A DNA stretch of 54,878 nt from a virus: positions 1 through 54,878 of IMG/VR virus record IMGVR_UViG_3300030099_002160; one strand, written 5' to 3'. Shown piece after piece: positions 1 through 54,878 of this stretch. The first letter of the stretch is position 1. The number at the start of each line of letters is the position of its first letter. The translations under genes were made by a program, and so were the position numbers. The notes beneath the pieces are model-generated. The model ran no database searches, was not told the DNA's origin, and was given only the letters and a program-made list of their open reading frames with translations.

Positions 1-10
1 AAATAATATT

Positions 11-352
11 ATGGCTTCGGGTGGTAGGAAAAGAAAATATGTTCAAGCTAGAAACATGTTATGCTATATGATGTATAGCAAATTAGACTATAAGCTTGAA
101 GAAATAGCTGTCAAGATAGGATACAAAAATCATACTTCAGTTATGCACTGCATTCAAATGCACGATGTAGATCTAAAGTTTGACTTATCTTATGCTGACA
201 AATACAAGTACGTGGTGGAAAATCTAAGGATAGATGATCCCCATGATACGGGTGTTGATTACACCAACACTCAAGGAACTCTAAAGTCTTTCCATTATAA
301 AATTCTAGCATTAGAAAGCAGAATGGAAGCTTTGGAGAAATTTATTAATTAA
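11..352 (+). CDS. DnaA domain IV-like DNA-binding protein (possibly 5'-truncated)
   Basis: Residues about 7-50 read like the DNA-binding domain IV of DnaA. A basic stretch (RKRKYVQARNMLCYMM) is followed by a helix-turn-helix (LEEIAVKIGYKNHTSVMHCI), matching the family pattern of R..AR.iamYL, an EIg..fg helix and the HTSV recognition element. In DnaA this domain binds the 9-base DnaA box. The ATPase domain of DnaA is absent. The C-terminus (last 25 residues) looks like a short coiled coil. The frame is open to the left window edge (N-N-I before the ATG), so the true start may lie outside; joined to the right window end it would continue a frame starting at 54598. It is followed by an SSB-like gene and a primase-helicase, which supports a role in replication initiation or its regulation. 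Domain identity is by eye; the function is inferred. Confidence 0.75.
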   Translation: MASGGRKRKYVQARNMLCYMMYSKLDYKLEEIAVKIGYKNHTSVMHCIQMHDVDLKFDLSYADKYKYVVENLRIDDPHDTGVDYTNTQGTLKSFHYKILALESRMEALEKFIN

Positions 353-371
353 CTAACTAATTTTTTTTATT

Positions 372-638
372 ATGAATAATGAAAACATTTACTGCGGAAG
401 CGGTACAGAAAAGGTCTTCGATGAAGGAAGATCGCTAATTAACTTTTCACTTGATCTAGCAAAACTAAAGGATCATGTGTATGAGTATAATGGCAAAAAA
501 TATGTCAACCTAACTATTGGTGCCAACAGAGACGGTGCTAATGAATATGGCAAGACTCACTATGTTAAAATAAATACTTTCAAACCTGAACCTCAGACTG
601 AAAAAAAGGAGACTAAAAAAGAACCTTTACCATTTTAA
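372..638 (+). CDS. Small SSB-like protein with acidic/LPF-type tail
   Basis: An 88-residue protein whose core has alternating beta-type segments (INFSLDLAKL, KYVNLTIGAN, HYVKINTF) and whose last third is charged and disordered, ending in KKEPLPF. A terminal P-F preceded by a flexible charged linker is the hallmark of the tail with which single-stranded DNA-binding proteins recruit replication partners. The N-terminal NIYCGSG is of a type I associate with small proteins of Bacteroidota phages. It lies 19 bases after the DnaA-like gene and upstream of the replication genes. I cannot show an OB fold by eye, so SSB-like is an inference from the tail and the neighbours; a chromatin or recombination accessory protein is an alternative. 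Confidence 0.6.
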   Translation: MNNENIYCGSGTEKVFDEGRSLINFSLDLAKLKDHVYEYNGKKYVNLTIGANRDGANEYGKTHYVKINTFKPEPQTEKKETKKEPLPF

Positions 639-648
639 CATAACAACT

Positions 649-670
649 GGGGGAAATAGGGGTTTCCCCC
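649..670 (+). terminator. G-rich hairpin, terminator or attenuator
   Basis: Perfect 8-bp stem GGGGGAAA / TTTCCCCC with a 6-base loop (TAGGGG), followed by TTTAATAAAA. It starts 10 bases after the SSB-like stop codon and ends 19 bases before the next start. The short T-run suggests partial termination, which would lower expression of the replication genes relative to the two small upstream genes. Confidence 0.6.
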
Positions 671-689
671 TTTAATAAAACATGAAACT

Positions 690-1187
690 ATGTATTTAAA
701 AATATCCGAACACACATCTATTGACAGCAACTCAATCGCAGGTTTTTCTTGTGAAGGTAGAATCCTATACATAATTAGGAAAAGTCATGACAAACCTCTG
801 GATATTATATACGATACTGAACAGGAATGTAGCCGAGTTTTTCAAAACCTAAACACACACTTCAAGTGCAAAGATCTAGTCACACTATTATCAAGCACAG
901 AAACTAAAAGCGACAGAGAAACAAAGCTAGCCATGTTCAGAGCATTTTGGAATCTGTATAACAAAAAAACTGGTATGCAGAAATGTCAGGACAAGTTTCT
1001 TAAGTATGGGGTAGCCACGATGCAGACCATAATAGATGCTGTACCTACATATGTAAAAGAAACTCCTGACCCAAAATTTAGAAAGAATCCACTGACATGG
1101 TTGAATGGAGAATATTGGAAAGATGAAAAAGAAATAGTGGCGGAGAAAAAGAAACAAGAATTTAATGTAAACGATTTATTTAAATGA
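690..1187 (+). CDS. Putative replication protein (phage O-like C-terminal motif)
   Basis: A 165-residue protein. Its second half carries the arrangement often found at the C-terminus of phage replication-initiation or helicase-loader proteins: an F-W-x-L-Y-N-K-K-T-G segment (about residue 85), a helical stretch, then RKNPLTWLNGEYW (about residue 133), and a basic tail ending in FNVNDLFK. The N-terminal 70 residues look like a small beta-rich domain I do not recognise. It overlaps the primase-helicase start by 4 bases (ATGA), consistent with a helicase-loading or origin-recruitment partner. The start at 690 is chosen because an ATG at 682 in another frame stops after five codons. The motif is seen directly; the loader role is inferred. 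Confidence 0.6.
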   Translation: MYLKISEHTSIDSNSIAGFSCEGRILYIIRKSHDKPLDIIYDTEQECSRVFQNLNTHFKCKDLVTLLSSTETKSDRETKLAMFRAFWNLYNKKTGMQKCQDKFLKYGVATMQTIIDAVPTYVKETPDPKFRKNPLTWLNGEYWKDEKEIVAEKKKQEFNVNDLFK

Positions 1188-2932
1188 GCCTAAATAATGA
1201 TAGAATACGAATTAATAAAACACAAGGGGAGGTAAGACATATATGTCATAATTGTTCTGGGGATCGCAAGAAACCCAACGAGAAATGTCTAGCAATAAAC
1301 GCAGAGACTGGAGCATATTTGTGTCACCACTGCGGAGATAGTGGAATTATTAATCAGTACAAAACATACGAAAAGAAAAAAGATATAGAATATTCTAGAC
1401 CCGTAATGACTAACTCCACTGGATTATCAGATGATATGTTAGAATGGTTTAAGTCTAGAGGTATATCTCAAAAGATATTAATAAAAAATAAAATAACACA
1501 GAAAAAGGAATATATGCCACAAGCTTCCGAAAATAGAAATGTTATATGCTTCAACTATTTTAGAGATGGAGAGCTTGTAAATGTGAAATACAGAGACGCA
1601 GAAAAAAACTTTAAGCAACACAAAGATGCTGAAAAGATATTCTACGGTCTTGATGACATACAAGATCACAAAGAGGTATATATAGTAGAGGGTGAGATGG
1701 ACAAGCTTTCCCTCAATGAAATAGGTATAGAGAACTGTTTGTCGGTTCCTGACGGTGCACCAAATCCTGGAACTAAAAACTATGACAATAAGTTCTCTTA
1801 CCTAGACAACTGCTGGGAATATTTTAAGGACATAGAAAAAGTATACATATGTTCCGACAACGATGTAAACGGAAGAGTTCTGTTAGAAGAACTTAGTAGA
1901 AGGATAGGTAGAGAGAGATGTTACGTTGTAAAGTTCCCAGACGAGATCAAAGATGCTAACCAAATGCTTGTAGATCAAGGTGTGTTAGCTCTTGAAAAAG
2001 TATTGAAAGATGCTGAACCATATCCAGTAGACGGTATATTTACTGTTAGATCTGAGCAAGACTACATGATAGATGTATTCAATAACGGTAAGAAGAAAGG
2101 ACTAACTACAGGATATCAAATTTTAGACAATCACTATACCCTCAGAACTTCAGAGTTAGATGTGTGGACAGGGATCCCAGGCTCAGGTAAAACAATGATG
2201 GCTATGCAGATAATGTTAAATGCCTCTGTTTTATACGGATGGAAGTGGGGAATATTTTCTCCAGAAAACTATCCTGTGGGAGACCTGTTCGACACTCTAG
2301 CTGAAATGTATATTGGTAACACATCTGATGTAGATGTGCAAGATAGGATGAGCATATACGAATATGAAAAAGCTATAGAGTTTTTGAATGATCATTTTTT
2401 TGCTATATATCCTGAAGACGATTTTAGTCTAGACAATATACTATCTAAGTTTAAACATTTAGTTTTGAGACATGGTATAAAAGGCTGTCTGTTAGATCCG
2501 TTCAATCAGCTGGATCATAAGTTTCAGGGTAAAGATGAAACAACTTACATAGGTGAATGCTTGACTCAGATACGTAGGTTTGAACAGGTTAATGATCTAA
2601 AGTTTATAATTATAGCACACCCCAGGAAAATGGATAGAGATGACTCTGGTGGATATAAAAAGCCTACAGCTTACGATATTAGCGGTAGTCAAAACTGGTT
2701 CAACAAAGCTGACAATGTTATATGTATACACAGAGATGACTCCATGGATATAAACAATACATCAGTGGCTTTCAGTGTCCAAAAGGTTAAGTTTCAAAAG
2801 CTAGTAGGTGTGCCAGGAGAAGAGTCATTAAAATATGACAGAAGATCTGGTAGGTATTTAGATTATCAAATGAGCTGTCCGTTGGATAGTGTTAGTCAAA
2901 CCCACAGCTTGTGGATCAAAAATACGTACTGA
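1184..2932 (+). CDS. Bifunctional DNA primase-helicase (T7 gp4/Twinkle-like)
   Basis: A 582-residue protein with the full order of a primase-helicase. The N-terminal zinc-binding module has HICHNC, a cysteine in KCLAIN, and LCHHCGDSG (residues about 20-50). The TOPRIM primase core follows, with EVYIVEGEMDK (about 164) carrying the catalytic glutamate and VYICSDNDVNGR (about 219) carrying the D-x-D metal site. The C-terminal RecA/DnaB-type helicase has the Walker A motif GIPGSGKT (about 329-336), a Walker B-like strand GCLLDPFNQLDH (about 430) and FIIIAHPRK (about 480). It would synthesise primers and unwind the fork as a ring. No DNA polymerase gene is present in the window, so the host polymerase is the likely partner. 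The start overlaps the upstream gene by 4 bases. Confidence 0.95.
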   Translation: MSLNNDRIRINKTQGEVRHICHNCSGDRKKPNEKCLAINAETGAYLCHHCGDSGIINQYKTYEKKKDIEYSRPVMTNSTGLSDDMLEWFKSRGISQKILIKNKITQKKEYMPQASENRNVICFNYFRDGELVNVKYRDAEKNFKQHKDAEKIFYGLDDIQDHKEVYIVEGEMDKLSLNEIGIENCLSVPDGAPNPGTKNYDNKFSYLDNCWEYFKDIEKVYICSDNDVNGRVLLEELSRRIGRERCYVVKFPDEIKDANQMLVDQGVLALEKVLKDAEPYPVDGIFTVRSEQDYMIDVFNNGKKKGLTTGYQILDNHYTLRTSELDVWTGIPGSGKTMMAMQIMLNASVLYGWKWGIFSPENYPVGDLFDTLAEMYIGNTSDVDVQDRMSIYEYEKAIEFLNDHFFAIYPEDDFSLDNILSKFKHLVLRHGIKGCLLDPFNQLDHKFQGKDETTYIGECLTQIRRFEQVNDLKFIIIAHPRKMDRDDSGGYKKPTAYDISGSQNWFNKADNVICIHRDDSMDINNTSVAFSVQKVKFQKLVGVPGEESLKYDRRSGRYLDYQMSCPLDSVSQTHSLWIKNTY

Positions 2933-3204
2933 TGAGAAAGACAATATACTTACTAACACTTAATTGTTATTACCAAAATGTAAATGTGAATAGATTGGGA
3001 AAAAAAATGGTTAGTAAGAATAAAAATAATATAGTGATAGAGAAATGTTTTACAGAGAATAACATAAAGAATCTTATGAACTGTAAGAGATCTATGGATA
3101 AGATAAGGTTTGAAATATCTAAGAAAACAAAAAAGGAAGTTGAAGTAACTATAGAAGAGATAGTTAGCTCTATAGACCTAGGTCTGAGTAATGATATATA
3201 TTAA
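2932..3204 (+). CDS. Hypothetical protein
   Basis: The gene starts at an ATG sharing its A with the primase-helicase stop (TGATG), a classic translational-coupling junction. An in-frame upstream start at 2911 would lie inside the helicase gene, and an internal ATG at 3007 would give a 65-residue form. The product is basic (many K and N) with a predicted helical C-terminal half (IEEIVSSIDLGLSNDIY). I do not recognise a family. The first 25 residues (MRKTIYLLTLNCYYQ) are less convincing than the rest, so the internal start remains possible. Confidence 0.55.
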   Translation: MRKTIYLLTLNCYYQNVNVNRLGKKMVSKNKNNIVIEKCFTENNIKNLMNCKRSMDKIRFEISKKTKKEVEVTIEEIVSSIDLGLSNDIY

Positions 3205-3219
3205 CTAAAATTAATTATT

Positions 3220-3633
3220 ATGGATAGAATATTTTTTATTGTGGTTATGCTGACGTTACAGCTATCCGCACAGATTCAAAACGGTTTGTATTACTCAAAG
3301 GATATATACACATCAGATGTTAATAACTACGAGACTTACAATACAGAAAAGATTGACGCAAAGCAATACATAAGAATAACAGATAATGGTATAAGAATAT
3401 ACAGTAGAGGTGGCATAGGTGTTTACCATGCCTGGATAAATATAGGTATGTTTGATAAGCATTATACCTACGTTCTTAGCAACGGATCTAAAGTATGTTA
3501 TGGACCAGAGATCAAGGGTATATATTACTTCTACGATAACGAATATGATCCTATTGAATATAAAAAAGTTATTGAGTTCAGGAATCTAAAGAAAGTTAAA
3601 AGATCTAATAACTACCTTATGAATATAAGATGA
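3220..3633 (+). CDS. Hypothetical exported protein
   Basis: A 137-residue protein with an N-terminal signal peptide: MDR, then a hydrophobic core FFIVVMLTLQL, then a SAQ|IQ-type signal peptidase I site near residue 18, a pattern common in Bacteroidota secreted proteins. The mature part is rich in Tyr, Asn and Ile (NNYETYNTEK, YIRITDNGIRIYSRGGIG) and looks like a small beta-sandwich. It overlaps the endonuclease gene by 4 bases (ATGA). Its position among replication genes suggests early expression, so an envelope-directed role such as superinfection exclusion is conceivable, but no function can be read from the sequence. Confidence 0.65.
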   Translation: MDRIFFIVVMLTLQLSAQIQNGLYYSKDIYTSDVNNYETYNTEKIDAKQYIRITDNGIRIYSRGGIGVYHAWINIGMFDKHYTYVLSNGSKVCYGPEIKGIYYFYDNEYDPIEYKKVIEFRNLKKVKRSNNYLMNIR

Positions 3634-4226
3634 AAAAAAAATATAACAAAAAGATAAGGAATGCCACAGCCACTACCTTCAACGGAATTAAATTTAAATC
3701 AAAGCTAGAGAAGTTCACTTACCAGTGTCTAAAAGTGGCTGGCATACCCTTTAACTACGAGAAAGATAGGTTTATACTGATAGATAAGTTTACCTACAAA
3801 GGAGAATCTATAGAGAAGAAAAAGAGTAAAGGCAAGAATGTATTTGTCAAAGCCTCCAAGAATATATCTCAAGCTACATACCTGCCTGACTTTACCAATC
3901 TTGATCAAGGTTGGATCATAGAATGTAAGGGTCTTAGAACAGAGGCGTTCAATCTCAGATGGAAATTATTTAAAAGTAGTCTTGCAAAACAGAAAAAAAA
4001 TTACGATCTTTACATGCCTGGCACTCAAAAACAAATAATGGAAGTTATTAATTCTATAAAAGAAAAAACAATGATTTCAAATGAGGACAAGGAGAAACTA
4101 AACAAAAAGATAAGAAGAGATTCTCAGTTGGAGGCAGAACAAAACGGAATGGATCTTAGATCTAAACCGTATAAGAATAAAAAAAAATACACAAGAAAAA
4201 ACAAACATGCTAAAGACAGTTTTTAA
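3630..4226 (+). CDS. PD-(D/E)XK endonuclease (DUF1064/T7 endonuclease I-like)
   Basis: A 198-residue basic protein. It has the metal-nuclease signature in order: an early glutamate in FKSKLEKFTYQCL (about residue 28), PDF in ATYLPDFTNL (about 90) and IIECKG (about 98-103), followed by a conserved-type K/R helix (LRWKLFKSSLAK). This matches the DUF1064 / T7 endonuclease I style of PD-(D/E)XK enzyme, which cuts branched or recombination intermediates or degrades host DNA. The C-terminal 50 residues are a lysine-rich tail likely to bind DNA. It sits at the end of the replication block, overlapping the upstream gene by 4 and the holin-like gene by 20 bases. Fold assignment is by motif only. Confidence 0.8.
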   Translation: MKKKYNKKIRNATATTFNGIKFKSKLEKFTYQCLKVAGIPFNYEKDRFILIDKFTYKGESIEKKKSKGKNVFVKASKNISQATYLPDFTNLDQGWIIECKGLRTEAFNLRWKLFKSSLAKQKKNYDLYMPGTQKQIMEVINSIKEKTMISNEDKEKLNKKIRRDSQLEAEQNGMDLRSKPYKNKKKYTRKNKHAKDSF

Positions 4227-4617
4227 ATCATTACTTGGTGACGCTTCAAAGATCATAGACGATGTGGTTACGACCAAAGAAGAAAAGATGTCACTTAAGT
4301 TACAAATGAAAGAGATGATTGAGAATGCGAAAGCAAATGCTCAAGAACAAGTAACAAGAAGATGGGAGGCTGACTCTAAAGCTGGATGGTTGCCAGCTAA
4401 TATAAGACCTATGATACTAGCTTTTTTAACGATCATGCTGGTGGTTATGTCATTCTTTGACGGTAACGTAGGAGACTTTAAAATGAATCCAATGTACGGT
4501 CCAATATATACTCAGCTCCTACTTGTCGTATACTCAGCGTATTTCGCTGGTAGATCAATCGAGAAAATAAAAAATAATAACAATAAAAATAAATTAAATG
4601 GAAACGAAAAAAATTGA
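4207..4617 (+). CDS. Holin-like membrane protein (3-TM holin type)
   Basis: A 136-residue protein with an amphipathic helical N-terminus (KEEKMSLKLQMKEMIENAKA) and then RRWEADSKAGWLPANIRPM, typical of 3-TM holins, where a W-x-x-x-D-x-x-x-x-W-L-x-x-x-x-RP segment precedes the membrane region. Hydrophobic segments follow (ILAFLTIMLVVMSFF and IYTQLLLVVYSAYFAGRSIEK), then a charged Lys/Asn tail. Holins permeabilise the inner membrane to time lysis. It is co-transcribed rightward with the replication genes, whereas the candidate endolysin lies on the opposite strand 0.4 kb away. Confidence 0.75.
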   Translation: MLKTVFKSLLGDASKIIDDVVTTKEEKMSLKLQMKEMIENAKANAQEQVTRRWEADSKAGWLPANIRPMILAFLTIMLVVMSFFDGNVGDFKMNPMYGPIYTQLLLVVYSAYFAGRSIEKIKNNNNKNKLNGNEKN

Positions 4618-4873
4618 CGAAAAAGATCTTCAACAAATAAAAACTTTAAATGAAGAGAAAAACCGAATGGTAGTAGACTTTGGTAGATTAAAAACAGATA
4701 TCATAATGGTAGAAGCTAAATTAAAAGAGCTTGTTAAAATGGAAGAGGATATGGTAGCTGAGTTTAAAGGTAACGAAACTAAAGCCAGTAAACTTATATC
4801 TAAACTAAACAAAAAATATGGTGGTGGTCAAATAGATATTGACAAAGGCACGTTTACTCCATCCCCTAAATAA
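4598..4873 (+). CDS. Small coiled-coil protein
   Basis: A 91-residue protein, mostly one long heptad-rich helix from residue 5 to about 70 (EKNRMVVDFGRLKTDI, EAKLKELVKMEEDMVAEF), ending in a flexible KYGGGQIDIDKGTFTPSPK tail. It overlaps the holin-like gene by 20 bases and is the last gene of the rightward operon. No catalytic residues are visible. The position beside a holin makes a lysis-accessory role possible, but a structural or chaperone role is equally compatible. Confidence 0.6.
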   Translation: METKKIDEKDLQQIKTLNEEKNRMVVDFGRLKTDIIMVEAKLKELVKMEEDMVAEFKGNETKASKLISKLNKKYGGGQIDIDKGTFTPSPK

Positions 4874-4880
4874 TGATAAA

Positions 4881-4897
4881 CCCACCGCATGGGTGGG
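4881..4897. terminator. Bidirectional hairpin between convergent operons
   Basis: Stem CCCACC / GGTGGG with loop GCATG, 7 bases after the last rightward stop and about 100 bases after the last leftward stop. On the minus strand it is followed by a T-rich stretch (TTTATCATTATTT), so it is the better intrinsic terminator for the leftward late operon. The plus side lacks a good T-run. Confidence 0.6.
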
Positions 4898-4999
4898 CTT
4901 ACCGAAACCAAAAAACTTAAATTATGAACTATGAAAGTTCACATGATTTACTAATATACAAAAATATATTTAAATCCTAAAAAATTATACTGTAATTTA

Positions 5000-5470
5000 T
5001 TAACAACTATGATCGTAATAACTTATGGTAACATCCTCTCCATTCTTTATAGCCTGTGCTATCTTGGGATATATACGCATGTAGGCTCTTGTTGATGATC
5101 CTACAAAACCGTTCTTCTTGATTTGATTGTTCTCCTGTGAGTCCCCAACAAGTAAACACCCAGCGGTGTCTTCATCAGTATTACCACAGTGAATAAGAAT
5201 ATACTCAAAACCAGGGACATCAAGAACATGAAGCATGCCGATATGAATATCAGCGAAACGACCAGAATATTTTTTATGGTATCCACCAACCGTTCTGAGA
5301 CCCAACTTGTAAGTCCCTTCAGGTATTCTTGTCTCGCCATATACTTTTGAATCTCTTTGTTCATCTTCTAAAGTGTAGCACAAAAAGTTTCTCTTACCGT
5401 CTTCTACAGAAAACAAAAGACCATTAGTAGAATCAGGCTCACTAGAGAACCTTATTACCTCAAGTTTCAT
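5000..5470 (-). CDS. DUF5675-like protein, candidate lysis enzyme
   Basis: A 156-residue protein resembling the DUF5675 family found in phages and Bacteroidota. It has an N-terminal LEVIRFSS strand, LCYTLEDEQR, RIPEGTYKLGLR (about residues 48-60), and an H-x-G...G-C block, LIHCGNTDEDTAGCLLVG (about 93-110). His-x-Gly followed about eight residues later by Gly-Cys recalls the active site of L,D-transpeptidase (YkuD) folds, so cell-wall cleavage or binding is plausible. It is the last gene of the leftward late operon, adjacent to the capsid-like small protein and facing the holin-like gene. No other endolysin is visible in the window. The enzymatic role is inferred; the family similarity is from memory. 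Confidence 0.65.
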   Translation of the reverse strand: MKLEVIRFSSEPDSTNGLLFSVEDGKRNFLCYTLEDEQRDSKVYGETRIPEGTYKLGLRTVGGYHKKYSGRFADIHIGMLHVLDVPGFEYILIHCGNTDEDTAGCLLVGDSQENNQIKKNGFVGSSTRAYMRIYPKIAQAIKNGEDVTISYYDHSC

Positions 5471-5884
5471 TTACGCAGATATGAATAACATGTACTCTAC
5501 AGTCAAGCTTGTTGCTACGCTTGGTGTATACACAATGTCATTATTGTCATCGTGAGCACTCCAAGGCATAAACATCCAATCTCCAGCGTATAATCTACCT
5601 ATTTCTTCTCCATTTATTTTAATAGTAACAAACTCTGATCTAGTTGTAGAACAGTTTTTAATATATAGTTTGTGAGCTTTGTTAGCACCGTAAGTTGTAG
5701 CTGGAGTCGCATCAAACAAGTTAACATCAGCAGTTGCTGTAGTTGTCTTTCTAGACAATCCCTCTAACTGAGTAATACCTGTAGTTGTGCCAGCATCAAA
5801 CAAAGTAGCTGTAGCTGTTAAGCTAAGAGCATCTGATGTTAAATCACTAGAAGATAGTGTAATTTGTGCAGTTGTTGTTGCCAT
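5471..5884 (-). CDS. Hypothetical virion-associated protein
   Basis: A 137-residue protein rich in Thr, Ser and Ala with alternating beta-type strands throughout (SSDLTSDALSLTATATLF; KLYIKNCSTTRSEFVTIKIN; WMFMPWSAHDDNNDIVY). Low Lys, a Met-Ala-Thr start and this composition are typical of small head-decoration or tail-surface proteins of marine phages. It is preceded by a good Bacteroidota promoter (5916-5947), so it and the lysis candidate may be expressed separately from the rest of the late operon. No specific family is recognised. Confidence 0.6.
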   Translation of the reverse strand: MATTTAQITLSSSDLTSDALSLTATATLFDAGTTTGITQLEGLSRKTTTATADVNLFDATPATTYGANKAHKLYIKNCSTTRSEFVTIKINGEEIGRLYAGDWMFMPWSAHDDNNDIVYTPSVATSLTVEYMLFISA

Positions 5885-5915
5885 TTATTTTTTATTTATT
5901 GTTAATAATTTTTAT

Positions 5916-5947
5916 CAAATATAATCATTTTATATCTCAAAACCAAA
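5916..5947 (-). promoter_or_regulatory. Bacteroidota-type promoter for the 5471-5884 gene
   Basis: Minus strand: -33 TTTG at 5944-5947, a 20-base spacer, and -7 TATATTTG at 5916-5923, matching the TTTG / TAnnTTTG consensus of the primary sigma factor of Bacteroidota. The -7 element lies 31 bases upstream of the ATG. The promoter overlaps the 3' end of the small gene 5930-6103. Confidence 0.65.
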
Positions 5948-6103
5948 GTTGAATATCATAAATCTAAATTTTGAGCAATTAGTTTTTTCGCATATATAGC
6001 AAGGACAATATTTTATTTCTAATAAAGTTATAGTTCCAAGTCTTAGCGATATACCATACTTTTCTTTTTTATTTCCTGCGTTCCAAGAATTAATCCAATT
6101 CAT
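5930..6103 (-). CDS. 57-residue cysteine-cluster protein
   Basis: A short reading frame opening with MNWINSWNAGNKKEKYG and containing a C-x-C-x2-C-x4-C cluster (KYCPCYICEKTNC, residues 31-43), suggestive of a small metal-binding knuckle. It ends MIFNFGFEI. It fills the otherwise empty 230-base gap between two late genes on the same strand and begins 11 bases downstream of the thioredoxin-like gene, with an A-rich leader like its neighbours. The ordered amino-acid pattern and perfect fit in the gap argue that it is real. No function is known to me. Confidence 0.6.
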   Translation of the reverse strand: MNWINSWNAGNKKEKYGISLRLGTITLLEIKYCPCYICEKTNCSKFRFMIFNFGFEI

Positions 6104-6114
6104 ATTTTTTATTT

Positions 6115-6507
6115 TTAATTAAACTTTGCTAGCATTATTTGATCAATGCTTTTCTGTATTTTCTTTTTATCTGCCTCCAGCTGAAACATTATGTTAGCTG
6201 AAAACCTTTCTTTTTCTTTGCCACTTTCAAATATGATGATCGTAGGCACACTTAGCACATCATAGTCGTTCTGCAAGCTAGTGCAGTGCATTATATCTAC
6301 TCTGTAAACAGTAGCGTCTTTTAAAGATCCTAACTCGCTAAACTCATTACTTTTGTTCCAGTCAGCCCAGAACTCTACAGCTACTATATCTTTGGCTATT
6401 TTTTCATTAAAATTATTTACGTTCAAAAAGTCTTGAGACTTTGATTTACCTGCTAATATTAAAAAAAATATAAATAATAATAATAATTTTAAATCTATAT
6501 ATTTCAT
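6115..6507 (-). CDS. Exported thioredoxin-fold protein lacking the CXXC site
   Basis: A 130-residue protein. A signal peptide or anchor (LLLLFIFFLILAG, residues 8-20) is followed by a thioredoxin-like domain: VAVEFWADWNKSNEF, a central YRVDIMHC strand, the cis-Pro strand SVPTIIIFESGKE (about residue 86), and a C-terminal helix. In canonical thioredoxins the first block is FWAxWCxxC; here the cysteines are replaced (WNKSNE), so it cannot be a standard disulfide reductase. It lies 1 base after the neighbouring membrane-protein gene. A binding or chaperone role in the periplasm is possible. Confidence 0.75.
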   Translation of the reverse strand: MKYIDLKLLLLFIFFLILAGKSKSQDFLNVNNFNEKIAKDIVAVEFWADWNKSNEFSELGSLKDATVYRVDIMHCTSLQNDYDVLSVPTIIIFESGKEKERFSANIMFQLEADKKKIQKSIDQIMLAKFN

Positions 6508-6508
6508 G

Positions 6509-6790
6509 CTACTCTAATTTATCTATCTTATCTCTAAGATACTTAATATCTTCTTTTATTTCAGTAACATCCTCCTGGGTCGTAAGTATAGTTTGACGGA
6601 TCATACGATCCTTCATATCAAACTCCATCTTAGTAACCTCTGGCTTTGGTGGTTCTGGAAGCTCTTTAGCTTCCTGTATGTCAGCCTGTAGGGTAAACCA
6701 CATTCCTACGAATGCAAATATTAAAACTGATATACCTCCTAAGGTTTTTAGACTCACTTCAAATTTAGAGTCCTCCGATAATTCTTTCAT
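6509..6790 (-). CDS. Small single-TM coiled-coil protein
   Basis: A 93-residue protein with a charged N-terminus, one membrane segment (GGISVLIFAFVGMWFTL, residues about 18-34), a Pro-rich hinge (LPEPPKPEV) and a C-terminal amphipathic coiled coil (QEDVTEIKEDIKYLRDKIDKLE region). This resembles inner-membrane spanin or holin/antiholin-type small proteins carried by Bacteroidota phages. It lies between the thioredoxin-like protein and the basic-protein cluster. The topology (N-in, C-out) is a guess; no partner outer-membrane spanin is evident. Confidence 0.65.
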   Translation of the reverse strand: MKELSEDSKFEVSLKTLGGISVLIFAFVGMWFTLQADIQEAKELPEPPKPEVTKMEFDMKDRMIRQTILTTQEDVTEIKEDIKYLRDKIDKLE

Positions 6791-6792
6791 AA

Positions 6793-7074
6793 TTAACTTT
6801 TTTTATTAACTCTGCATTTCCATTTTCTTAGTGCCAACGCTTTTCTTGTTGGTCTTCCTTTTTTATCTTTTAGTGGACCTTTCATTCCACTCATTCTAGC
6901 ACAAAAAGACTTACGTCTCTTAGCTGCTTTACTACCCTTTTTAACCTTACCAGTAACAGGGGCACCCAGTTTACTTCCAGGATTAGCTCTTCTATAAGAA
7001 GCTCTACCCTTTTTGTTTAAACCGCCAGTGGGACTCTTGCCCTCTTTTCTCTGCCATGCTGGTGTCTTTGCCAT
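6793..7074 (-). CDS. Basic protein, DUF6321-like
   Basis: A 93-residue, strongly basic protein. Key segments are TPAWQRKEGKSPTGGLNKKG at the start, RASYRRANPGSKLGAPV, a cysteine-containing KSFCARMSGMKGPLKDKKG and ALALRKWKC near the end. The TPAWQRKEGK..GGLN.KGR and SF.ARM..M.GP blocks are those I remember from the DUF6321 family of aquatic phages and giant viruses. The last residues (CRVNKKS) share an N-K-K ending with neighbouring basic proteins. It is translationally coupled to the gene upstream (TAATG). Function unknown; nucleic-acid binding is likely from the charge. Confidence 0.75.
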   Translation of the reverse strand: MAKTPAWQRKEGKSPTGGLNKKGRASYRRANPGSKLGAPVTGKVKKGSKAAKRRKSFCARMSGMKGPLKDKKGRPTRKALALRKWKCRVNKKS

Positions 7075-7376
7075 TACTTTTTCTTTTTGTTTACCTTAAC
7101 CCCCCTTTGTCTTCTAAGAGCTTCTTTAGCCCTTTTAAATATAGAAGCCTGCTTAGGCTTGCCACCATACTTAGATCTTTGCTCACCTACAGTTAATATC
7201 TGTATCTTTCTAGCGTAAGGTTTATTTATTCTTTTTACCTTGGCTACAGTGGCTCTAGCATCAGACTCAGTAGCGTACTTTATACTAACTGTATCTTTAG
7301 GATTCTCATCCGTATATAATCTTCTACCTGAGCCCTTTGGCTTTTTACCTGTTCCTACAACTGGATCTTTAGCCAT
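7074..7376 (-). CDS. Basic protein of a widespread aquatic-virus family
   Basis: A 100-residue protein with the block GTGKKPKGSGRRLYTDENP (residues 9-27), then DTVSIKYATESDARATVAKV, AYG/KYGGK-type linker and a basic helix (FKRAKEALRRQRG), ending VKVNKKKK. I recognise the first block from small proteins of marine phages; it also appears embedded in larger viral proteins. The mixture of a compact alpha/beta region and a very basic tail suggests DNA or RNA binding, or virion cargo packed against the genome. Junctions with both neighbours are TAATG. No biochemical function is known to me. Confidence 0.7.
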   Translation of the reverse strand: MAKDPVVGTGKKPKGSGRRLYTDENPKDTVSIKYATESDARATVAKVKRINKPYARKIQILTVGEQRSKYGGKPKQASIFKRAKEALRRQRGVKVNKKKK

Positions 7377-7645
7377 TACTTCTTCTTTTTTCTTTTGTTA
7401 ATTCTAGTCCCTTTCTTTCTCTTATATCTACTAACTCTACCCTTAACATTTTTTTCTTTCTGTGCTCTTCTTCTCTCAGACTTACTTAACTCACTCCAAG
7501 TTGCTGGAGTATCTTTACTAACTCTTTTTGTAGGTCTAAAAGTATTTTCTCCGCCACTGTAATCCTTCTTACCCTTAGGTGTTCTCCAATCTTCCTTAAA
7601 CCATCTTTTGAGTCTAAGCCCCGCTTTTGTTTTACGGACAGCCAT
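7376..7645 (-). CDS. Basic protein, DUF5872-like
   Basis: An 89-residue protein, roughly 40 percent Lys plus Arg. LRLKRWFKEDWRTPKGKKDY is followed by FRPTKRVSKDTPATWSEL, the two blocks that mark the DUF5872 family (KKWFKE.W ... RPTKRVS..TP.T..EL), then a basic helix and the tail TRINKRKKKK. DUF5872 domains often occur beside or fused to other small basic domains in aquatic viruses, which fits this cluster. Function unknown; the family name is from memory. It is coupled by TAATG to its upstream and downstream neighbours. Confidence 0.75.
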   Translation of the reverse strand: MAVRKTKAGLRLKRWFKEDWRTPKGKKDYSGGENTFRPTKRVSKDTPATWSELSKSERRRAQKEKNVKGRVSRYKRKKGTRINKRKKKK

Positions 7646-7848
7646 TATCTTCTCTTTTTCTTTTTCTTTTTACCTCCTTCGCCCCAGTTTCTTACACCAA
7701 CTTTTCTACACTTAGCCATGGCTCCACTTCTATACGCAGAAGTTTTAGGTCCATATCTACGAACCACCTTATAGTAACAAGCATCTTTCTTAGATGTTTT
7801 GCCACCTTTCTTATATTTTTTTACAACTCTTTTATTTACTCGGGTCAT
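7645..7848 (-). CDS. Small basic protein with ACYYKV...KCRKVG.RNWG motif
   Basis: A 67-residue protein. The core ACYYKVVRRYGPKTSAYRSG and MAKCRKVGVRNWG match a motif I know from many marine phage and giant-virus proteins (C.YKVK.RY...PSAYASG.L.KCRK.GA.NWG), where it is usually a short module in structural or basic proteins. Two cysteines are retained (about residues 24 and 47). It ends GGKKKKKKRR. It is tightly coupled (TAATG) to the genes on both sides. The precise role is unknown; a virion- or DNA-associated module is the best guess. Confidence 0.7.
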   Translation of the reverse strand: MTRVNKRVVKKYKKGGKTSKKDACYYKVVRRYGPKTSAYRSGAMAKCRKVGVRNWGEGGKKKKKKRR

Positions 7849-8087
7849 TAGTTTCCAACTTGTTTTTTAGCTGCATTATGAGCTTGAGTAAAAGTCTTTC
7901 CCTGCTTCATAAGCTTAATCATAAGATTCATATGTTTTTTAGTATGATGTTTGCTATGTTTTTTCAGAGTGTCCTTTTGTCTATCAGTTAGACCGTCTGT
8001 TCTTTTAACTAATTTAACTTTAGATCCAGTTCTAGACATTGCTGGTCTTCCGACCTTATTACCGTAAGTTCCTTTTCCGCTTGGCAT
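7848..8087 (-). CDS. Small basic protein (GTYGNKVGRP / HSKHHTKKHM family)
   Basis: A 79-residue protein starting MPSGKGTYGNKVGRPAM and containing GLTDRQKDTLKKHSKHHTKKHM followed by LMIKLMKQGKTFTQAHNAA. The His/Lys-rich helix and the closing FTQAHNAA...VGN are shared with a family I associate with marine phages. It is the first gene of the basic run in transcription order and lies 4 bases from the small membrane protein. The His-rich stretch could bind metal or nucleic acid. No function is established as far as I know. Confidence 0.65.
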   Translation of the reverse strand: MPSGKGTYGNKVGRPAMSRTGSKVKLVKRTDGLTDRQKDTLKKHSKHHTKKHMNLMIKLMKQGKTFTQAHNAAKKQVGN

Positions 8088-8091
8088 ATTT

Positions 8092-8304
8092 TTATTTTTT
8101 AGAGAATTTTTCTACGCCACTTATTCCGAAGCATCCTAAGACAACCCAAACAAAAGAGTCGTATACAAATTCATTTATTACTAGATCTTTACCAATCCAG
8201 CCTGTTACCAGATCAGCGACCATTATTATACACATTATTATAAAAGCTACAAAACCAACTATAGCCTTCTCATTCCAATCATTATTGTCTTTAAATATAT
8301 TCAT
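8092..8304 (-). CDS. Small two-TM holin-like protein
   Basis: A 70-residue protein with two hydrophobic helices (IVGFVAFIIMCIIMVADLV, residues about 15-33, and FVWVVLGCFGISGVEKF, about 50-66) joined by a short polar loop, and a Lys-terminated C-terminus. Size and topology resemble class II holins or phage T7 gp17.5-type proteins. This makes it a second holin candidate beside the 3-TM holin of the rightward operon. It is coupled by TAATG to the EF-hand-like gene. Confidence 0.65.
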   Translation of the reverse strand: MNIFKDNNDWNEKAIVGFVAFIIMCIIMVADLVTGWIGKDLVINEFVYDSFVWVVLGCFGISGVEKFSKK

Positions 8305-8906
8305 TACATTCCACCTCTCATTGGGTCATACATACTGATATCAGGTGCCCCTCTCTTATCCGTTTCATTAACTTTTTTTATAAAATCTTCAAACTCTTCA
8401 CGATATTCTTGTGCGAATTTTTCTAAGAGATCGATGTTTTTTTGTCTTTCCTCTGCATTTTTGTCTCTAGTTTCAACTGTTTCTGCTACTCTACCTGGTA
8501 TTTCCGCTGTTCCTGTCCTTTCTCTTTCTGGCATTTCCGCCCCCTCCTGAGGAATTGTTTTCTTTTTTAATGGCACTCCCCCTTCTTGCATAATTATAAG
8601 AGCATCCATAGTATCATCTTCACGCATTTTAAACTTAGGCATCTTAGATCCCATCTCCATGAATCCAGTTCTCTTCATCATTTCTCCACCCTCTTCCATG
8701 CTATACATTTTGTTTTTACCTCCTTTACCATATTTCATCTTCATTCCTTTTTCAGCTTTTCTAAGCATAGCTAGATCTTGAGCATCGATGTCTCCATCAT
8801 TATCTTTATCCATTTCCCTAGATTGAGCTTTTGATAATCCACCCACTCTATAAGTCATTCTGGGCTTGTTCATTCCTCCGCCCATATATTTTTTTCTCAT
8901 TTTCAT
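8304..8906 (-). CDS. Late protein with an EF-hand-like calcium loop
   Basis: A 200-residue protein rich in Met, Lys and Gly. About residues 33-46 read DKDNDGDIDAQDLA, which fits the D-x-D-x-D-G-x-I-x-x-x-D calcium loop of EF-hand or dockerin modules, flanked by short helices. Three Gly-Gly motifs follow (GKGGK, MEEGGEMM, MQEGGVPL), of a kind also present in the 392- and 766-residue virion candidates. The C-terminal half is acidic and helical (LLEKFAQEYREEFEDFIKKV). It overlaps the secreted-protein gene by 4 bases (ATGA). Probably virion-associated; calcium binding is inferred only from the loop. Confidence 0.65.
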   Translation of the reverse strand: MKMRKKYMGGGMNKPRMTYRVGGLSKAQSREMDKDNDGDIDAQDLAMLRKAEKGMKMKYGKGGKNKMYSMEEGGEMMKRTGFMEMGSKMPKFKMREDDTMDALIIMQEGGVPLKKKTIPQEGAEMPERERTGTAEIPGRVAETVETRDKNAEERQKNIDLLEKFAQEYREEFEDFIKKVNETDKRGAPDISMYDPMRGGM

Positions 8907-9583
8907 TTTGTTAAGTATTTAATTTTACCATTTTCTATATATATGTCTTCAGGCTTTCTTATGACCTGACCTTGTAAATTATATAGTAATCCAGATTTTT
9001 TTGACTCATCTAATATTTCTTCAATACTAGATCCGCAGGGCATTCCTGTTTCACAGTCTACATATTCTGTGCTTACTACTTCAACGTATTCTATTTCAGT
9101 TACTGTGTCTGTCACTATCACATCTACGTATTCAATTACATCAATATACAAAGTATCTAAAACATCTGCGTAAACAGTATCTGTTACATATATATATTGT
9201 GTCTCAACAACAGTTTCGTACTCTATAACAGTCTCATATTCTACTATAGTGTCATACTCTGTTATGTACTCAGTAATATACTCTATTACTGGTATGTCTA
9301 TAAAAACTGTATCACATCCTATCGGTATAGGAGGTAAACAATCTGTAGGTAAAGTTGGACCTTCTGTGTTTTCATCAGCAGCATCTACACAATCTTCCCA
9401 GCTATCATTTATCCAATCAGCTTGAACGCAACCATTTGGAGAATACTGAGTCCAGTTTGATGGATCATCTCCACAGTAAAACCCTCCTTGCTGTGCACAC
9501 TCTAAACACAAAGCTTGAAAATCAAATTGCTGAGAATAACTTAGTGATCCTATAAACGCAAATAAAAATATCAACCTATTCAT
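8903..9583 (-). CDS. Secreted repeat protein with T9SS-like C-terminal tail
   Basis: A 226-residue protein. It has a signal peptide (MNRLIFLFAFIGSLSYSQ), a cysteine-rich N-terminal domain (eight Cys in residues 26-90, with Trp/Asp), a middle stalk of alternating Glu-Tyr/Thr-Val repeats (EYITEYDTIVEYETVIEY and similar, about 98-175), a CETGMPCG loop, and a C-terminal LLYNLQGQVIRKPEDIYIEN... tail. A YNLxGQ.V....IYI.NGK ending is typical of sorting tails for the Type IX secretion system of Bacteroidota. The product may therefore be displayed at or released from the host surface. It lies 3 bases from the outer-membrane barrel gene, pointing to a paired envelope function. Confidence 0.75.
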   Translation of the reverse strand: MNRLIFLFAFIGSLSYSQQFDFQALCLECAQQGGFYCGDDPSNWTQYSPNGCVQADWINDSWEDCVDAADENTEGPTLPTDCLPPIPIGCDTVFIDIPVIEYITEYITEYDTIVEYETVIEYETVVETQYIYVTDTVYADVLDTLYIDVIEYVDVIVTDTVTEIEYVEVVSTEYVDCETGMPCGSSIEEILDESKKSGLLYNLQGQVIRKPEDIYIENGKIKYLTK

Positions 9584-9586
9584 AAC

Positions 9587-10660
9587 CTAAAATATTAAAT
9601 AATTAAAACCAAACTTTACTTCATATACTGGCTTCATCCAGTATCTCATGTGCGTTCCTTCCACAAACATACCTAAGTGTTTAGTTATTCTTGATCCAAG
9701 CACTATGCCAGCATCCCATTCTATATTATCCCATTCTTCGACTCCGTACTCAAAAGAGTATTCGTCAAGACCAAAGTGAAAAGGCATGCAGTTAGCCCAT
9801 AAGTGTATCCACATCTTATCCGTATATTTATAATACGCTAAACCTAACACAGCACTTAACTCTTTTTGTAGTCCAAGTTTGTCCAACTCCTTTTCGTTAT
9901 ATCTAGCAACAGCATCTCCGAAGTAGTGGTTGAAGAACTCATCATTTGAGGTAGCGACTAAAATAGAGTCCCCACCACTAACATCGTACCAATTTTGGTT
10001 CACGTAAAAACCTTGAACCCATTGTTCTGGAGCGTACCCAAAGTCTTGAGCCAACTGTTGAAAAGTGGACTCGCCAGGCACCCAGAAGTCTTCTATGGGG
10101 GTAACACCATAGACAGGATGAATACGAAAAACTCCTCCGATTGTAAAATCCCAGTTTCCTTTGTTTATTCTAATTCTATTATCAAGCGATGCGTATCTTA
10201 AGTTAACTCTCTGATTATCAGTAAACTGAGCCTTAGACACAAACTTGTCACCTAAATACCTTAACCATAATTTTTGATCTACAAACTTCTCGCCCCTACT
10301 TCTTATAAAAGAAAAGTTAAGCAAGTATTCCCATCCCACAGCATTACCAAGTGTAACATTGTCTGCTACAGCCTTTTCTGTTCCGTAATACCAAGTCTTC
10401 ACTTTGTACTCATAATCAAACCTAGCTATCTTTCTAAGACCTACAGTTAAGTTATAATCGTAAGGATGTACAATGGTAACATCTTCATAACCTTTAGACA
10501 CAGCGATATAGTCACCTCTTTCGCTAAAAGGTGTGTTCATTGTCATAGATGTATAAAAGGTAGAGTATTTAAAGAAGTTTCCTTGACCAAAGACGGTTGA
10601 AATGCCGAACACTAAAACCATCATTAGAATATATAGTATGTTAGTTACATCTTTTTTCAT
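9587..10660 (-). CDS. Outer-membrane beta-barrel-like exported protein
   Basis: Taking the ATG at 10660 gives a signal peptide MKKDVTNILYILMMVLVFG...FGQ|GNF, better than the in-frame ATG at 10684, which adds hydrophobic residues ahead of the Lys pair. However, 10684 overlaps the giant-protein stop as TAATG, so it could also be used. The mature part (about 325 residues) is rich in aromatic and alternating residues with short turns (YNLTVGLRKIARFDYEYKV; NLRYASLDNRIRINKG; MWIHLWANCMPFHFGLDEY) and ends with a terminal Phe (KFGFNYLIF), as many outer-membrane barrels do. It is cotranscribed with the giant protein and the secreted protein. A role in surface modification or exit is inferred. Confidence 0.7.
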   Translation of the reverse strand: MKKDVTNILYILMMVLVFGISTVFGQGNFFKYSTFYTSMTMNTPFSERGDYIAVSKGYEDVTIVHPYDYNLTVGLRKIARFDYEYKVKTWYYGTEKAVADNVTLGNAVGWEYLLNFSFIRSRGEKFVDQKLWLRYLGDKFVSKAQFTDNQRVNLRYASLDNRIRINKGNWDFTIGGVFRIHPVYGVTPIEDFWVPGESTFQQLAQDFGYAPEQWVQGFYVNQNWYDVSGGDSILVATSNDEFFNHYFGDAVARYNEKELDKLGLQKELSAVLGLAYYKYTDKMWIHLWANCMPFHFGLDEYSFEYGVEEWDNIEWDAGIVLGSRITKHLGMFVEGTHMRYWMKPVYEVKFGFNYLIF

Positions 10661-10683
10661 TACACAAATATAATTAAAAATCA

Positions 10684-13600
10684 TTAATCTAGAGGTATAT
10701 TAACATCTTTTATCAGATCTTCAAAGAAAAATCCAGTAGCTAGTGGAAGCTTTTTAATAGAGTCTAATTTTTTCTCTTGACCATCTGGCATTCTTAAAAC
10801 ATCTTTATACTCTCTAAAAACTTTTCTAGCATTTTTATAATATCTATTATACTCCTCGTCTTTAGTAATCTCAATACCCATACTATCAAAAGCTCTACCT
10901 ATTGCAACATTAATTTCCCCTGGTTTGTCAGAAGTTTCCTGTAGCAAGACTCTAGTTATAGCTGATCTATTTTTATCGCCATCTCTATATTGTCTAACTA
11001 ATTCGACTATAGTTGGATCTCCTATAGAAGCATAAGTTATATTATTATGATAACCTGTGAGCCACCTCTTCCAATCATTTTTGTCAAAAACATGTGTTTC
11101 TATAAATCCAGGTTCCTTGCTTAACTCTTTTACTGACTTCTTTACAGCTTCAACAACCATCACATTATCTAATGTTTGCATTATTTCAGGTAGGGTTTTA
11201 TCTCTATATTCTTCCCTAAGCTCACCATTGTCATCTAATGGTAATGTGAAAATATTACCCTCTTTATCTACGTAAGTTTTGTTTTGGCTATCGTATGTTA
11301 CACCCATATCTTTAGCAACTTGTCTAAAATATTGATCAAACACATAATTCACGTTTGCATTTTCATTAACTAAAGTCTTAGTATTTTCAACTAATGGATC
11401 TACATCTCTCTCTGTTAGATCAACCTTACCTATAAATCTATCTTTAGCTGGTCCAAAGAAGTCTTCAGTAAATTCAATAAAAGCTTTGTCTGTTTCTATC
11501 TTGTCCGCATCAGGTCTAAGTACATTGCCGCCTACAGTATATACATTATTAAATGTTTGATACCAAGGATTTCTATCAAGATTAGTAAATACAGATCCCA
11601 GTCCCTCTTTTAAGTTTTGAGTGTTAGCAAGGGGATCAACAACATTTCTAACCATTCTACCGTCACCAAGAAAATCACTAGCATAGTCAAATGTTGTTGC
11701 TAAAGCTTTTATCAACTGATCCTCTTCTGAGCTTAAATTTCTCATTCTTAAAGGACCTATCACATTTGGATCCCCCCTCCAAACTTGTTCTTCTCTCCAA
11801 AGATCATAGTTTTTGTATATTTTATAAAAGGCTGATATACCTGGATTCGAAGCTAAGACACCCTCGGTTGGAATAGGCATAGACTTTTTAAACATGTCTA
11901 AATAATCCTTTCTGGTATTTGCAGATGGTCTTCCAGTTATGTTTTGATAAGCCAAGTCCTGAGCAGGAAGTTTAATAAAATCTAATGAAAGATCAGTAGG
12001 CAGTTTTAAATAAGAAGGATTAGTCACTGTATTTTGTCTCCTTTCCTTTTCTAAAGCTCTGATTCTCTCAGACAACTCAATAGTGGGATTTTCAAGATAT
12101 TCTAACCTCATATTTTCAATAGCAATTTTGAGATTTTGTTCTTTTTCAGGATCTAAATAATCATGCCCCGACCAAGGAAGCATAACAACAGTGTGATTTT
12201 TCTTATCATACTCACTAACTTTGTCATAAAGATATTCAGTGTTTTCTTTGTCTTGCCTTAGTAAATCTTCTTCTTGCTCTCTTAACTTTATCAAATCATT
12301 TATTATCTCAGCGTCTGTTGTGTTTCCTGAAGTTATAGCTTTGTCATACATTTTTTCAAGCTTCTTAACACTTCTAATATTATTAAATTTATTTTGATTT
12401 TGATCCATGAAGTTTTTATCCAACTCCTTATCTATTCTTTCTTTTTCGTCTTCATCACGATATAGTCTAAACGCTGCTGATAAAGAGAATGCTGTTGCTG
12501 CATAAAATATAAATTGAGACTGTGCAAGATCCCAAAAGAACTGAGCTTTATTTTTCTTAGCGTACTTTAAACGAGAATACATAACTTGAAGACCTGCGTT
12601 TAGATAAGCAAAACCTGCTTTTTTATCAAGAGACTTTATTTCATTACCACCCCCATTAAAGTTAGCGTAATCAACAGCATTTCCTACAGCCAACCTTACA
12701 ATTTCTTTGTACTCTTCTTCATTAGGATCTCTACCATTTTCTTTTTTAAACTTCTTTATATAGGTGGATTTCCATCTTTGCGTATTAGCTAACCTACCCA
12801 TTAACTCACTCCATTGATTTAAAGAACCGAAATATTCCATTGTTTTTCTAAGAGCATTAACTTTATTTGGATCTGAAAATGGCTGATCGTCAGGGTCTAA
12901 AACTATTTGACCGCTCAAAGATGCTTGATTAGCAGCCTCTACAGCTTGATTATACGTTAATCCCTGTTCTTTTTGTAATTTATCTATATACTGCTCTAAA
13001 GGATCTTTGTAGGCTTTTACGTTTCCATTTTCTGAGTTTATACCTTGAGTGTTAAAAAAATCAAGATTACCTCCACCAAGCATATATTCATCAACCAAAG
13101 GTGTGGGAACATCCGTCCCCTTAGCTAGCCTACCTCTGACATTTAAAACATGAGAAAAAGCTTCACTAGAAACACTCGCCCAATCAACAACAGCATTAAA
13201 ATATTTTAGAGGTAAAAATAATCTGTTCCAAAAATTGTAATTATAACTGTCACTAAACTGAACTTGTTGAGTCATATCTAATCTAGCATTATTCAAGAAA
13301 AAGAATATTCCTAAATTTCCAGTAGCAAAAGTTTTTAAGTAATTAGCCAGCGTAGCATTAAATCTAAGAGCAGCACCCACTCCTGGAACTGTTAATAGAC
13401 TGTCAATATTTTGACTCAAACCAGGTCTGTTAAATAAGGATTGATACGCCTCTTCTGTCAACGCCATTTTTTTAACATCTCCATTTATACGAACAGGGAC
13501 TAAGTAGTATTGATTTGTAGCACCATTTATACTATTAGTATACTCAGGAACATAAGGTCTATCTTTAGTAACTGTGTATCCAACAACTTCACTAACAGGT

Positions 13601-16600
13601 ATAGGATTGTTTTCGTATTCTCCAAAGATACGTCTAGCTAAACCAAACCTCTTAGGATTTGTTTCTGATTGAGCCTTTTCAATTATACTTATAGTATTGT
13701 ATATACTATTTATAGCTTCATTAGTGGCTAGAATACTAAATGTAGATCCTATATTACCTTCTAATAGTTTTACTGGATCTGTAAACAATACTTCATCACT
13801 ACCAAGACCTATCTCTTTTAGTGGGTTAGCTACGTTGTGCACTTTAACGGTGCCAGGCATTTTTATATTTATAACATTGTCTTCCGATATAACAGAGTGA
13901 TGTATAAATCTTCTTGGAATATAATCTAGATCTTTTAGATTTGCGTAAGTAATATTGTCTATCAACCCTCCTTCCCACTTTCTCTTTAACAAATCTTTAT
14001 GTACTGAAAATACTTCATCGGCTTTTTTATTCAAAAATTCAAAGTCGGGCTTTGTTTTTTTACTGTCTAGTATAGCCTGTGCGGTTTCTTTAGATAATAC
14101 TTCACCCGTTCTTGGCTGTCCGTCTAAACTTAGCTTAGGATGAAGAAGTCTCCAAGGATTTATATTTAAATCACCCTCTATGTTTTTCATTTCTAATCCA
14201 GGGGGTACTTCTACCTCCATAAATCCATCTTTGACATACTCACCATTTTCTACTAATACTAATTTATATTCTGAAGGTCTGAATCCAAAATCTGATTTTT
14301 CAAAAACTAAATCCATCTTTACTCTTTTGTCTTTGATCTTTCCATCTTCTCCCTTTTCTGAGAATGGATATAAATTTTTAGCTTGTGTTACCAAAATTCT
14401 TATATCTCTTTCTGTTTGTCTGATCTGCCTAGTAATATCTTTACTTTCTTCAGTAGGAGGACCCATAATTCCTTTTGCCTCGTCCCTAGAATCTTTTAAA
14501 GTATTTATATCTTCATATTTTTGATTTATCTCTTTTATCACCTCATCTAAAACCAACTTTCTTCTATCAAACTCATCATCCAAAACTATAACTCTTCTAA
14601 GTAACATTATTGTACCCAGCTCTCTAATTTGATCGTTAGACATCTTGTAAAATATAGGATTAGAAAACTTATCAGCATAATGTCTAGCAGTTCCAGGAGA
14701 GTTGTTCCACCTTATTAATGACATTAGGTTGTCCATAGCTTGAGGCTCTAAGTCATATTTTCTAGCTGCTAATTCTAAGCTTTTTCTAATAAAATATCTA
14801 GAGTCAACCGACCCCTCCATAAGTTTAGATCTTAAACTTCCCACTTGACCAGCTTTGAATTTCGCAACTGCTTGTTGAGCCTGACTCAAAAAGTACGTAA
14901 AGATAGCGTTAGTAGATTTGTTTCTATAGCTGTTATCAATATTAGATTCTAATACTTTATCAAGTTTGTTTACTTCTTCGCTTGTATAACCATCTGGTTT
15001 TGAGGAGTTTATAGAAGGCACAGATTGTTGATCTAACAAAGTTTCTTTTTCATCAAGTTCTTTTTGCTCCTCTTCTGTTAGTGCAGATTCTTCCGTAACT
15101 TCAACATCACCTATGGACGTTTTTGGATTTTGTTCGTGAAGATGGTAGTCATCAAATATTTCATTCTTAAAAAATTCTTTTATAGAAAACTCTAGTTCAG
15201 AAGTGTGCTGTCCTGTGTCTTTTAAATATTTTATAGCCCTATCTATAGCATGACCAACATTAGCTGTTGTTCTAAGACTGATAGAAGCTAACTTAATAGC
15301 TGTCATAAAAGCCTGTCTAAATCCAAAGTCTGAATAAAGATGACCTTCTTTAAGCATGCTATTGTACAGTGCATCTAGTTTTTCTGCTAGTGTAATTAGC
15401 TTCTGAAATCTCGGAACGCTTCTAGCATCTTCTCCATGTCTTTTTCTGACATCCGAGATGTCTTCGGCTGCGAAACCAAGATCAAGCGTTGATTGTCTTC
15501 TGGTAAGTTCGGATCTGAGATCTGTGTCGAAGGATTTGTCTTTTTCTTTAATTGTTTTATATTCTCCATTTGTAAATACTTTAGTGTTAACGTAATTTTT
15601 TTCGAAATAATTAATTTTTATATTGTTGTTTTCAAGTTTTTCTCTAACAGATTCTGCATCTTGATCAAACTTATTTTGTGAGTTTATCCAGTTTTCTTCT
15701 CCTATAATATCATCTATATTATTGAAAGACTTAGTATTCATAGCATACTCTGGTACAAGCTGAAACTCTACTCCTACTATCTGCTTTTGCTGATTATAGT
15801 TAAATGAATATCCAGATATATCAGAAGTATTTAAAGCGTTTACTAAGAACTCTTTATCAGTGTCAGTTAGGGGTGAGTCAAACTCTATTCTTCTATACGG
15901 TCTTGCGTTGGGATGATCTTGACTTGTTGTCCTAGAAACAAACACAGATGTCTGACCGTTGTAGTAACCTATGTCCATAGCTTGATTTACAATAACAGAT
16001 ATATCGGCACCCTTAGGTATAACAGCTTCTGTAGTAATGTTTGGTTCAGCTTGATTATTATATACCCCTTCAGTAATCTCTACTCTTGACATCAAAGGAT
16101 TTAAAGATCTTATAGCTTCTTCCATGTTCTTTTTAGCTTGATCAAATCTAACAGACCCCTTCAAAGTTTGCATAGATATTTGTATAAGCTCTTCATCCGT
16201 AGCTCCTCTTTCTATGGCTGGATACAATTTATTATACACATTAGCCATGTGCATCTCTTTATCTTGACCTATAAAAGCACTAGCTCCAACAGAAAGTCTT
16301 TCTACTGTGCCATTAGCTTTTATCTTAGAGTCCATAGTAGTAAGTTTCTCTATGTTTCTAAAACCCATAGTGTCCCACAGAGTCTGTTCATACTGCCATA
16401 TTATAGCTTGAACGTCTTCTATCTCTATATTATCAACTCCAAACAGTGAACTCAGGTCTCTGGTAGAAGTAAGATCTCTAAGAACATCTTGCATAAATTT
16501 AAAGTCTGGATCAGAAACCCCACGCTCTTGTGGTTGTCTACGTCTCCAGTATACTGGACCTGTAGGTTGTGAACCAGTTTGTTTATAGGCTGAGTCATAC

Positions 16601-19600
16601 AATGCCCTTCTACCAAATCTACCCATCCAAACATCTATAGTCGCATTGTGATCTCTTTGAGATAAGTTGTTGTAAAATTGAGCTGTCTTTAGAGCAGGCT
16701 TGCTTAACATCTCTGGAGTCCCTGTTTTGTCAGCAAACTCAAATCCTATCCAGTTACCGTATAGAACTCTTATGATGGCTCCGTTAACAGCTCCAAAAGA
16801 AGTTGGTCTACCATTAGATCCTAAAACATTTCTAGCCTTTTCTATTTCTTCTACTATTCTAGCATCATTAGAAGCACTTATCATTTTATTTTGAGCATTT
16901 ATCAGAGTCATACCACCCAGTTCATACTCTTTCAGAATGTAGTTTACGCTTTCATCATATATCTCAAGAGCTTTGTTTAGCTTGCCCTGTGAGTATAATC
17001 TTAGAGCTTCATCAGTTTTTTGTACGTTAACTTCTGGTGTCACCTGTGCAGAGCTAGCTCCAAGTAGTTCAAAATACATATTAGCAAAAGGACCAAACTT
17101 TTCTTGAACAATCTCTCTAGTATTTCTATACCATCCAACAGAATCATTCATAAAGTCATTTAAGTTCATACCAGATTGACTAACTACAGCGGGTAAATTT
17201 TGTAACTCACTAAATATAACATTAGAAGTAAATTTAACCTTTTGTTGATATTGCTGTTCTGAAGTTAATGTTCTATCTATATTTTGATTAAATATAGGTG
17301 CATCTAGTAATTCAAAACCAAAGTCTTTAAAAGCAACTTTACCACCCTTGGTAAATTTAGGGTATCCAGCTTGATTTAATACTATTTCCTCTGGCTGTAG
17401 CTGCTTGTCTGGATTATTTTCGTTATATGTATTAGAGTCTTCTACTTTCTTTAATGCTGATTGATACTTCTTTAACCTAGATCCTGAATACATATTTTCA
17501 TAAGTCTTAGGATTCTTAGATCTTTTTATCATTTTATGCAACTCAGTAACATCTTCAACTCTAAACTGCTTAGGATATTTTTTCTCCATAGCACTTATAA
17601 ACTTCTTTTTGTTACCTTTTACTAGCTCGTATTCTTTTACTGACTTATTGTATATATTACTTTGACCCCATAGGAAATAATTTTTAAGATCTGTTTTACT
17701 TATCCTTGATCCATCAGGCATCTTAAGTTTGCTTACAGCATCATTTACAGCTTTGGAAAAACCTTTACCTAATTTAAGACCAGATCTTATAGATCTAAGC
17801 AAAGCCTCAGCTAAAGCAATCCAGTTGTCTTTGGTGCCTAGCCCCATTAATATATCTGACTTGATAGTATTGTCTCTGTTTCTAGCTAGCCATTCTAATC
17901 TTTCATCTATCCATTTTAGCATAGAATCAATAGCTTCAGTAGAGTTATTAGGCTCAAAAGGATCCTTGATTGAAGATTGATTAGCGGATCTAGCAGAACC
18001 CAACAAGTCCATGAGTTTACCCGCTTCAGTAGACGAGAAAGACTTTCTACCAAGAGCTTCAGCAAAAGAAGTAAATGTTGTAGTGTTTTTGTCCAGCAAA
18101 GACACAAGGTTTTGATATGCTTCGTTTTTGGTTCTACCCATAGTTATACCTGTCCTTGTTTCTACAAAAGCAGGCTCTCCAGGTTTTTTTGTCAACTCTA
18201 TGTTTAGATTGTTTATAATACCTTTATATGTCTTGGTTCTGTAATCGTAAGAAAACATTTTATTGACAGTTTTAGGCATACCTTTTATGTCACGCATCCA
18301 GTCCTGGACAGGTGTAAAAGTTTTCAATAGGTCAACAGGGTCAGAAACATTTAATCCTCCATCTTCTACTTCTAGAGCCATAACCTCAGATATATTATAT
18401 ATAGTAGGCTCTTTTACTAAGGCGTTTACTATTACGCTTTGTTGTTCTGTTAAGGAAACTTCTATAGGCTTGCCTTCTAGCGAGTTAGCTGCTGCCTCTA
18501 ATACTATAGTGCTTTCTACATCTGGATACCTTGACTTTACCTTTTCAGTTATATTTCTAAATATATTTGTAGGCAAATCATTATTATAGAATAAATCATA
18601 GTTTGTTTTTATGTTAAGATCTTGGTAGAACTTATCTAAAGCATCAGCATAGTTTCTAGAGTCTGTTTTGTCTGGAAACAAATCTTTCTTTTCTTTCCTG
18701 TTATATTCTGCTTCTTCTTCTACATCTGAGTCAAACCTATCTTTTAGCTCGTCTAGCTGATCTTTAGTAAAATTAAAAGTGTTATTAACAAAGTTATTAA
18801 CAGAATCCCAGTCTCCTGATTTTACTCCTGCGTAGTACACCTTATACAAGTCCTCAGTGTTTGCCATTCTAAGATACAACTCATCTTTACTGTATTGATC
18901 TATAGATTCTTTTACAGGTCTACTAAGTGATTCTTTGATTAATTTATCAGCGGCATTTATATCTTTCTTTTCTTGTTCGTTAGCTTCTAACGCTGTCAGT
19001 CCATAGTCTGTTCCATCCTTGTCTGTTCTAATCATCATGGTATTCTGAAACTTTTCATCAATTTGTTTTTCAAGATCCAGATCATCATCTATTCTCAAGT
19101 TTATAGAACCGTTTTTTATTTTCTGTATAAAGGTAGGATCGTTAATCAAACTCTCCATAGCTCTTTTAGTAACATCTTTACCATTTACACTATATCTACC
19201 AGAAGGTGCGTTTAATAATTTTAAAGCATCTGGAGTCCCTTCTTTTGCTGTTTGATAGTCACTGTCAAGTAATGCCTTTACCTCTTCTCCAAAAGCTGAG
19301 TTTTTATACTGTTCAACAGACTCTAAGTATTTTGTTATAGCAGTGTAGTCTACGTCAGATAAATCTATGTTACCATCGTTATAGTCCTGTATCATCTGTT
19401 CTAGCTGTGCGTCTATACCTCTAGCTGTTGCAAGAGTAAACGCAGATGACATACCATAACACATAATAGCAGTGGTAATTAATTTATTTATTTTTTCATC
19501 TTTAGTTTCACCTATAGTTTTTGCAAAAGCCTTTTTGTAGTCAAAACCCATTTTGTCTAGGTTGTCTGTAAACTCACCAGCATATTCAGCAAATAGTTCA

Positions 19601-22548
19601 GCAGTACCACCGACACCCACTCTAGTACCTACTACACCTAATGCAAGACCACCCTTACCAACCTTTTCATATACAGACATAAGTGCTTTAGTATATTTAT
19701 TAGACTTAACCATCTGCTTAAACATGTTCTGAACAAAACCTTCAGCAGCACCCATTCTCCAATTTACAACATCTCCAGACGTAGCTTCAAATGCAGCGGC
19801 ACCTGTAATCATGTCCTTAGCCATGTCAAATACAAAAGCCCCAACAGGTGTTGATGTGGCTGCATTCTCTAGTTTTGCAAACTTAGGTATCTTTGATAAA
19901 GATGTTATACCAGCTCTAGCCAATGGGTATGTCAACAAAAGTTCACCCATAATATAAAATGTAGATCCAGCACCTTGACCCAACATATCTGTAAGATCAG
20001 TTTCTCCAGCTTTACTTTGTAGTTCGGTAACAGGAATGTTTTTTTGTCTAGCTATATTAGCGTAATTGTTTTGAACATCGTTATCGGTAAAAATAGGAGA
20101 CTTAGTAAAAGATTCTTTGAATGACTCACCAATTTGACTAAGTAATCTAGAGTTTTTTATAGAGCCTTTTCTATTGTTCCAAGCTTTACCAGGATCTACA
20201 TTATAAGCTAATACATTTTCTACAGCCATCAAAGATGTTATGTTATTGTTATATTTACCTCTGAAGTTTACAAGGTAGTTTAACATAGCTTTAACATCTT
20301 CCTTTGAGCTACCTTTTAACGGTCCTATAATGTTTTTTATGATAGCACCCTGAAAGTTATTATCTAACTGTCTAAGTTTATTAAAAGCACCTATAGCGAT
20401 ACCTTCATCCTCTAATGATCTGTCTAAATACTCTTGTTGCATAGGTGTGCCAGCGTAAGGACCAGATCTAACTTTTTCTCTTAAACCTGCATCAAACAGA
20501 AAGTCTCTCATCTCGCTCAAAGTCATTTTAGCACCACTAGGTAGAGTCATTTTGTTATTAGCAAAAACATCTTCCATAAGTTGTTTCTGAGCGTAAAAGT
20601 CGTTACTCTGCTCGGTAAGCATACTAGCTATCGTGCCCTCATCATATCCAGTGTCATACAGTTTAAGATATTCTTTTTCTTTTAGACTTACACCTTGACC
20701 TATTTCTTTTAATCCTGGATCTACAGCTGCACCAGACTCATCAAATAAAGCTTCATCTTTTGTTCTTTTTTCTAGTCTTAGCTGTTCAATTCTAGAGTCT
20801 ATATCAGAGAGTGTGGTTGTTAGATTTGATAATCTTTTAGCGTCATCGCCTGTTTGCTCACCTTCACTAAGCTCTTGTATCTGTGATCTTATTTGATTTC
20901 TTCTATCAACAAGACCTTTTATCTTAAAGTAACTATTTTCTGTATAATCATCAACAGAAGCAACTGAGCCTATTAGTGTTATTTGATCGTTTATAGTAAA
21001 CAGTGTAGATACTACTTTTGTTTTTTGATCGTCATATCTATCCTGCATAGAGTTTAATCCTGTGATGTAAGCTTCATTACCAAGCATATCCTCCTTACTA
21101 GAAAACTTACCATTTTCTTTTATGAAGTCTGTTGTATAGTTATTTAGCTTTGTATTTATTTTGTAAGGATCTAACAACTCATTATTTGCAGCTCTTCTAG
21201 GAGTTTCTAAATCTACATCTCTATATATGTTTTCATTAGGATCAACTAAGTTTTTATATAAATCATCTGGTGTAAACACTAAGTCTACCTGTGTATCTTT
21301 TAATTTTAAATTAGAAGTTTTTGGATGATTAACAAAGTATCTAGCAGAAGTAGAACTAGCATTATCTAATATATTTTTGTATAAGTTTTCCTTGTGTAAG
21401 TTATACACTTCTAATACCTTTTGATTATCAAGATATTTATTTTGGTTTTCAGTAGACAAGTCATCAATACTACCTTCAGCTAGTAATTCTTTTTGTTGTT
21501 TCTCTAGTCTACTTATTTCCGCATTCATATTCATGTAAGACTCAAACTGAGCTAGTCCTTTAGAATTAACAGGTAGTGACCCATCATCCTCTATCTCATC
21601 GCTCATCAAATCTTTTAACATGCTTACACCACTTTTTCTTAGTGGTTTTAATATTTTACCTACCGTAGTTTTAGCTTGATTTGGATAGATACCTATTTTG
21701 TTTTTAGGTATCATAAATATATCATCATCTGAGTTGTTGTCGTACAATCTCATTATGTTCTTACCTCTGTCAGATATTTTTAAAGAGTTGTCAAACTCTA
21801 TATCAACAGATTCAGCTGGCTCAAAGAAATTACCTGGCTTAGTGATTACTTTAGCATTTGTCTTAGTAGGACTTTCAGGATCCTCATCCTCTAATAAATA
21901 ATCAAAGTTTGCGTTTGGTGCCTTAGAGTAAAGATCTAGAGACTTAAATACAGATGTTGTGTCCTTTGGGTTTTCGTAATATTTTTTAAAGTCAGTATCG
22001 TCTTTTATTTTGTTAAGATTATTTTTAACCTCTTCACTTTTTCGTGACTTGTTTAGGTTTTTAATATCTATTTCTTCTTGATACTTTAGTTTTAAAGACT
22101 CTTTGATAGCTTGCGGCACTAGATCTTCGAATACTATAACACCATCCTTGGAGTAGTTACCACCTATGGGGTCGTAGTCCCACACGTCTTGATCACTATC
22201 ATCAAGTGGACCAATGGGTCTTGTATCTACAGAAGCTCCTTCCTGTGCCTTAAACGGTTTTTTTGTTGCCGACTGCCCCGATTCTCCAGTTGCCGATCCT
22301 AATAAACCATTTGCCGAATCTTTTTTTTTTAACCCATACCTGTTTTTGATTTGATTCATTTGATCTTTAGTAGGGTGTTTACCTACTAATCCTGAGTACA
22401 TGCCCATGATCATATTGTCATAGTCACCATCAAAATTCATTAATATTGAATCAATCTGGTATTGGTTTGGAGTTTTCTTGGTTAATTGCTTGTAAAAGTC
22501 TTTTATAAACTTTACAGCTCTTTTATCATTTTGATAAACTATTGCCAT
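10684..22548 (-). CDS. Giant polyvalent virion-type protein (3954 residues)
   Basis: A single uninterrupted frame of 3954 codons, roughly 440 kDa, one fifth of the window. N-terminus (1-75): a helical module with NFDGDYDNMIMGMYSGL and a RYGLKKKD end. Next come a KAQEGASVD linker, a long charged helical region, and a Gly/Ala-rich hydrophobic region (about 855-1035, GELLLTYPLARAG ... MCYGMSSAFTLATARG). About residues 1930-2055 contain TIDVWMGRFG and later QAIIWQYEQ, a pattern I recall from large phage polyproteins (DUF7178-like). About 2876 reads YIPRRFIHHSV. About 3075-3365 reads TGNLGIFFFLNNARLD, AYLNAGLQVMYSRL and FYAATAFSLSAAF, resembling the LPD38-type domain of large polyvalent proteins. 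The position, after the nozzle and internal proteins, is that of proteins ejected with the DNA. No polymerase or transglycosylase motif was found. Confidence 0.85.
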   Translation of the reverse strand: MAIVYQNDKRAVKFIKDFYKQLTKKTPNQYQIDSILMNFDGDYDNMIMGMYSGLVGKHPTKDQMNQIKNRYGLKKKDSANGLLGSATGESGQSATKKPFKAQEGASVDTRPIGPLDDSDQDVWDYDPIGGNYSKDGVIVFEDLVPQAIKESLKLKYQEEIDIKNLNKSRKSEEVKNNLNKIKDDTDFKKYYENPKDTTSVFKSLDLYSKAPNANFDYLLEDEDPESPTKTNAKVITKPGNFFEPAESVDIEFDNSLKISDRGKNIMRLYDNNSDDDIFMIPKNKIGIYPNQAKTTVGKILKPLRKSGVSMLKDLMSDEIEDDGSLPVNSKGLAQFESYMNMNAEISRLEKQQKELLAEGSIDDLSTENQNKYLDNQKVLEVYNLHKENLYKNILDNASSTSARYFVNHPKTSNLKLKDTQVDLVFTPDDLYKNLVDPNENIYRDVDLETPRRAANNELLDPYKINTKLNNYTTDFIKENGKFSSKEDMLGNEAYITGLNSMQDRYDDQKTKVVSTLFTINDQITLIGSVASVDDYTENSYFKIKGLVDRRNQIRSQIQELSEGEQTGDDAKRLSNLTTTLSDIDSRIEQLRLEKRTKDEALFDESGAAVDPGLKEIGQGVSLKEKEYLKLYDTGYDEGTIASMLTEQSNDFYAQKQLMEDVFANNKMTLPSGAKMTLSEMRDFLFDAGLREKVRSGPYAGTPMQQEYLDRSLEDEGIAIGAFNKLRQLDNNFQGAIIKNIIGPLKGSSKEDVKAMLNYLVNFRGKYNNNITSLMAVENVLAYNVDPGKAWNNRKGSIKNSRLLSQIGESFKESFTKSPIFTDNDVQNNYANIARQKNIPVTELQSKAGETDLTDMLGQGAGSTFYIMGELLLTYPLARAGITSLSKIPKFAKLENAATSTPVGAFVFDMAKDMITGAAAFEATSGDVVNWRMGAAEGFVQNMFKQMVKSNKYTKALMSVYEKVGKGGLALGVVGTRVGVGGTAELFAEYAGEFTDNLDKMGFDYKKAFAKTIGETKDEKINKLITTAIMCYGMSSAFTLATARGIDAQLEQMIQDYNDGNIDLSDVDYTAITKYLESVEQYKNSAFGEEVKALLDSDYQTAKEGTPDALKLLNAPSGRYSVNGKDVTKRAMESLINDPTFIQKIKNGSINLRIDDDLDLEKQIDEKFQNTMMIRTDKDGTDYGLTALEANEQEKKDINAADKLIKESLSRPVKESIDQYSKDELYLRMANTEDLYKVYYAGVKSGDWDSVNNFVNNTFNFTKDQLDELKDRFDSDVEEEAEYNRKEKKDLFPDKTDSRNYADALDKFYQDLNIKTNYDLFYNNDLPTNIFRNITEKVKSRYPDVESTIVLEAAANSLEGKPIEVSLTEQQSVIVNALVKEPTIYNISEVMALEVEDGGLNVSDPVDLLKTFTPVQDWMRDIKGMPKTVNKMFSYDYRTKTYKGIINNLNIELTKKPGEPAFVETRTGITMGRTKNEAYQNLVSLLDKNTTTFTSFAEALGRKSFSSTEAGKLMDLLGSARSANQSSIKDPFEPNNSTEAIDSMLKWIDERLEWLARNRDNTIKSDILMGLGTKDNWIALAEALLRSIRSGLKLGKGFSKAVNDAVSKLKMPDGSRISKTDLKNYFLWGQSNIYNKSVKEYELVKGNKKKFISAMEKKYPKQFRVEDVTELHKMIKRSKNPKTYENMYSGSRLKKYQSALKKVEDSNTYNENNPDKQLQPEEIVLNQAGYPKFTKGGKVAFKDFGFELLDAPIFNQNIDRTLTSEQQYQQKVKFTSNVIFSELQNLPAVVSQSGMNLNDFMNDSVGWYRNTREIVQEKFGPFANMYFELLGASSAQVTPEVNVQKTDEALRLYSQGKLNKALEIYDESVNYILKEYELGGMTLINAQNKMISASNDARIVEEIEKARNVLGSNGRPTSFGAVNGAIIRVLYGNWIGFEFADKTGTPEMLSKPALKTAQFYNNLSQRDHNATIDVWMGRFGRRALYDSAYKQTGSQPTGPVYWRRRQPQERGVSDPDFKFMQDVLRDLTSTRDLSSLFGVDNIEIEDVQAIIWQYEQTLWDTMGFRNIEKLTTMDSKIKANGTVERLSVGASAFIGQDKEMHMANVYNKLYPAIERGATDEELIQISMQTLKGSVRFDQAKKNMEEAIRSLNPLMSRVEITEGVYNNQAEPNITTEAVIPKGADISVIVNQAMDIGYYNGQTSVFVSRTTSQDHPNARPYRRIEFDSPLTDTDKEFLVNALNTSDISGYSFNYNQQKQIVGVEFQLVPEYAMNTKSFNNIDDIIGEENWINSQNKFDQDAESVREKLENNNIKINYFEKNYVNTKVFTNGEYKTIKEKDKSFDTDLRSELTRRQSTLDLGFAAEDISDVRKRHGEDARSVPRFQKLITLAEKLDALYNSMLKEGHLYSDFGFRQAFMTAIKLASISLRTTANVGHAIDRAIKYLKDTGQHTSELEFSIKEFFKNEIFDDYHLHEQNPKTSIGDVEVTEESALTEEEQKELDEKETLLDQQSVPSINSSKPDGYTSEEVNKLDKVLESNIDNSYRNKSTNAIFTYFLSQAQQAVAKFKAGQVGSLRSKLMEGSVDSRYFIRKSLELAARKYDLEPQAMDNLMSLIRWNNSPGTARHYADKFSNPIFYKMSNDQIRELGTIMLLRRVIVLDDEFDRRKLVLDEVIKEINQKYEDINTLKDSRDEAKGIMGPPTEESKDITRQIRQTERDIRILVTQAKNLYPFSEKGEDGKIKDKRVKMDLVFEKSDFGFRPSEYKLVLVENGEYVKDGFMEVEVPPGLEMKNIEGDLNINPWRLLHPKLSLDGQPRTGEVLSKETAQAILDSKKTKPDFEFLNKKADEVFSVHKDLLKRKWEGGLIDNITYANLKDLDYIPRRFIHHSVISEDNVINIKMPGTVKVHNVANPLKEIGLGSDEVLFTDPVKLLEGNIGSTFSILATNEAINSIYNTISIIEKAQSETNPKRFGLARRIFGEYENNPIPVSEVVGYTVTKDRPYVPEYTNSINGATNQYYLVPVRINGDVKKMALTEEAYQSLFNRPGLSQNIDSLLTVPGVGAALRFNATLANYLKTFATGNLGIFFFLNNARLDMTQQVQFSDSYNYNFWNRLFLPLKYFNAVVDWASVSSEAFSHVLNVRGRLAKGTDVPTPLVDEYMLGGGNLDFFNTQGINSENGNVKAYKDPLEQYIDKLQKEQGLTYNQAVEAANQASLSGQIVLDPDDQPFSDPNKVNALRKTMEYFGSLNQWSELMGRLANTQRWKSTYIKKFKKENGRDPNEEEYKEIVRLAVGNAVDYANFNGGGNEIKSLDKKAGFAYLNAGLQVMYSRLKYAKKNKAQFFWDLAQSQFIFYAATAFSLSAAFRLYRDEDEKERIDKELDKNFMDQNQNKFNNIRSVKKLEKMYDKAITSGNTTDAEIINDLIKLREQEEDLLRQDKENTEYLYDKVSEYDKKNHTVVMLPWSGHDYLDPEKEQNLKIAIENMRLEYLENPTIELSERIRALEKERRQNTVTNPSYLKLPTDLSLDFIKLPAQDLAYQNITGRPSANTRKDYLDMFKKSMPIPTEGVLASNPGISAFYKIYKNYDLWREEQVWRGDPNVIGPLRMRNLSSEEDQLIKALATTFDYASDFLGDGRMVRNVVDPLANTQNLKEGLGSVFTNLDRNPWYQTFNNVYTVGGNVLRPDADKIETDKAFIEFTEDFFGPAKDRFIGKVDLTERDVDPLVENTKTLVNENANVNYVFDQYFRQVAKDMGVTYDSQNKTYVDKEGNIFTLPLDDNGELREEYRDKTLPEIMQTLDNVMVVEAVKKSVKELSKEPGFIETHVFDKNDWKRWLTGYHNNITYASIGDPTIVELVRQYRDGDKNRSAITRVLLQETSDKPGEINVAIGRAFDSMGIEITKDEEYNRYYKNARKVFREYKDVLRMPDGQEKKLDSIKKLPLATGFFFEDLIKDVNIPLD

Positions 22549-22574
22549 AATTTTATTTTAAATAATTAATATTT

Positions 22575-24725
22575 TTATCCTACGTTACCACCAAAGGTAA
22601 AGTCAAATACTGCGTCAGAAGTAATTTCATCACCCTTTTTTCTTTTAGTTCCACTTTCATCTAAGTAAAATATTCCAGTTTCATTAAGTCCTTCTATATA
22701 ATCTATATAATTTTTATAATCTTCATCAGTAGAAACTCTATTGTTTAGTGGGAAGAACATGTCTGCATTTCTAACAGTGTTTAATATAATGTCCATATCT
22801 TGAGCGTCCAAAGGTTGACCATTTATAATTATTTTACCATCTGGTCTTATGTCAGCCTCAATATTTTCTTTAAGTTTATCTTCATCTCTAGGTGTAAACT
22901 TACCAAACAAAGCAGGTATAATGATAGCATTATCAGCCTGTTCTTGACTGTCAAACACAAAGCTTGATCTACTGTTCTGCATATCCTCTGGTCTTCCTTG
23001 ATAAGCATCTGTATCATACTTAATAATTTCACCTGTTCTTTTATCTACAGCTATAGCTACAATAGCACCAGCATTTACTTTTCCAGAAACACCATTTAAG
23101 AGATCTCTGCTAAACTCTTCACCGCTAAACACAAAGCCAACATCATCTTTATTTCTTAACAATCTTTCATTACCAACATTAACAAAGTTATGAGTTCCAA
23201 ATGTAACATCTTGACCTTTTAATTGATCTCTACTTTCTAGTCTAAACTCTTGAATACCAACTGTGTTGCCTAATATTGAAGATCTACTACCCTTATTTTC
23301 ATTCCATTTAAATGTAGCTGGCACAGTACCTTGAGGAGCTGAACCCTGATCAAACTGAGCGTAACCAGTCATAAAGTCATTAAGAATCATTTCTGCTACT
23401 ACGTCTCTAGCATTTTCTATTCTCTGTCCCTTTTTCTCACCCCACTGATATTCTACATTATAATCACTAAACAGTTCACTATTTGACAATTTACCCAAAT
23501 CTCCATCTCCTTCTTTTACCATCTGTAAAAACACTCGAGTAAAACCTTCAGGCATCTGACCATTAGGATTAGCATCTCTATACATTCTTTCAGCAGCTTC
23601 CAATACAGCCCTGTTCATTACTCTATCTGTAAAAGAGTTTATTTCTTCGCCAAATGTTGCTTGTGTCACAGCTTGTTGTCTTAAATCAGATACTGCCTGA
23701 TTAGTCAAGTATTTATTAGGACTTATTTCGTTTGGTTGATCTAAAATATTACTGTAACTTAATTTATCTGCAAAATGAGATATGCCAAGTAGCTGTGTAG
23801 CTTGCTTACTTAGTTTTGCCTTATCAAATTTGCCCAGACTAAAGTAGTCGAAAAAATTTTCACCACCGTATTGAGGCACGTTTTTATCAGTAAAAGAAAA
23901 TTTGGTAGGATCCACCACCTCGTCCATTAAATCTTGATAAGCATATCTTATGGTGCCATCTTCATTTCTTAATGCCACTGGTTCTACACGTCCCCTACCA
24001 CCTTCTATACCTCCTCTATTCTTAAAAGCTCTAATTGGATTTCCATCCACGTCTACCATTACCTCTTCTCCTGTAGCTTCATCTTTAACAAAAACATATT
24101 GTTTGTTTTCTTCTGTACTACCCTCTGCTAGAGCGGCTTCTTGGTAGTAATCTTTATTACCACTATCGTGACCATACCACATGTAGCTTAGGTCTTGATA
24201 AGTTTGACCCTCTTTTAAATTAGCATCTAACATTGATTTGGTTAAAGGCACATCTATAGTTTTTAAGTTACTAAGATCATATACGGGCAGACCGTATTCA
24301 TCTACCTCAATAACCATAGCGTGGAACTCATTCATGTTCTTAACATAAGCCTGAGTGTGTAGTCCTATCTTATTTATTTCTATATCTCTAGTGTCACTGG
24401 CTGCACCTTTTATGGGGTCATATTCTCCAAAGTAGTTATCATCAGGAGTGTTTTTATCATATAACTCATTAACATTTTCTTTGTTATAAACATACTGAGC
24501 CTCTATAAGAGTGTTGTATAAGTCATTGAATTTTGCGTCAGCGTTTTCTTCTATATTAGGAGTCTTAAACGGAGAGTTCTTCATTTCTTTCTCACTCGGC
24601 TTTTTATCCTGAGCATACCTCTTCTTCATTAGAGCAAGTTTTTCCTTCTCTATGTCATTCAACTTAAAATTAGGTATCTGAAAACCGTCAGTTTTTACAA
24701 AAGCACCTCCTCCGTATAATCCCAT
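22575..24725 (-). CDS. Putative internal virion (cargo) protein
   Basis: A 716-residue, mildly acidic protein opening MGLYGGGAFVKTDGF, mostly mixed alpha/beta without membrane segments. YFGEYDPIKG (about residue 97) resembles YDPIGG near the start of the giant protein, and a GKIIINGQPLDAQDMDIIL block lies near residue 635. It is sandwiched between the 392-residue Gly-Gly-motif protein and the giant protein, 1 base and 26 bases away, the place where T7- and crAss-like phages encode ejected proteins. No enzymatic motif is visible. The role as virion cargo is inferred from position. Confidence 0.6.
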   Translation of the reverse strand: MGLYGGGAFVKTDGFQIPNFKLNDIEKEKLALMKKRYAQDKKPSEKEMKNSPFKTPNIEENADAKFNDLYNTLIEAQYVYNKENVNELYDKNTPDDNYFGEYDPIKGAASDTRDIEINKIGLHTQAYVKNMNEFHAMVIEVDEYGLPVYDLSNLKTIDVPLTKSMLDANLKEGQTYQDLSYMWYGHDSGNKDYYQEAALAEGSTEENKQYVFVKDEATGEEVMVDVDGNPIRAFKNRGGIEGGRGRVEPVALRNEDGTIRYAYQDLMDEVVDPTKFSFTDKNVPQYGGENFFDYFSLGKFDKAKLSKQATQLLGISHFADKLSYSNILDQPNEISPNKYLTNQAVSDLRQQAVTQATFGEEINSFTDRVMNRAVLEAAERMYRDANPNGQMPEGFTRVFLQMVKEGDGDLGKLSNSELFSDYNVEYQWGEKKGQRIENARDVVAEMILNDFMTGYAQFDQGSAPQGTVPATFKWNENKGSRSSILGNTVGIQEFRLESRDQLKGQDVTFGTHNFVNVGNERLLRNKDDVGFVFSGEEFSRDLLNGVSGKVNAGAIVAIAVDKRTGEIIKYDTDAYQGRPEDMQNSRSSFVFDSQEQADNAIIIPALFGKFTPRDEDKLKENIEADIRPDGKIIINGQPLDAQDMDIILNTVRNADMFFPLNNRVSTDEDYKNYIDYIEGLNETGIFYLDESGTKRKKGDEITSDAVFDFTFGGNVG

Positions 24726-24726
24726 A

Positions 24727-25905
24727 TTAGTATGTCATTTTAGATTTAGGCTTGTAAACCCTAGAGCCTTTTTTAGCTTTCATAGATTCTTTGCCCATCA
24801 TTTTTTCTTTATGTTCTTTAGCTTTTTGTTCATATTTAACAAATAGTCCTTTTAGCTTATTAAAAACACCTTTAGCATCATTATTAGCTATTAGAGATTC
24901 AAACTCTTCTACATCGTCTGGAGGCATTATAATCTCTCCACCTGTCATCTCTCCTATCTTTTCATCTTTACCACTAGGTCTTTTTTGTACTAAGTCTATA
25001 GGGTTCTCTTTGTGAGAAAACTTACCTGGAGATATATCTGGCTCACCAGCCTTTATCATATCCGAGTCACCCCCTTCTTCATAGTTCTTCATGTTAGCCC
25101 CTTCTTCCATGTTAGGAACTTTTGATCCCTCTTCACTCAAAGGAGTTAGAACATCTGCTGCTGCTGTCATTAGACCACTCACTACATCACCATAGGCTTC
25201 AGCTTGTTGTCCAAATAGATTTACCTGAGCTTCTAATATATCTCCTTGAACCGTTCCATATGCCTCTGTTAAGTCTCCAAAAACACCAGCTTCTCCTTGA
25301 AACTGAGCTATACCAGCTTGAGTGTCTTGTGCCGAGCCAGCAGTGGTAGCACCTACTATTTGTTGTAAAGCTGTCATGTCTTGTTTTGACTGAAGTGCTT
25401 TATCTTTCTGCTCTATCTGAGCTCCCACCTGTTGAGTCTTTAACGCTCCTGTGTCAGCAGCATCTAAAACACCTTTTAGACCACCCGTTCTACCAGTTCT
25501 ACTAAGAGCCTGCACACCAGTTCCAGCTAATCTTTCTTGCATGTCTGTACGATCCTCAACAAACTCCGTAGACGTGGGCTTTATAGGCTTTAACATACCA
25601 GGTATTTTACCAGGTAAATCCTGAAGTTCAGCTGAAGCTCCTGGAGGAGATGTCACGTTGGTATTAAAAGCGTCCATACCTGTCTGAAGTATTCCCTCTT
25701 CTCCACTCAAACTTATTTCACCTTGAAGATCTTCAAGTTTACCTTCTAAAATTTCAGCACTAAGAAGATTACCTACAGGATTACCTATAACATTTAGAAA
25801 AGACGCTAAATTAAAATAATTATCATCACCACTTTTCATCTTTTTGCCCTTATAAGACTTACCTCCCATTCTGTAATTAGGTGTATATGTTTTTTTCTTT
25901 TTCAT
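24727..25905 (-). CDS. Virion-associated protein with Gly-Gly motifs
   Basis: A 392-residue protein. It has a basic N-terminus with YRMGGKSYKGKK, an Ala/Gln-rich helical middle (QVGAQIEQKDKALQSKQDM; GIAQFQGEAG), a NYEEGGDSDM motif, then PGKFSHKENPIDLV...GEMTGGEIIMPPDD, and a helical Lys-rich end. The block G-K-F-S-H-x-x-N-P-I followed by x-x-T-G-G-E-x-I-x-x-x is familiar from internal or collar proteins of Bacteroidota podoviruses, where it precedes an L-I-x-x-x-D helix, here EFESLIANNDAKGVFNKL. It directly follows the nozzle gene. Likely an internal head or neck protein; the exact role is unknown. Confidence 0.65.
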   Translation of the reverse strand: MKKKKTYTPNYRMGGKSYKGKKMKSGDDNYFNLASFLNVIGNPVGNLLSAEILEGKLEDLQGEISLSGEEGILQTGMDAFNTNVTSPPGASAELQDLPGKIPGMLKPIKPTSTEFVEDRTDMQERLAGTGVQALSRTGRTGGLKGVLDAADTGALKTQQVGAQIEQKDKALQSKQDMTALQQIVGATTAGSAQDTQAGIAQFQGEAGVFGDLTEAYGTVQGDILEAQVNLFGQQAEAYGDVVSGLMTAAADVLTPLSEEGSKVPNMEEGANMKNYEEGGDSDMIKAGEPDISPGKFSHKENPIDLVQKRPSGKDEKIGEMTGGEIIMPPDDVEEFESLIANNDAKGVFNKLKGLFVKYEQKAKEHKEKMMGKESMKAKKGSRVYKPKSKMTY

Positions 25906-25941
25906 TTTTACAAATATATTTATATTTTTTTACAATTCCTA

Positions 25942-28900
25942 TTAATCGTCACTTAGTTCACTGTTGAATATAGTAGCACTACCGCTAAATATTTCTAGTA
26001 GCTTTTTAGATCTTTTCTTTAACTTAACTTCCATAAATCTACCTTTCATTCTGTCACCTTCAGATATTGCTGGTCTTTTTATAAACAAAAACTGATTATC
26101 AAAAGGATCTACAGAAGAAGAAAGAACTAACACATTATCACTATTTATGTCAGATATAGTACCTACTAAAACATCTGAGGTGCCATCATTAAAAAATAAT
26201 TGATCTCCGTAGTCAGGACTGGTAACATCTGTAGATGTACCTAAAATTATATTGGCAGCTCCAAAGTTTGTGTTAGATCCAGCTATGACACCAATACCAG
26301 CGTCATTGTTAAGTCCAGTGCCAGCACCTAGTCCTATAATCTCTGATCCTGTGCTGTTAGTAGTTACAAAAGGTATTTGTGCGTACTGCTTGTTTTCTCT
26401 TTCATCAAAGACTCTTCTGTCAATAGATGTTTCTGTCATGTCCGTAATAAGGGTTAGATCATAACTACTTTTATCTTCTTCTTCTACTCCGTCTTCTGTT
26501 GACTCCACTTCTTGATTAGCTTCTAAAGTTATAGACTTAAAACCTTTTACCGTTGAAGGACCTTCATTAATAAAAAAGTCTAACTCTGTATTGTATGTGA
26601 CACCATAAAATGTATTGTGATTTTGATCGTCCATGTCATGTAGAAACAAAGCACCATTTTCCCAAGATGTAAATAATACATTTATCTTACCGTAGTAATC
26701 TGCTACGTGAGAATAGAATGTAATCCATCTTTTCTGTAACTCAGCCCAAGATACTACTTCTCCTGGAGCTAAAACATCTAAATCCTTATCCTCTGATTCC
26801 CAAGTGTCTACAGTTCCTAATACATCCCACTGTAATGGAGTATTGTCAAACTCATCACGTCTTCTTACAATTCTAGGAAACTGAATTATATATTCATCAT
26901 GCTTAGGGTTGAATCCACCTTTTATTCTAAAGTCCTTATGATTATCCTGTAGCATGGATCCAGTCACGTCACCATAACTTTCTTCCCACTTATATTCTGG
27001 ATTAAACACTTTGTATTCTTCAGACTTGTCTCTAAAGTAATCTATCATCTTGGCACTAGATATAGTGGTTATGCCATTTTGTTTTAGCCTTAGAGAAACA
27101 CCACTTCTTATATCTGTCCAGTAACATACGTTACCATCCACAACAAATGACTCTGGATTTTTACTTATACCATAATGCTCTGAATAAGCTTGTCTCTGAC
27201 CAAGAACTTTATTTGACACAGTAACATTTTTCTGATTGTCTGCTGTTAAAAGTATGTCTTTAGCTACAGGCACATTATATGTTTTGTCTTCGTGTATAAC
27301 TAACATGTTTGTGTCTCTAGCATATATCTTTTGTATACTGCCATCTATTTCGCTGTAGTGTTTTACATTATCAGTATTAGGATCAAAAGTGCTCAGACCA
27401 TTAAAACTTGTAGCTGGCTGATAAACATCAGAGTATGTGATAGAAGATATATTGTTAAACTCTTTAAAATATGGTGAGAACAAGTTGGCTCTACCAATGC
27501 TAAAGTGATTTGTGTTTATAAGATCATTACAGAAATAATCTTCTATGTAGAAGTTATTTGCTGGAGTCAACATATCTCTACTCTTGTAATAAACATCGCC
27601 TGTTAAAAACTGACCAGTAGCTGGACTGTTTGAAGTAAAGTTTCCAAAAGCATCCGCAGTACCACTAAAGCTTTGATCTGATGTGTCACCTAGGTGAGTT
27701 CCAAGAGGTTGTTGTACTTCATACAATTTACTAAACTCAAAGTATACTGTCTCATCTGGATCTGGCTCTTGCTTAGGTCTATATATCTCTACTATAGATC
27801 TAGTTATATTTGAAAAGTTTGATTTATTATATCCATCTACAACATTACCATCTGAGTCTAATACTTCATCTATTATCAAAAACCAAGCATCTTGTGAGCC
27901 ATCAGATGGAAGAGCGTTTAAACCAGAAGCATTAAGAATGGGAGCTGTAGGATCAGACTGTGAATAATATTCAAAAGCAGCTATTTTTACATCTATATAA
28001 GAAGGTGCTACATTTGCGTCTGTTGTATTTTCTCCTGCTGGACCTGGACCAGTTATAAATCTAATTCTATCTCCCTTTACAAAGTCATAATCAAATATTT
28101 CTTTCATAGGGTTAGGAACATTGTTTTCCGATAAAGGACTCGTAGATATATAAGATTCATCAGCACCTTTTAAGTTTCTTAAGCTAATAAATATTCTTGT
28201 ATCTGAAGATACAAAGTTGTTAACAAAGACATCACTAAGTCTAAACTGAACAAACTCATCTACAGTGTTGTTTCTAGAGTAATACCACCTGTAATATTTA
28301 GCCCAGCTAGGAGCTTTGTGAAATATACTCCATCCTATTGTTACCGCACCATAAAGACCTGCATCATTCGTACCACCAGGAGGATTGTCAGAAGAAGTTC
28401 TTTCACTAGGAAACTTAACATAAACTTGAGACTCATCATCTATCAAGACTGTTGAACATCTACCTCTTTCGTCAAAATAGACTAAACCAAAACTGTGAAA
28501 AGCTCCACTCTTAAAAGAAGAAACTCCACCACCTTCTAAAGAAATATCTACATCATCTTGATATGTTGGACCACCATAAGTCTTTGGATCTCCTTGAACA
28601 TAACCATACTGAGGCGTGGTTTTAATGTTTATCTTAGGCACATCAAATCCCTGTGTGTAGTTTCCGTAAGCTAATCTAGTGTTTCCAATAATAGTTTGTG
28701 TGTTTGCAGATCTAGGTACAGAGTCAAAAAGTCTATCTCCTGATCCAGCATCTATAAATCTATATAGTTGATCGTTGTAGAACGATATAGTTTGCTCTGA
28801 TAAATTGTCTATCTGCCAAGCACTAAAATCATTATTTATTTTTGCTATAGTGAAAAACTCACCTCTGTTACCCCTAGCTAAGTTGCCAAGATCTTTACAC

Positions 28901-30813
28901 TTAAGTCCAGCTAGTTCTATCTCCTTCACTATACCTGACGAGTTCTTAACAGCTACATCTATCCTATTGTGGACAAATGGATCTATACTATTTTGAGGGT
29001 GTTTTCTTTTATCATGTATGGATGGTACAACATCACTTATAGGGGACCATGGACTAACTTCATTATCGTAATAGTGATACCTGTATCTAAACTGATACAT
29101 GTGTCCATATAAGTTGTTTTTACTGTAGTTTGCATCATCGACATACGTATATGTAGGTGCATATAGTGAGTTTCTTTTTAGTACCTCTACATAGTGTCTT
29201 TTCTTTTCATAAGGGTAATCAGCATCATATAAACTATGTGGGTAATAATCTTCTAAGCTAATGTTGCCTGTTCCACCCTCTTCATCAAGGACATATGGCT
29301 CAGTAGAACTGTCTATAAGTGCTATACTGTTTTTTGACTTTCTAACATTTATAGAGCAAGGTTCGCCATATTGTCTAGATGTCCAGTATAACACATCACC
29401 TACTTTATTTATATCGTTTATCAAGAACTCTTTTCTCCAGTTGAACACAGCAGATGACGAGTTGCCACAATCTCTAAATACAGTGGATATGATATCAGTT
29501 CTAAGATCATATTCTAATATTAAATGAAAGTCAATATTGCTAGCAACCATCCAATATATCTTATTGTCCTTTTTGTCCTCATATGTCCCAATGGTGTCAA
29601 AAGTAGCCTCTACAGTATCTATTGTGTCATTTACTATGGTAGCGTTGGCTCTAATAATTGTCTTAGAAAGAAAAGTAGGATGACCCAGTACATCAACAGT
29701 TTCACCAAAATTAATAGTCCAACCCACAGACTCTACTTGATTAATATATTCAGTTAAAACTAAATCTCCTTCAGATGTGTCAGCAACGGACCAATCTGTA
29801 GAATCATTCAAAACGCTAGGCTCATTAGCATATCCATATCCATCTTCTACATCTACAAGTTCTGGTAATAAAAAGTAAGGGGATAGTCCATTTGAATCAG
29901 CTGTAAATAAACTGCCAGTTATAGAGTCTGAGGCACCTAAATACAATGGTTGAATCGATGATGACTTTTTTAAATCTACGTAAAATATACCCTCTTCGTT
30001 TCCTAATCCATCTGTAGAATAAGCTCCTTCAAATAAAAGAGCGTGAGCCCAAACTTGACCTGGAGTATAATCTGGGTGATTAGTTATGTTGTTTAAAGTA
30101 GATTGCCCAAAGAAATATTCGTTATCAAAATAAGGACTGTTGTTATCTATAACACTAACCGCTATTCCTAAATTAGCAAAAGCATTTTGATTTTGACTAA
30201 CCCAAAAGGTTAAATAATTCAACATGTTAATGTGCGTTTCCCCGTTGTAAGCTATTTGAAAATTGTTAGTAGGATTCTGCATTTCAGCTAATGAAAATCC
30301 TATAGATATATCAAAGTTTATAACAGTATCATCAAAGGTAGCTGGAATACCAGAGGGTAAATAAAATGCGGGAAACGGAAATGTTGTCTGCTCAACTAAT
30401 ACATTATATGCTAATCCATTTTCGTCTAAATTTATGTTGCCAGTTTCCACATCAATAGCGGGTTCTGATTCTATGATCGTGTGAGGATCGTTTTCATCTC
30501 TTAGATGTCCATCAAAATTTTCTAACACGATTGATTGATCGACTAGGAGACTACTTCCTCCATAATTAAAAAAATAGCTTCTAGAGGGCATAAACAAAGT
30601 TATTCTTCTCTTTCCAGAAGTTGGAGGCTTTGGAAAATCGTAGTCTATCTTTTTAGTGCCTTTGATGTTTTCAATAACACCCTGTGTTTGACCCTCTGAA
30701 GATATATTCCTTATGTTTAAACCATGATGATAATCACCATTCTTAACAAGTCTAGGGTCTACATCTTTATCTAAACCACCTACAAATATTCTTTTTGACT
30801 GTTTACTAGGCAT
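25942..30813 (-). CDS. Tail nozzle (muzzle/stabilization)-type protein
   Basis: A 1623-residue protein. The start (KRIFVGGLDKDVDPRLVKNG, then DYHHGLNIRN and GVIENIKGTK) is the hallmark opening of nozzle or stabilization proteins of short-tailed phages: a G-x-D-x-D-x-x-x-L-x-x-G-x-Y segment leading into a beta-propeller. Many beta repeats follow, with later motifs such as EHYGISKNPESFVVDGN and YWTDIRSGVSLRLK (about 1225-1250). T7 gp12 is under 800 residues, so this is about twice that length, with probable inserted beta-sandwich modules. It lies 4 bases from the adaptor-like gene. The product should form the distal tail tube through which DNA leaves. Confidence 0.75.
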   Translation of the reverse strand: MPSKQSKRIFVGGLDKDVDPRLVKNGDYHHGLNIRNISSEGQTQGVIENIKGTKKIDYDFPKPPTSGKRRITLFMPSRSYFFNYGGSSLLVDQSIVLENFDGHLRDENDPHTIIESEPAIDVETGNINLDENGLAYNVLVEQTTFPFPAFYLPSGIPATFDDTVINFDISIGFSLAEMQNPTNNFQIAYNGETHINMLNYLTFWVSQNQNAFANLGIAVSVIDNNSPYFDNEYFFGQSTLNNITNHPDYTPGQVWAHALLFEGAYSTDGLGNEEGIFYVDLKKSSSIQPLYLGASDSITGSLFTADSNGLSPYFLLPELVDVEDGYGYANEPSVLNDSTDWSVADTSEGDLVLTEYINQVESVGWTINFGETVDVLGHPTFLSKTIIRANATIVNDTIDTVEATFDTIGTYEDKKDNKIYWMVASNIDFHLILEYDLRTDIISTVFRDCGNSSSAVFNWRKEFLINDINKVGDVLYWTSRQYGEPCSINVRKSKNSIALIDSSTEPYVLDEEGGTGNISLEDYYPHSLYDADYPYEKKRHYVEVLKRNSLYAPTYTYVDDANYSKNNLYGHMYQFRYRYHYYDNEVSPWSPISDVVPSIHDKRKHPQNSIDPFVHNRIDVAVKNSSGIVKEIELAGLKCKDLGNLARGNRGEFFTIAKINNDFSAWQIDNLSEQTISFYNDQLYRFIDAGSGDRLFDSVPRSANTQTIIGNTRLAYGNYTQGFDVPKINIKTTPQYGYVQGDPKTYGGPTYQDDVDISLEGGGVSSFKSGAFHSFGLVYFDERGRCSTVLIDDESQVYVKFPSERTSSDNPPGGTNDAGLYGAVTIGWSIFHKAPSWAKYYRWYYSRNNTVDEFVQFRLSDVFVNNFVSSDTRIFISLRNLKGADESYISTSPLSENNVPNPMKEIFDYDFVKGDRIRFITGPGPAGENTTDANVAPSYIDVKIAAFEYYSQSDPTAPILNASGLNALPSDGSQDAWFLIIDEVLDSDGNVVDGYNKSNFSNITRSIVEIYRPKQEPDPDETVYFEFSKLYEVQQPLGTHLGDTSDQSFSGTADAFGNFTSNSPATGQFLTGDVYYKSRDMLTPANNFYIEDYFCNDLINTNHFSIGRANLFSPYFKEFNNISSITYSDVYQPATSFNGLSTFDPNTDNVKHYSEIDGSIQKIYARDTNMLVIHEDKTYNVPVAKDILLTADNQKNVTVSNKVLGQRQAYSEHYGISKNPESFVVDGNVCYWTDIRSGVSLRLKQNGITTISSAKMIDYFRDKSEEYKVFNPEYKWEESYGDVTGSMLQDNHKDFRIKGGFNPKHDEYIIQFPRIVRRRDEFDNTPLQWDVLGTVDTWESEDKDLDVLAPGEVVSWAELQKRWITFYSHVADYYGKINVLFTSWENGALFLHDMDDQNHNTFYGVTYNTELDFFINEGPSTVKGFKSITLEANQEVESTEDGVEEEDKSSYDLTLITDMTETSIDRRVFDERENKQYAQIPFVTTNSTGSEIIGLGAGTGLNNDAGIGVIAGSNTNFGAANIILGTSTDVTSPDYGDQLFFNDGTSDVLVGTISDINSDNVLVLSSSVDPFDNQFLFIKRPAISEGDRMKGRFMEVKLKKRSKKLLEIFSGSATIFNSELSDD

Positions 30814-30817
30814 CTAA

Positions 30818-31543
30818 TTAAAGTTTAGGAGCCTGCTTGAAAGCTTTTCTTGTAGTCTGTAACGCTTCTTCTTTGTTAAATGACTGCATTCTAGCTCTAG
30901 CAAGTCTCTTTTGATTATAATATTCTTTTCTTGCTAACATCTTTTCATTCATGTTTATAGCTCTCTTTCTAAATATTGACTTCCAATATATATAAGACTT
31001 AAGAGCCTCCTGTGCAAAAGAATGTATTTTTATTTGTTCACCCTCAAGATCTGTAGATCCATCAGATATATATTCTATTATGACACTACCTGACAACTCA
31101 GAGAACTCTATTGTTCCCTCATCTAAATTTTCTCTGTAGTAACCATTTACATTGTTTCCTCCTCCTTCTCCAAACCTAGCATACAAACCATCTCCAGGAA
31201 CATTATCTGTAAAAACTGGATGTTGAGTTTTATCTTCTGTGACAGAGCTCGTAGTTCCATGAACTAAATTTATTCTATCTCTTCTGCCTAGATAGTTCAT
31301 TTCTCCATCATTATCTGTAATACCTATCTTTGTAAAAGACACATAATCTGATGGCAGCTTAACAGTATTCTTATGATCCAAGTTTAGCTCTATACTTTTT
31401 ATCTGCCTAACCGTATCAAAATTTAACTCCTTCAATCCTTGAAGTGCTAAGTTAAAATATCTAAGATACTCATGCTCACTAGACTTGCCCTCTTCTATAA
31501 ACAGATCCTGTATTATTTCTTCAACTGATATAAACTGTGCCAT
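30818..31543 (-). CDS. Ring/adaptor (tail tubular A-like) protein
   Basis: A 241-residue protein. The N-terminal helical half (FISVEEIIQDLFIEEG; YLRYFNLALQGLKELNFD) leads to beta strands (IELNLDHKNTVKLPSDYVSF, about residues 47-66, then KIGITDNDGEMNYLG). It ends in a helical EALKSYIYWKSIFRKRAINMNEK region. The K-L-P-x-D-Y-V sequence after a helical N-terminus is typical of gatekeeper/ring proteins linking portal and nozzle in T7-like and crAss-like phages. It is placed immediately before the nozzle gene. No catalytic function is expected. Confidence 0.7.
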   Translation of the reverse strand: MAQFISVEEIIQDLFIEEGKSSEHEYLRYFNLALQGLKELNFDTVRQIKSIELNLDHKNTVKLPSDYVSFTKIGITDNDGEMNYLGRRDRINLVHGTTSSVTEDKTQHPVFTDNVPGDGLYARFGEGGGNNVNGYYRENLDEGTIEFSELSGSVIIEYISDGSTDLEGEQIKIHSFAQEALKSYIYWKSIFRKRAINMNEKMLARKEYYNQKRLARARMQSFNKEEALQTTRKAFKQAPKL

Positions 31544-31545
31544 TA

Positions 31546-33171
31546 TTAATCTATATTATCATTAGCCATATCATCATTAGCGTTCTTCATTACAGCTAAC
31601 AACTCAACTAAGTTTCTTATTATTATTTTTTCGTAGTCTGCTGGTATAGGATAAAGACTATGATCTTCTATTTTACTAGATGTTCCTATATAACTAACTC
31701 TAAGGTTTTTACCATACTTATCTGTAAAAGAATCAAAATCATATCTTTTATATAGATATATTGCTGCTCCCCCTTGAAGACCTGTTGATGCTCCAAAGTT
31801 TACAAGATTTTCTATATAGTAGTATTGTCTGCCTGTTTTATTTACAGTTTTGTCGTAAAGAGAGTTGTGCTCACCTCCTGATGGCATTCTATGAAATATT
31901 ATTTGCTCATACGCCTCTGCCGCTGGTGAGGGTTTTGGACTGACGTTTTCATTTTTTGTTATTGTAAAAGTATTACCTGGAGTAAATGGTTGTATATTAT
32001 ATCCTCCCTGTGGCTTTATTTCTTCAAAGGTTAAAGTAAATACATTAAAACCAAGACCTAAAGTTCCTTTTTGACAGATTATATTTTGTTCTTTAGATAG
32101 CTTATAAGCGTTTTCTAAAATAAATTTATCTATAATATCTTCGTGAGTTATCTCTGTTGTTGGTGCCACAAACTCACTACTATACATGGTGTCATTAATC
32201 ATAAATGCTATACCATGAGAGTTTTCTTCACCTTTTAAGAAAGGGTCTTGAGAAATAAAATGATCACTTTTATCACTAAATATATTAATATTAAATCCTA
32301 TATTACCATTATTAGTACCATCGAGAAAGGCAGTGTTAGTAGAATTATCATCAGGGCTAGAAGAAGTAGAACCAACGCCATTAACTCTAAAATCTGTTAT
32401 TTTGGAACCATATAGGGTTTCCAGTAAGATTGAGGTATTATGTGATATAACAGTGCTACCAACAGAAGTTGAATTTAAAGTTTCACCCTGAACAAAACCA
32501 TATTTAATATCAAAGTCTTTAACAAATTTTTGAAAACCAGGACTATTTACTAAAGATTTTATAAAGTCTCTATGTGTGTTTTCATAACTGTTATTTTCAG
32601 AGGTATCAACATTAAACTGTATTTTGTGAGTTTTTACCCCCTCATGTGTATTTGCAAAAGTAGATTCATTGGACATTAATGTTTTCGTTATTTCAAAGTC
32701 AATCTCTACAAAATATTTTTTATCTAAAACCTTTGGTCCTCTACTAAAAGTTATGGTTATTTTATTTGGCTTGTATGTAGCAGGTTTTGCACCGCCTTTT
32801 ATCTTGAATACATCACCTTGTTTTGTAAATCTAGTGAGAACATTTTCCACTCTCTGTATACCCATGTCATTAGGTAAAGAAACATAGCTAAAATCTAGAG
32901 CAGCTACTAGAGCACCATTTCTAGAGACATCCCTTGATATTGGAACAGTTGCCTGAGATATCCATCCTCCATCTATTTCTAATTCACCTTTTGCTGTAGT
33001 AGTAGACTTGGTATACATCCAGTCCATTATCTCAGACTTTATTAGAGAGTCTCTTTCTTGATCAACAAGGATCATAACTTCTCTTATGTCTATAGAGCTG
33101 TCTTCAGTAGGATCCCCACCGTTAACGATTCTTAATACTTGTTCTGCTATTTTATATCTTGTTGTTGCCAT
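31546..33171 (-). CDS. Neck/ring structural protein
   Basis: A 541-residue protein beginning MATTRYKIAEQVLRIVNGGD, with REVMILVDQERDSLIK (about residues 28-43), a helical opening seen in ring proteins of short-tailed Bacteroidota phages. A long beta-rich middle follows, and the end has DHSLYPIPADYEKIIIRN (about 500-520), where a P-x-D-Y motif resembles adaptor proteins. An insertion of about 300 residues sets it apart from simple ring proteins. It overlaps the upstream gene by 1 base (TAATG). Likely part of the head-tail connector. Confidence 0.6.
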   Translation of the reverse strand: MATTRYKIAEQVLRIVNGGDPTEDSSIDIREVMILVDQERDSLIKSEIMDWMYTKSTTTAKGELEIDGGWISQATVPISRDVSRNGALVAALDFSYVSLPNDMGIQRVENVLTRFTKQGDVFKIKGGAKPATYKPNKITITFSRGPKVLDKKYFVEIDFEITKTLMSNESTFANTHEGVKTHKIQFNVDTSENNSYENTHRDFIKSLVNSPGFQKFVKDFDIKYGFVQGETLNSTSVGSTVISHNTSILLETLYGSKITDFRVNGVGSTSSSPDDNSTNTAFLDGTNNGNIGFNINIFSDKSDHFISQDPFLKGEENSHGIAFMINDTMYSSEFVAPTTEITHEDIIDKFILENAYKLSKEQNIICQKGTLGLGFNVFTLTFEEIKPQGGYNIQPFTPGNTFTITKNENVSPKPSPAAEAYEQIIFHRMPSGGEHNSLYDKTVNKTGRQYYYIENLVNFGASTGLQGGAAIYLYKRYDFDSFTDKYGKNLRVSYIGTSSKIEDHSLYPIPADYEKIIIRNLVELLAVMKNANDDMANDNID

Positions 33172-34013
33172 TATTTATTAACAGTTTGATCTTTTTCTTT
33201 TTTCTCAGCATAATTTAATGGTTCCGCATCTCTTAAAGAGATTCCAATATAAGAAAGCATTCTTTGAGATATTTCTCTGTGAGTTTTACTAGGTAAAGTA
33301 AGCTCTTGAGTATTTTCATTTGAAGGATCAAAAATAGGATTGCCATTTATTATAACATGACCCCACTGTGGTGAAGGTGGTTTAGCTATGTAAACAAGGA
33401 ATACATTATCAATGTCATCTGACTTAAACTCTATTATTTCACCACTCCCAACACCTTTTCCGTATATCTCAAATCCTTTGTCAAACATTACAGCCACCTT
33501 GTGATGAGGACCTGGATATAGCACTTCACTATGAAGCCTGTAAGATAGTTGATCATGTGTTATTAGATCTATTCTACCCCTTCTAAGTTCTTTATTTGGC
33601 TCTCCACCGTCATCATTTGTGTGAATTTGTCCAGGCAAAACATCGCTTGAGCTATTTGCAGAAGATCCATGATAAAGTCTTAAAAAGTGCAAGTATTCAC
33701 CACTCTTCTTTTTTGTTACACTATCAAATTCATTTACAGGATACTTCCACACTCCTAGACCAGAATCGTCATACTCAAGTTTTTTCCTAAACACCACACT
33801 TCTTATATCATCAAGAACAGAATGGTTTTGCACAAGAGCTGTGGATGCCTTAGTTCTAGACTCTGCTTCAGTCTTATACCTTGCAACTCTGTCATGTATC
33901 AAATCTAATTGAGCCTGTTGTGCTAATAAGTTAAACTCAGATGGTTTTATGAACCCTCTTTGCTCTTTGTTAGCCATGAACTGAACAAACCTGTATAACT
34001 CATCTATTGTCAT
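33171..34013 (-). CDS. Ring/neck protein
   Basis: A 280-residue protein with an N-terminus MTIDELYRFVQFMANKEQRG and FIKPSEFNLLAQQAQLDLI, a signature I associate with connector (ring) proteins of crAss-like and related podoviruses, where L-Y-x-x-V-x-F-x-x-N-K-E-Q-x-G precedes a helical N-L-L-A-x-x-A-Q segment. The middle is beta-rich and polar, and the C-terminus (TLPSKTHREISQRMLSYIGI) is helical. It has its own promoter (34031-34060) directly downstream of a strong terminator, so it begins a separate tail transcription unit. Structural role inferred from position and signature. Confidence 0.65.
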   Translation of the reverse strand: MTIDELYRFVQFMANKEQRGFIKPSEFNLLAQQAQLDLIHDRVARYKTEAESRTKASTALVQNHSVLDDIRSVVFRKKLEYDDSGLGVWKYPVNEFDSVTKKKSGEYLHFLRLYHGSSANSSSDVLPGQIHTNDDGGEPNKELRRGRIDLITHDQLSYRLHSEVLYPGPHHKVAVMFDKGFEIYGKGVGSGEIIEFKSDDIDNVFLVYIAKPPSPQWGHVIINGNPIFDPSNENTQELTLPSKTHREISQRMLSYIGISLRDAEPLNYAEKKEKDQTVNK

Positions 34014-34030
34014 CTTAAATCCTTTTCAGA

Positions 34031-34060
34031 CAAATATAGCAAAAAAAAAGGAGGTAACAA
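34031..34060 (-). promoter_or_regulatory. Promoter for the neck/tail transcription unit
   Basis: Minus strand: -7 TATATTTG at 34031-34038, a 19-base spacer, and a -33 TTG at 34058-34060. The ATG of the ring protein is 17 bases downstream of the -7 box. The -33 element lies in the loop of the terminator at 34041-34075. Confidence 0.6.
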
Positions 34061-34075
34061 CAATGTACCCCCTTT
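34041..34075 (-). terminator. Intrinsic terminator after the 34099-34989 gene
   Basis: Minus strand: a 10-bp stem, AAAGGGGGTA pairing with TACCTCCTTT (one G-U pair), a 9-base loop, then an unbroken run of nine T (three of them in the stem). It starts 24 bases after the stop codon of the upstream gene. Confidence 0.8.
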
Positions 34076-34098
34076 AAATACTGATATGTATATATCTG

Positions 34099-34989
34099 TT
34101 ATCCTAAAACTTTCATTTTAGTTTTTATCTGATCAATGATACCGCTACCTTTATCAGTCATGCACATATCAGCTAAACAGTCAACTGGCTTGACACCAAG
34201 AGGTATGTGAGTGATCACAGGTCTTTGATCCCCTTGCACCCAGCTTATCTTTTGGCTGTCCCAATCTATAACACCAGATTCTTTACCTCTCATTATGGTT
34301 TGTTTGATATCCATCTTTGGATCGTCAAGTCCAGCTATAAAAGATACAGGATCTTTCTCTGCTAAAACTTTCATATCATATCTAATCTCATCAGTAGACT
34401 TTTTAGTATTTACTCCTAATACTGTAGCGTAACCGATAAGTTTATCAAGTTCCATTTCAAATACAGTTCTGATAGCATCCATTTCCTTCATACTCTTCTG
34501 CATCTTTTCTTGTGCTTTCTTTTCGTTGTCAACCATATAGAAAACTGCTCTAGAATTAGACATTCTGTTTGGATTGCTTCTATTAGCATTACAAGCATCC
34601 ATAAACTTTCTAAGAGTAGGATTAGTTCTATCAACAATTAAGAATCCATTAGTAAAGGTAATAGGTGACTTTACTTTTGAGTCTTCTTTTTGTTCATCTT
34701 CGTATATTGATGATTCACCAGGTATGTATCTTATTTTTCTGTTTACACCTGTTTCTGGATCATATATAATGTCCTCAGCTTTTAACATATAAACAAGAGA
34801 GAACTTAACTCTACCTTTGCTATCTCTACTTTCTTTTACAAGTCTATAGGTAACAGGCTTATTAAGATCCTTACCCTTGTTTAAATTATTTATACCATGT
34901 GTGTTTGATTTTTTTGCTGTAGGAGTCTCAACAGTTTTCTTAACAGCTGGTTCTACAGTCTTTGTGGGATTGTTTTTTTTCTTTGTCAT
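34099..34989 (-). CDS. Conserved-type hypothetical late protein
   Basis: A 296-residue protein. The first 45 residues are Lys/Thr/Pro-rich and probably disordered (VEPAVKKTVETPTAKK). A beta-rich part follows (VTYRLVKESRDSKGRVKFSL, about residues 45-65; YIPGESSIYEDEQ), then a helical segment (MQKSMKEMDAIRTVFEMEL) and DWDSQKISWVQG near 255. It lies between the capsid/decoration genes and the neck genes, bounded by terminators on both sides. The place suggests a head-completion or head-associated function, but I do not recognise a defined family. Confidence 0.6.
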   Translation of the reverse strand: MTKKKNNPTKTVEPAVKKTVETPTAKKSNTHGINNLNKGKDLNKPVTYRLVKESRDSKGRVKFSLVYMLKAEDIIYDPETGVNRKIRYIPGESSIYEDEQKEDSKVKSPITFTNGFLIVDRTNPTLRKFMDACNANRSNPNRMSNSRAVFYMVDNEKKAQEKMQKSMKEMDAIRTVFEMELDKLIGYATVLGVNTKKSTDEIRYDMKVLAEKDPVSFIAGLDDPKMDIKQTIMRGKESGVIDWDSQKISWVQGDQRPVITHIPLGVKPVDCLADMCMTDKGSGIIDQIKTKMKVLG

Positions 34990-35027
34990 TTCTAAAATTA
35001 AATTAAAATTATTATTAAAATACCCTT

Positions 35028-35050
35028 GGAGGGAGAGATACTCCCCCTCC
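35028..35050 (-). terminator. Hairpin after the capsid-decoration genes
   Basis: Minus strand: stem GGAGGGGGAG / CTCTCCCTCC (10 bp, one G-U pair) with a 3-base loop, followed by AAGGGTATTTTAATAATAATTTT. The T-run is interrupted, so termination may be partial. Confidence 0.65.
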
Positions 35051-35107
35051 TTAGATATGTTCTTTATACTGCCTGTATATCATTTCAAGACAGTTAACAG
35101 TTAATTA

Positions 35108-35542
35108 CTAAACTTGTGCGTCCTGAATTACTATTGCACTACAACTTGTAATATGTGAAGAAATATATTCAGCACTTACAGTCTCGTTATTTAAGTTTGT
35201 AGTAACATCATCAGCAACAACAATAAGTCCATTATCTCTAGATACTGGTTCATTGATTTTGTCGATGACTGCTGCCATAACTTCACGAATTCTACCCGCT
35301 GTAACATTCACTAAAACCACATCAGACTTGTTATCTGCATTAGCAGCACTACCATCACCATGAGTGTTCTGTAGTCCTCTAAAATAAAATTTTAATGATG
35401 TTGAAGTAGCAGCTTGCATTCCTAGTAAAGAACTAACAGGATAACAAGCACTAGTTTTAGCATCGACAGCACCCGCTGAACCAGCGTCACCATCATCGTT
35501 GTCTACATCAGCAACTGTTCTAAAATATAAATATTTATCCAT
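35108..35542 (-). CDS. Putative head decoration protein
   Basis: A 144-residue Ala/Asp/Ser-rich protein starting MDKYLYFRTVADVDNDDGDA, with beta-type stretches (SLKFYFRGLQ; DVVLVNVTAGRIREVMAAVI). It follows the major capsid gene after 29 bases and is closed by a hairpin at 35028-35050. Such small, polar proteins directly after the capsid gene often decorate the head. I cannot assign a family; the role is inferred from position and composition. Confidence 0.6.
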   Translation of the reverse strand: MDKYLYFRTVADVDNDDGDAGSAGAVDAKTSACYPVSSLLGMQAATSTSLKFYFRGLQNTHGDGSAANADNKSDVVLVNVTAGRIREVMAAVIDKINEPVSRDNGLIVVADDVTTNLNNETVSAEYISSHITSCSAIVIQDAQV

Positions 35543-35571
35543 TTTTTATAAAACTTTTATAAGGTTAATAA

Positions 35572-37035
35572 TTATGATTTCTTGATCAACATGTAACGGT
35601 TAGCCGCAAATCCTTCAAAACCTCTTTCACATCTGTAGTGTGATTGTAACACGTCAGAAGTATTAGTTTTGTTTTGTAGAACAGCAGAACCTGTTAACCA
35701 GTGCTCCATGTCTCTCGAATAACCGTTAGCAGCTTTAAATCGTATTCTCAACGATGGGATACTCTCTCCAGTTCTAGCATCTCTCTGTGTATCCATAGGA
35801 ATACAAAGACCGTAGCCAGGGAAGTGATGTCCTGAAGCTCCTAATAAGTTAGGGTGATTAAACAAATCATAAGTTTTCTTATGGAATGTGTATCCACCTC
35901 TTGTGAAAGAATTAAACCCTAAGTTTAACGCCATGTCTTTATTGTTTTGGAAAGTACCAAAGTTAGCACCACCAGCAGCGTAAGCACCTTGAGCAGCTAA
36001 TAAATCATCAATATCTAAAGATAAGTTGATACCAGCGTAAAGAGCGTACTCTTTTGCACCTCGGAATTTATCTAAAGACTTAACGATAGCGTCAAAGTCA
36101 GCCATTGTGATAGATGCAGAACCTAAGTCCATAGACTGTCCATCCTCCTCAATAAATGGTAATAAACCTTTTGTTCCTCTAATAGTAGAAGAGTTTATAG
36201 ATTCACCGTTTTTAAAGGTTAGTGTTTGAGATGCTGAGTCACCATTAAGGTTGTCATTATCTATGTCTTCACCTAAAAGCATCATAATCTCAGAGTAGTC
36301 TAAGAATCTCTTATGAGTGTCCGCCTCACCTTTTAAGTACCATACGTATCCTGAGCCCATTTTTTCATTATCAACTTTTACGTATACAATGTTTGTAGCC
36401 TCAGAACCTGTTACTTCAAAAGATTCTTTTAAGATCATACACTTGTTAGAGTATTCGTGAACTCTTGGAGATAAACCATCTGGCTGTGGACCACCCTCTG
36501 GGTGAGCATTACCAATGATAGCCATCTCATAGTCAGTTCCAGTAGTTTTAGCAGTTGTTAAACCGTTTTGACTAACTGAGAACATAGTGAACTCTCTAGT
36601 AGAAGCAGAAGGCATAGCAGATGCTGTTACATACACCATATCCCCATCAGGGAATCTTAGTATGTCACCAACACGTACTGCTGAAAAGTCATCTGTTCCA
36701 ATAAAGTCTTCAACAAAAGATCCTGTTTGTATAGTAGCTGTCATAGCATCTTCATAACCAACAGCTCTGTCTGAGCCAATTTGAATTTTTATACTATTGT
36801 GTAAGAACGCTTCTTCATAGTGTTCAAACGTAGTATTGCTTGTAGGAGCTTTAGCTCCCATAAGTTCGAGTAGTCCTGTAATCCCTTGCTCGCCATAACG
36901 CTTAACAAGCTTTTCAGAAACATCTCTTTTTCTTAACGAGTTTGTCGTTAAAGCACTCACATAGTTCTCGTTGGTAGCAACCTGAAGAGCTGTGGGTTTT
37001 AACGTCATTCCCGAAGGTATATTAACTGTAGCCAT
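35572..37035 (-). CDS. Major capsid protein
   Basis: A 487-residue protein. MATVNIPSGMTLKPTALQV is followed by a helical SLRKRDVSEKLVKRYGEQGI region, then TFEHYEEAFLHNSIKIQIG, consistent with the N-arm and E-loop of HK97-fold capsid proteins of Bacteroidota podoviruses. Later it has FPDGDMVYVTASAMPSAS and a C-terminal RMLIKKS-type end (ANRYMLIKKS). It sits between a scaffold-like acidic protein and a decoration-like protein, and codon use (Ala, Gly, Val preference) fits high expression. No protease domain is attached. Confidence 0.75.
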   Translation of the reverse strand: MATVNIPSGMTLKPTALQVATNENYVSALTTNSLRKRDVSEKLVKRYGEQGITGLLELMGAKAPTSNTTFEHYEEAFLHNSIKIQIGSDRAVGYEDAMTATIQTGSFVEDFIGTDDFSAVRVGDILRFPDGDMVYVTASAMPSASTREFTMFSVSQNGLTTAKTTGTDYEMAIIGNAHPEGGPQPDGLSPRVHEYSNKCMILKESFEVTGSEATNIVYVKVDNEKMGSGYVWYLKGEADTHKRFLDYSEIMMLLGEDIDNDNLNGDSASQTLTFKNGESINSSTIRGTKGLLPFIEEDGQSMDLGSASITMADFDAIVKSLDKFRGAKEYALYAGINLSLDIDDLLAAQGAYAAGGANFGTFQNNKDMALNLGFNSFTRGGYTFHKKTYDLFNHPNLLGASGHHFPGYGLCIPMDTQRDARTGESIPSLRIRFKAANGYSRDMEHWLTGSAVLQNKTNTSDVLQSHYRCERGFEGFAANRYMLIKKS

Positions 37036-37067
37036 TTTTTTATTATTTTAACTAATTTATATATTTA

Positions 37068-38204
37068 TTATCGATTCCACATTGAACCTTTCCCGTACAT
37101 TTGATCATCTAACTCATCTAAAACAGATCTTTCTTTTGATGTAGCAACTTTATTTGTGTTGTCAAACGAAGGATTTTTAATATCTTTTACTACCTGCTCG
37201 GTACCTTTAGATCTATATTGATTTGCTACACTTCTTATAATGTCTTGAAAGTTGTTTAAGACAAACATTTCAGTGTTTAACCTATCAAAGTCCCAGTTTC
37301 CGTCTTCATCAATATACCTATCAAAATAATTATTAAGATCAGAGTTGGAATCTACTAACCCCTGCCTGTGTTCATCAGTCAGTTGGAAAGTAAACTCTTC
37401 TCCATTCTCATTCATTTCAAATGTTATTGACTCAACTTCATCAACTTCATTAGACATTGTTTCAACCCATTCCTTTCTTACGGACTCAGATTCCTCGCTA
37501 GAGGCTTCATTGTTTTCAACAGGCATTCTATATTTTTCCTGCATGTCCATAAGATCTTTCCTGGCTTGAGAAACATCTTTTTTTAGTTCAATCTTTCCCA
37601 GAGTTTGATCTGCTTCACTGTTCTTACCCTTGTCTAGTTTGTACTTAGATTCTATCAAGACATTTATTTCATCCCTACTTAATTCAGGATTATTTTGTGC
37701 CATGTGTATCCTCATAACGTCCTCATTAGACATTTTAGAATAATCAACAGTTTGAGTTCTTATATAGTCAGCAATAGTTCTGCCTGTCTCGCTAACAAAT
37801 TGATTCATCTTTTCTAACTGCTCGTTAGCAAATTCTGATTTTTTACGAGTCAAAGCATCTCTAAAGGAGCTTACGTCTTCAAATTCTGTTCCAAACTGAT
37901 CGTTTATAAAATTTAAAAAACGTCCTTGAGCTTCTTCTGGAGATTCTTCGCTGACTTCACTCTGTTGAGATTGGTCATTAGATTCACTATGTAAAGAACG
38001 GTCATTAGTATCTTGCGATTCTACTGGTTGCTCACTAGGAGTTTGAGTAGCTTCACTAGATTCTTCTTTTATTTCTGTAGTTTCTTGTTGAACTTCTGAA
38101 CCTCCTGTTAGATCTACAACTTCTTTTTGTAGTTCTTTAGGCTGTTCTTGAACAACTTCACCACTTAATTGTTCAGCGATTAAATCGCCCATATCATCTG
38201 CCAT
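37068..38204 (-). CDS. Scaffold-like acidic protein
   Basis: A 378-residue, very acidic, Glu/Gln/Ser-rich protein (EVVQEQPKELQKEVV; ESSEATQTPSEQPVESQD) with long helical stretches and a basic, short C-terminus (LDELDDQMYGKGSMWNR). Composition, helix content and location between portal and capsid genes are those of a capsid scaffold. No protease motif is apparent. It has its own promoter at 38234-38266, so head assembly genes may be boosted from here. Confidence 0.7.
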   Translation of the reverse strand: MADDMGDLIAEQLSGEVVQEQPKELQKEVVDLTGGSEVQQETTEIKEESSEATQTPSEQPVESQDTNDRSLHSESNDQSQQSEVSEESPEEAQGRFLNFINDQFGTEFEDVSSFRDALTRKKSEFANEQLEKMNQFVSETGRTIADYIRTQTVDYSKMSNEDVMRIHMAQNNPELSRDEINVLIESKYKLDKGKNSEADQTLGKIELKKDVSQARKDLMDMQEKYRMPVENNEASSEESESVRKEWVETMSNEVDEVESITFEMNENGEEFTFQLTDEHRQGLVDSNSDLNNYFDRYIDEDGNWDFDRLNTEMFVLNNFQDIIRSVANQYRSKGTEQVVKDIKNPSFDNTNKVATSKERSVLDELDDQMYGKGSMWNR

Positions 38205-38233
38205 ATTTTATTGTATTAAATTAAACCTTGTTG

Positions 38234-38266
38234 CAAAAATAGTGTATTTATAATTATAAACACAAA
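38234..38266 (-). promoter_or_regulatory. Promoter for scaffold and capsid genes
   Basis: Minus strand: -33 TTTG at 38263-38266, a 21-base spacer, and -7 TATTTTTG (TAnnTTTG) at 38234-38241. The scaffold ATG is 29 bases downstream. It lies in the 78-base gap after the portal gene (38283-40670), whose stop codon is at 38283-38285, 17 bases upstream of the -33 element. Confidence 0.6.
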
Positions 38267-38282
38267 ATCTAAACAATTTTTT

Positions 38283-40670
38283 TTACATCATTATATCTGG
38301 ATCTTCTATAGGTGCTTCATTACCTTTTCTCTGTTCAATCATTTTTGATTGGAAATGTGCACTCTTGGCAACAGTTTTTTCTCTAGATTTACCCTGAGTT
38401 CTGTTAGCCTCAATCTTACCCAGATTATTTATTTGTATTTTTTCAAGCTCTCTTTGATGTGCAGCTTGTTCATACTGATTTTTCATTTCAAACTCTATCT
38501 GCATTTTTCTTATCTCTAACTCAGCATCTAACTGTTTCATTTTAGCGTCTAACTGAGATTGCATATTCATCTCTCCTTGTTTTAGTTGAGCTGTAACTTG
38601 TGCTGATTGCTGTTGTTGTTGAGAGTTTGCTTGTATTTGTTGTTGAGCTATAGCCATCTGTTCTTTCTGATATTTCTTTCTTCTTAAAATTAACATTCTG
38701 TTTGCTAACTTAACATTGTTAATATCTCTTATTATTATAGCATCTTCTAGCCTAAGTTCTTTTTGTGCTAAAGATAACTGTATAGACTGCTCCAACTGTG
38801 CTCTCTCCTCCTCATCAGGCTCTACCTGAATATCTATACCAAACTCATGCAAGGATATATCTTTGTTTAAGTTAACCGTTTTCATAACAGCTTGACCCAA
38901 AGCTTTCATATATCCACTAAATGGCTTATCATACTTAACTATGTCTTGTAGCTTTAAACATATAGACTCGCCAGTATCTTCAATTATTTTTAGATACCCA
39001 TCATTAACAGATCTAGTAGCATTATTTGAAGCCATTAGCTGCATCTTCTGTATACCAACAAGTGCATCGCTAGAAGGTTTAGCACCATCTCTAGCTTCGT
39101 TTACTCCAGTCACATCACGTATCATATTTAGATTATGTTGATATATCTGTATCAACTGCATCATATCCCTACCTATACCATTTTCCAACTCTTGAACTGG
39201 AAAAGCATTAGTGGCATTACCCTCATCATCAGTTCTCCTATAATATATATTACCAGTTTGATCAAATATCTCCTGTAGTTCAAGTGGTGTAAAAGTACCT
39301 CCATCACCTTTAGATACATTCTCTAAAGATCCTATTTCAAAAGCAGCTCCTTTTGGTCTAGCCTTAGCCATAACTTGTTGCATCTTAAGATGTGCTAGTT
39401 GTATCTGATCTGCAAAGGGTATCATTCTCTGAACCATAGAAACATTACGCATCTTGTTTAAGTTCGGTGAATATATTGTATATGACAGCTTTGTTTCAGC
39501 TAAATTATTTTTTGGTCTAGACATATTCTTTGCAAGACCGTAGTTAAATATATAATCTGATCCTACAATGTATTTACCACTATATACAGCTTTTACAGTG
39601 CTGCTTACTTTTTCTCTTTTGTATTTAGAGTTTTTAGGAGTTTTGTATTTACCTTCTTTCTTCCTAAGAGAGAACCCTCCAAAAGCATTTTCTTTCTTTT
39701 CATAATTTAACTCATATGTACTAATAAATTCAGCATCCATAATTTCTACAGAAAATTTATCGTACTCATTAGAATAATCTCCACTGTTAGAAAAAGACTT
39801 TCCATATAAAGTATCATCATCTACTTTCTTTCCATACTTTTCAGCAATCTCTTTATATTCATCTTCTGTAAACTCATCCCCAGCTATTCTTTTTAGCTCA
39901 GATATACTAATAGTGTATATCTCTCCAGCATGATTTATATTTTTGTAACTAGGAGAATCAGAATATGAAGTTATTAGCTGTGTAGGATTTACATATTTAA
40001 TTTTTATACCATGAGAAGCGTCTATGTAAGTTTTCACAGCTGCTGTTCCAATAACAACTAAATCTCTAATTATTCTTTTCCTGGTTTCACTGAAATCATT
40101 ATTTTGCAATACATACTCTATACCATTTTCAAGAGATATTTCTTGAGCTAGTTTAAAGTGCATATCCATATATACTTGTAACTCTTGTATACTTTCAGGA
40201 ACAAATCCCTTTTTGGTAAAATCTTGACCTGTAATTTTTGACATACTAGCTCTAAGAGGTGCTGTCTTCATGTCAGCAAATAGTCCTCTAGCCTTATCAT
40301 CTCTTTGATCTATAGATAGCTTGTCTACTCCGTTTGCTCTAACTTTAAATTCTTGATTAAACATACCACCAGAAATAACATCAACAAACTTAGGGACTAT
40401 ACAAACTGGAGTCCAGTCTATATTCATGTAAGAAGTATCACCCTCTACGTCAAGAATATCTTTATATTTAGATACACTTTGGGTGCCTTCTGCGTAAGCA
40501 CGCATTTTTTCATATTGTCTTTTTCTATCCTGGTAGCTTAAGTCAGTATTACTCTTATAATCATAATACATTCTTTTTAAATATTGAAGACCATACTCTT
40601 TCGTAGCTTTTTCTTCATTGGTAGCAAAGACCGTTGGATATCCTCCTATAGTTTCAAATTGAGTTTTCAT
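38283..40670 (-). CDS. Portal protein
   Basis: A 795-residue protein. An N-terminal helical region (KRMYYDYKSNTDLSYQDRKR) leads into NIDWTPVCIVPKFVDVISG (about residues 85-105), typical of short-tailed-phage portals. Then come a long mixed region, DVTGVNEARDGAKPSSDALVG (20-residue class core at about 535-555, a portal crown-type segment), and a C-terminal Gln-rich coiled coil (AIAQQQIQANSQQQQQSAQ). It sits 1 base from the large terminase stop, the usual terminase-portal order. Forms the dodecameric DNA gate of the head. Confidence 0.8.
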   Translation of the reverse strand: MKTQFETIGGYPTVFATNEEKATKEYGLQYLKRMYYDYKSNTDLSYQDRKRQYEKMRAYAEGTQSVSKYKDILDVEGDTSYMNIDWTPVCIVPKFVDVISGGMFNQEFKVRANGVDKLSIDQRDDKARGLFADMKTAPLRASMSKITGQDFTKKGFVPESIQELQVYMDMHFKLAQEISLENGIEYVLQNNDFSETRKRIIRDLVVIGTAAVKTYIDASHGIKIKYVNPTQLITSYSDSPSYKNINHAGEIYTISISELKRIAGDEFTEDEYKEIAEKYGKKVDDDTLYGKSFSNSGDYSNEYDKFSVEIMDAEFISTYELNYEKKENAFGGFSLRKKEGKYKTPKNSKYKREKVSSTVKAVYSGKYIVGSDYIFNYGLAKNMSRPKNNLAETKLSYTIYSPNLNKMRNVSMVQRMIPFADQIQLAHLKMQQVMAKARPKGAAFEIGSLENVSKGDGGTFTPLELQEIFDQTGNIYYRRTDDEGNATNAFPVQELENGIGRDMMQLIQIYQHNLNMIRDVTGVNEARDGAKPSSDALVGIQKMQLMASNNATRSVNDGYLKIIEDTGESICLKLQDIVKYDKPFSGYMKALGQAVMKTVNLNKDISLHEFGIDIQVEPDEEERAQLEQSIQLSLAQKELRLEDAIIIRDINNVKLANRMLILRRKKYQKEQMAIAQQQIQANSQQQQQSAQVTAQLKQGEMNMQSQLDAKMKQLDAELEIRKMQIEFEMKNQYEQAAHQRELEKIQINNLGKIEANRTQGKSREKTVAKSAHFQSKMIEQRKGNEAPIEDPDIMM

Positions 40671-42695
40671 TTATATTCTCTTAGATATTATTCCTGTATT
40701 ATTATATTTTTTTACAAAGTTAAGATTTATTTTTCTAACTTTCTTTTGTCTAACGTGTTTTTGTGAAGCTAACAGAGCTAAACTAGAAGCAACAGTAGCA
40801 TCATACTTTGTTCTATTGTCTGGCTCAAACCTGCTCCAGTCATTTAGTAGTCTGTTAAAATAACATTTACCCATCTCTCCAGTATCCTCGTTGTAACCTA
40901 TATGATCATAAACATAGCTAGCCACAGCCTCTGTCTGAGCATTTAAGACAGCTACACCAGTAGATGGTATACCTTTTGTTTTTTGAGATCTACTATTACT
41001 AGTGTGAGTAGACTCTGGTCGATCCATCAAGTATTCATAGTATCCTCTTCTTTCAAAATACTTTATTATACCGACCTTGTTATTTTCTATAAGTATTGGA
41101 CATCCATAGTATACACAAGTTTTTATCACATCCTCGTAAAACATCTCAGCCTTAGGAGGTCTAGCTATGTATTCACAAACAAACTGATTTGAGAAGTCAT
41201 CCATCATGCTAAACTTTTTGTAAACATAACAAGCAGCATCAGATCTTCTACCGTCAGTAGTAGTGTCGTGATCATAAGGGTCACAACCAGCCACCATCTC
41301 CATACTATTAGCAGGAGCTTTTCTGTTTCCAACTTCTTTTATTTTGTTTCTCCTATCTTCTGGCGGCAACCAAGATATTCTCCACCTGCCTTTTGAATTA
41401 GGAACCCACTGAACTTTTCCATCTTGAGTTCCACCCTTCCATATAAAGTCTCCTTTTACCACTAGATTTGTAGCTTGTTCGTTATAATCCATCTGCTGGT
41501 ATATCTTTTCAACATCAAAGGGACTATGTCTAGAATCACTTCTAAAAGCTTCATCTATAGTAAAGGGTCTTTGTCTTTTTTCTTCAGACAATTTAGTAGT
41601 ATTATTTTTATAGGCATCTCTTATGTTTTGTAAATACTCTTTAGATCCAATACTTTTACCTATAAATTTAGACTGTTCTTTTGTTGGTGTATCAATCACA
41701 GAAAATCCGTACTCATCTATGAATCCTTCGTACCCATCATAAGCTGGAGTAAAGTAAGAATACATACCAGATCTAGTTCTTCCGTTAGCATCTCTGTCTT
41801 TTACATCGCTGTCATACCATATATTTTTAAAGTTCTCACCACCTGAAACCTCAAGCTCATTGACAGTGGAAGGCATAAAACATTTCCCTATGATTCTATC
41901 TCCTAGTGTTAAACAAGATCTTACAACTTCCCAGTTTTTTTCTACACTAGCCTCTGTCCACTTACCAGCCTCGTCACATAGATACCTTATTAACTTTACT
42001 GAGTCATAAGAGTTTTCTCTAGTGTTTCTCCAGTCTATTTTACTATTCAAAGCCTCTGACTTTGTAACTTTGGAAAAGTTCTTAGTTATCTTCTGACCTG
42101 GTGTGTTAAAACTAAGTGTGCTTTTAGGATTGTCACTACCATCTATTATAGGCTGAAAAAAGAAAGGCAAACTTCTAAACATATAAACTAATTTGTCTGT
42201 AAACAAAGATTTAGCGTCAGCACCAGTTTTGCTAGTTATGCCTCCATGAGAATTGTATCTTGATGTTATTTCATGTAGCAACATAGCAGCCCCTTTGTAG
42301 GAAGCACCCTCTCTTCTATGCTTTACCATTACCATCCCAAAAGAATTAGGATCTTGCTTGCATATTTCCCAGAATATAAAAAACCTTCTGTCTCTATCTC
42401 TGTACTCAGGATATCCTACGTCCATCTTGCACCAGTTTAAATAATAGTAATGCTCTCCAGTTATGTAGGTAGGCACACCATTATTCATAAACCAGACCCC
42501 TTCTTCTCTTCGTTTAAACTCTTGGTCTATAAACCAAGAATATTTTGAAACAGTTTCTTGACTGAGACCATCTGGCATTTCTGTTCTTTTCCACTTCTGG
42601 TCTTTCTTTTTTAAATCTGAAAACAGTATTTCTTTTTTCTTAGGCTTTACGGGAAGTTTAAACTTCAAACTATTTACTTGTATATACTCCGACAT
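40671..42695 (-). CDS. terL: Terminase large subunit
   Basis: Packaging motor ATPase/nuclease. It has a Walker A-type segment VKHRREGASYKGA (about residue 125), a Walker B-type YLCDEAGKW (about 240), a coupling-motif region, and the C-terminal RNase H-like nuclease with VAGCDPYDHDTTT (about 470) and acidic partners downstream (ENNKVGIIK). The in-frame ATG at 42719 is not used here because a TATATTTG -7 box (42717-42724) overlaps it. The ATG at 42695 begins MSEYIQVNSLKFKLP and leaves 21 bases to that box. About 674 residues, normal for the family. Confidence 0.9.
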   Translation of the reverse strand: MSEYIQVNSLKFKLPVKPKKKEILFSDLKKKDQKWKRTEMPDGLSQETVSKYSWFIDQEFKRREEGVWFMNNGVPTYITGEHYYYLNWCKMDVGYPEYRDRDRRFFIFWEICKQDPNSFGMVMVKHRREGASYKGAAMLLHEITSRYNSHGGITSKTGADAKSLFTDKLVYMFRSLPFFFQPIIDGSDNPKSTLSFNTPGQKITKNFSKVTKSEALNSKIDWRNTRENSYDSVKLIRYLCDEAGKWTEASVEKNWEVVRSCLTLGDRIIGKCFMPSTVNELEVSGGENFKNIWYDSDVKDRDANGRTRSGMYSYFTPAYDGYEGFIDEYGFSVIDTPTKEQSKFIGKSIGSKEYLQNIRDAYKNNTTKLSEEKRQRPFTIDEAFRSDSRHSPFDVEKIYQQMDYNEQATNLVVKGDFIWKGGTQDGKVQWVPNSKGRWRISWLPPEDRRNKIKEVGNRKAPANSMEMVAGCDPYDHDTTTDGRRSDAACYVYKKFSMMDDFSNQFVCEYIARPPKAEMFYEDVIKTCVYYGCPILIENNKVGIIKYFERRGYYEYLMDRPESTHTSNSRSQKTKGIPSTGVAVLNAQTEAVASYVYDHIGYNEDTGEMGKCYFNRLLNDWSRFEPDNRTKYDATVASSLALLASQKHVRQKKVRKINLNFVKKYNNTGIISKRI

Positions 42696-42743
42696 AATAA
42701 ATTTTAGCCAATTATGCAAATATAATAAAATAAATCTTACTCT

Positions 42744-43037
42744 CTATTTTTTGGCATACTTTTCTGAGAAGCCAGCTTTGAACGATTTCTCCTCTAAATC
42801 CATATCATCTTCAATAGATTCACCTTCTTTTATTTGATTTTGTATCTTGTTGATAGCCATGAGTATATCTTGAGCGTCCATAAAACACTCCTTCTTGGCT
42901 TTCATAGCATTTCTAGCTTTGTCATCCTGAAGATCTGGATCTATAGGTTTCTTAACTTCCTCCAGCAAAAGATCAAAAGCTTTGTTCCCAGAGTCTATAA
43001 GACTTTGTAGCTTTTTATTAACATCTACTTCTTTCAT
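42744..43037 (-). CDS. Hypothetical protein, terminase-small-subunit position
   Basis: A 97-residue, mostly helical charged protein (VNKKLQSLIDSGNKAFDLLL; FMDAQDILMAINKIQNQI) ending FSEKYAKK. It lies just upstream of the large terminase, the usual site of a small terminase subunit, but no DNA-binding helix-turn-helix can be seen. It overlaps the upstream gene by 20 bases. I treat it as hypothetical. Confidence 0.6.
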   Translation of the reverse strand: MKEVDVNKKLQSLIDSGNKAFDLLLEEVKKPIDPDLQDDKARNAMKAKKECFMDAQDILMAINKIQNQIKEGESIEDDMDLEEKSFKAGFSEKYAKK

Positions 43038-43275
43038 TTACTTTCATATTTAGCAACACAGAGCACCTTTCATATTCCTCTAAGTCTTCATAATACTCTA
43101 TCATAAAGTCTATGCACTCATCTAGGTCTTGTTCTGTTAAGTCTTCCTCTACCATATTCCACAAAAAACAAGCTGGACTTTTTGAAGTTAATATCTGATC
43201 TATAGTTTTTCTACCCGTTAATATATCATATGAGTTTGAAACGCACATATCTAATATTTCTTCTTTAGTCATCAT
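43018..43275 (-). CDS. Hypothetical acidic protein
   Basis: An 85-residue acidic protein with Cys at positions 11, 36, 54, 71 and 85 (YDILTGRKTIDQIL; EQDLDECIDFMIEYYEDLEE), predicted helical. It overlaps the co-chaperonin gene upstream by 4 bases and the next gene by 20, so it is well embedded in the operon. No family is recognised. Confidence 0.55.
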   Translation of the reverse strand: MMTKEEILDMCVSNSYDILTGRKTIDQILTSKSPACFLWNMVEEDLTEQDLDECIDFMIEYYEDLEEYERCSVLLNMKVNERSRC

Positions 43276-43853
43276 TTTTCTACTTTTGCTAATATGTCAA
43301 AGTTACGCATTCTTAACAACTTATCACCCTCTATCTTCATATCATATTCAGAATTTTTAGAAAATATAACCTCATCTCCTTTTTTTAAGCCCATTTTTTT
43401 CATTTCGTCATTCATATATTCTATGTATCCATATAGCTCTTCATCTTCTGCTTCTGGCTTTATGTATATACCAGACTCTGTGATATAGTTAGATTCGTCC
43501 TCTATTTTCTGTCTAACAAAGTTCCAGTGATTTAACATCTTAAGTTTACCTTTTCTAACTCTAGCATACACATGAGCACAGTGAACTTTAAAAACTTTTT
43601 CTTCATCATGATATGTTAACTCATTCTCTTCGCTTATTAAAAAGTGATGACAATAAACTTTATCGCCTTCTTTTACATCCATAGATATACCGTTGGACAA
43701 AGCTATAGGTACTCCAACAACTGTGCCATACTGTCTGGCGTGGTGCATATGGTTATAACTTGTTTCTAAAAATAACTCTCTACCATTTAACTCTATGGTG
43801 TCTTCGTGAGTCTTTTCTACTTTTACAAAAAAATAATCTCTTATAGGTTTCAT
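43272..43853 (-). CDS. Tandem GroES-like co-chaperonin
   Basis: A 193-residue protein with two GroES-type domains. Domain 1 (1-100): MKPIRDYFFVKVEK, then YGTVVGVP and VKEGDKVYCHHF, ending AHVYARVRKG. Domain 2 (101-193): LNHWNFVRQKIEDE, a mobile-loop-like segment with GIYIKPEAEDE (compare GIVL in GroES), YGYIEYMN, LKKGDEVIFSKNSEYDMKI and the closing FDILAKVEK. GroES caps GroEL; phage versions (T4 gp31) adapt host GroEL to fold the capsid protein. It is placed in the structural operon just upstream of the terminase block. The first mobile loop is degenerate, so one loop per chain may contact GroEL. Confidence 0.85.
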   Translation of the reverse strand: MKPIRDYFFVKVEKTHEDTIELNGRELFLETSYNHMHHARQYGTVVGVPIALSNGISMDVKEGDKVYCHHFLISEENELTYHDEEKVFKVHCAHVYARVRKGKLKMLNHWNFVRQKIEDESNYITESGIYIKPEAEDEELYGYIEYMNDEMKKMGLKKGDEVIFSKNSEYDMKIEGDKLLRMRNFDILAKVEK

Positions 43854-44137
43854 ATCACTTCGTATTTTTCTCGTTCTTCAATATCATACTCTATCGCTGT
43901 TGGTTGACCAAAAAACCTTTTCCATGGCTTTGAAAACTCATCGTCTTTGGTTTTTACGTAAACATCATACACTACTTGTTGATGCTTGTACCAAGCAGCT
44001 TCGTCCTGTATTATAGCAGTTATCTCTATATAACCACCGTTCATTAACTGTCCAACCTTATAAGTTAGCCCCTGTTTCAAATCCCCTATAGTTATCTTTC
44101 TAATAATAGGATTTATAGATTCTATTTCACTCATCAT
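43850..44137 (-). CDS. Hypothetical protein
   Basis: About 95 residues from the ATG pair at 44137/44134 (MMSEIESINPIIRKITIG). Upstream in-frame codons to 44173 lie inside the preceding gene and encode hydrophobic residues, so they are probably not used. The core has beta-type strands (YKVGQLMNGGYIEITAIIQD; VVYDVYVKTKDDE) and ends in an acidic tail. It overlaps the co-chaperonin start by 4 bases. The composition suggests a small beta-barrel; no family is assigned. Confidence 0.55.
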   Translation of the reverse strand: MMSEIESINPIIRKITIGDLKQGLTYKVGQLMNGGYIEITAIIQDEAAWYKHQQVVYDVYVKTKDDEFSKPWKRFFGQPTAIEYDIEEREKYEVI

Positions 44138-44474
44138 CTTTTGTATTAGTATTATATTCAGAATCAAACTCATAAGTATAAACTTGCTGATCTGATGAAA
44201 TATCTTGAGACTTTTCTTTTTTTAACGCAACCTTAAGAAGTATTAAGTATCCTATAAGATCTGATATTGTGTCTTCTGTTTTATCATTTATACCCTTGTT
44301 CTGTATACGCATAAGCTTATCATTTATACGTGCACACAAAGAGTCCACTGGAGATCTTGAAGGAAATACTGTTGATGGGTTGGTGGCTGAATCGCCATAG
44401 TCTCGATTCTTCTTTATAAGAAGATTTTTCATAGATTCGCACATCTCCTCTATGAGTTGTTCTGTTGTTTTCAT
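44127..44474 (-). CDS. DUF1599-like protein (nucleotide pyrophosphohydrolase-type)
   Basis: A 115-residue protein. KNLLIKKNRDYGDSATNPST (about residues 17-36) and KTEDTISDLIGYLILLK (about 65-81) match the DUF1599 pattern of N-K-D-Y-G followed by an E-D-x-x-x-D-L-x-x-Y helix, related to all-alpha MazG-type nucleotide pyrophosphohydrolases. The C-terminus is a polar tail (DQQVYTYEFDSEYNTN). Such proteins are thought to work on nucleotides or in base modification. It is the first gene after the fibre gene, in an accessory block, with a small hairpin upstream. Catalytic residues were not individually verified. Confidence 0.7.
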   Translation of the reverse strand: MKTTEQLIEEMCESMKNLLIKKNRDYGDSATNPSTVFPSRSPVDSLCARINDKLMRIQNKGINDKTEDTISDLIGYLILLKVALKKEKSQDISSDQQVYTYEFDSEYNTNTKDDE

Positions 44475-44496
44475 GGTATTGTATTAAATTAAATTG

Positions 44497-44511
44497 TCAC
44501 TAATATAGTGA
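44497..44511. other. Short hairpin between fibre and accessory genes
   Basis: TCACTA / TAGTGA (6 bp) around a 3-base loop, in the 57-base gap between the fibre stop and the DUF1599-like start. It is followed on the plus side by AAAAATTTTT; on the minus side there is no T-run. It could be an operator or a weak attenuator. No convincing promoter accompanies it. Confidence 0.35.
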
Positions 44512-44531
44512 AAAATTTTTATTAACACAAA

Positions 44532-45926
44532 TTACCCAATAATTCTACTTAATTTTATGTAAGCTACAGATATATACCTAGCTGCCGCACTAAGAGTTTT
44601 AGCCCCAATAAAAGAAAATAAAGGAACCCCATTAGTAAGAGCGTTTGATTTTGTTGTTGACAAACTTTGAGTAGCACCACCAGCTGTTGCTGAAGTTACT
44701 AAACCATACTGAACCTCGTTGACAAATGCAGACACTTGCCTGTTGGAGTCTATTTCTATTCTTAATCTGTAGGAAGTAGTGTCAGCAACCGCTATGCCTA
44801 GGTCCGTAACAAAATGAACTCCATCTACAGAATATATAAAGTGTAAATTAGCATTTGTTGTTAGAGCTGTAGTAACGGGACCATCATCACTGGTGTAAAG
44901 AAAATACGCCTGATCAGAATCTGTGTAATCATCAGAACCACTTTTTTTAAGACCTCCCCAAAAGGCAAAGTTATCTTTATCATTAACATATATAGACGTT
45001 TCCCATTCAAGTTCTTTTTGTGTTAGAAAAGAGTTTTGATCCCATAATGTCTGACTAGATTCCTGATGTGCTTGCAATAAAATCTCATCATCATCTGAGC
45101 TTCCAGTTTGTAGTTTAACACCACCTATAGCTGTGTCCCAAGACACAGAAGATGTTCCAGCAACATCTGAATATTCAAAATTAACATTAGCTTTTGCTCT
45201 AGCGGTAATAATAGCATCATTATCACTATGACTAGCATCAGCATTAGTTAAAGGTGCATGAAGTGTATCGTGAAGAGAAGGTAGTTGTGAAAAATATTCT
45301 TCAAGCTGTATTCTTTGAGTTGATTGTCTAAAAGAACCTTTCCCTGTCATTTCTATATCACCATTAACTATAATTTTATCATTGATATTATCCACAACAA
45401 ATAAAGTATTATTGCTACTGCTAGTAATTTTAAATGCTTCAAATCCTGGACCTAAAGAGAAAAGTGCAGACCCTGAATTAGATCCAACATGTAAAGAACA
45501 GGTAGGTACAGTCTGAGATATACCAAAATAAGTAGAGTTAGAAACAACTCTACCCTCAGAGTCTTCTACGTAAAAATAAGTATTGTTACCACTAGACGCT
45601 GTGTCTATATCTCCAAGCTTAACATTATAAGCCCCTAAGAAGTCTCCAACATAAAACTTATTGTAACCATTAGGATTCTGAACTAAAAGATTTTGAACAC
45701 CCGTTCCAACTATATGCAAGTTAGCTCTAGGAGTTGATGTAGAAGACAAGTTTAAAGATAGATTACCTGATATATTAGCTCTGGTCTCGCTAAGAGACAA
45801 AGAACTATTGTTGCCATCACCATCTTCTATTACAGTTGGTGTAGATCCGTTAAAACCTACAGTGGACTCTGTCTTTAATAAAGTCTTATATGTATCTTTT
45901 ATGTTTTGTCCTGTTAATGTTGCCAT
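44532..45926 (-). CDS. Tail fibre / receptor-binding protein with lectin-like C-terminus
   Basis: A 464-residue protein. N-terminus MATLTGQNIKDTYKTLL, then STPTVIEDGDGNNSSLSLS: the D-x-Y-x-x-L-L followed by I-x-D-G-x-G-N-x-S-x-L-x-L-S form is typical of attachment domains of aquatic-phage fibres. Repeats of NNTYFYVED / NNTLFVVDN type follow. The C-terminal 220 residues are a beta-sandwich-like domain (NFAFWGGLKKSGSDDYTDSD; YRLRIEIDSNRQVSAFVN) resembling carbohydrate-binding folds. It lies 12 bases from another fibre gene. Probable adhesin. Confidence 0.7.
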   Translation of the reverse strand: MATLTGQNIKDTYKTLLKTESTVGFNGSTPTVIEDGDGNNSSLSLSETRANISGNLSLNLSSTSTPRANLHIVGTGVQNLLVQNPNGYNKFYVGDFLGAYNVKLGDIDTASSGNNTYFYVEDSEGRVVSNSTYFGISQTVPTCSLHVGSNSGSALFSLGPGFEAFKITSSSNNTLFVVDNINDKIIVNGDIEMTGKGSFRQSTQRIQLEEYFSQLPSLHDTLHAPLTNADASHSDNDAIITARAKANVNFEYSDVAGTSSVSWDTAIGGVKLQTGSSDDDEILLQAHQESSQTLWDQNSFLTQKELEWETSIYVNDKDNFAFWGGLKKSGSDDYTDSDQAYFLYTSDDGPVTTALTTNANLHFIYSVDGVHFVTDLGIAVADTTSYRLRIEIDSNRQVSAFVNEVQYGLVTSATAGGATQSLSTTKSNALTNGVPLFSFIGAKTLSAAARYISVAYIKLSRIIG

Positions 45927-45938
45927 GTTATTTATTTA

Positions 45939-47633
45939 TTAAAATAATCCGTAATAGTCTAAATAGACAAGAATCCTACCCGCTGTAGCGTCTGTTGTTC
46001 CGTTTGATGTTCCTTCACTAACAATATAAAGAAAGCTGTCTGCTGAAAGCTCACCATTAGTCTGGAGAACATCCTCTCTTCCTCTACCACTAAAAAATTG
46101 TTTTTTAAGGTTTCCAGATCCAGATCCAATGTTAGGTCCAACATCACTTAGGACATCATCGGTTCCGTAACTAAATATACTGGGAGTGGAGCCATCTAGT
46201 AGAGGTTTATAATTAGCAGGTACAGTTCCAGCAGAAACACCATTATTTGTCCCTAGTCCCAACTCAAAATTATAAGTTGCTAAGTTACTAAGTTCTTTTA
46301 CTATTATTGTCACTGATTTTATCCTTGCAAACTGAGGTATCTGTACTGTTCCTATTTGCTTTATGACACCATGATCAGTAGTGTTGGCATCAAAAATATC
46401 TACTTCTGCTACGATAGTAACAAAACCAGTACCCATCTTTACCACTCTTACAACATCGTTTGAGTTATTGCCAGTTACGTCAGTAAAAATCAGATCACCA
46501 TCTGGCTGAAGTGCCAAAATAGCTCTTTGAGACCCAGCACCATCAACAGTTTTGATTGTAGTAACACCCCTATCTAAAACCTGGATCTCACAGTAATCAT
46601 CTGTGGTTGCACCAGCTTTTTCGTATATTCTTAATTTGGAATCTACGCCATCTTCTCCAAAAAATTCAAAAGCAGGATTAGATGCAGTTGTGGTTTGCAC
46701 AGCAAAAGTGTTAGTAGTAGATCCACTACCGATTATAGCCTTAGTTTTACCATCAGCAATAAAATTTATATCAGCATCAGTACCTGCCGCATCTGTAGTT
46801 GAAAAATCAGCACCTCCACTAGAAGTTATACGTAACTTTAAAAAATCATCTGTATTACCATTATTATAAAAGAATGTGTCACCTCCAGCATTGTCTATTG
46901 CAAGATCTCCATCTATATCAAATGTTAAGTTAGCGGCTGTCCCATCATCATCTACTGTAGTTATTGTTGTTGCTCCAGCAGCACCTGTAGCTATACTAAA
47001 GTAATCTCCAGTATCAGCAGTGCTAACGAATTTAACATCCATACCTCCATCCGCAACCTGTGAATACAAACCTACATTGTTAGCTACTGTACCCATTAGA
47101 ACTGTATTATGTATTCCTATTTGAGTTATATTATTGTTGTCATTTATACCCCCATTATTAAGAATGGCTAAATTGTTATTTAGACCTGTATAATTAATCG
47201 TACCACTATTACCACTACCTACATTATCCATAGAGAGCTCAAGGTTTGTTTTTGTTGAGGTGACAGATGATACTGTACTTACAGTGGTCTTATACTCCAT
47301 TTGATTACTAGTCGTAACCTGAGTATTAGGTTGACCATCAAGGTGAAGAATATGAAATAGTCTACCATCAGACTCTAAAGAGTTACCCCCATGTACTAAA
47401 TATAAACCTTTTCCAGTTGTTAATGATGAGGTTGAGATATCTATAACGTTACCTGTTGTGTTTGCAGTAGCATTTATATCTAAAGCTATCTCATCTACAT
47501 CAAGATTTGATATTCTAGCTGCGGAAGTACCTCCACTTGTTGGATTTTCTATAAACAGTTTTCCCCAGGATTTTGATGGGGTTCCAAGACCTCCTTCTTG
47601 ATCTGCTCTGGGGACTATATTTGGTGTTGCCAT
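45939..47633 (-). CDS. Tail fibre / spike protein with beta-repeats
   Basis: A 564-residue protein. The N-terminus MATPNIVPRADQEGGLGTPS and KSWGKLFIENP resemble tail-attachment starts of aquatic-phage fibres. The middle has repeated Thr/Asp-rich beta units (TTITTVDDDGTAANLTFD; GDLAIDNAGGDTFFYNN; GGADFSTTDAAGTDADINF), a pattern of trimeric fibre shafts. The C-terminal 150 residues form a distinct domain (VKMGTGFVTIVAEVDIF; NFELGLGTNNGVSAG). Very low Lys/Arg. It precedes the second fibre gene, so the two may form one adhesion device. Confidence 0.7.
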   Translation of the reverse strand: MATPNIVPRADQEGGLGTPSKSWGKLFIENPTSGGTSAARISNLDVDEIALDINATANTTGNVIDISTSSLTTGKGLYLVHGGNSLESDGRLFHILHLDGQPNTQVTTSNQMEYKTTVSTVSSVTSTKTNLELSMDNVGSGNSGTINYTGLNNNLAILNNGGINDNNNITQIGIHNTVLMGTVANNVGLYSQVADGGMDVKFVSTADTGDYFSIATGAAGATTITTVDDDGTAANLTFDIDGDLAIDNAGGDTFFYNNGNTDDFLKLRITSSGGADFSTTDAAGTDADINFIADGKTKAIIGSGSTTNTFAVQTTTASNPAFEFFGEDGVDSKLRIYEKAGATTDDYCEIQVLDRGVTTIKTVDGAGSQRAILALQPDGDLIFTDVTGNNSNDVVRVVKMGTGFVTIVAEVDIFDANTTDHGVIKQIGTVQIPQFARIKSVTIIVKELSNLATYNFELGLGTNNGVSAGTVPANYKPLLDGSTPSIFSYGTDDVLSDVGPNIGSGSGNLKKQFFSGRGREDVLQTNGELSADSFLYIVSEGTSNGTTDATAGRILVYLDYYGLF

Positions 47634-47652
47634 GTTTTTTCTTTTTTATATT

Positions 47653-47994
47653 TTAATTATAAGGATTTGGGAATACTGTATCGTCTATAGGCTGAATGTC
47701 ACCATTAGCATCTACGTTCCAGTATCCTTCATCATATGTTTGTTCTAGTTCTGCATCAGGATCAGCAGGCTGATAATCGTATACTCCATTTACCAATCCT
47801 GTAGTTATATCTAAATCCCAAGAGTCATTGAAATCATATAGAGTTGGTATAGGTGTCACCGCATCATACGTGCTTCCAGAACCTGTTGAGGTAGCAGCTT
47901 CCCACATGTAGTCTTCTATGACTACTCCCGCAGAAGAAGATCCAGCACCCGCTAAATCTCCAAAGACTAATGAAGCTCCTAATCCTAACGCCAT
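47653..47994 (-). CDS. Small hypothetical virion-type protein
   Basis: A 113-residue protein with a Gly/Ala/Leu-rich start (MALGLGASLVFGDLAGAG) and a very acidic, Tyr/Asp/Pro-rich body (YDYQPADPDAELEQTYDEGY). It resembles small proteins that lie next to fibre genes in aquatic phages. It is separated by 3 bases from the upstream gene. No family is assigned. Confidence 0.55.
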   Translation of the reverse strand: MALGLGASLVFGDLAGAGSSSAGVVIEDYMWEAATSTGSGSTYDAVTPIPTLYDFNDSWDLDITTGLVNGVYDYQPADPDAELEQTYDEGYWNVDANGDIQPIDDTVFPNPYN

Positions 47995-47997
47995 ATC

Positions 47998-48375
47998 TTA
48001 ATGTTTTGGTGCTAGGTAACATATTACCCCTCCATCAGCATCTCCTGCTGCCATCTGAAAAGTTGTCCATCTACCATAAATAGTTAAACCTTTAGGAAAT
48101 ATAGTTGTTCCAGATCCAGCGTTAATCTCTTCTCCCCCTGTACCTTCATCACCTGTTCCTGAAGAATGAGAACCAGTTCCTGTTGTTGTTATGTAAATCT
48201 GAGAGTTTTCATCTTCGTTCTCACAAGTCATAGCAGAAACAGTTGTGTCCGCCATAAATGTTATAGCACATATAATTTTGTCAGAAGGTGGAGTTACCAA
48301 GTCAGTATCATTTACAAATATTGATCCGTACTGTCCAAGGGTAGCTTCTTGTGCTTTCGTTCCTGATAATGCCAT
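47998..48375 (-). CDS. Small virion surface protein
   Basis: About 125 residues from the ATG at 48375 (MALSGTKAQEATLGQYG). The alternative start at 48423 adds 16 residues unlike other starts and would lie upstream of a TATATTTG box (48402-48409). Features: PPSDKIICAITFMADTTVS, two cysteines, a Gly/Thr-rich loop (GTGSHSSGTGDEGTGGEE) and FPKGLTIYGRWTTFQMA, ending VICYLAPKH. The FPKGLTIYGRW block recurs in small structural proteins of aquatic phages. As the first gene of the late leftward operon it may be strongly expressed. Confidence 0.65.
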   Translation of the reverse strand: MALSGTKAQEATLGQYGSIFVNDTDLVTPPSDKIICAITFMADTTVSAMTCENEDENSQIYITTTGTGSHSSGTGDEGTGGEEINAGSGTTIFPKGLTIYGRWTTFQMAAGDADGGVICYLAPKH

Positions 48376-48401
48376 TTTATTTTCTTTTAAATTGTTCCGT
48401 A

Positions 48402-48448
48402 CAAATATAGTAATTAATTCCAAATATAAGAAATATTTAGTATATTTG
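48402..48448. promoter_or_regulatory. Divergent promoter region of late operon and winged-helix gene
   Basis: Minus-strand -7 boxes TATATTTG at 48402-48409 and 48421-48428, and a plus-strand TATATTTG at 48441-48448, all within 47 bases between the divergent starts (48375 minus, 48474 plus). I did not find a convincing TTTG at -33 spacing for any of them, so activator dependence is possible. Confidence 0.5.
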
Positions 48449-48473
48449 ATCTATTGTAATAAAATTAAAAGTT

Positions 48474-48803
48474 TTGAGTAGAGATAATTACTTGAAAAAC
48501 TACAGGAATATACTGTTTGATTTTAGAGACAGTTACGGTCTTAAAATATCAGACATTGAGTTTTTGTTTTTTGTATACGATATGGAAAACTTTACAACCA
48601 AATACATCTCTGTAGACTACAGATGTTCAAATTCATTTGTAACGAGAAATTTGCCTGAACTGCTAAAAAAGGGATATATAAAAATATATTTAGAGAGAGC
48701 TCATGGTAGATCTAGAAAGTATATGATATCTCAAAATGGTAAATTATTAGTAACTAGGTTTTATAGACTATTAAAAGAAACAACATATGGCACGTTTAAA
48801 TAG
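48474..48803 (+). CDS. Winged-helix (MarR-like) DNA-binding protein
   Basis: A 109-residue protein. ISDIEFLFFVYDMENFTTKY (about residues 20-40) is followed by a helix-turn-helix (YRCSNSFVTRNLPELLKKGY, about 48-67), a wing (IKIYLERAHGRSRKYMISQN) and a C-terminal helix (GKLLVTRFYRLLKE), the order of MarR-type winged-helix proteins. Related proteins are common in marine phages in my memory. The only early start is TTG at 48474; the first ATG (48582) would remove part of the fold. It lies 26 bases downstream of a -7 box and is divergent from the late operon. Overlaps the next gene by 17 bases. Probably a late regulator. Confidence 0.7.
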   Translation: MSRDNYLKNYRNILFDFRDSYGLKISDIEFLFFVYDMENFTTKYISVDYRCSNSFVTRNLPELLKKGYIKIYLERAHGRSRKYMISQNGKLLVTRFYRLLKETTYGTFK

Positions 48804-51087
48804 AAGAAGGCTAAAAGATTTTAAGATAGAAGAAGATGAATTAGGAAATGTAACCGTAGAGGACACATCAGTGCCTGCAAATAAGTATACTAAAATGACT
48901 ACCGCTGATCTGCAAAAAGCTTTTGGTCAGTTTTATGATTTTGAAGGAGACAAGTTTACAGACTCTCAAAGAAGATTTGCTACTGGAAGACCACAAAACT
49001 GGGCTAGATTATTCGAGACTCCTGAAATAACTAACTTTAATTTTAACCCTAGAAAAGCTACGAGTCCATTCTATCGTGGAAGTCAAGATAAAGGAGTTAA
49101 TCAACATCCATATAGTCTTAGTGCTGTATTGCTAGATCAAAGTCCTGAAGTTTTAGAGAGGCTTTTAGCTATGGAATATCAAAGAGCTCCTAGAAAATTA
49201 GAATCTAACGAATCAATAAAGAAAAGATTTGGCTTAGAAGGCAAAACAATATCTGCTGCTGACAGGATGCAGATGAAAAAAATAGATCAGAAAAAATTAG
49301 AAAAAGAATTTGAAAAATTAAAAAAGAATCCAAACTACAAGGGTCACGCTGCTGATCTTCAGTTGATGAGAAAACTTTTAAACATGCCTAATCTTAACAG
49401 CACTGAAGCTGATCTTATAGGTGAACAACTAAAGAGTGCTAAAATAAGAGACGCTATAGTAGCAAAATATCCTCAGTTCGAAAAAGACGCTGCTGAAGGT
49501 AAGGCTCCTTACAGAAGAAGATCTGGAACTAGAGGCAAGGGTGGTGAATTTATAAACGCACCGCAAAACTATCAGATGAATCTACAGGCTTCTAATATAA
49601 AAGGAGATCCTAGCAAAGAATGGTTAAAAGTTCAAAGCGTATCTAATAGAGGTGCTACAGAACAGGGTACTGGCGGATTAGACAAACCACAAATAGTGCA
49701 AGAGCTATCTAAGGATAATGAGTTCTTCTCTGGTTTAGATATCGGGAGGGGAGATCTACGGTTCGATCCAAAGATAACTAGACTAGGTGAAGAAGGTAAT
49801 CAATTATTTAACTTTGGTGTTAGGTATGATGAAGAGTCTGGTAGGCACTTTTCTGAAGGAAGAAAAAGATTCTTAACACAAGAGGAAGAACAAATATATA
49901 GAAATGCGGCTGCTAACAAGTACGTAGAGGATTCTGGTTGGACCATGTTTGAACCAAGTTCAGATATAGAATCTACTCCTTCTCCTACTTCCGTTCCTTC
50001 TGGCAAGACGCAAGATATGAATATTGTAAGAGAAACAAGGGTTGATCCTGAGTCTCAACTATCAATGACCCCTGTATCTAGTGATCCTTTAGAAATAACT
50101 CAAGACTTGTCACTGCCCCCTCAGCCCGATGCTAAAAAAGAAAAAGAGGGAAAAGTAGAAGCAGAGTTTCCTACGATGAAGTTTCAAGATGGTGATGATG
50201 ATCCAGTAGGTAGCTTTTTAAAAGAAGACGAATCTATAGATGCTATACTTAAATCTTTAGAGACAGGTAAAAATGTTCAAGATAAATCTGAGTACACTGA
50301 AAAAGATCTGGAAAGAGATAAGAAAATCATAGAAGAAACATACGGTAAGGATGCCGCTAGTGAGCTTCAAGATAAGATAGATGAACAAAAACAAAAGCTA
50401 AAAGCCTTAAAAGAAGAAAAGGAAAAAGATGAAGAAGATAGTGATGAAGAAGGTGATGATGATACAGTAGGAACCATGGACAATGATGTTGATGATGACA
50501 TAGAATCTACTGAAAGGGAGATAAGAGATCTAGAATCTGAACTGGACTACACACCTCAGACAATAGCAGGTGTTCCTGACTACACCCCACAAACAGAGGA
50601 TATAGATATGGCTTTCAAAGGTCTTAAGATACCTAAGTATCAAGAGGGGGGTAAAGACTTTATTCTTATGCCTCAAGGTAAAGACAATCAAAGTGCTAGA
50701 CAAAAAGAAGCAGACTTCTTTAATAATCTATACAAAAACTTCGGAGAAAATTTTTCCGCTTCAGACATAGTTCTAAGTATGGTGCCAGGAGTTGGTCCGT
50801 TAAGCAAGGCTAGAAAAGCTGTAAAAGCAAGTAAACAATTAAAGATACCTTTTCCTAAGCTAACTAAGGGGACTAAGAATCTTAGCAATCAGCGTATGAA
50901 AAATATGACCCCTACACAGCAGAGAAAGGCAGATGAACAAATAATAGATGAAATAATAAAAAAGCATGGTAAAGACTCCAAGCAGTATAAAGATGCTTTT
51001 AATCAATATTCAGACAATACAATGAAAGGGTTTTATATGGAAGTTCCAAAAAAGGGAGATCCATTTTATGAATATCAACTTAGATAA
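48787..51087 (+). CDS. Large acidic, probably virion-associated protein
   Basis: A 766-residue protein. The N-terminal third is basic and helical (MARLNRRRLKDFKIEEDELG; QRRFATGRPQNWARLFETP). A disordered Ser/Pro-rich linker follows (PSPTSVPSGKTQ), then a very acidic segment (EEKEKDEEDSDEEGDDDTVG), two copies of DYTPQT (DYTPQTIAGVP and DYTPQTEDI, about residues 595-616), an IPKYQEGGKDF motif near 625, a short hydrophobic stretch (DIVLSMVPGVGPLSKA) and a basic C-terminus. The YxEGG motif is shared with other late proteins, suggesting a head- or tail-internal role. No enzyme motif is seen. Confidence 0.65.
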   Translation: MARLNRRRLKDFKIEEDELGNVTVEDTSVPANKYTKMTTADLQKAFGQFYDFEGDKFTDSQRRFATGRPQNWARLFETPEITNFNFNPRKATSPFYRGSQDKGVNQHPYSLSAVLLDQSPEVLERLLAMEYQRAPRKLESNESIKKRFGLEGKTISAADRMQMKKIDQKKLEKEFEKLKKNPNYKGHAADLQLMRKLLNMPNLNSTEADLIGEQLKSAKIRDAIVAKYPQFEKDAAEGKAPYRRRSGTRGKGGEFINAPQNYQMNLQASNIKGDPSKEWLKVQSVSNRGATEQGTGGLDKPQIVQELSKDNEFFSGLDIGRGDLRFDPKITRLGEEGNQLFNFGVRYDEESGRHFSEGRKRFLTQEEEQIYRNAAANKYVEDSGWTMFEPSSDIESTPSPTSVPSGKTQDMNIVRETRVDPESQLSMTPVSSDPLEITQDLSLPPQPDAKKEKEGKVEAEFPTMKFQDGDDDPVGSFLKEDESIDAILKSLETGKNVQDKSEYTEKDLERDKKIIEETYGKDAASELQDKIDEQKQKLKALKEEKEKDEEDSDEEGDDDTVGTMDNDVDDDIESTEREIRDLESELDYTPQTIAGVPDYTPQTEDIDMAFKGLKIPKYQEGGKDFILMPQGKDNQSARQKEADFFNNLYKNFGENFSASDIVLSMVPGVGPLSKARKAVKASKQLKIPFPKLTKGTKNLSNQRMKNMTPTQQRKADEQIIDEIIKKHGKDSKQYKDAFNQYSDNTMKGFYMEVPKKGDPFYEYQLR

Positions 51088-51093
51088 TATATT

Positions 51094-51534
51094 ATGAAAA
51101 AAGGAATGATGATAATAATAGAAGGTGCAAGTGATCACTCTATGCAGAGCGGAGGTGAAGAAATAGATGTTTATGGATATCAAACAGAAAATTTTCATAT
51201 ATGTCCTGGAGCTAAAGAGTCTTTTGAAAAACTTGTAAAAGCTGGGTATAGAGGAGAAGAGATGGAAAAGGTTTCTAATATGGCTATGCTGGTAGATGAT
51301 TACTTAGGATTAGAAATACATATATTAAAAAATGGAGCTAACCAAGAAAACATAAGGGAAATGATAGACAAGGGTAACGCAGTTATGTTTTATGTGGGCT
51401 GTTTGGCTGAAAAAATTCAAGACGAAACAATCATTAGATTATTTGATTTTATGCCCGATCATTTATTAGTGGCTATGGGTATGAAAGATAATGAATTTAA
51501 TGACATGCAACCAATGCAAGATCAGTCTTGTTAA
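51094..51534 (+). CDS. Hypothetical protein
   Basis: A 146-residue, mostly helical acidic protein starting 6 bases after the 766-residue gene (MKKGMMIIIEGASDHSMQSG), with IDVYGYQTENFHICPGA and FEKLVKAGYRG. The Met content is high and the end (DNEFNDMQPMQDQSC) carries a terminal Cys. A pattern of K/E-rich helices around a central MLVDDYLGLEIHILKN segment suggests a small globular protein. No family is recognised. It shares the rightward operon with the neighbouring genes. Confidence 0.6.
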   Translation: MKKGMMIIIEGASDHSMQSGGEEIDVYGYQTENFHICPGAKESFEKLVKAGYRGEEMEKVSNMAMLVDDYLGLEIHILKNGANQENIREMIDKGNAVMFYVGCLAEKIQDETIIRLFDFMPDHLLVAMGMKDNEFNDMQPMQDQSC

Positions 51535-51557
51535 ATTAACTATTAAAACAAAAAATT

Positions 51558-51857
51558 ATGGCATTAGCAACAAGAAAATCAGGAAACATACATTCAAAAA
51601 CAGGTAGCGATCTATTAGCTATGAAAGCAAAGTACGATGCAAACGCATTAGACATTATGCCAAAGTATGATGACTTTCAAGCACTACTATATCAATTACA
51701 ATTATTAAGAGAGGATATTGACGAGCTTAGAAGATTTATTGCAAGTGATGAATTTTTAGAGTCAAACCCAGTAGGAGGAAGATTACCAACTAGCGATCCA
51801 AGGTCTGCTGGTAGACTATGGAATAATAATGGAGTATTGAGTGTTAGTCGAGGCTAA
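51558..51857 (+). CDS. Small coiled-coil hypothetical protein
   Basis: A 99-residue protein. An Ala/Lys-rich start (MALATRKSGNIHSKTGSD) is followed by a heptad helix (YQLQLLREDIDELRRFI) and a flexible C-terminus with GGRLPTSDPRSAGRLW, ending VLSVSRG. Probable virion or tail-associated small protein from composition. Its stop codon overlaps the stop of the convergent HNH gene by 4 bases. Confidence 0.55.
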   Translation: MALATRKSGNIHSKTGSDLLAMKAKYDANALDIMPKYDDFQALLYQLQLLREDIDELRRFIASDEFLESNPVGGRLPTSDPRSAGRLWNNNGVLSVSRG

Positions 51858-52237
51858 GTTCTTACCTTAGATCTATTTCTTCTGTATTCACGCCTTACAG
51901 CTTTACAGCCTTCACACCTACATCCGTTTCTATAAGCAGTAGCAGATGGACAGGGAACAGCCTCCTTTTGTCTAGCGGCAGCGTAGTTGCAAGAAGCGTG
52001 TGAGAAAGCTATATTATCCAGATCAAAAAAATTACCCACAGGATCGTCAGAGTCTAACCAAGGTGTCTTGTGCTCTACAGTCATATGCTTAGAGCTTTCT
52101 ATCTCTGCACCACACTGATAGCACCAGTTGATCTTCAAACGCCTAGCTAAACTAAATAATAACTCTTTCTTTAATCGGTGTGCGGCAGTGCCAGGGTTCA
52201 TCCCTAGCTGTTTAGTTTTTTTGGTTTTAATACACAT
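51854..52237 (-). CDS. HNH endonuclease
   Basis: A 127-residue basic protein. The zinc half-site is WCYQCGAEIE (about residues 38-47), the HNH core MTVEHKTPWL (about 52-61) carries the catalytic His and the closing cysteine is in AFSHASCNYAAARQ (about 77-90); a second Cys cluster, CPSATAYRNGCRCEGC, lies near the C-terminus. This is the architecture of small free-standing HNH enzymes of phages, which can nick DNA during packaging or act as homing enzymes. It is coupled (TAATG) to the basic protein gene upstream. The packaging versus homing role is unresolved. Confidence 0.8.
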   Translation of the reverse strand: MCIKTKKTKQLGMNPGTAAHRLKKELLFSLARRLKINWCYQCGAEIESSKHMTVEHKTPWLDSDDPVGNFFDLDNIAFSHASCNYAAARQKEAVPCPSATAYRNGCRCEGCKAVRREYRRNRSKVRT

Positions 52238-52482
52238 TACTTACGTTTTTTGTTTAACTTAACGCCCCTAGCTCTACGATCACCAGGAGTCCTAGTCTTG
52301 TTGCCCCTGTTCTTAGAAGGATCTTCCATGATCACAGTACCATCAGCCATGTGAGAAACATCTTTGCCGCCCTTGCCATATATCCTTTTCTTTCTGCGGA
52401 TCTTGTTGAGCTTGGCACGCTTTTTCTTAGACTTAGAATCGCTGTGAAACTTCTTGTATTCTTTTTTGTAATTCCTAGGCAT
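52237..52482 (-). CDS. Small basic protein (MPRNYKKEYK family)
   Basis: The frame extends upstream, but the ATG at 52482 (81 residues, MPRNYKKEYKKFHSDSKSKK) starts at a family-like N-terminus and just after a promoter. The protein is about 40 percent Lys/Arg. Its centre, GKDVSHMADGTVIMEDPS, resembles the G-K-D-V-x-H-x-D-G-N-P segment of HNH-like basic proteins in aquatic phages, but the second half is degenerate. It ends VKLNKKRK, like four proteins of the 6.8-8.1 kb cluster. Nucleic-acid binding is likely from charge. Confidence 0.65.
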   Translation of the reverse strand: MPRNYKKEYKKFHSDSKSKKKRAKLNKIRRKKRIYGKGGKDVSHMADGTVIMEDPSKNRGNKTRTPGDRRARGVKLNKKRK

Positions 52483-52486
52483 AAGG

Positions 52487-52517
52487 CAAATATAATAAAA
52501 ATGATGAGATATGCAAA
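52487..52517 (-). promoter_or_regulatory. Promoter 4 bases before the basic-protein start
   Basis: Minus strand: -33 TTTG at 52514-52517, a 19-base spacer, and -7 TATATTTG at 52487-52494, followed by CCTT and the ATG at 52482. This would give a leaderless or nearly leaderless mRNA. Confidence 0.6.
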
Positions 52518-52863
52518 GATTTGGGATAACTATACAATATACAGGGTAACAGCTGTCACACCAAATCAACATTATGCAAGGGGGTACCCTAGACCAGAAC
52601 AACAATAACAAATACAAACGTCGTTTTTTGCCCTGCCCGTACAATTTTGTATGTCGTTTTTAGCACTACCCCAACCTGTACAGAATTTTTTTGGGGGGTC
52701 ACAGCTCTTCGTCCTAATTCAATTTTATTTTGAGTGTGAGGTGTGAATAAATCCGAGACAATCCTACCTACATTTCCCATTATGACTCTGTTAACAATCT
52801 GAAGTGTATTTAGTTTTTTGTGTGATCATAATTAAAAATCTAATAACGAGAGTGAACGGGGCA
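52518..52863. other. Non-coding segment, 346 bases
   Basis: No convincing gene on either strand; the two open frames here have unlikely composition. It contains the imperfect palindrome GTAACAGCTGTCAC (52547-52560), GGGTACCC (52582-52589) and the tandem repeat described separately. G+C appears higher than in the surroundings. It could hold regulatory sites or genome-end signals. Confidence 0.5.
52620..52690. repeat. Imperfect tandem repeat, two units
   Basis: Unit 1 (52620-52646): GTCGTTTTTTGCCCTGCCC then GTACA and ATTTT. Unit 2 (52653-52690): GTCGTTTTTAGCACTACCC, an extra CAACCT, then GTACA, GA and ATTTTTTT. The order of the blocks is the same in both, with a spacing of 33 bases between starts. 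Confidence 0.5.
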
Positions 52864-52888
52864 TAAAAAAAGGGGGCAAAACCCCCTT
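52864..52888 (-). terminator. Intrinsic terminator after the 52909-53193 gene
   Basis: Minus strand: stem AAGGGGG / CCCCCTT with a 5-base loop (TTTTG), then a T-run. It lies 20 bases downstream of the stop codon. Confidence 0.75.
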
Positions 52889-52908
52889 CAAAAATTTAGT
52901 AGTTAATT

Positions 52909-53193
52909 TTATATTCTCGGTAGAAAGTGTTCATCGTTACGAATCAAACCTCCGACATCGTGCATTAATGTCTGTGCAATCATTTTTCTATACCCAAATG
53001 ACTCATAACACTCTTTGTCTTGTTCGTGAGTTTCTACAAATCGAATCATTTCCTTTGTCCAATTTGGATTGTCCAACATTACTCCGAGAATCATCCATCC
53101 GTAGTTGTCAGAGTTCCAGAATGTAGGGATGTACTCTCTCATTATTTTCTGTCCTCTTTTTAGTGTTTTCGCTTTAAGTTTTTTAGTCTCCAT
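52909..53193 (-). CDS. Hypothetical small protein
   Basis: A 94-residue protein with a basic N-terminus (METKKLKAKTLKRGQKIM) and an aromatic-rich body (YIPTFWNSDNYGWMILG; NPNWTKEMIRFVETHEQ), ending DEHFLPRI. It has its own terminator and stands alone, like the next two genes, so it is probably an early, separately expressed gene. I see no motif that gives a function. Confidence 0.6.
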   Translation of the reverse strand: METKKLKAKTLKRGQKIMREYIPTFWNSDNYGWMILGVMLDNPNWTKEMIRFVETHEQDKECYESFGYRKMIAQTLMHDVGGLIRNDEHFLPRI

Positions 53194-53350
53194 AGTTAGT
53201 TAATTTTAGTTAGTATTTTGTGCTTAGTTTAATGTAAGTAAATAGTATTATACAAAATATATATTGTACCCATATTAAGTTGTTAATTAATTCAATCATA
53301 GTTATAAATTTTTTGGTTATTTCCAGCAATATACAAAAATTACACAAATA

Positions 53351-53372
53351 AAAAAAGGGAGCATCTGCTCCC
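53351..53372 (-). terminator. Intrinsic terminator after the 53401-53685 gene
   Basis: Minus strand: stem GGGAGC / GCTCCC with a 4-base loop, then a run of T (TTTTTT). It lies about 28 bases after the stop codon. Confidence 0.7.
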
Positions 53373-53400
53373 CCCTTTCACTATCATAATTCACTATCAT

Positions 53401-53685
53401 CTAATCGTCTGACAGAAAATATTTGATTTGCTCTAGTTGGTCTAATACTTTAGCTGTATTACCTTCAATGTTAAAATAGTCCTTGACAATTTTTAATGTC
53501 CAATCTCTATAAGGTTTTAATCCTTCGCTAAACAATCTGACATCCCTAATACATATAGCTAAATTATATTCTGCTTTAGTTCGCATCCTTCCGTTTATAT
53601 TCATTGGTTTGTCAAAATCTTTTGCCCATCGACTGTCCAACATTCTGTAATAAGTTTCTTTTAAAATTAGTTTTTCGGTATTCAT
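53401..53685 (-). CDS. Hypothetical small protein
   Basis: A 94-residue protein (MNTEKLILKETYYRMLDS; RMRTKAEYNLAICIRDVRLF; GLKPYRDWTLKIVKDYFNI). The RTKxEYNxAIxxRDxRLx..GLKP segment is reminiscent of uncharacterised proteins in Flavobacteriia and their phages. It is an alpha-helical, basic protein with an acidic end. It stands alone with its own terminator. Function unknown; early host-directed function is a guess from the gene arrangement. Confidence 0.6.
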   Translation of the reverse strand: MNTEKLILKETYYRMLDSRWAKDFDKPMNINGRMRTKAEYNLAICIRDVRLFSEGLKPYRDWTLKIVKDYFNIEGNTAKVLDQLEQIKYFLSDD

Positions 53686-53723
53686 TTTTTATAATTTTTT
53701 TTGGTTAAGTCTGCAATATATAT

Positions 53724-53750
53724 AAAAAAAATGGGAGTACAAAACTCCCA
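53724..53750 (-). terminator. Strong intrinsic terminator after the 53793-54065 gene
   Basis: Minus strand: perfect 7-bp stem TGGGAGT / ACTCCCA with a 5-base loop (TTTGT), then eight T. It lies 43 bases past the stop codon. Confidence 0.8.
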
Positions 53751-53792
53751 CCAAAAATAATTTTTTACCGATATGTTTTAAATAGATCTATT

Positions 53793-54065
53793 CTAAAATC
53801 TAAATATGAGAGAGAACAAACTCCTCTTTTTTTTAGTTAGTAACTCAGGGTATTTGTCACATATATGTCTGTAAGTATTTATTTGATTTTCTTTATTTTC
53901 TAAATTCATTTGTAAATCATCTATATTACCATCTTTATCAAACCTTGGATACTTGGTCCATAAGTAATGATTCTTACCATTTTTATCTATCCAATGAACT
54001 TTAGACTTGTAATATATTAATTCTTTTTTCCATTCATTGAAACAAGTGAAATCTTTATTCTTCAT
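53793..54065 (-). CDS. Hypothetical small protein
   Basis: A 90-residue basic protein with aromatic-rich N-terminal half (FTCFNEWKKELIYYKSKVHW) and a DKDGNIDDLQMNL turn, then a helical end (YRHICDKYPELLTKKKRSLF). No recognised family. It is transcribed leftward, away from the candidate origin region, and ends in the strongest terminator of the window. Confidence 0.6.
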   Translation of the reverse strand: MKNKDFTCFNEWKKELIYYKSKVHWIDKNGKNHYLWTKYPRFDKDGNIDDLQMNLENKENQINTYRHICDKYPELLTKKKRSLFSLIFRF

Positions 54066-54361
54066 AGTAGTAGTTTAAGGTTTATATTTAATTGTGCAAT
54101 ATAACTGCACAGTTTCTTTAATGCAAATATATACAAATTTATTATATAAAAAAATTTTTCACTTTTATTTGGTATTAATTATAATTTGTGTAATTTTACG
54201 ACATAAGGCACTTGTGGATAAGATTAAAAGACAAGCAGTCAAAATTTATATTAACCCTCTGAGTATGATAATAAATACAGAGTATAAACAAACAGAATTA
54301 TCTGAAAGAAAAACAGTAATCTTATCTACGAGTGTATAATGTTAAACTAAAAAACAATACT
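54066..54361. other. AT-rich non-coding gap, candidate replication origin
   Basis: A 296-base gap between divergent genes. Bases about 54120-54200 are almost all A and T (stretches such as TTATATAAAAAAATTTTT), a possible DNA-unwinding element. A perfect DnaA box lies just beside it at 54213-54221. The single open frame here (plus, ending 54339) has a poor composition and was not called. A minus-strand TATATTTG lies at 54124-54131. Confidence 0.45.
54213..54221 (-). promoter_or_regulatory. DnaA box
   Basis: TGTGGATAA on the plus strand, i.e. TTATCCACA on the minus strand, the exact consensus bound by bacterial DnaA domain IV. It is the only perfect match I found by eye in the non-coding DNA. 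A single 9-mer can occur by chance, but the AT-rich neighbourhood and the DnaA-like gene raise its value. Confidence 0.55.
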
Positions 54362-54574
54362 ATGGAACTATACACATTAGAATACTACAGACACAAATCT
54401 AAAGTACAACAATTACAAATTGATTGGTTAGATGAACTATGCAACTACGAGAGAGAGGGTTGGAATGAATTTAATGACGATGAAGACAGAGATGAAAGGA
54501 GAGAAGACATAGATAATCTGTACAAACTTTTCACTGAAGAACAAAAGAAATTTAAAGAACTTTATAACCTATAA
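54362..54574 (+). CDS. Hypothetical small acidic protein
   Basis: A 70-residue protein from the ATG at 54362 (MELYTLEYYRHKSKVQQLQI). A GTG at 54332 in frame is less likely because the ATG follows a leader (AACTAAAAAAC, 54345-54355) that also precedes the next gene. The body is very acidic (EFNDDEDRDERREDIDNLY) and helical. It is rightward, the first gene after the origin-like gap. No family is recognised. Confidence 0.6.
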   Translation: MELYTLEYYRHKSKVQQLQIDWLDELCNYEREGWNEFNDDEDRDERREDIDNLYKLFTEEQKKFKELYNL

Positions 54575-54597
54575 TTATTAACTAAAAAACTATAACT

Positions 54598-54878
54598 ATG
54601 GAAACAAAATGTAAACTCAAGATGTTTAAAAATCAAACACTAATTTTAAAGAAACTAATAGAACTTATAGAACATAACACCCACAATATGTGGGACTCCA
54701 ATCTACAAGACACAACTGATTGTATAATACTTGAAGACAAGGAACTTAAAGACATGGTACACGAAGAAGATACTATGGAAAAAGATTTTAAGAATCATAA
54801 GTTTAATGGCTCCGAGATATTAAAAATCGTAGATCTGCTAAAAAAAGACTTGTATAATTCTTCTGATTGGGAAGAGGA
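54598..54878 (+). CDS. Partial CDS running off the right edge, replication-type
   Basis: An open frame from ATG 54598 with no stop before the window end (93 codons plus 2 bases). It starts METKCKLKMFKNQTLILKKL and reads on through a helical, acidic region to DLLKKDLYNSSDWEE. It follows the AACTAAAAAAC leader (54580-54590). If the two window ends are joined, the frame continues without a stop through GAA AAT AAT ATT ATG into the DnaA domain IV-like protein at 11-352, giving a protein of about 211 residues. It may therefore be the N-terminal part of that gene. Confidence 0.6.
   Translation, partial: METKCKLKMFKNQTLILKKLIELIEHNTHNMWDSNLQDTTDCIILEDKELKDMVHEEDTMEKDFKNHKFNGSEILKIVDLLKKDLYNSSDWEE

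Follow-up and report, generated by a model that had tools for sequence, protein, structure and literature searches.

What does a phage do with a protein of 3,954 residues that belongs to no known family? The stretch of DNA analyzed here (the window) comprises all 54,878 bases of a virus record, which may be only part of the genome, and positions 10684 to 22548 hold, on the minus strand, a single uninterrupted open reading frame (ORF) that begins with an ATG at 22548 and whose stop codon ends at 10684. A preliminary description of this DNA had located the 3,954-residue protein correctly and named no strand. Many stop codons interrupt the plus strand of the same interval and, at the GC content of 34.4%, a run of 3,954 codons free of stops would arise by chance with a computed probability of about 10^-129; the ORF is real. 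No Pfam or NCBIfam family matched its product (hereafter the giant), the sole match in PHROGs had an E-value of 0.037, and a sequence search against solved structures gave no meaningful E-value. Patterns made from the giant alone found no matches among viral contigs, and direct BLAST comparison with named phages retrieved only Maribacter phage Panino, over 24% of one half. None of these searches produced a full-length match to a characterized protein.

Relatives and gene neighborhood

Based on the terminase gene (40671-42719), whose product shows 42% identity to that of a Manatee Spring podovirus, 39% to those of Flavobacterium elemoviruses, 37% to that of Panino, and 35% and 31% to those of Cellulophaga phages phi19:3 and phi38:1, the phage, a marine bacterial virus, is a relative of the Flavobacterium, Cellulophaga and Maribacter podoviruses; the terminase is more distantly related to those of gut crAss-like phages. 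It is probably a short-tailed phage of Bacteroidota, and podoviral virions are described for Gundel and Calle, two members of the same wider group (PMC8776804). Besides the terminase, genes of the window matched P22-type portal, SU10-type capsid, GroES, primase/helicase, HNH, holin and thioredoxin families. The minus strand reads terminase, portal, capsid, other structural genes and a 1,623-aa protein with a PHROG match to "virion structural protein", followed by three adjacent genes for proteins of 392 aa (24727-25905), 716 aa (22575-24725) and 3,954 aa. The gene of the giant is therefore the last of the structural block, next to late and virion genes as is typical of polyvalent-type proteins. 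The preliminary description gave no gene context and so missed this ejection-type cassette of three genes, which lies after the tail genes.

Relatives were obtained from IMG/VR via the terminase and their giants were then compared with that of the window. Full-length giants of close relatives measure 3,644-3,902 aa, and homologs reach 4,343 aa. The nearest one (L105) shows 38-41% identity and is incomplete at its contig end; those of L098, L099 and L100 (about 30%), L103 (25%) and L101, as well as a broken copy in L104, also align over most of the chain, whereas L102 and Panino carry more distant, partial homologs. Since close relatives align over most of its length, the giant is, by these alignments, not an orphan. 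The L104 copy lies in two pieces, 1-5520 and 5610-10841 (1,840 and 1,744 aa), which may reflect a sequencing error or a real break.

Elemovirus gp18 (3,694 aa), phi38:1 gp101 and phi19:3 gp129 occupy the same position as the last gene of the structural block in phages with related terminases, and are annotated, as deposited, as structural or virion structural proteins. Each is preceded by a protein of 450-550 aa, with one small gene between the two in phi19:3. In Gundel_1, the giant deposited as structural, Gundel1_74, sits before the terminase instead. Sequence homology was not detectable between the body of the window giant and those of any of these four proteins, so the "structural" label carries over by position only. 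Our literature search found no virion proteomics for this phage, and a 2026 Cellulophaga paper does not mention gp101.

Three genes beyond the giant on the same strand deserve a brief description. A 365-aa protein directly after it (9587-10684) has a signal peptide-like start, a beta-barrel-like sequence and a C-terminal Phe, and shows 83-94% identity in the nearest relatives; it would be a phage-encoded outer membrane-type protein, possibly for superinfection exclusion. Adjoining this gene, a conserved 226-aa protein (8903-9583; 48-96% identity) combines a signal peptide-like start, several Cys residues and an unusual run of EYITEYDTIVEYETV-like repeats. Farther downstream, a 130-aa thioredoxin-like protein (6115-6507) also has a signal peptide-like start.

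Module organization of the giant

The N-terminal module (residues 1-79; 22312-22548, minus strand) ends in LKKKD. An HMM of this segment finds L107, a positional counterpart from a related IMG/VR phage, at 5e-13, though the body of the L107 protein is mostly unlike the window giant; comparable KKK-ending N-terminal stretches occur in L106, L005, L102, L109 and L008. The module contains the string FDGDYD, which the preliminary description had placed properly (residues 39-44) and had called DGD-like. The string is FDGNYH in L105 and YKGDNE in L103 and lies within the LKKKD-ending module, and is therefore no relic of a DxDGD motif. Other DxDxD-type strings are found only at residues 117 and 1154. 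The T7-type motif B (R-x3-K-x6-8-Y-G/A) and HEXXH are absent from the giant, in line with the earlier statement that no polymerase motif could be placed, whereas the same patterns find both in the N4 virion RNA polymerase gp50, at residue 1663 and as HELVH at 2228. Neither a family HMM nor blastp gave anything significant between the giant and gp50.

Residues 850-1045 (19414-20001, minus strand) form a Gly/Ala-rich segment that is highly conserved in close relatives. Four of its stretches are mildly hydrophobic (hydropathy 1.0-1.3) and suggest a possible membrane contact. Farther along the chain, BLAST block boundaries and the sequences themselves delimit a domain swap: in place of residues 1164-1431 (18256-19059, minus strand), the giants of L098-L101 and L103 carry an HDxxGH domain, FRAVHDFFGHTELGNGFG..GEENAW..HS.MFS..ARRAMTTETRGQNSWVNF, which is also present in the giants L148 and L180. 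A PDB profile search with this domain returned nothing beyond designed helical proteins. Many of its residues are invariant (H, H, E) in these seven giants, in a manner reminiscent of iron-binding 2-His-1-carboxylate sites; class II giants have the domain and the window giant lacks it.

The most widely shared part is a module at residues 1640-2470 (15139-17631, minus strand), which is common to many giant phage proteins. A search of viral contigs with this region gave 395 loci, the best 80 of which were taken on, and an HMM of residues 1790-2130 matched about 70 further ORFs. Their lengths range from 789 to 5,180 aa, the majority are giant, and the position of the module along the chain varies. 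Within it, an all-helical core at residues 1800-2072 (16333-17151, minus strand) is of DUF7178 type. The preliminary description had noted a DUF7178-like part and was right to do so: the direct match to the Pfam family (PF23802) is weak and under the cut-off (13.9 bits, E-value 0.001), but homologs exceed the cut-off at the place aligned to this core, and the motif KT..F..NL...ATIDVW with its following helices is common to both. The conserved unit differs from the Pfam family in extending over some 270 residues, after which an alpha/beta domain follows (residues 2153-2329; 15562-16092, minus strand). This domain is weakly ferredoxin-like in the secondary structure of the model, and its PDB matches are weak only. 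The L105 giant has an insertion of about 130 aa (approximately residues 2081-2213) inside the DUF7178-type module, near residue 1995 of the window giant, which lacks it.

An alignment of 70 sequences, of which the effective number is lower because some are near-duplicates, has 19 invariant columns, all of them kept in the window giant: W1806, Y1807, S1833, G1855, K1954, F1958, N1961, the run A1969-T-I-D-V-W1974, R1977, E2008, Q2047, A2048, W2051 and E2054. AlphaFold2 models of the whole module (831 aa; pLDDT 84.8, pTM 0.81) and of the core (273 aa; pLDDT 83.9, pTM 0.80) were confident, and neither had a Foldseek match in the PDB at E ≤ 0.001. Against viral models the 831-aa model gave 19 matches at that threshold, among which the informative names were InPase, RelA/SpoT and large-polyvalent-domain proteins. 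When 18 giants with the module were scanned at 1e-4, DUF7178 was found in 12, ART-PolyVal in four, and LPD38, Kinase-PolyVal, Radical SAM and GNAT in one each. The module is thus widespread in polyvalent-type proteins, and we found no solved relative of its fold. Matches of the 831-residue model to phage SAM lyase (E-value 0.19) and to an ACT/SerB-type fold were too weak to name it, and matches of the modules to profiles of designed TPR and four-helix proteins in the PDB, mostly covering 20-40 residues, were attributed to helix bias. Two compact copies of the module (L121 and L142) had no match among named phages, and no mention of DUF7178 was found in the literature searched.

Because a mobile module keeps 19 invariant residues across 70 phage sequences, residues 1800-2072 look like an active or binding site; if the protein hides a catalytic core, they are the best candidate for it. 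Invariance alone is no proof of catalysis, since a binding or structural role would appear identical. The earlier statement that the protein has no recognized catalytic core is correct in that no known enzyme domain was found, and too strong in view of this conserved set.

The C-terminal module (residues 2600-3670; 11539-14751, minus strand) is shared with L102, Panino and L136-L138. The curated LPD38 profile (PF18857) has no match in the window; Panino and the L136 and L137 records gave sub-threshold matches, which align to residues 3360-3650 approximately. The LPD38-like part of the preliminary description is thus retained as a putative assignment made through intermediates, and not as a match in the window itself. 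The same profile did not match N4, which is uninformative.

A proposed role in ejection

The ORF, its homologs and modules, the gene order, the conserved residues, the domain swap and the pattern of divergence are observed; a location in the virion, ejection, catalysis and the kind of substrate are what we infer. We consider it likely that the 392-, 716- and 3,954-aa proteins form an ejection-type set that is stored in the virion and ejected into the host, with the giant as its third and largest member; the giant would then be a polyvalent-type ejection protein that is modular and evolves fast. In phage N4, gp52, gp51 and gp50 are ejected, gp51 and gp52 are proposed to form a channel, and gp50 passes through it as beads on a string (PMC12633501). 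The N4 genes run in one direction in the order gp53 (tail plug), gp52 (150 aa), gp51 (644 aa) and gp50 (3,500 aa), with the giant last. The window resembles this Schitoviridae trio in its adjacent, co-directional small, medium and giant genes, again with the giant last, and in the multi-domain nature and size class of the giant, a similarity in size that had been pointed out before; the 716- and 392-aa proteins were compared with gp51 and gp52 by size and order alone. It differs in that the giant has no RNA polymerase, HEXXH motif or sequence similarity to gp50, carries its DUF7178-type module in mid-chain, and belongs to another phage lineage.

By analogy with the N4 trio, the giant would probably be stored in the phage head as loosely linked domains. 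The 392- and 716-aa proteins would build a trans-envelope channel, and the giant, threaded through the tail and this channel, would arrive in the cell together with the DNA or before it and then refold. Residues 850-1045 may touch a membrane on the way, and residues 1640-2470 and the C-terminal modules would do their work in the cytoplasm of the host. Of the whole chain, residues 1800-2072, with their fixed constellation of polar residues, are most likely the working part. The envelope step is supported by giants at the same position in two related IMG/VR phages (L106 and L107), because both contain an M15 peptidase domain, and the cytoplasmic step by the presence of ART-PolyVal, also found in L106, and similar domains in relatives, whose giants include GH-E-like domains as well.

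Phage polyvalent proteins lie near late genes, and LPD38 is a phage-only domain among them (Iyer et al. 2017; PMC5512222). The giant is similar to these proteins as a multi-module chain in a late/structural block with a putative LPD38-type C-terminus, and its relatives carry ART-PolyVal, peptidase and nuclease-like domains. It differs from them in that no known polyvalent enzyme domain was found in it, nor the MPTase motif (HEXXH). Giant ejected proteins and polyvalent proteins are thus a known kind. Three points are new: these giants form a lineage lacking a named enzyme, the DUF7178-type module in its extended form combines a set of invariant residues with a fold that found no match in the PDB, and the three genes diverge in the manner of alleles. 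Among giant ejected proteins, that of N4 has been studied best, and its cargo is an RNA polymerase; here the same three-gene layout appears with a putative cargo of another kind, within which the 270-residue module is the part to focus on. Dozens of giant phage proteins conserve this module and no solved relative was found, so that one structure or assay would be informative for many phages.

The location of the gene in the structural block, the structural labels of its positional homologs and the composition of the protein, which is helical and has one Cys in 3,954 aa, would also suit a purely structural internal scaffold, tape measure-like, that occupies the head or core and has no activity inside the cell, its invariant residues only stabilizing the fold or binding DNA. 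We think this improbable: a passive scaffold fits poorly with 19 invariant residues in a module that moves among differently built giants, some of which contain ART, kinase or GNAT domains, and poorly with the swap of whole domains.

Residues 1800-2072 might be a diverged HhH-GPD DNA glycosylase/AP lyase, with K1954 as nucleophile and D1972 as acid, whose early substrate in the infected cell would be the DNA of host or phage; the remainder would serve as delivery machinery. The catalytic Lys/Asp pair of Escherichia coli endonuclease III has an 18-residue spacing. K1954 and D1972, invariant in the 70 sequences, are likewise 18 residues apart, a spacing that alone is not diagnostic, and both are predicted to sit at helix starts in the model. 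However, the HhH-GPD profile matched none of 14 records and all of 14 control genomes, hhalign against Nth/MutY relatives gave a probability of 0.2 in a different register, and the 50 PDB fold matches listed for each model included no glycosylase. With profile, profile-profile and fold tests all negative, we rejected the assignment and keep it as a weak rival that is very unlikely to be correct. A link between DUF7178 and endonuclease III through the control genomes was also discarded: the match in two Escherichia genomes is a 391-aa ORF and not nth.

A virion RNA polymerase for early genes, either of N4 type or crAss-like with a DxDxD core and in a degenerate or strongly diverged form, would agree with the size class and gene position of the giant and with the absence of an RNA polymerase family among those listed (25 of 41) for 53 other ORFs of the window, but it is largely refuted and hardly credible given the absence of motif B and HEXXH, both detected in gp50 by the same patterns, the few DxDxD-type strings, the one at residue 40 not being conserved in the nearest relatives, and searches of Pfam, PHROGs, NCBIfam and the PDB that yielded no RNA polymerase family.

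Divergence of the three genes

Identities computed gene by gene against three IMG/VR relatives (G001-G003) set the proposed ejection proteins apart from other genes. The primase (90-94%), the outer membrane-like protein (83-88%) and the terminase (87-88%) are well conserved, and the capsid (74%) and the 1,623-aa protein (57-58%) are intermediate, whereas the 392-aa protein shows 33-35%, the 716-aa protein 23-25% and the giant 29-31%. Over the related phages as a whole, the trio shows 23-40% (33-40% for the 392-aa protein and 23-28% for the hypervariable 716-aa protein) as opposed to 83-94% for the primase, the terminase and the outer membrane-like protein encoded next to the giant. When G001-G003 are compared with one another, the trio reaches 61-83%, whereas the primase (91-95%) and the outer membrane-like protein (87-93%) are hardly closer within these three phages than to the window phage. 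The trio of a further relative, G013, is nearer to the class of the window (44% for the giant) and its giant also lacks the HDxxGH domain. The trio thus falls into two allele classes, set apart by the domain swap at residues 1164-1431. Since a step in the same direction, though smaller, is seen in the portal, capsid and terminase, the history of the trio suggested by these comparisons is likely a mixture of descent and cassette exchange.

The contrast in identity between the trio on one side and the terminase, the primase and the outer membrane-like protein on the other offers a direct way to test whether ejection proteins adapt to specific hosts. We tentatively put forward, as a possibility that is less probable than ejection itself, that residues 1800-2072 have an enzyme fold new to the PDB, a shared active core delivered into bacteria by the giant ejected proteins of many unrelated phages, and that, in this lineage, phages that are otherwise similar swap the whole trio as a cassette, in step with differences in host or defense.

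The trio is the longest variable block in the window; other variable genes are those at 8304-8906, 35108-35542, 45939-47633 and 48787-51087. The last of these lies on the opposite (plus) strand and encodes a hypervariable protein of 766 aa, with 25-36% identity over partial length.
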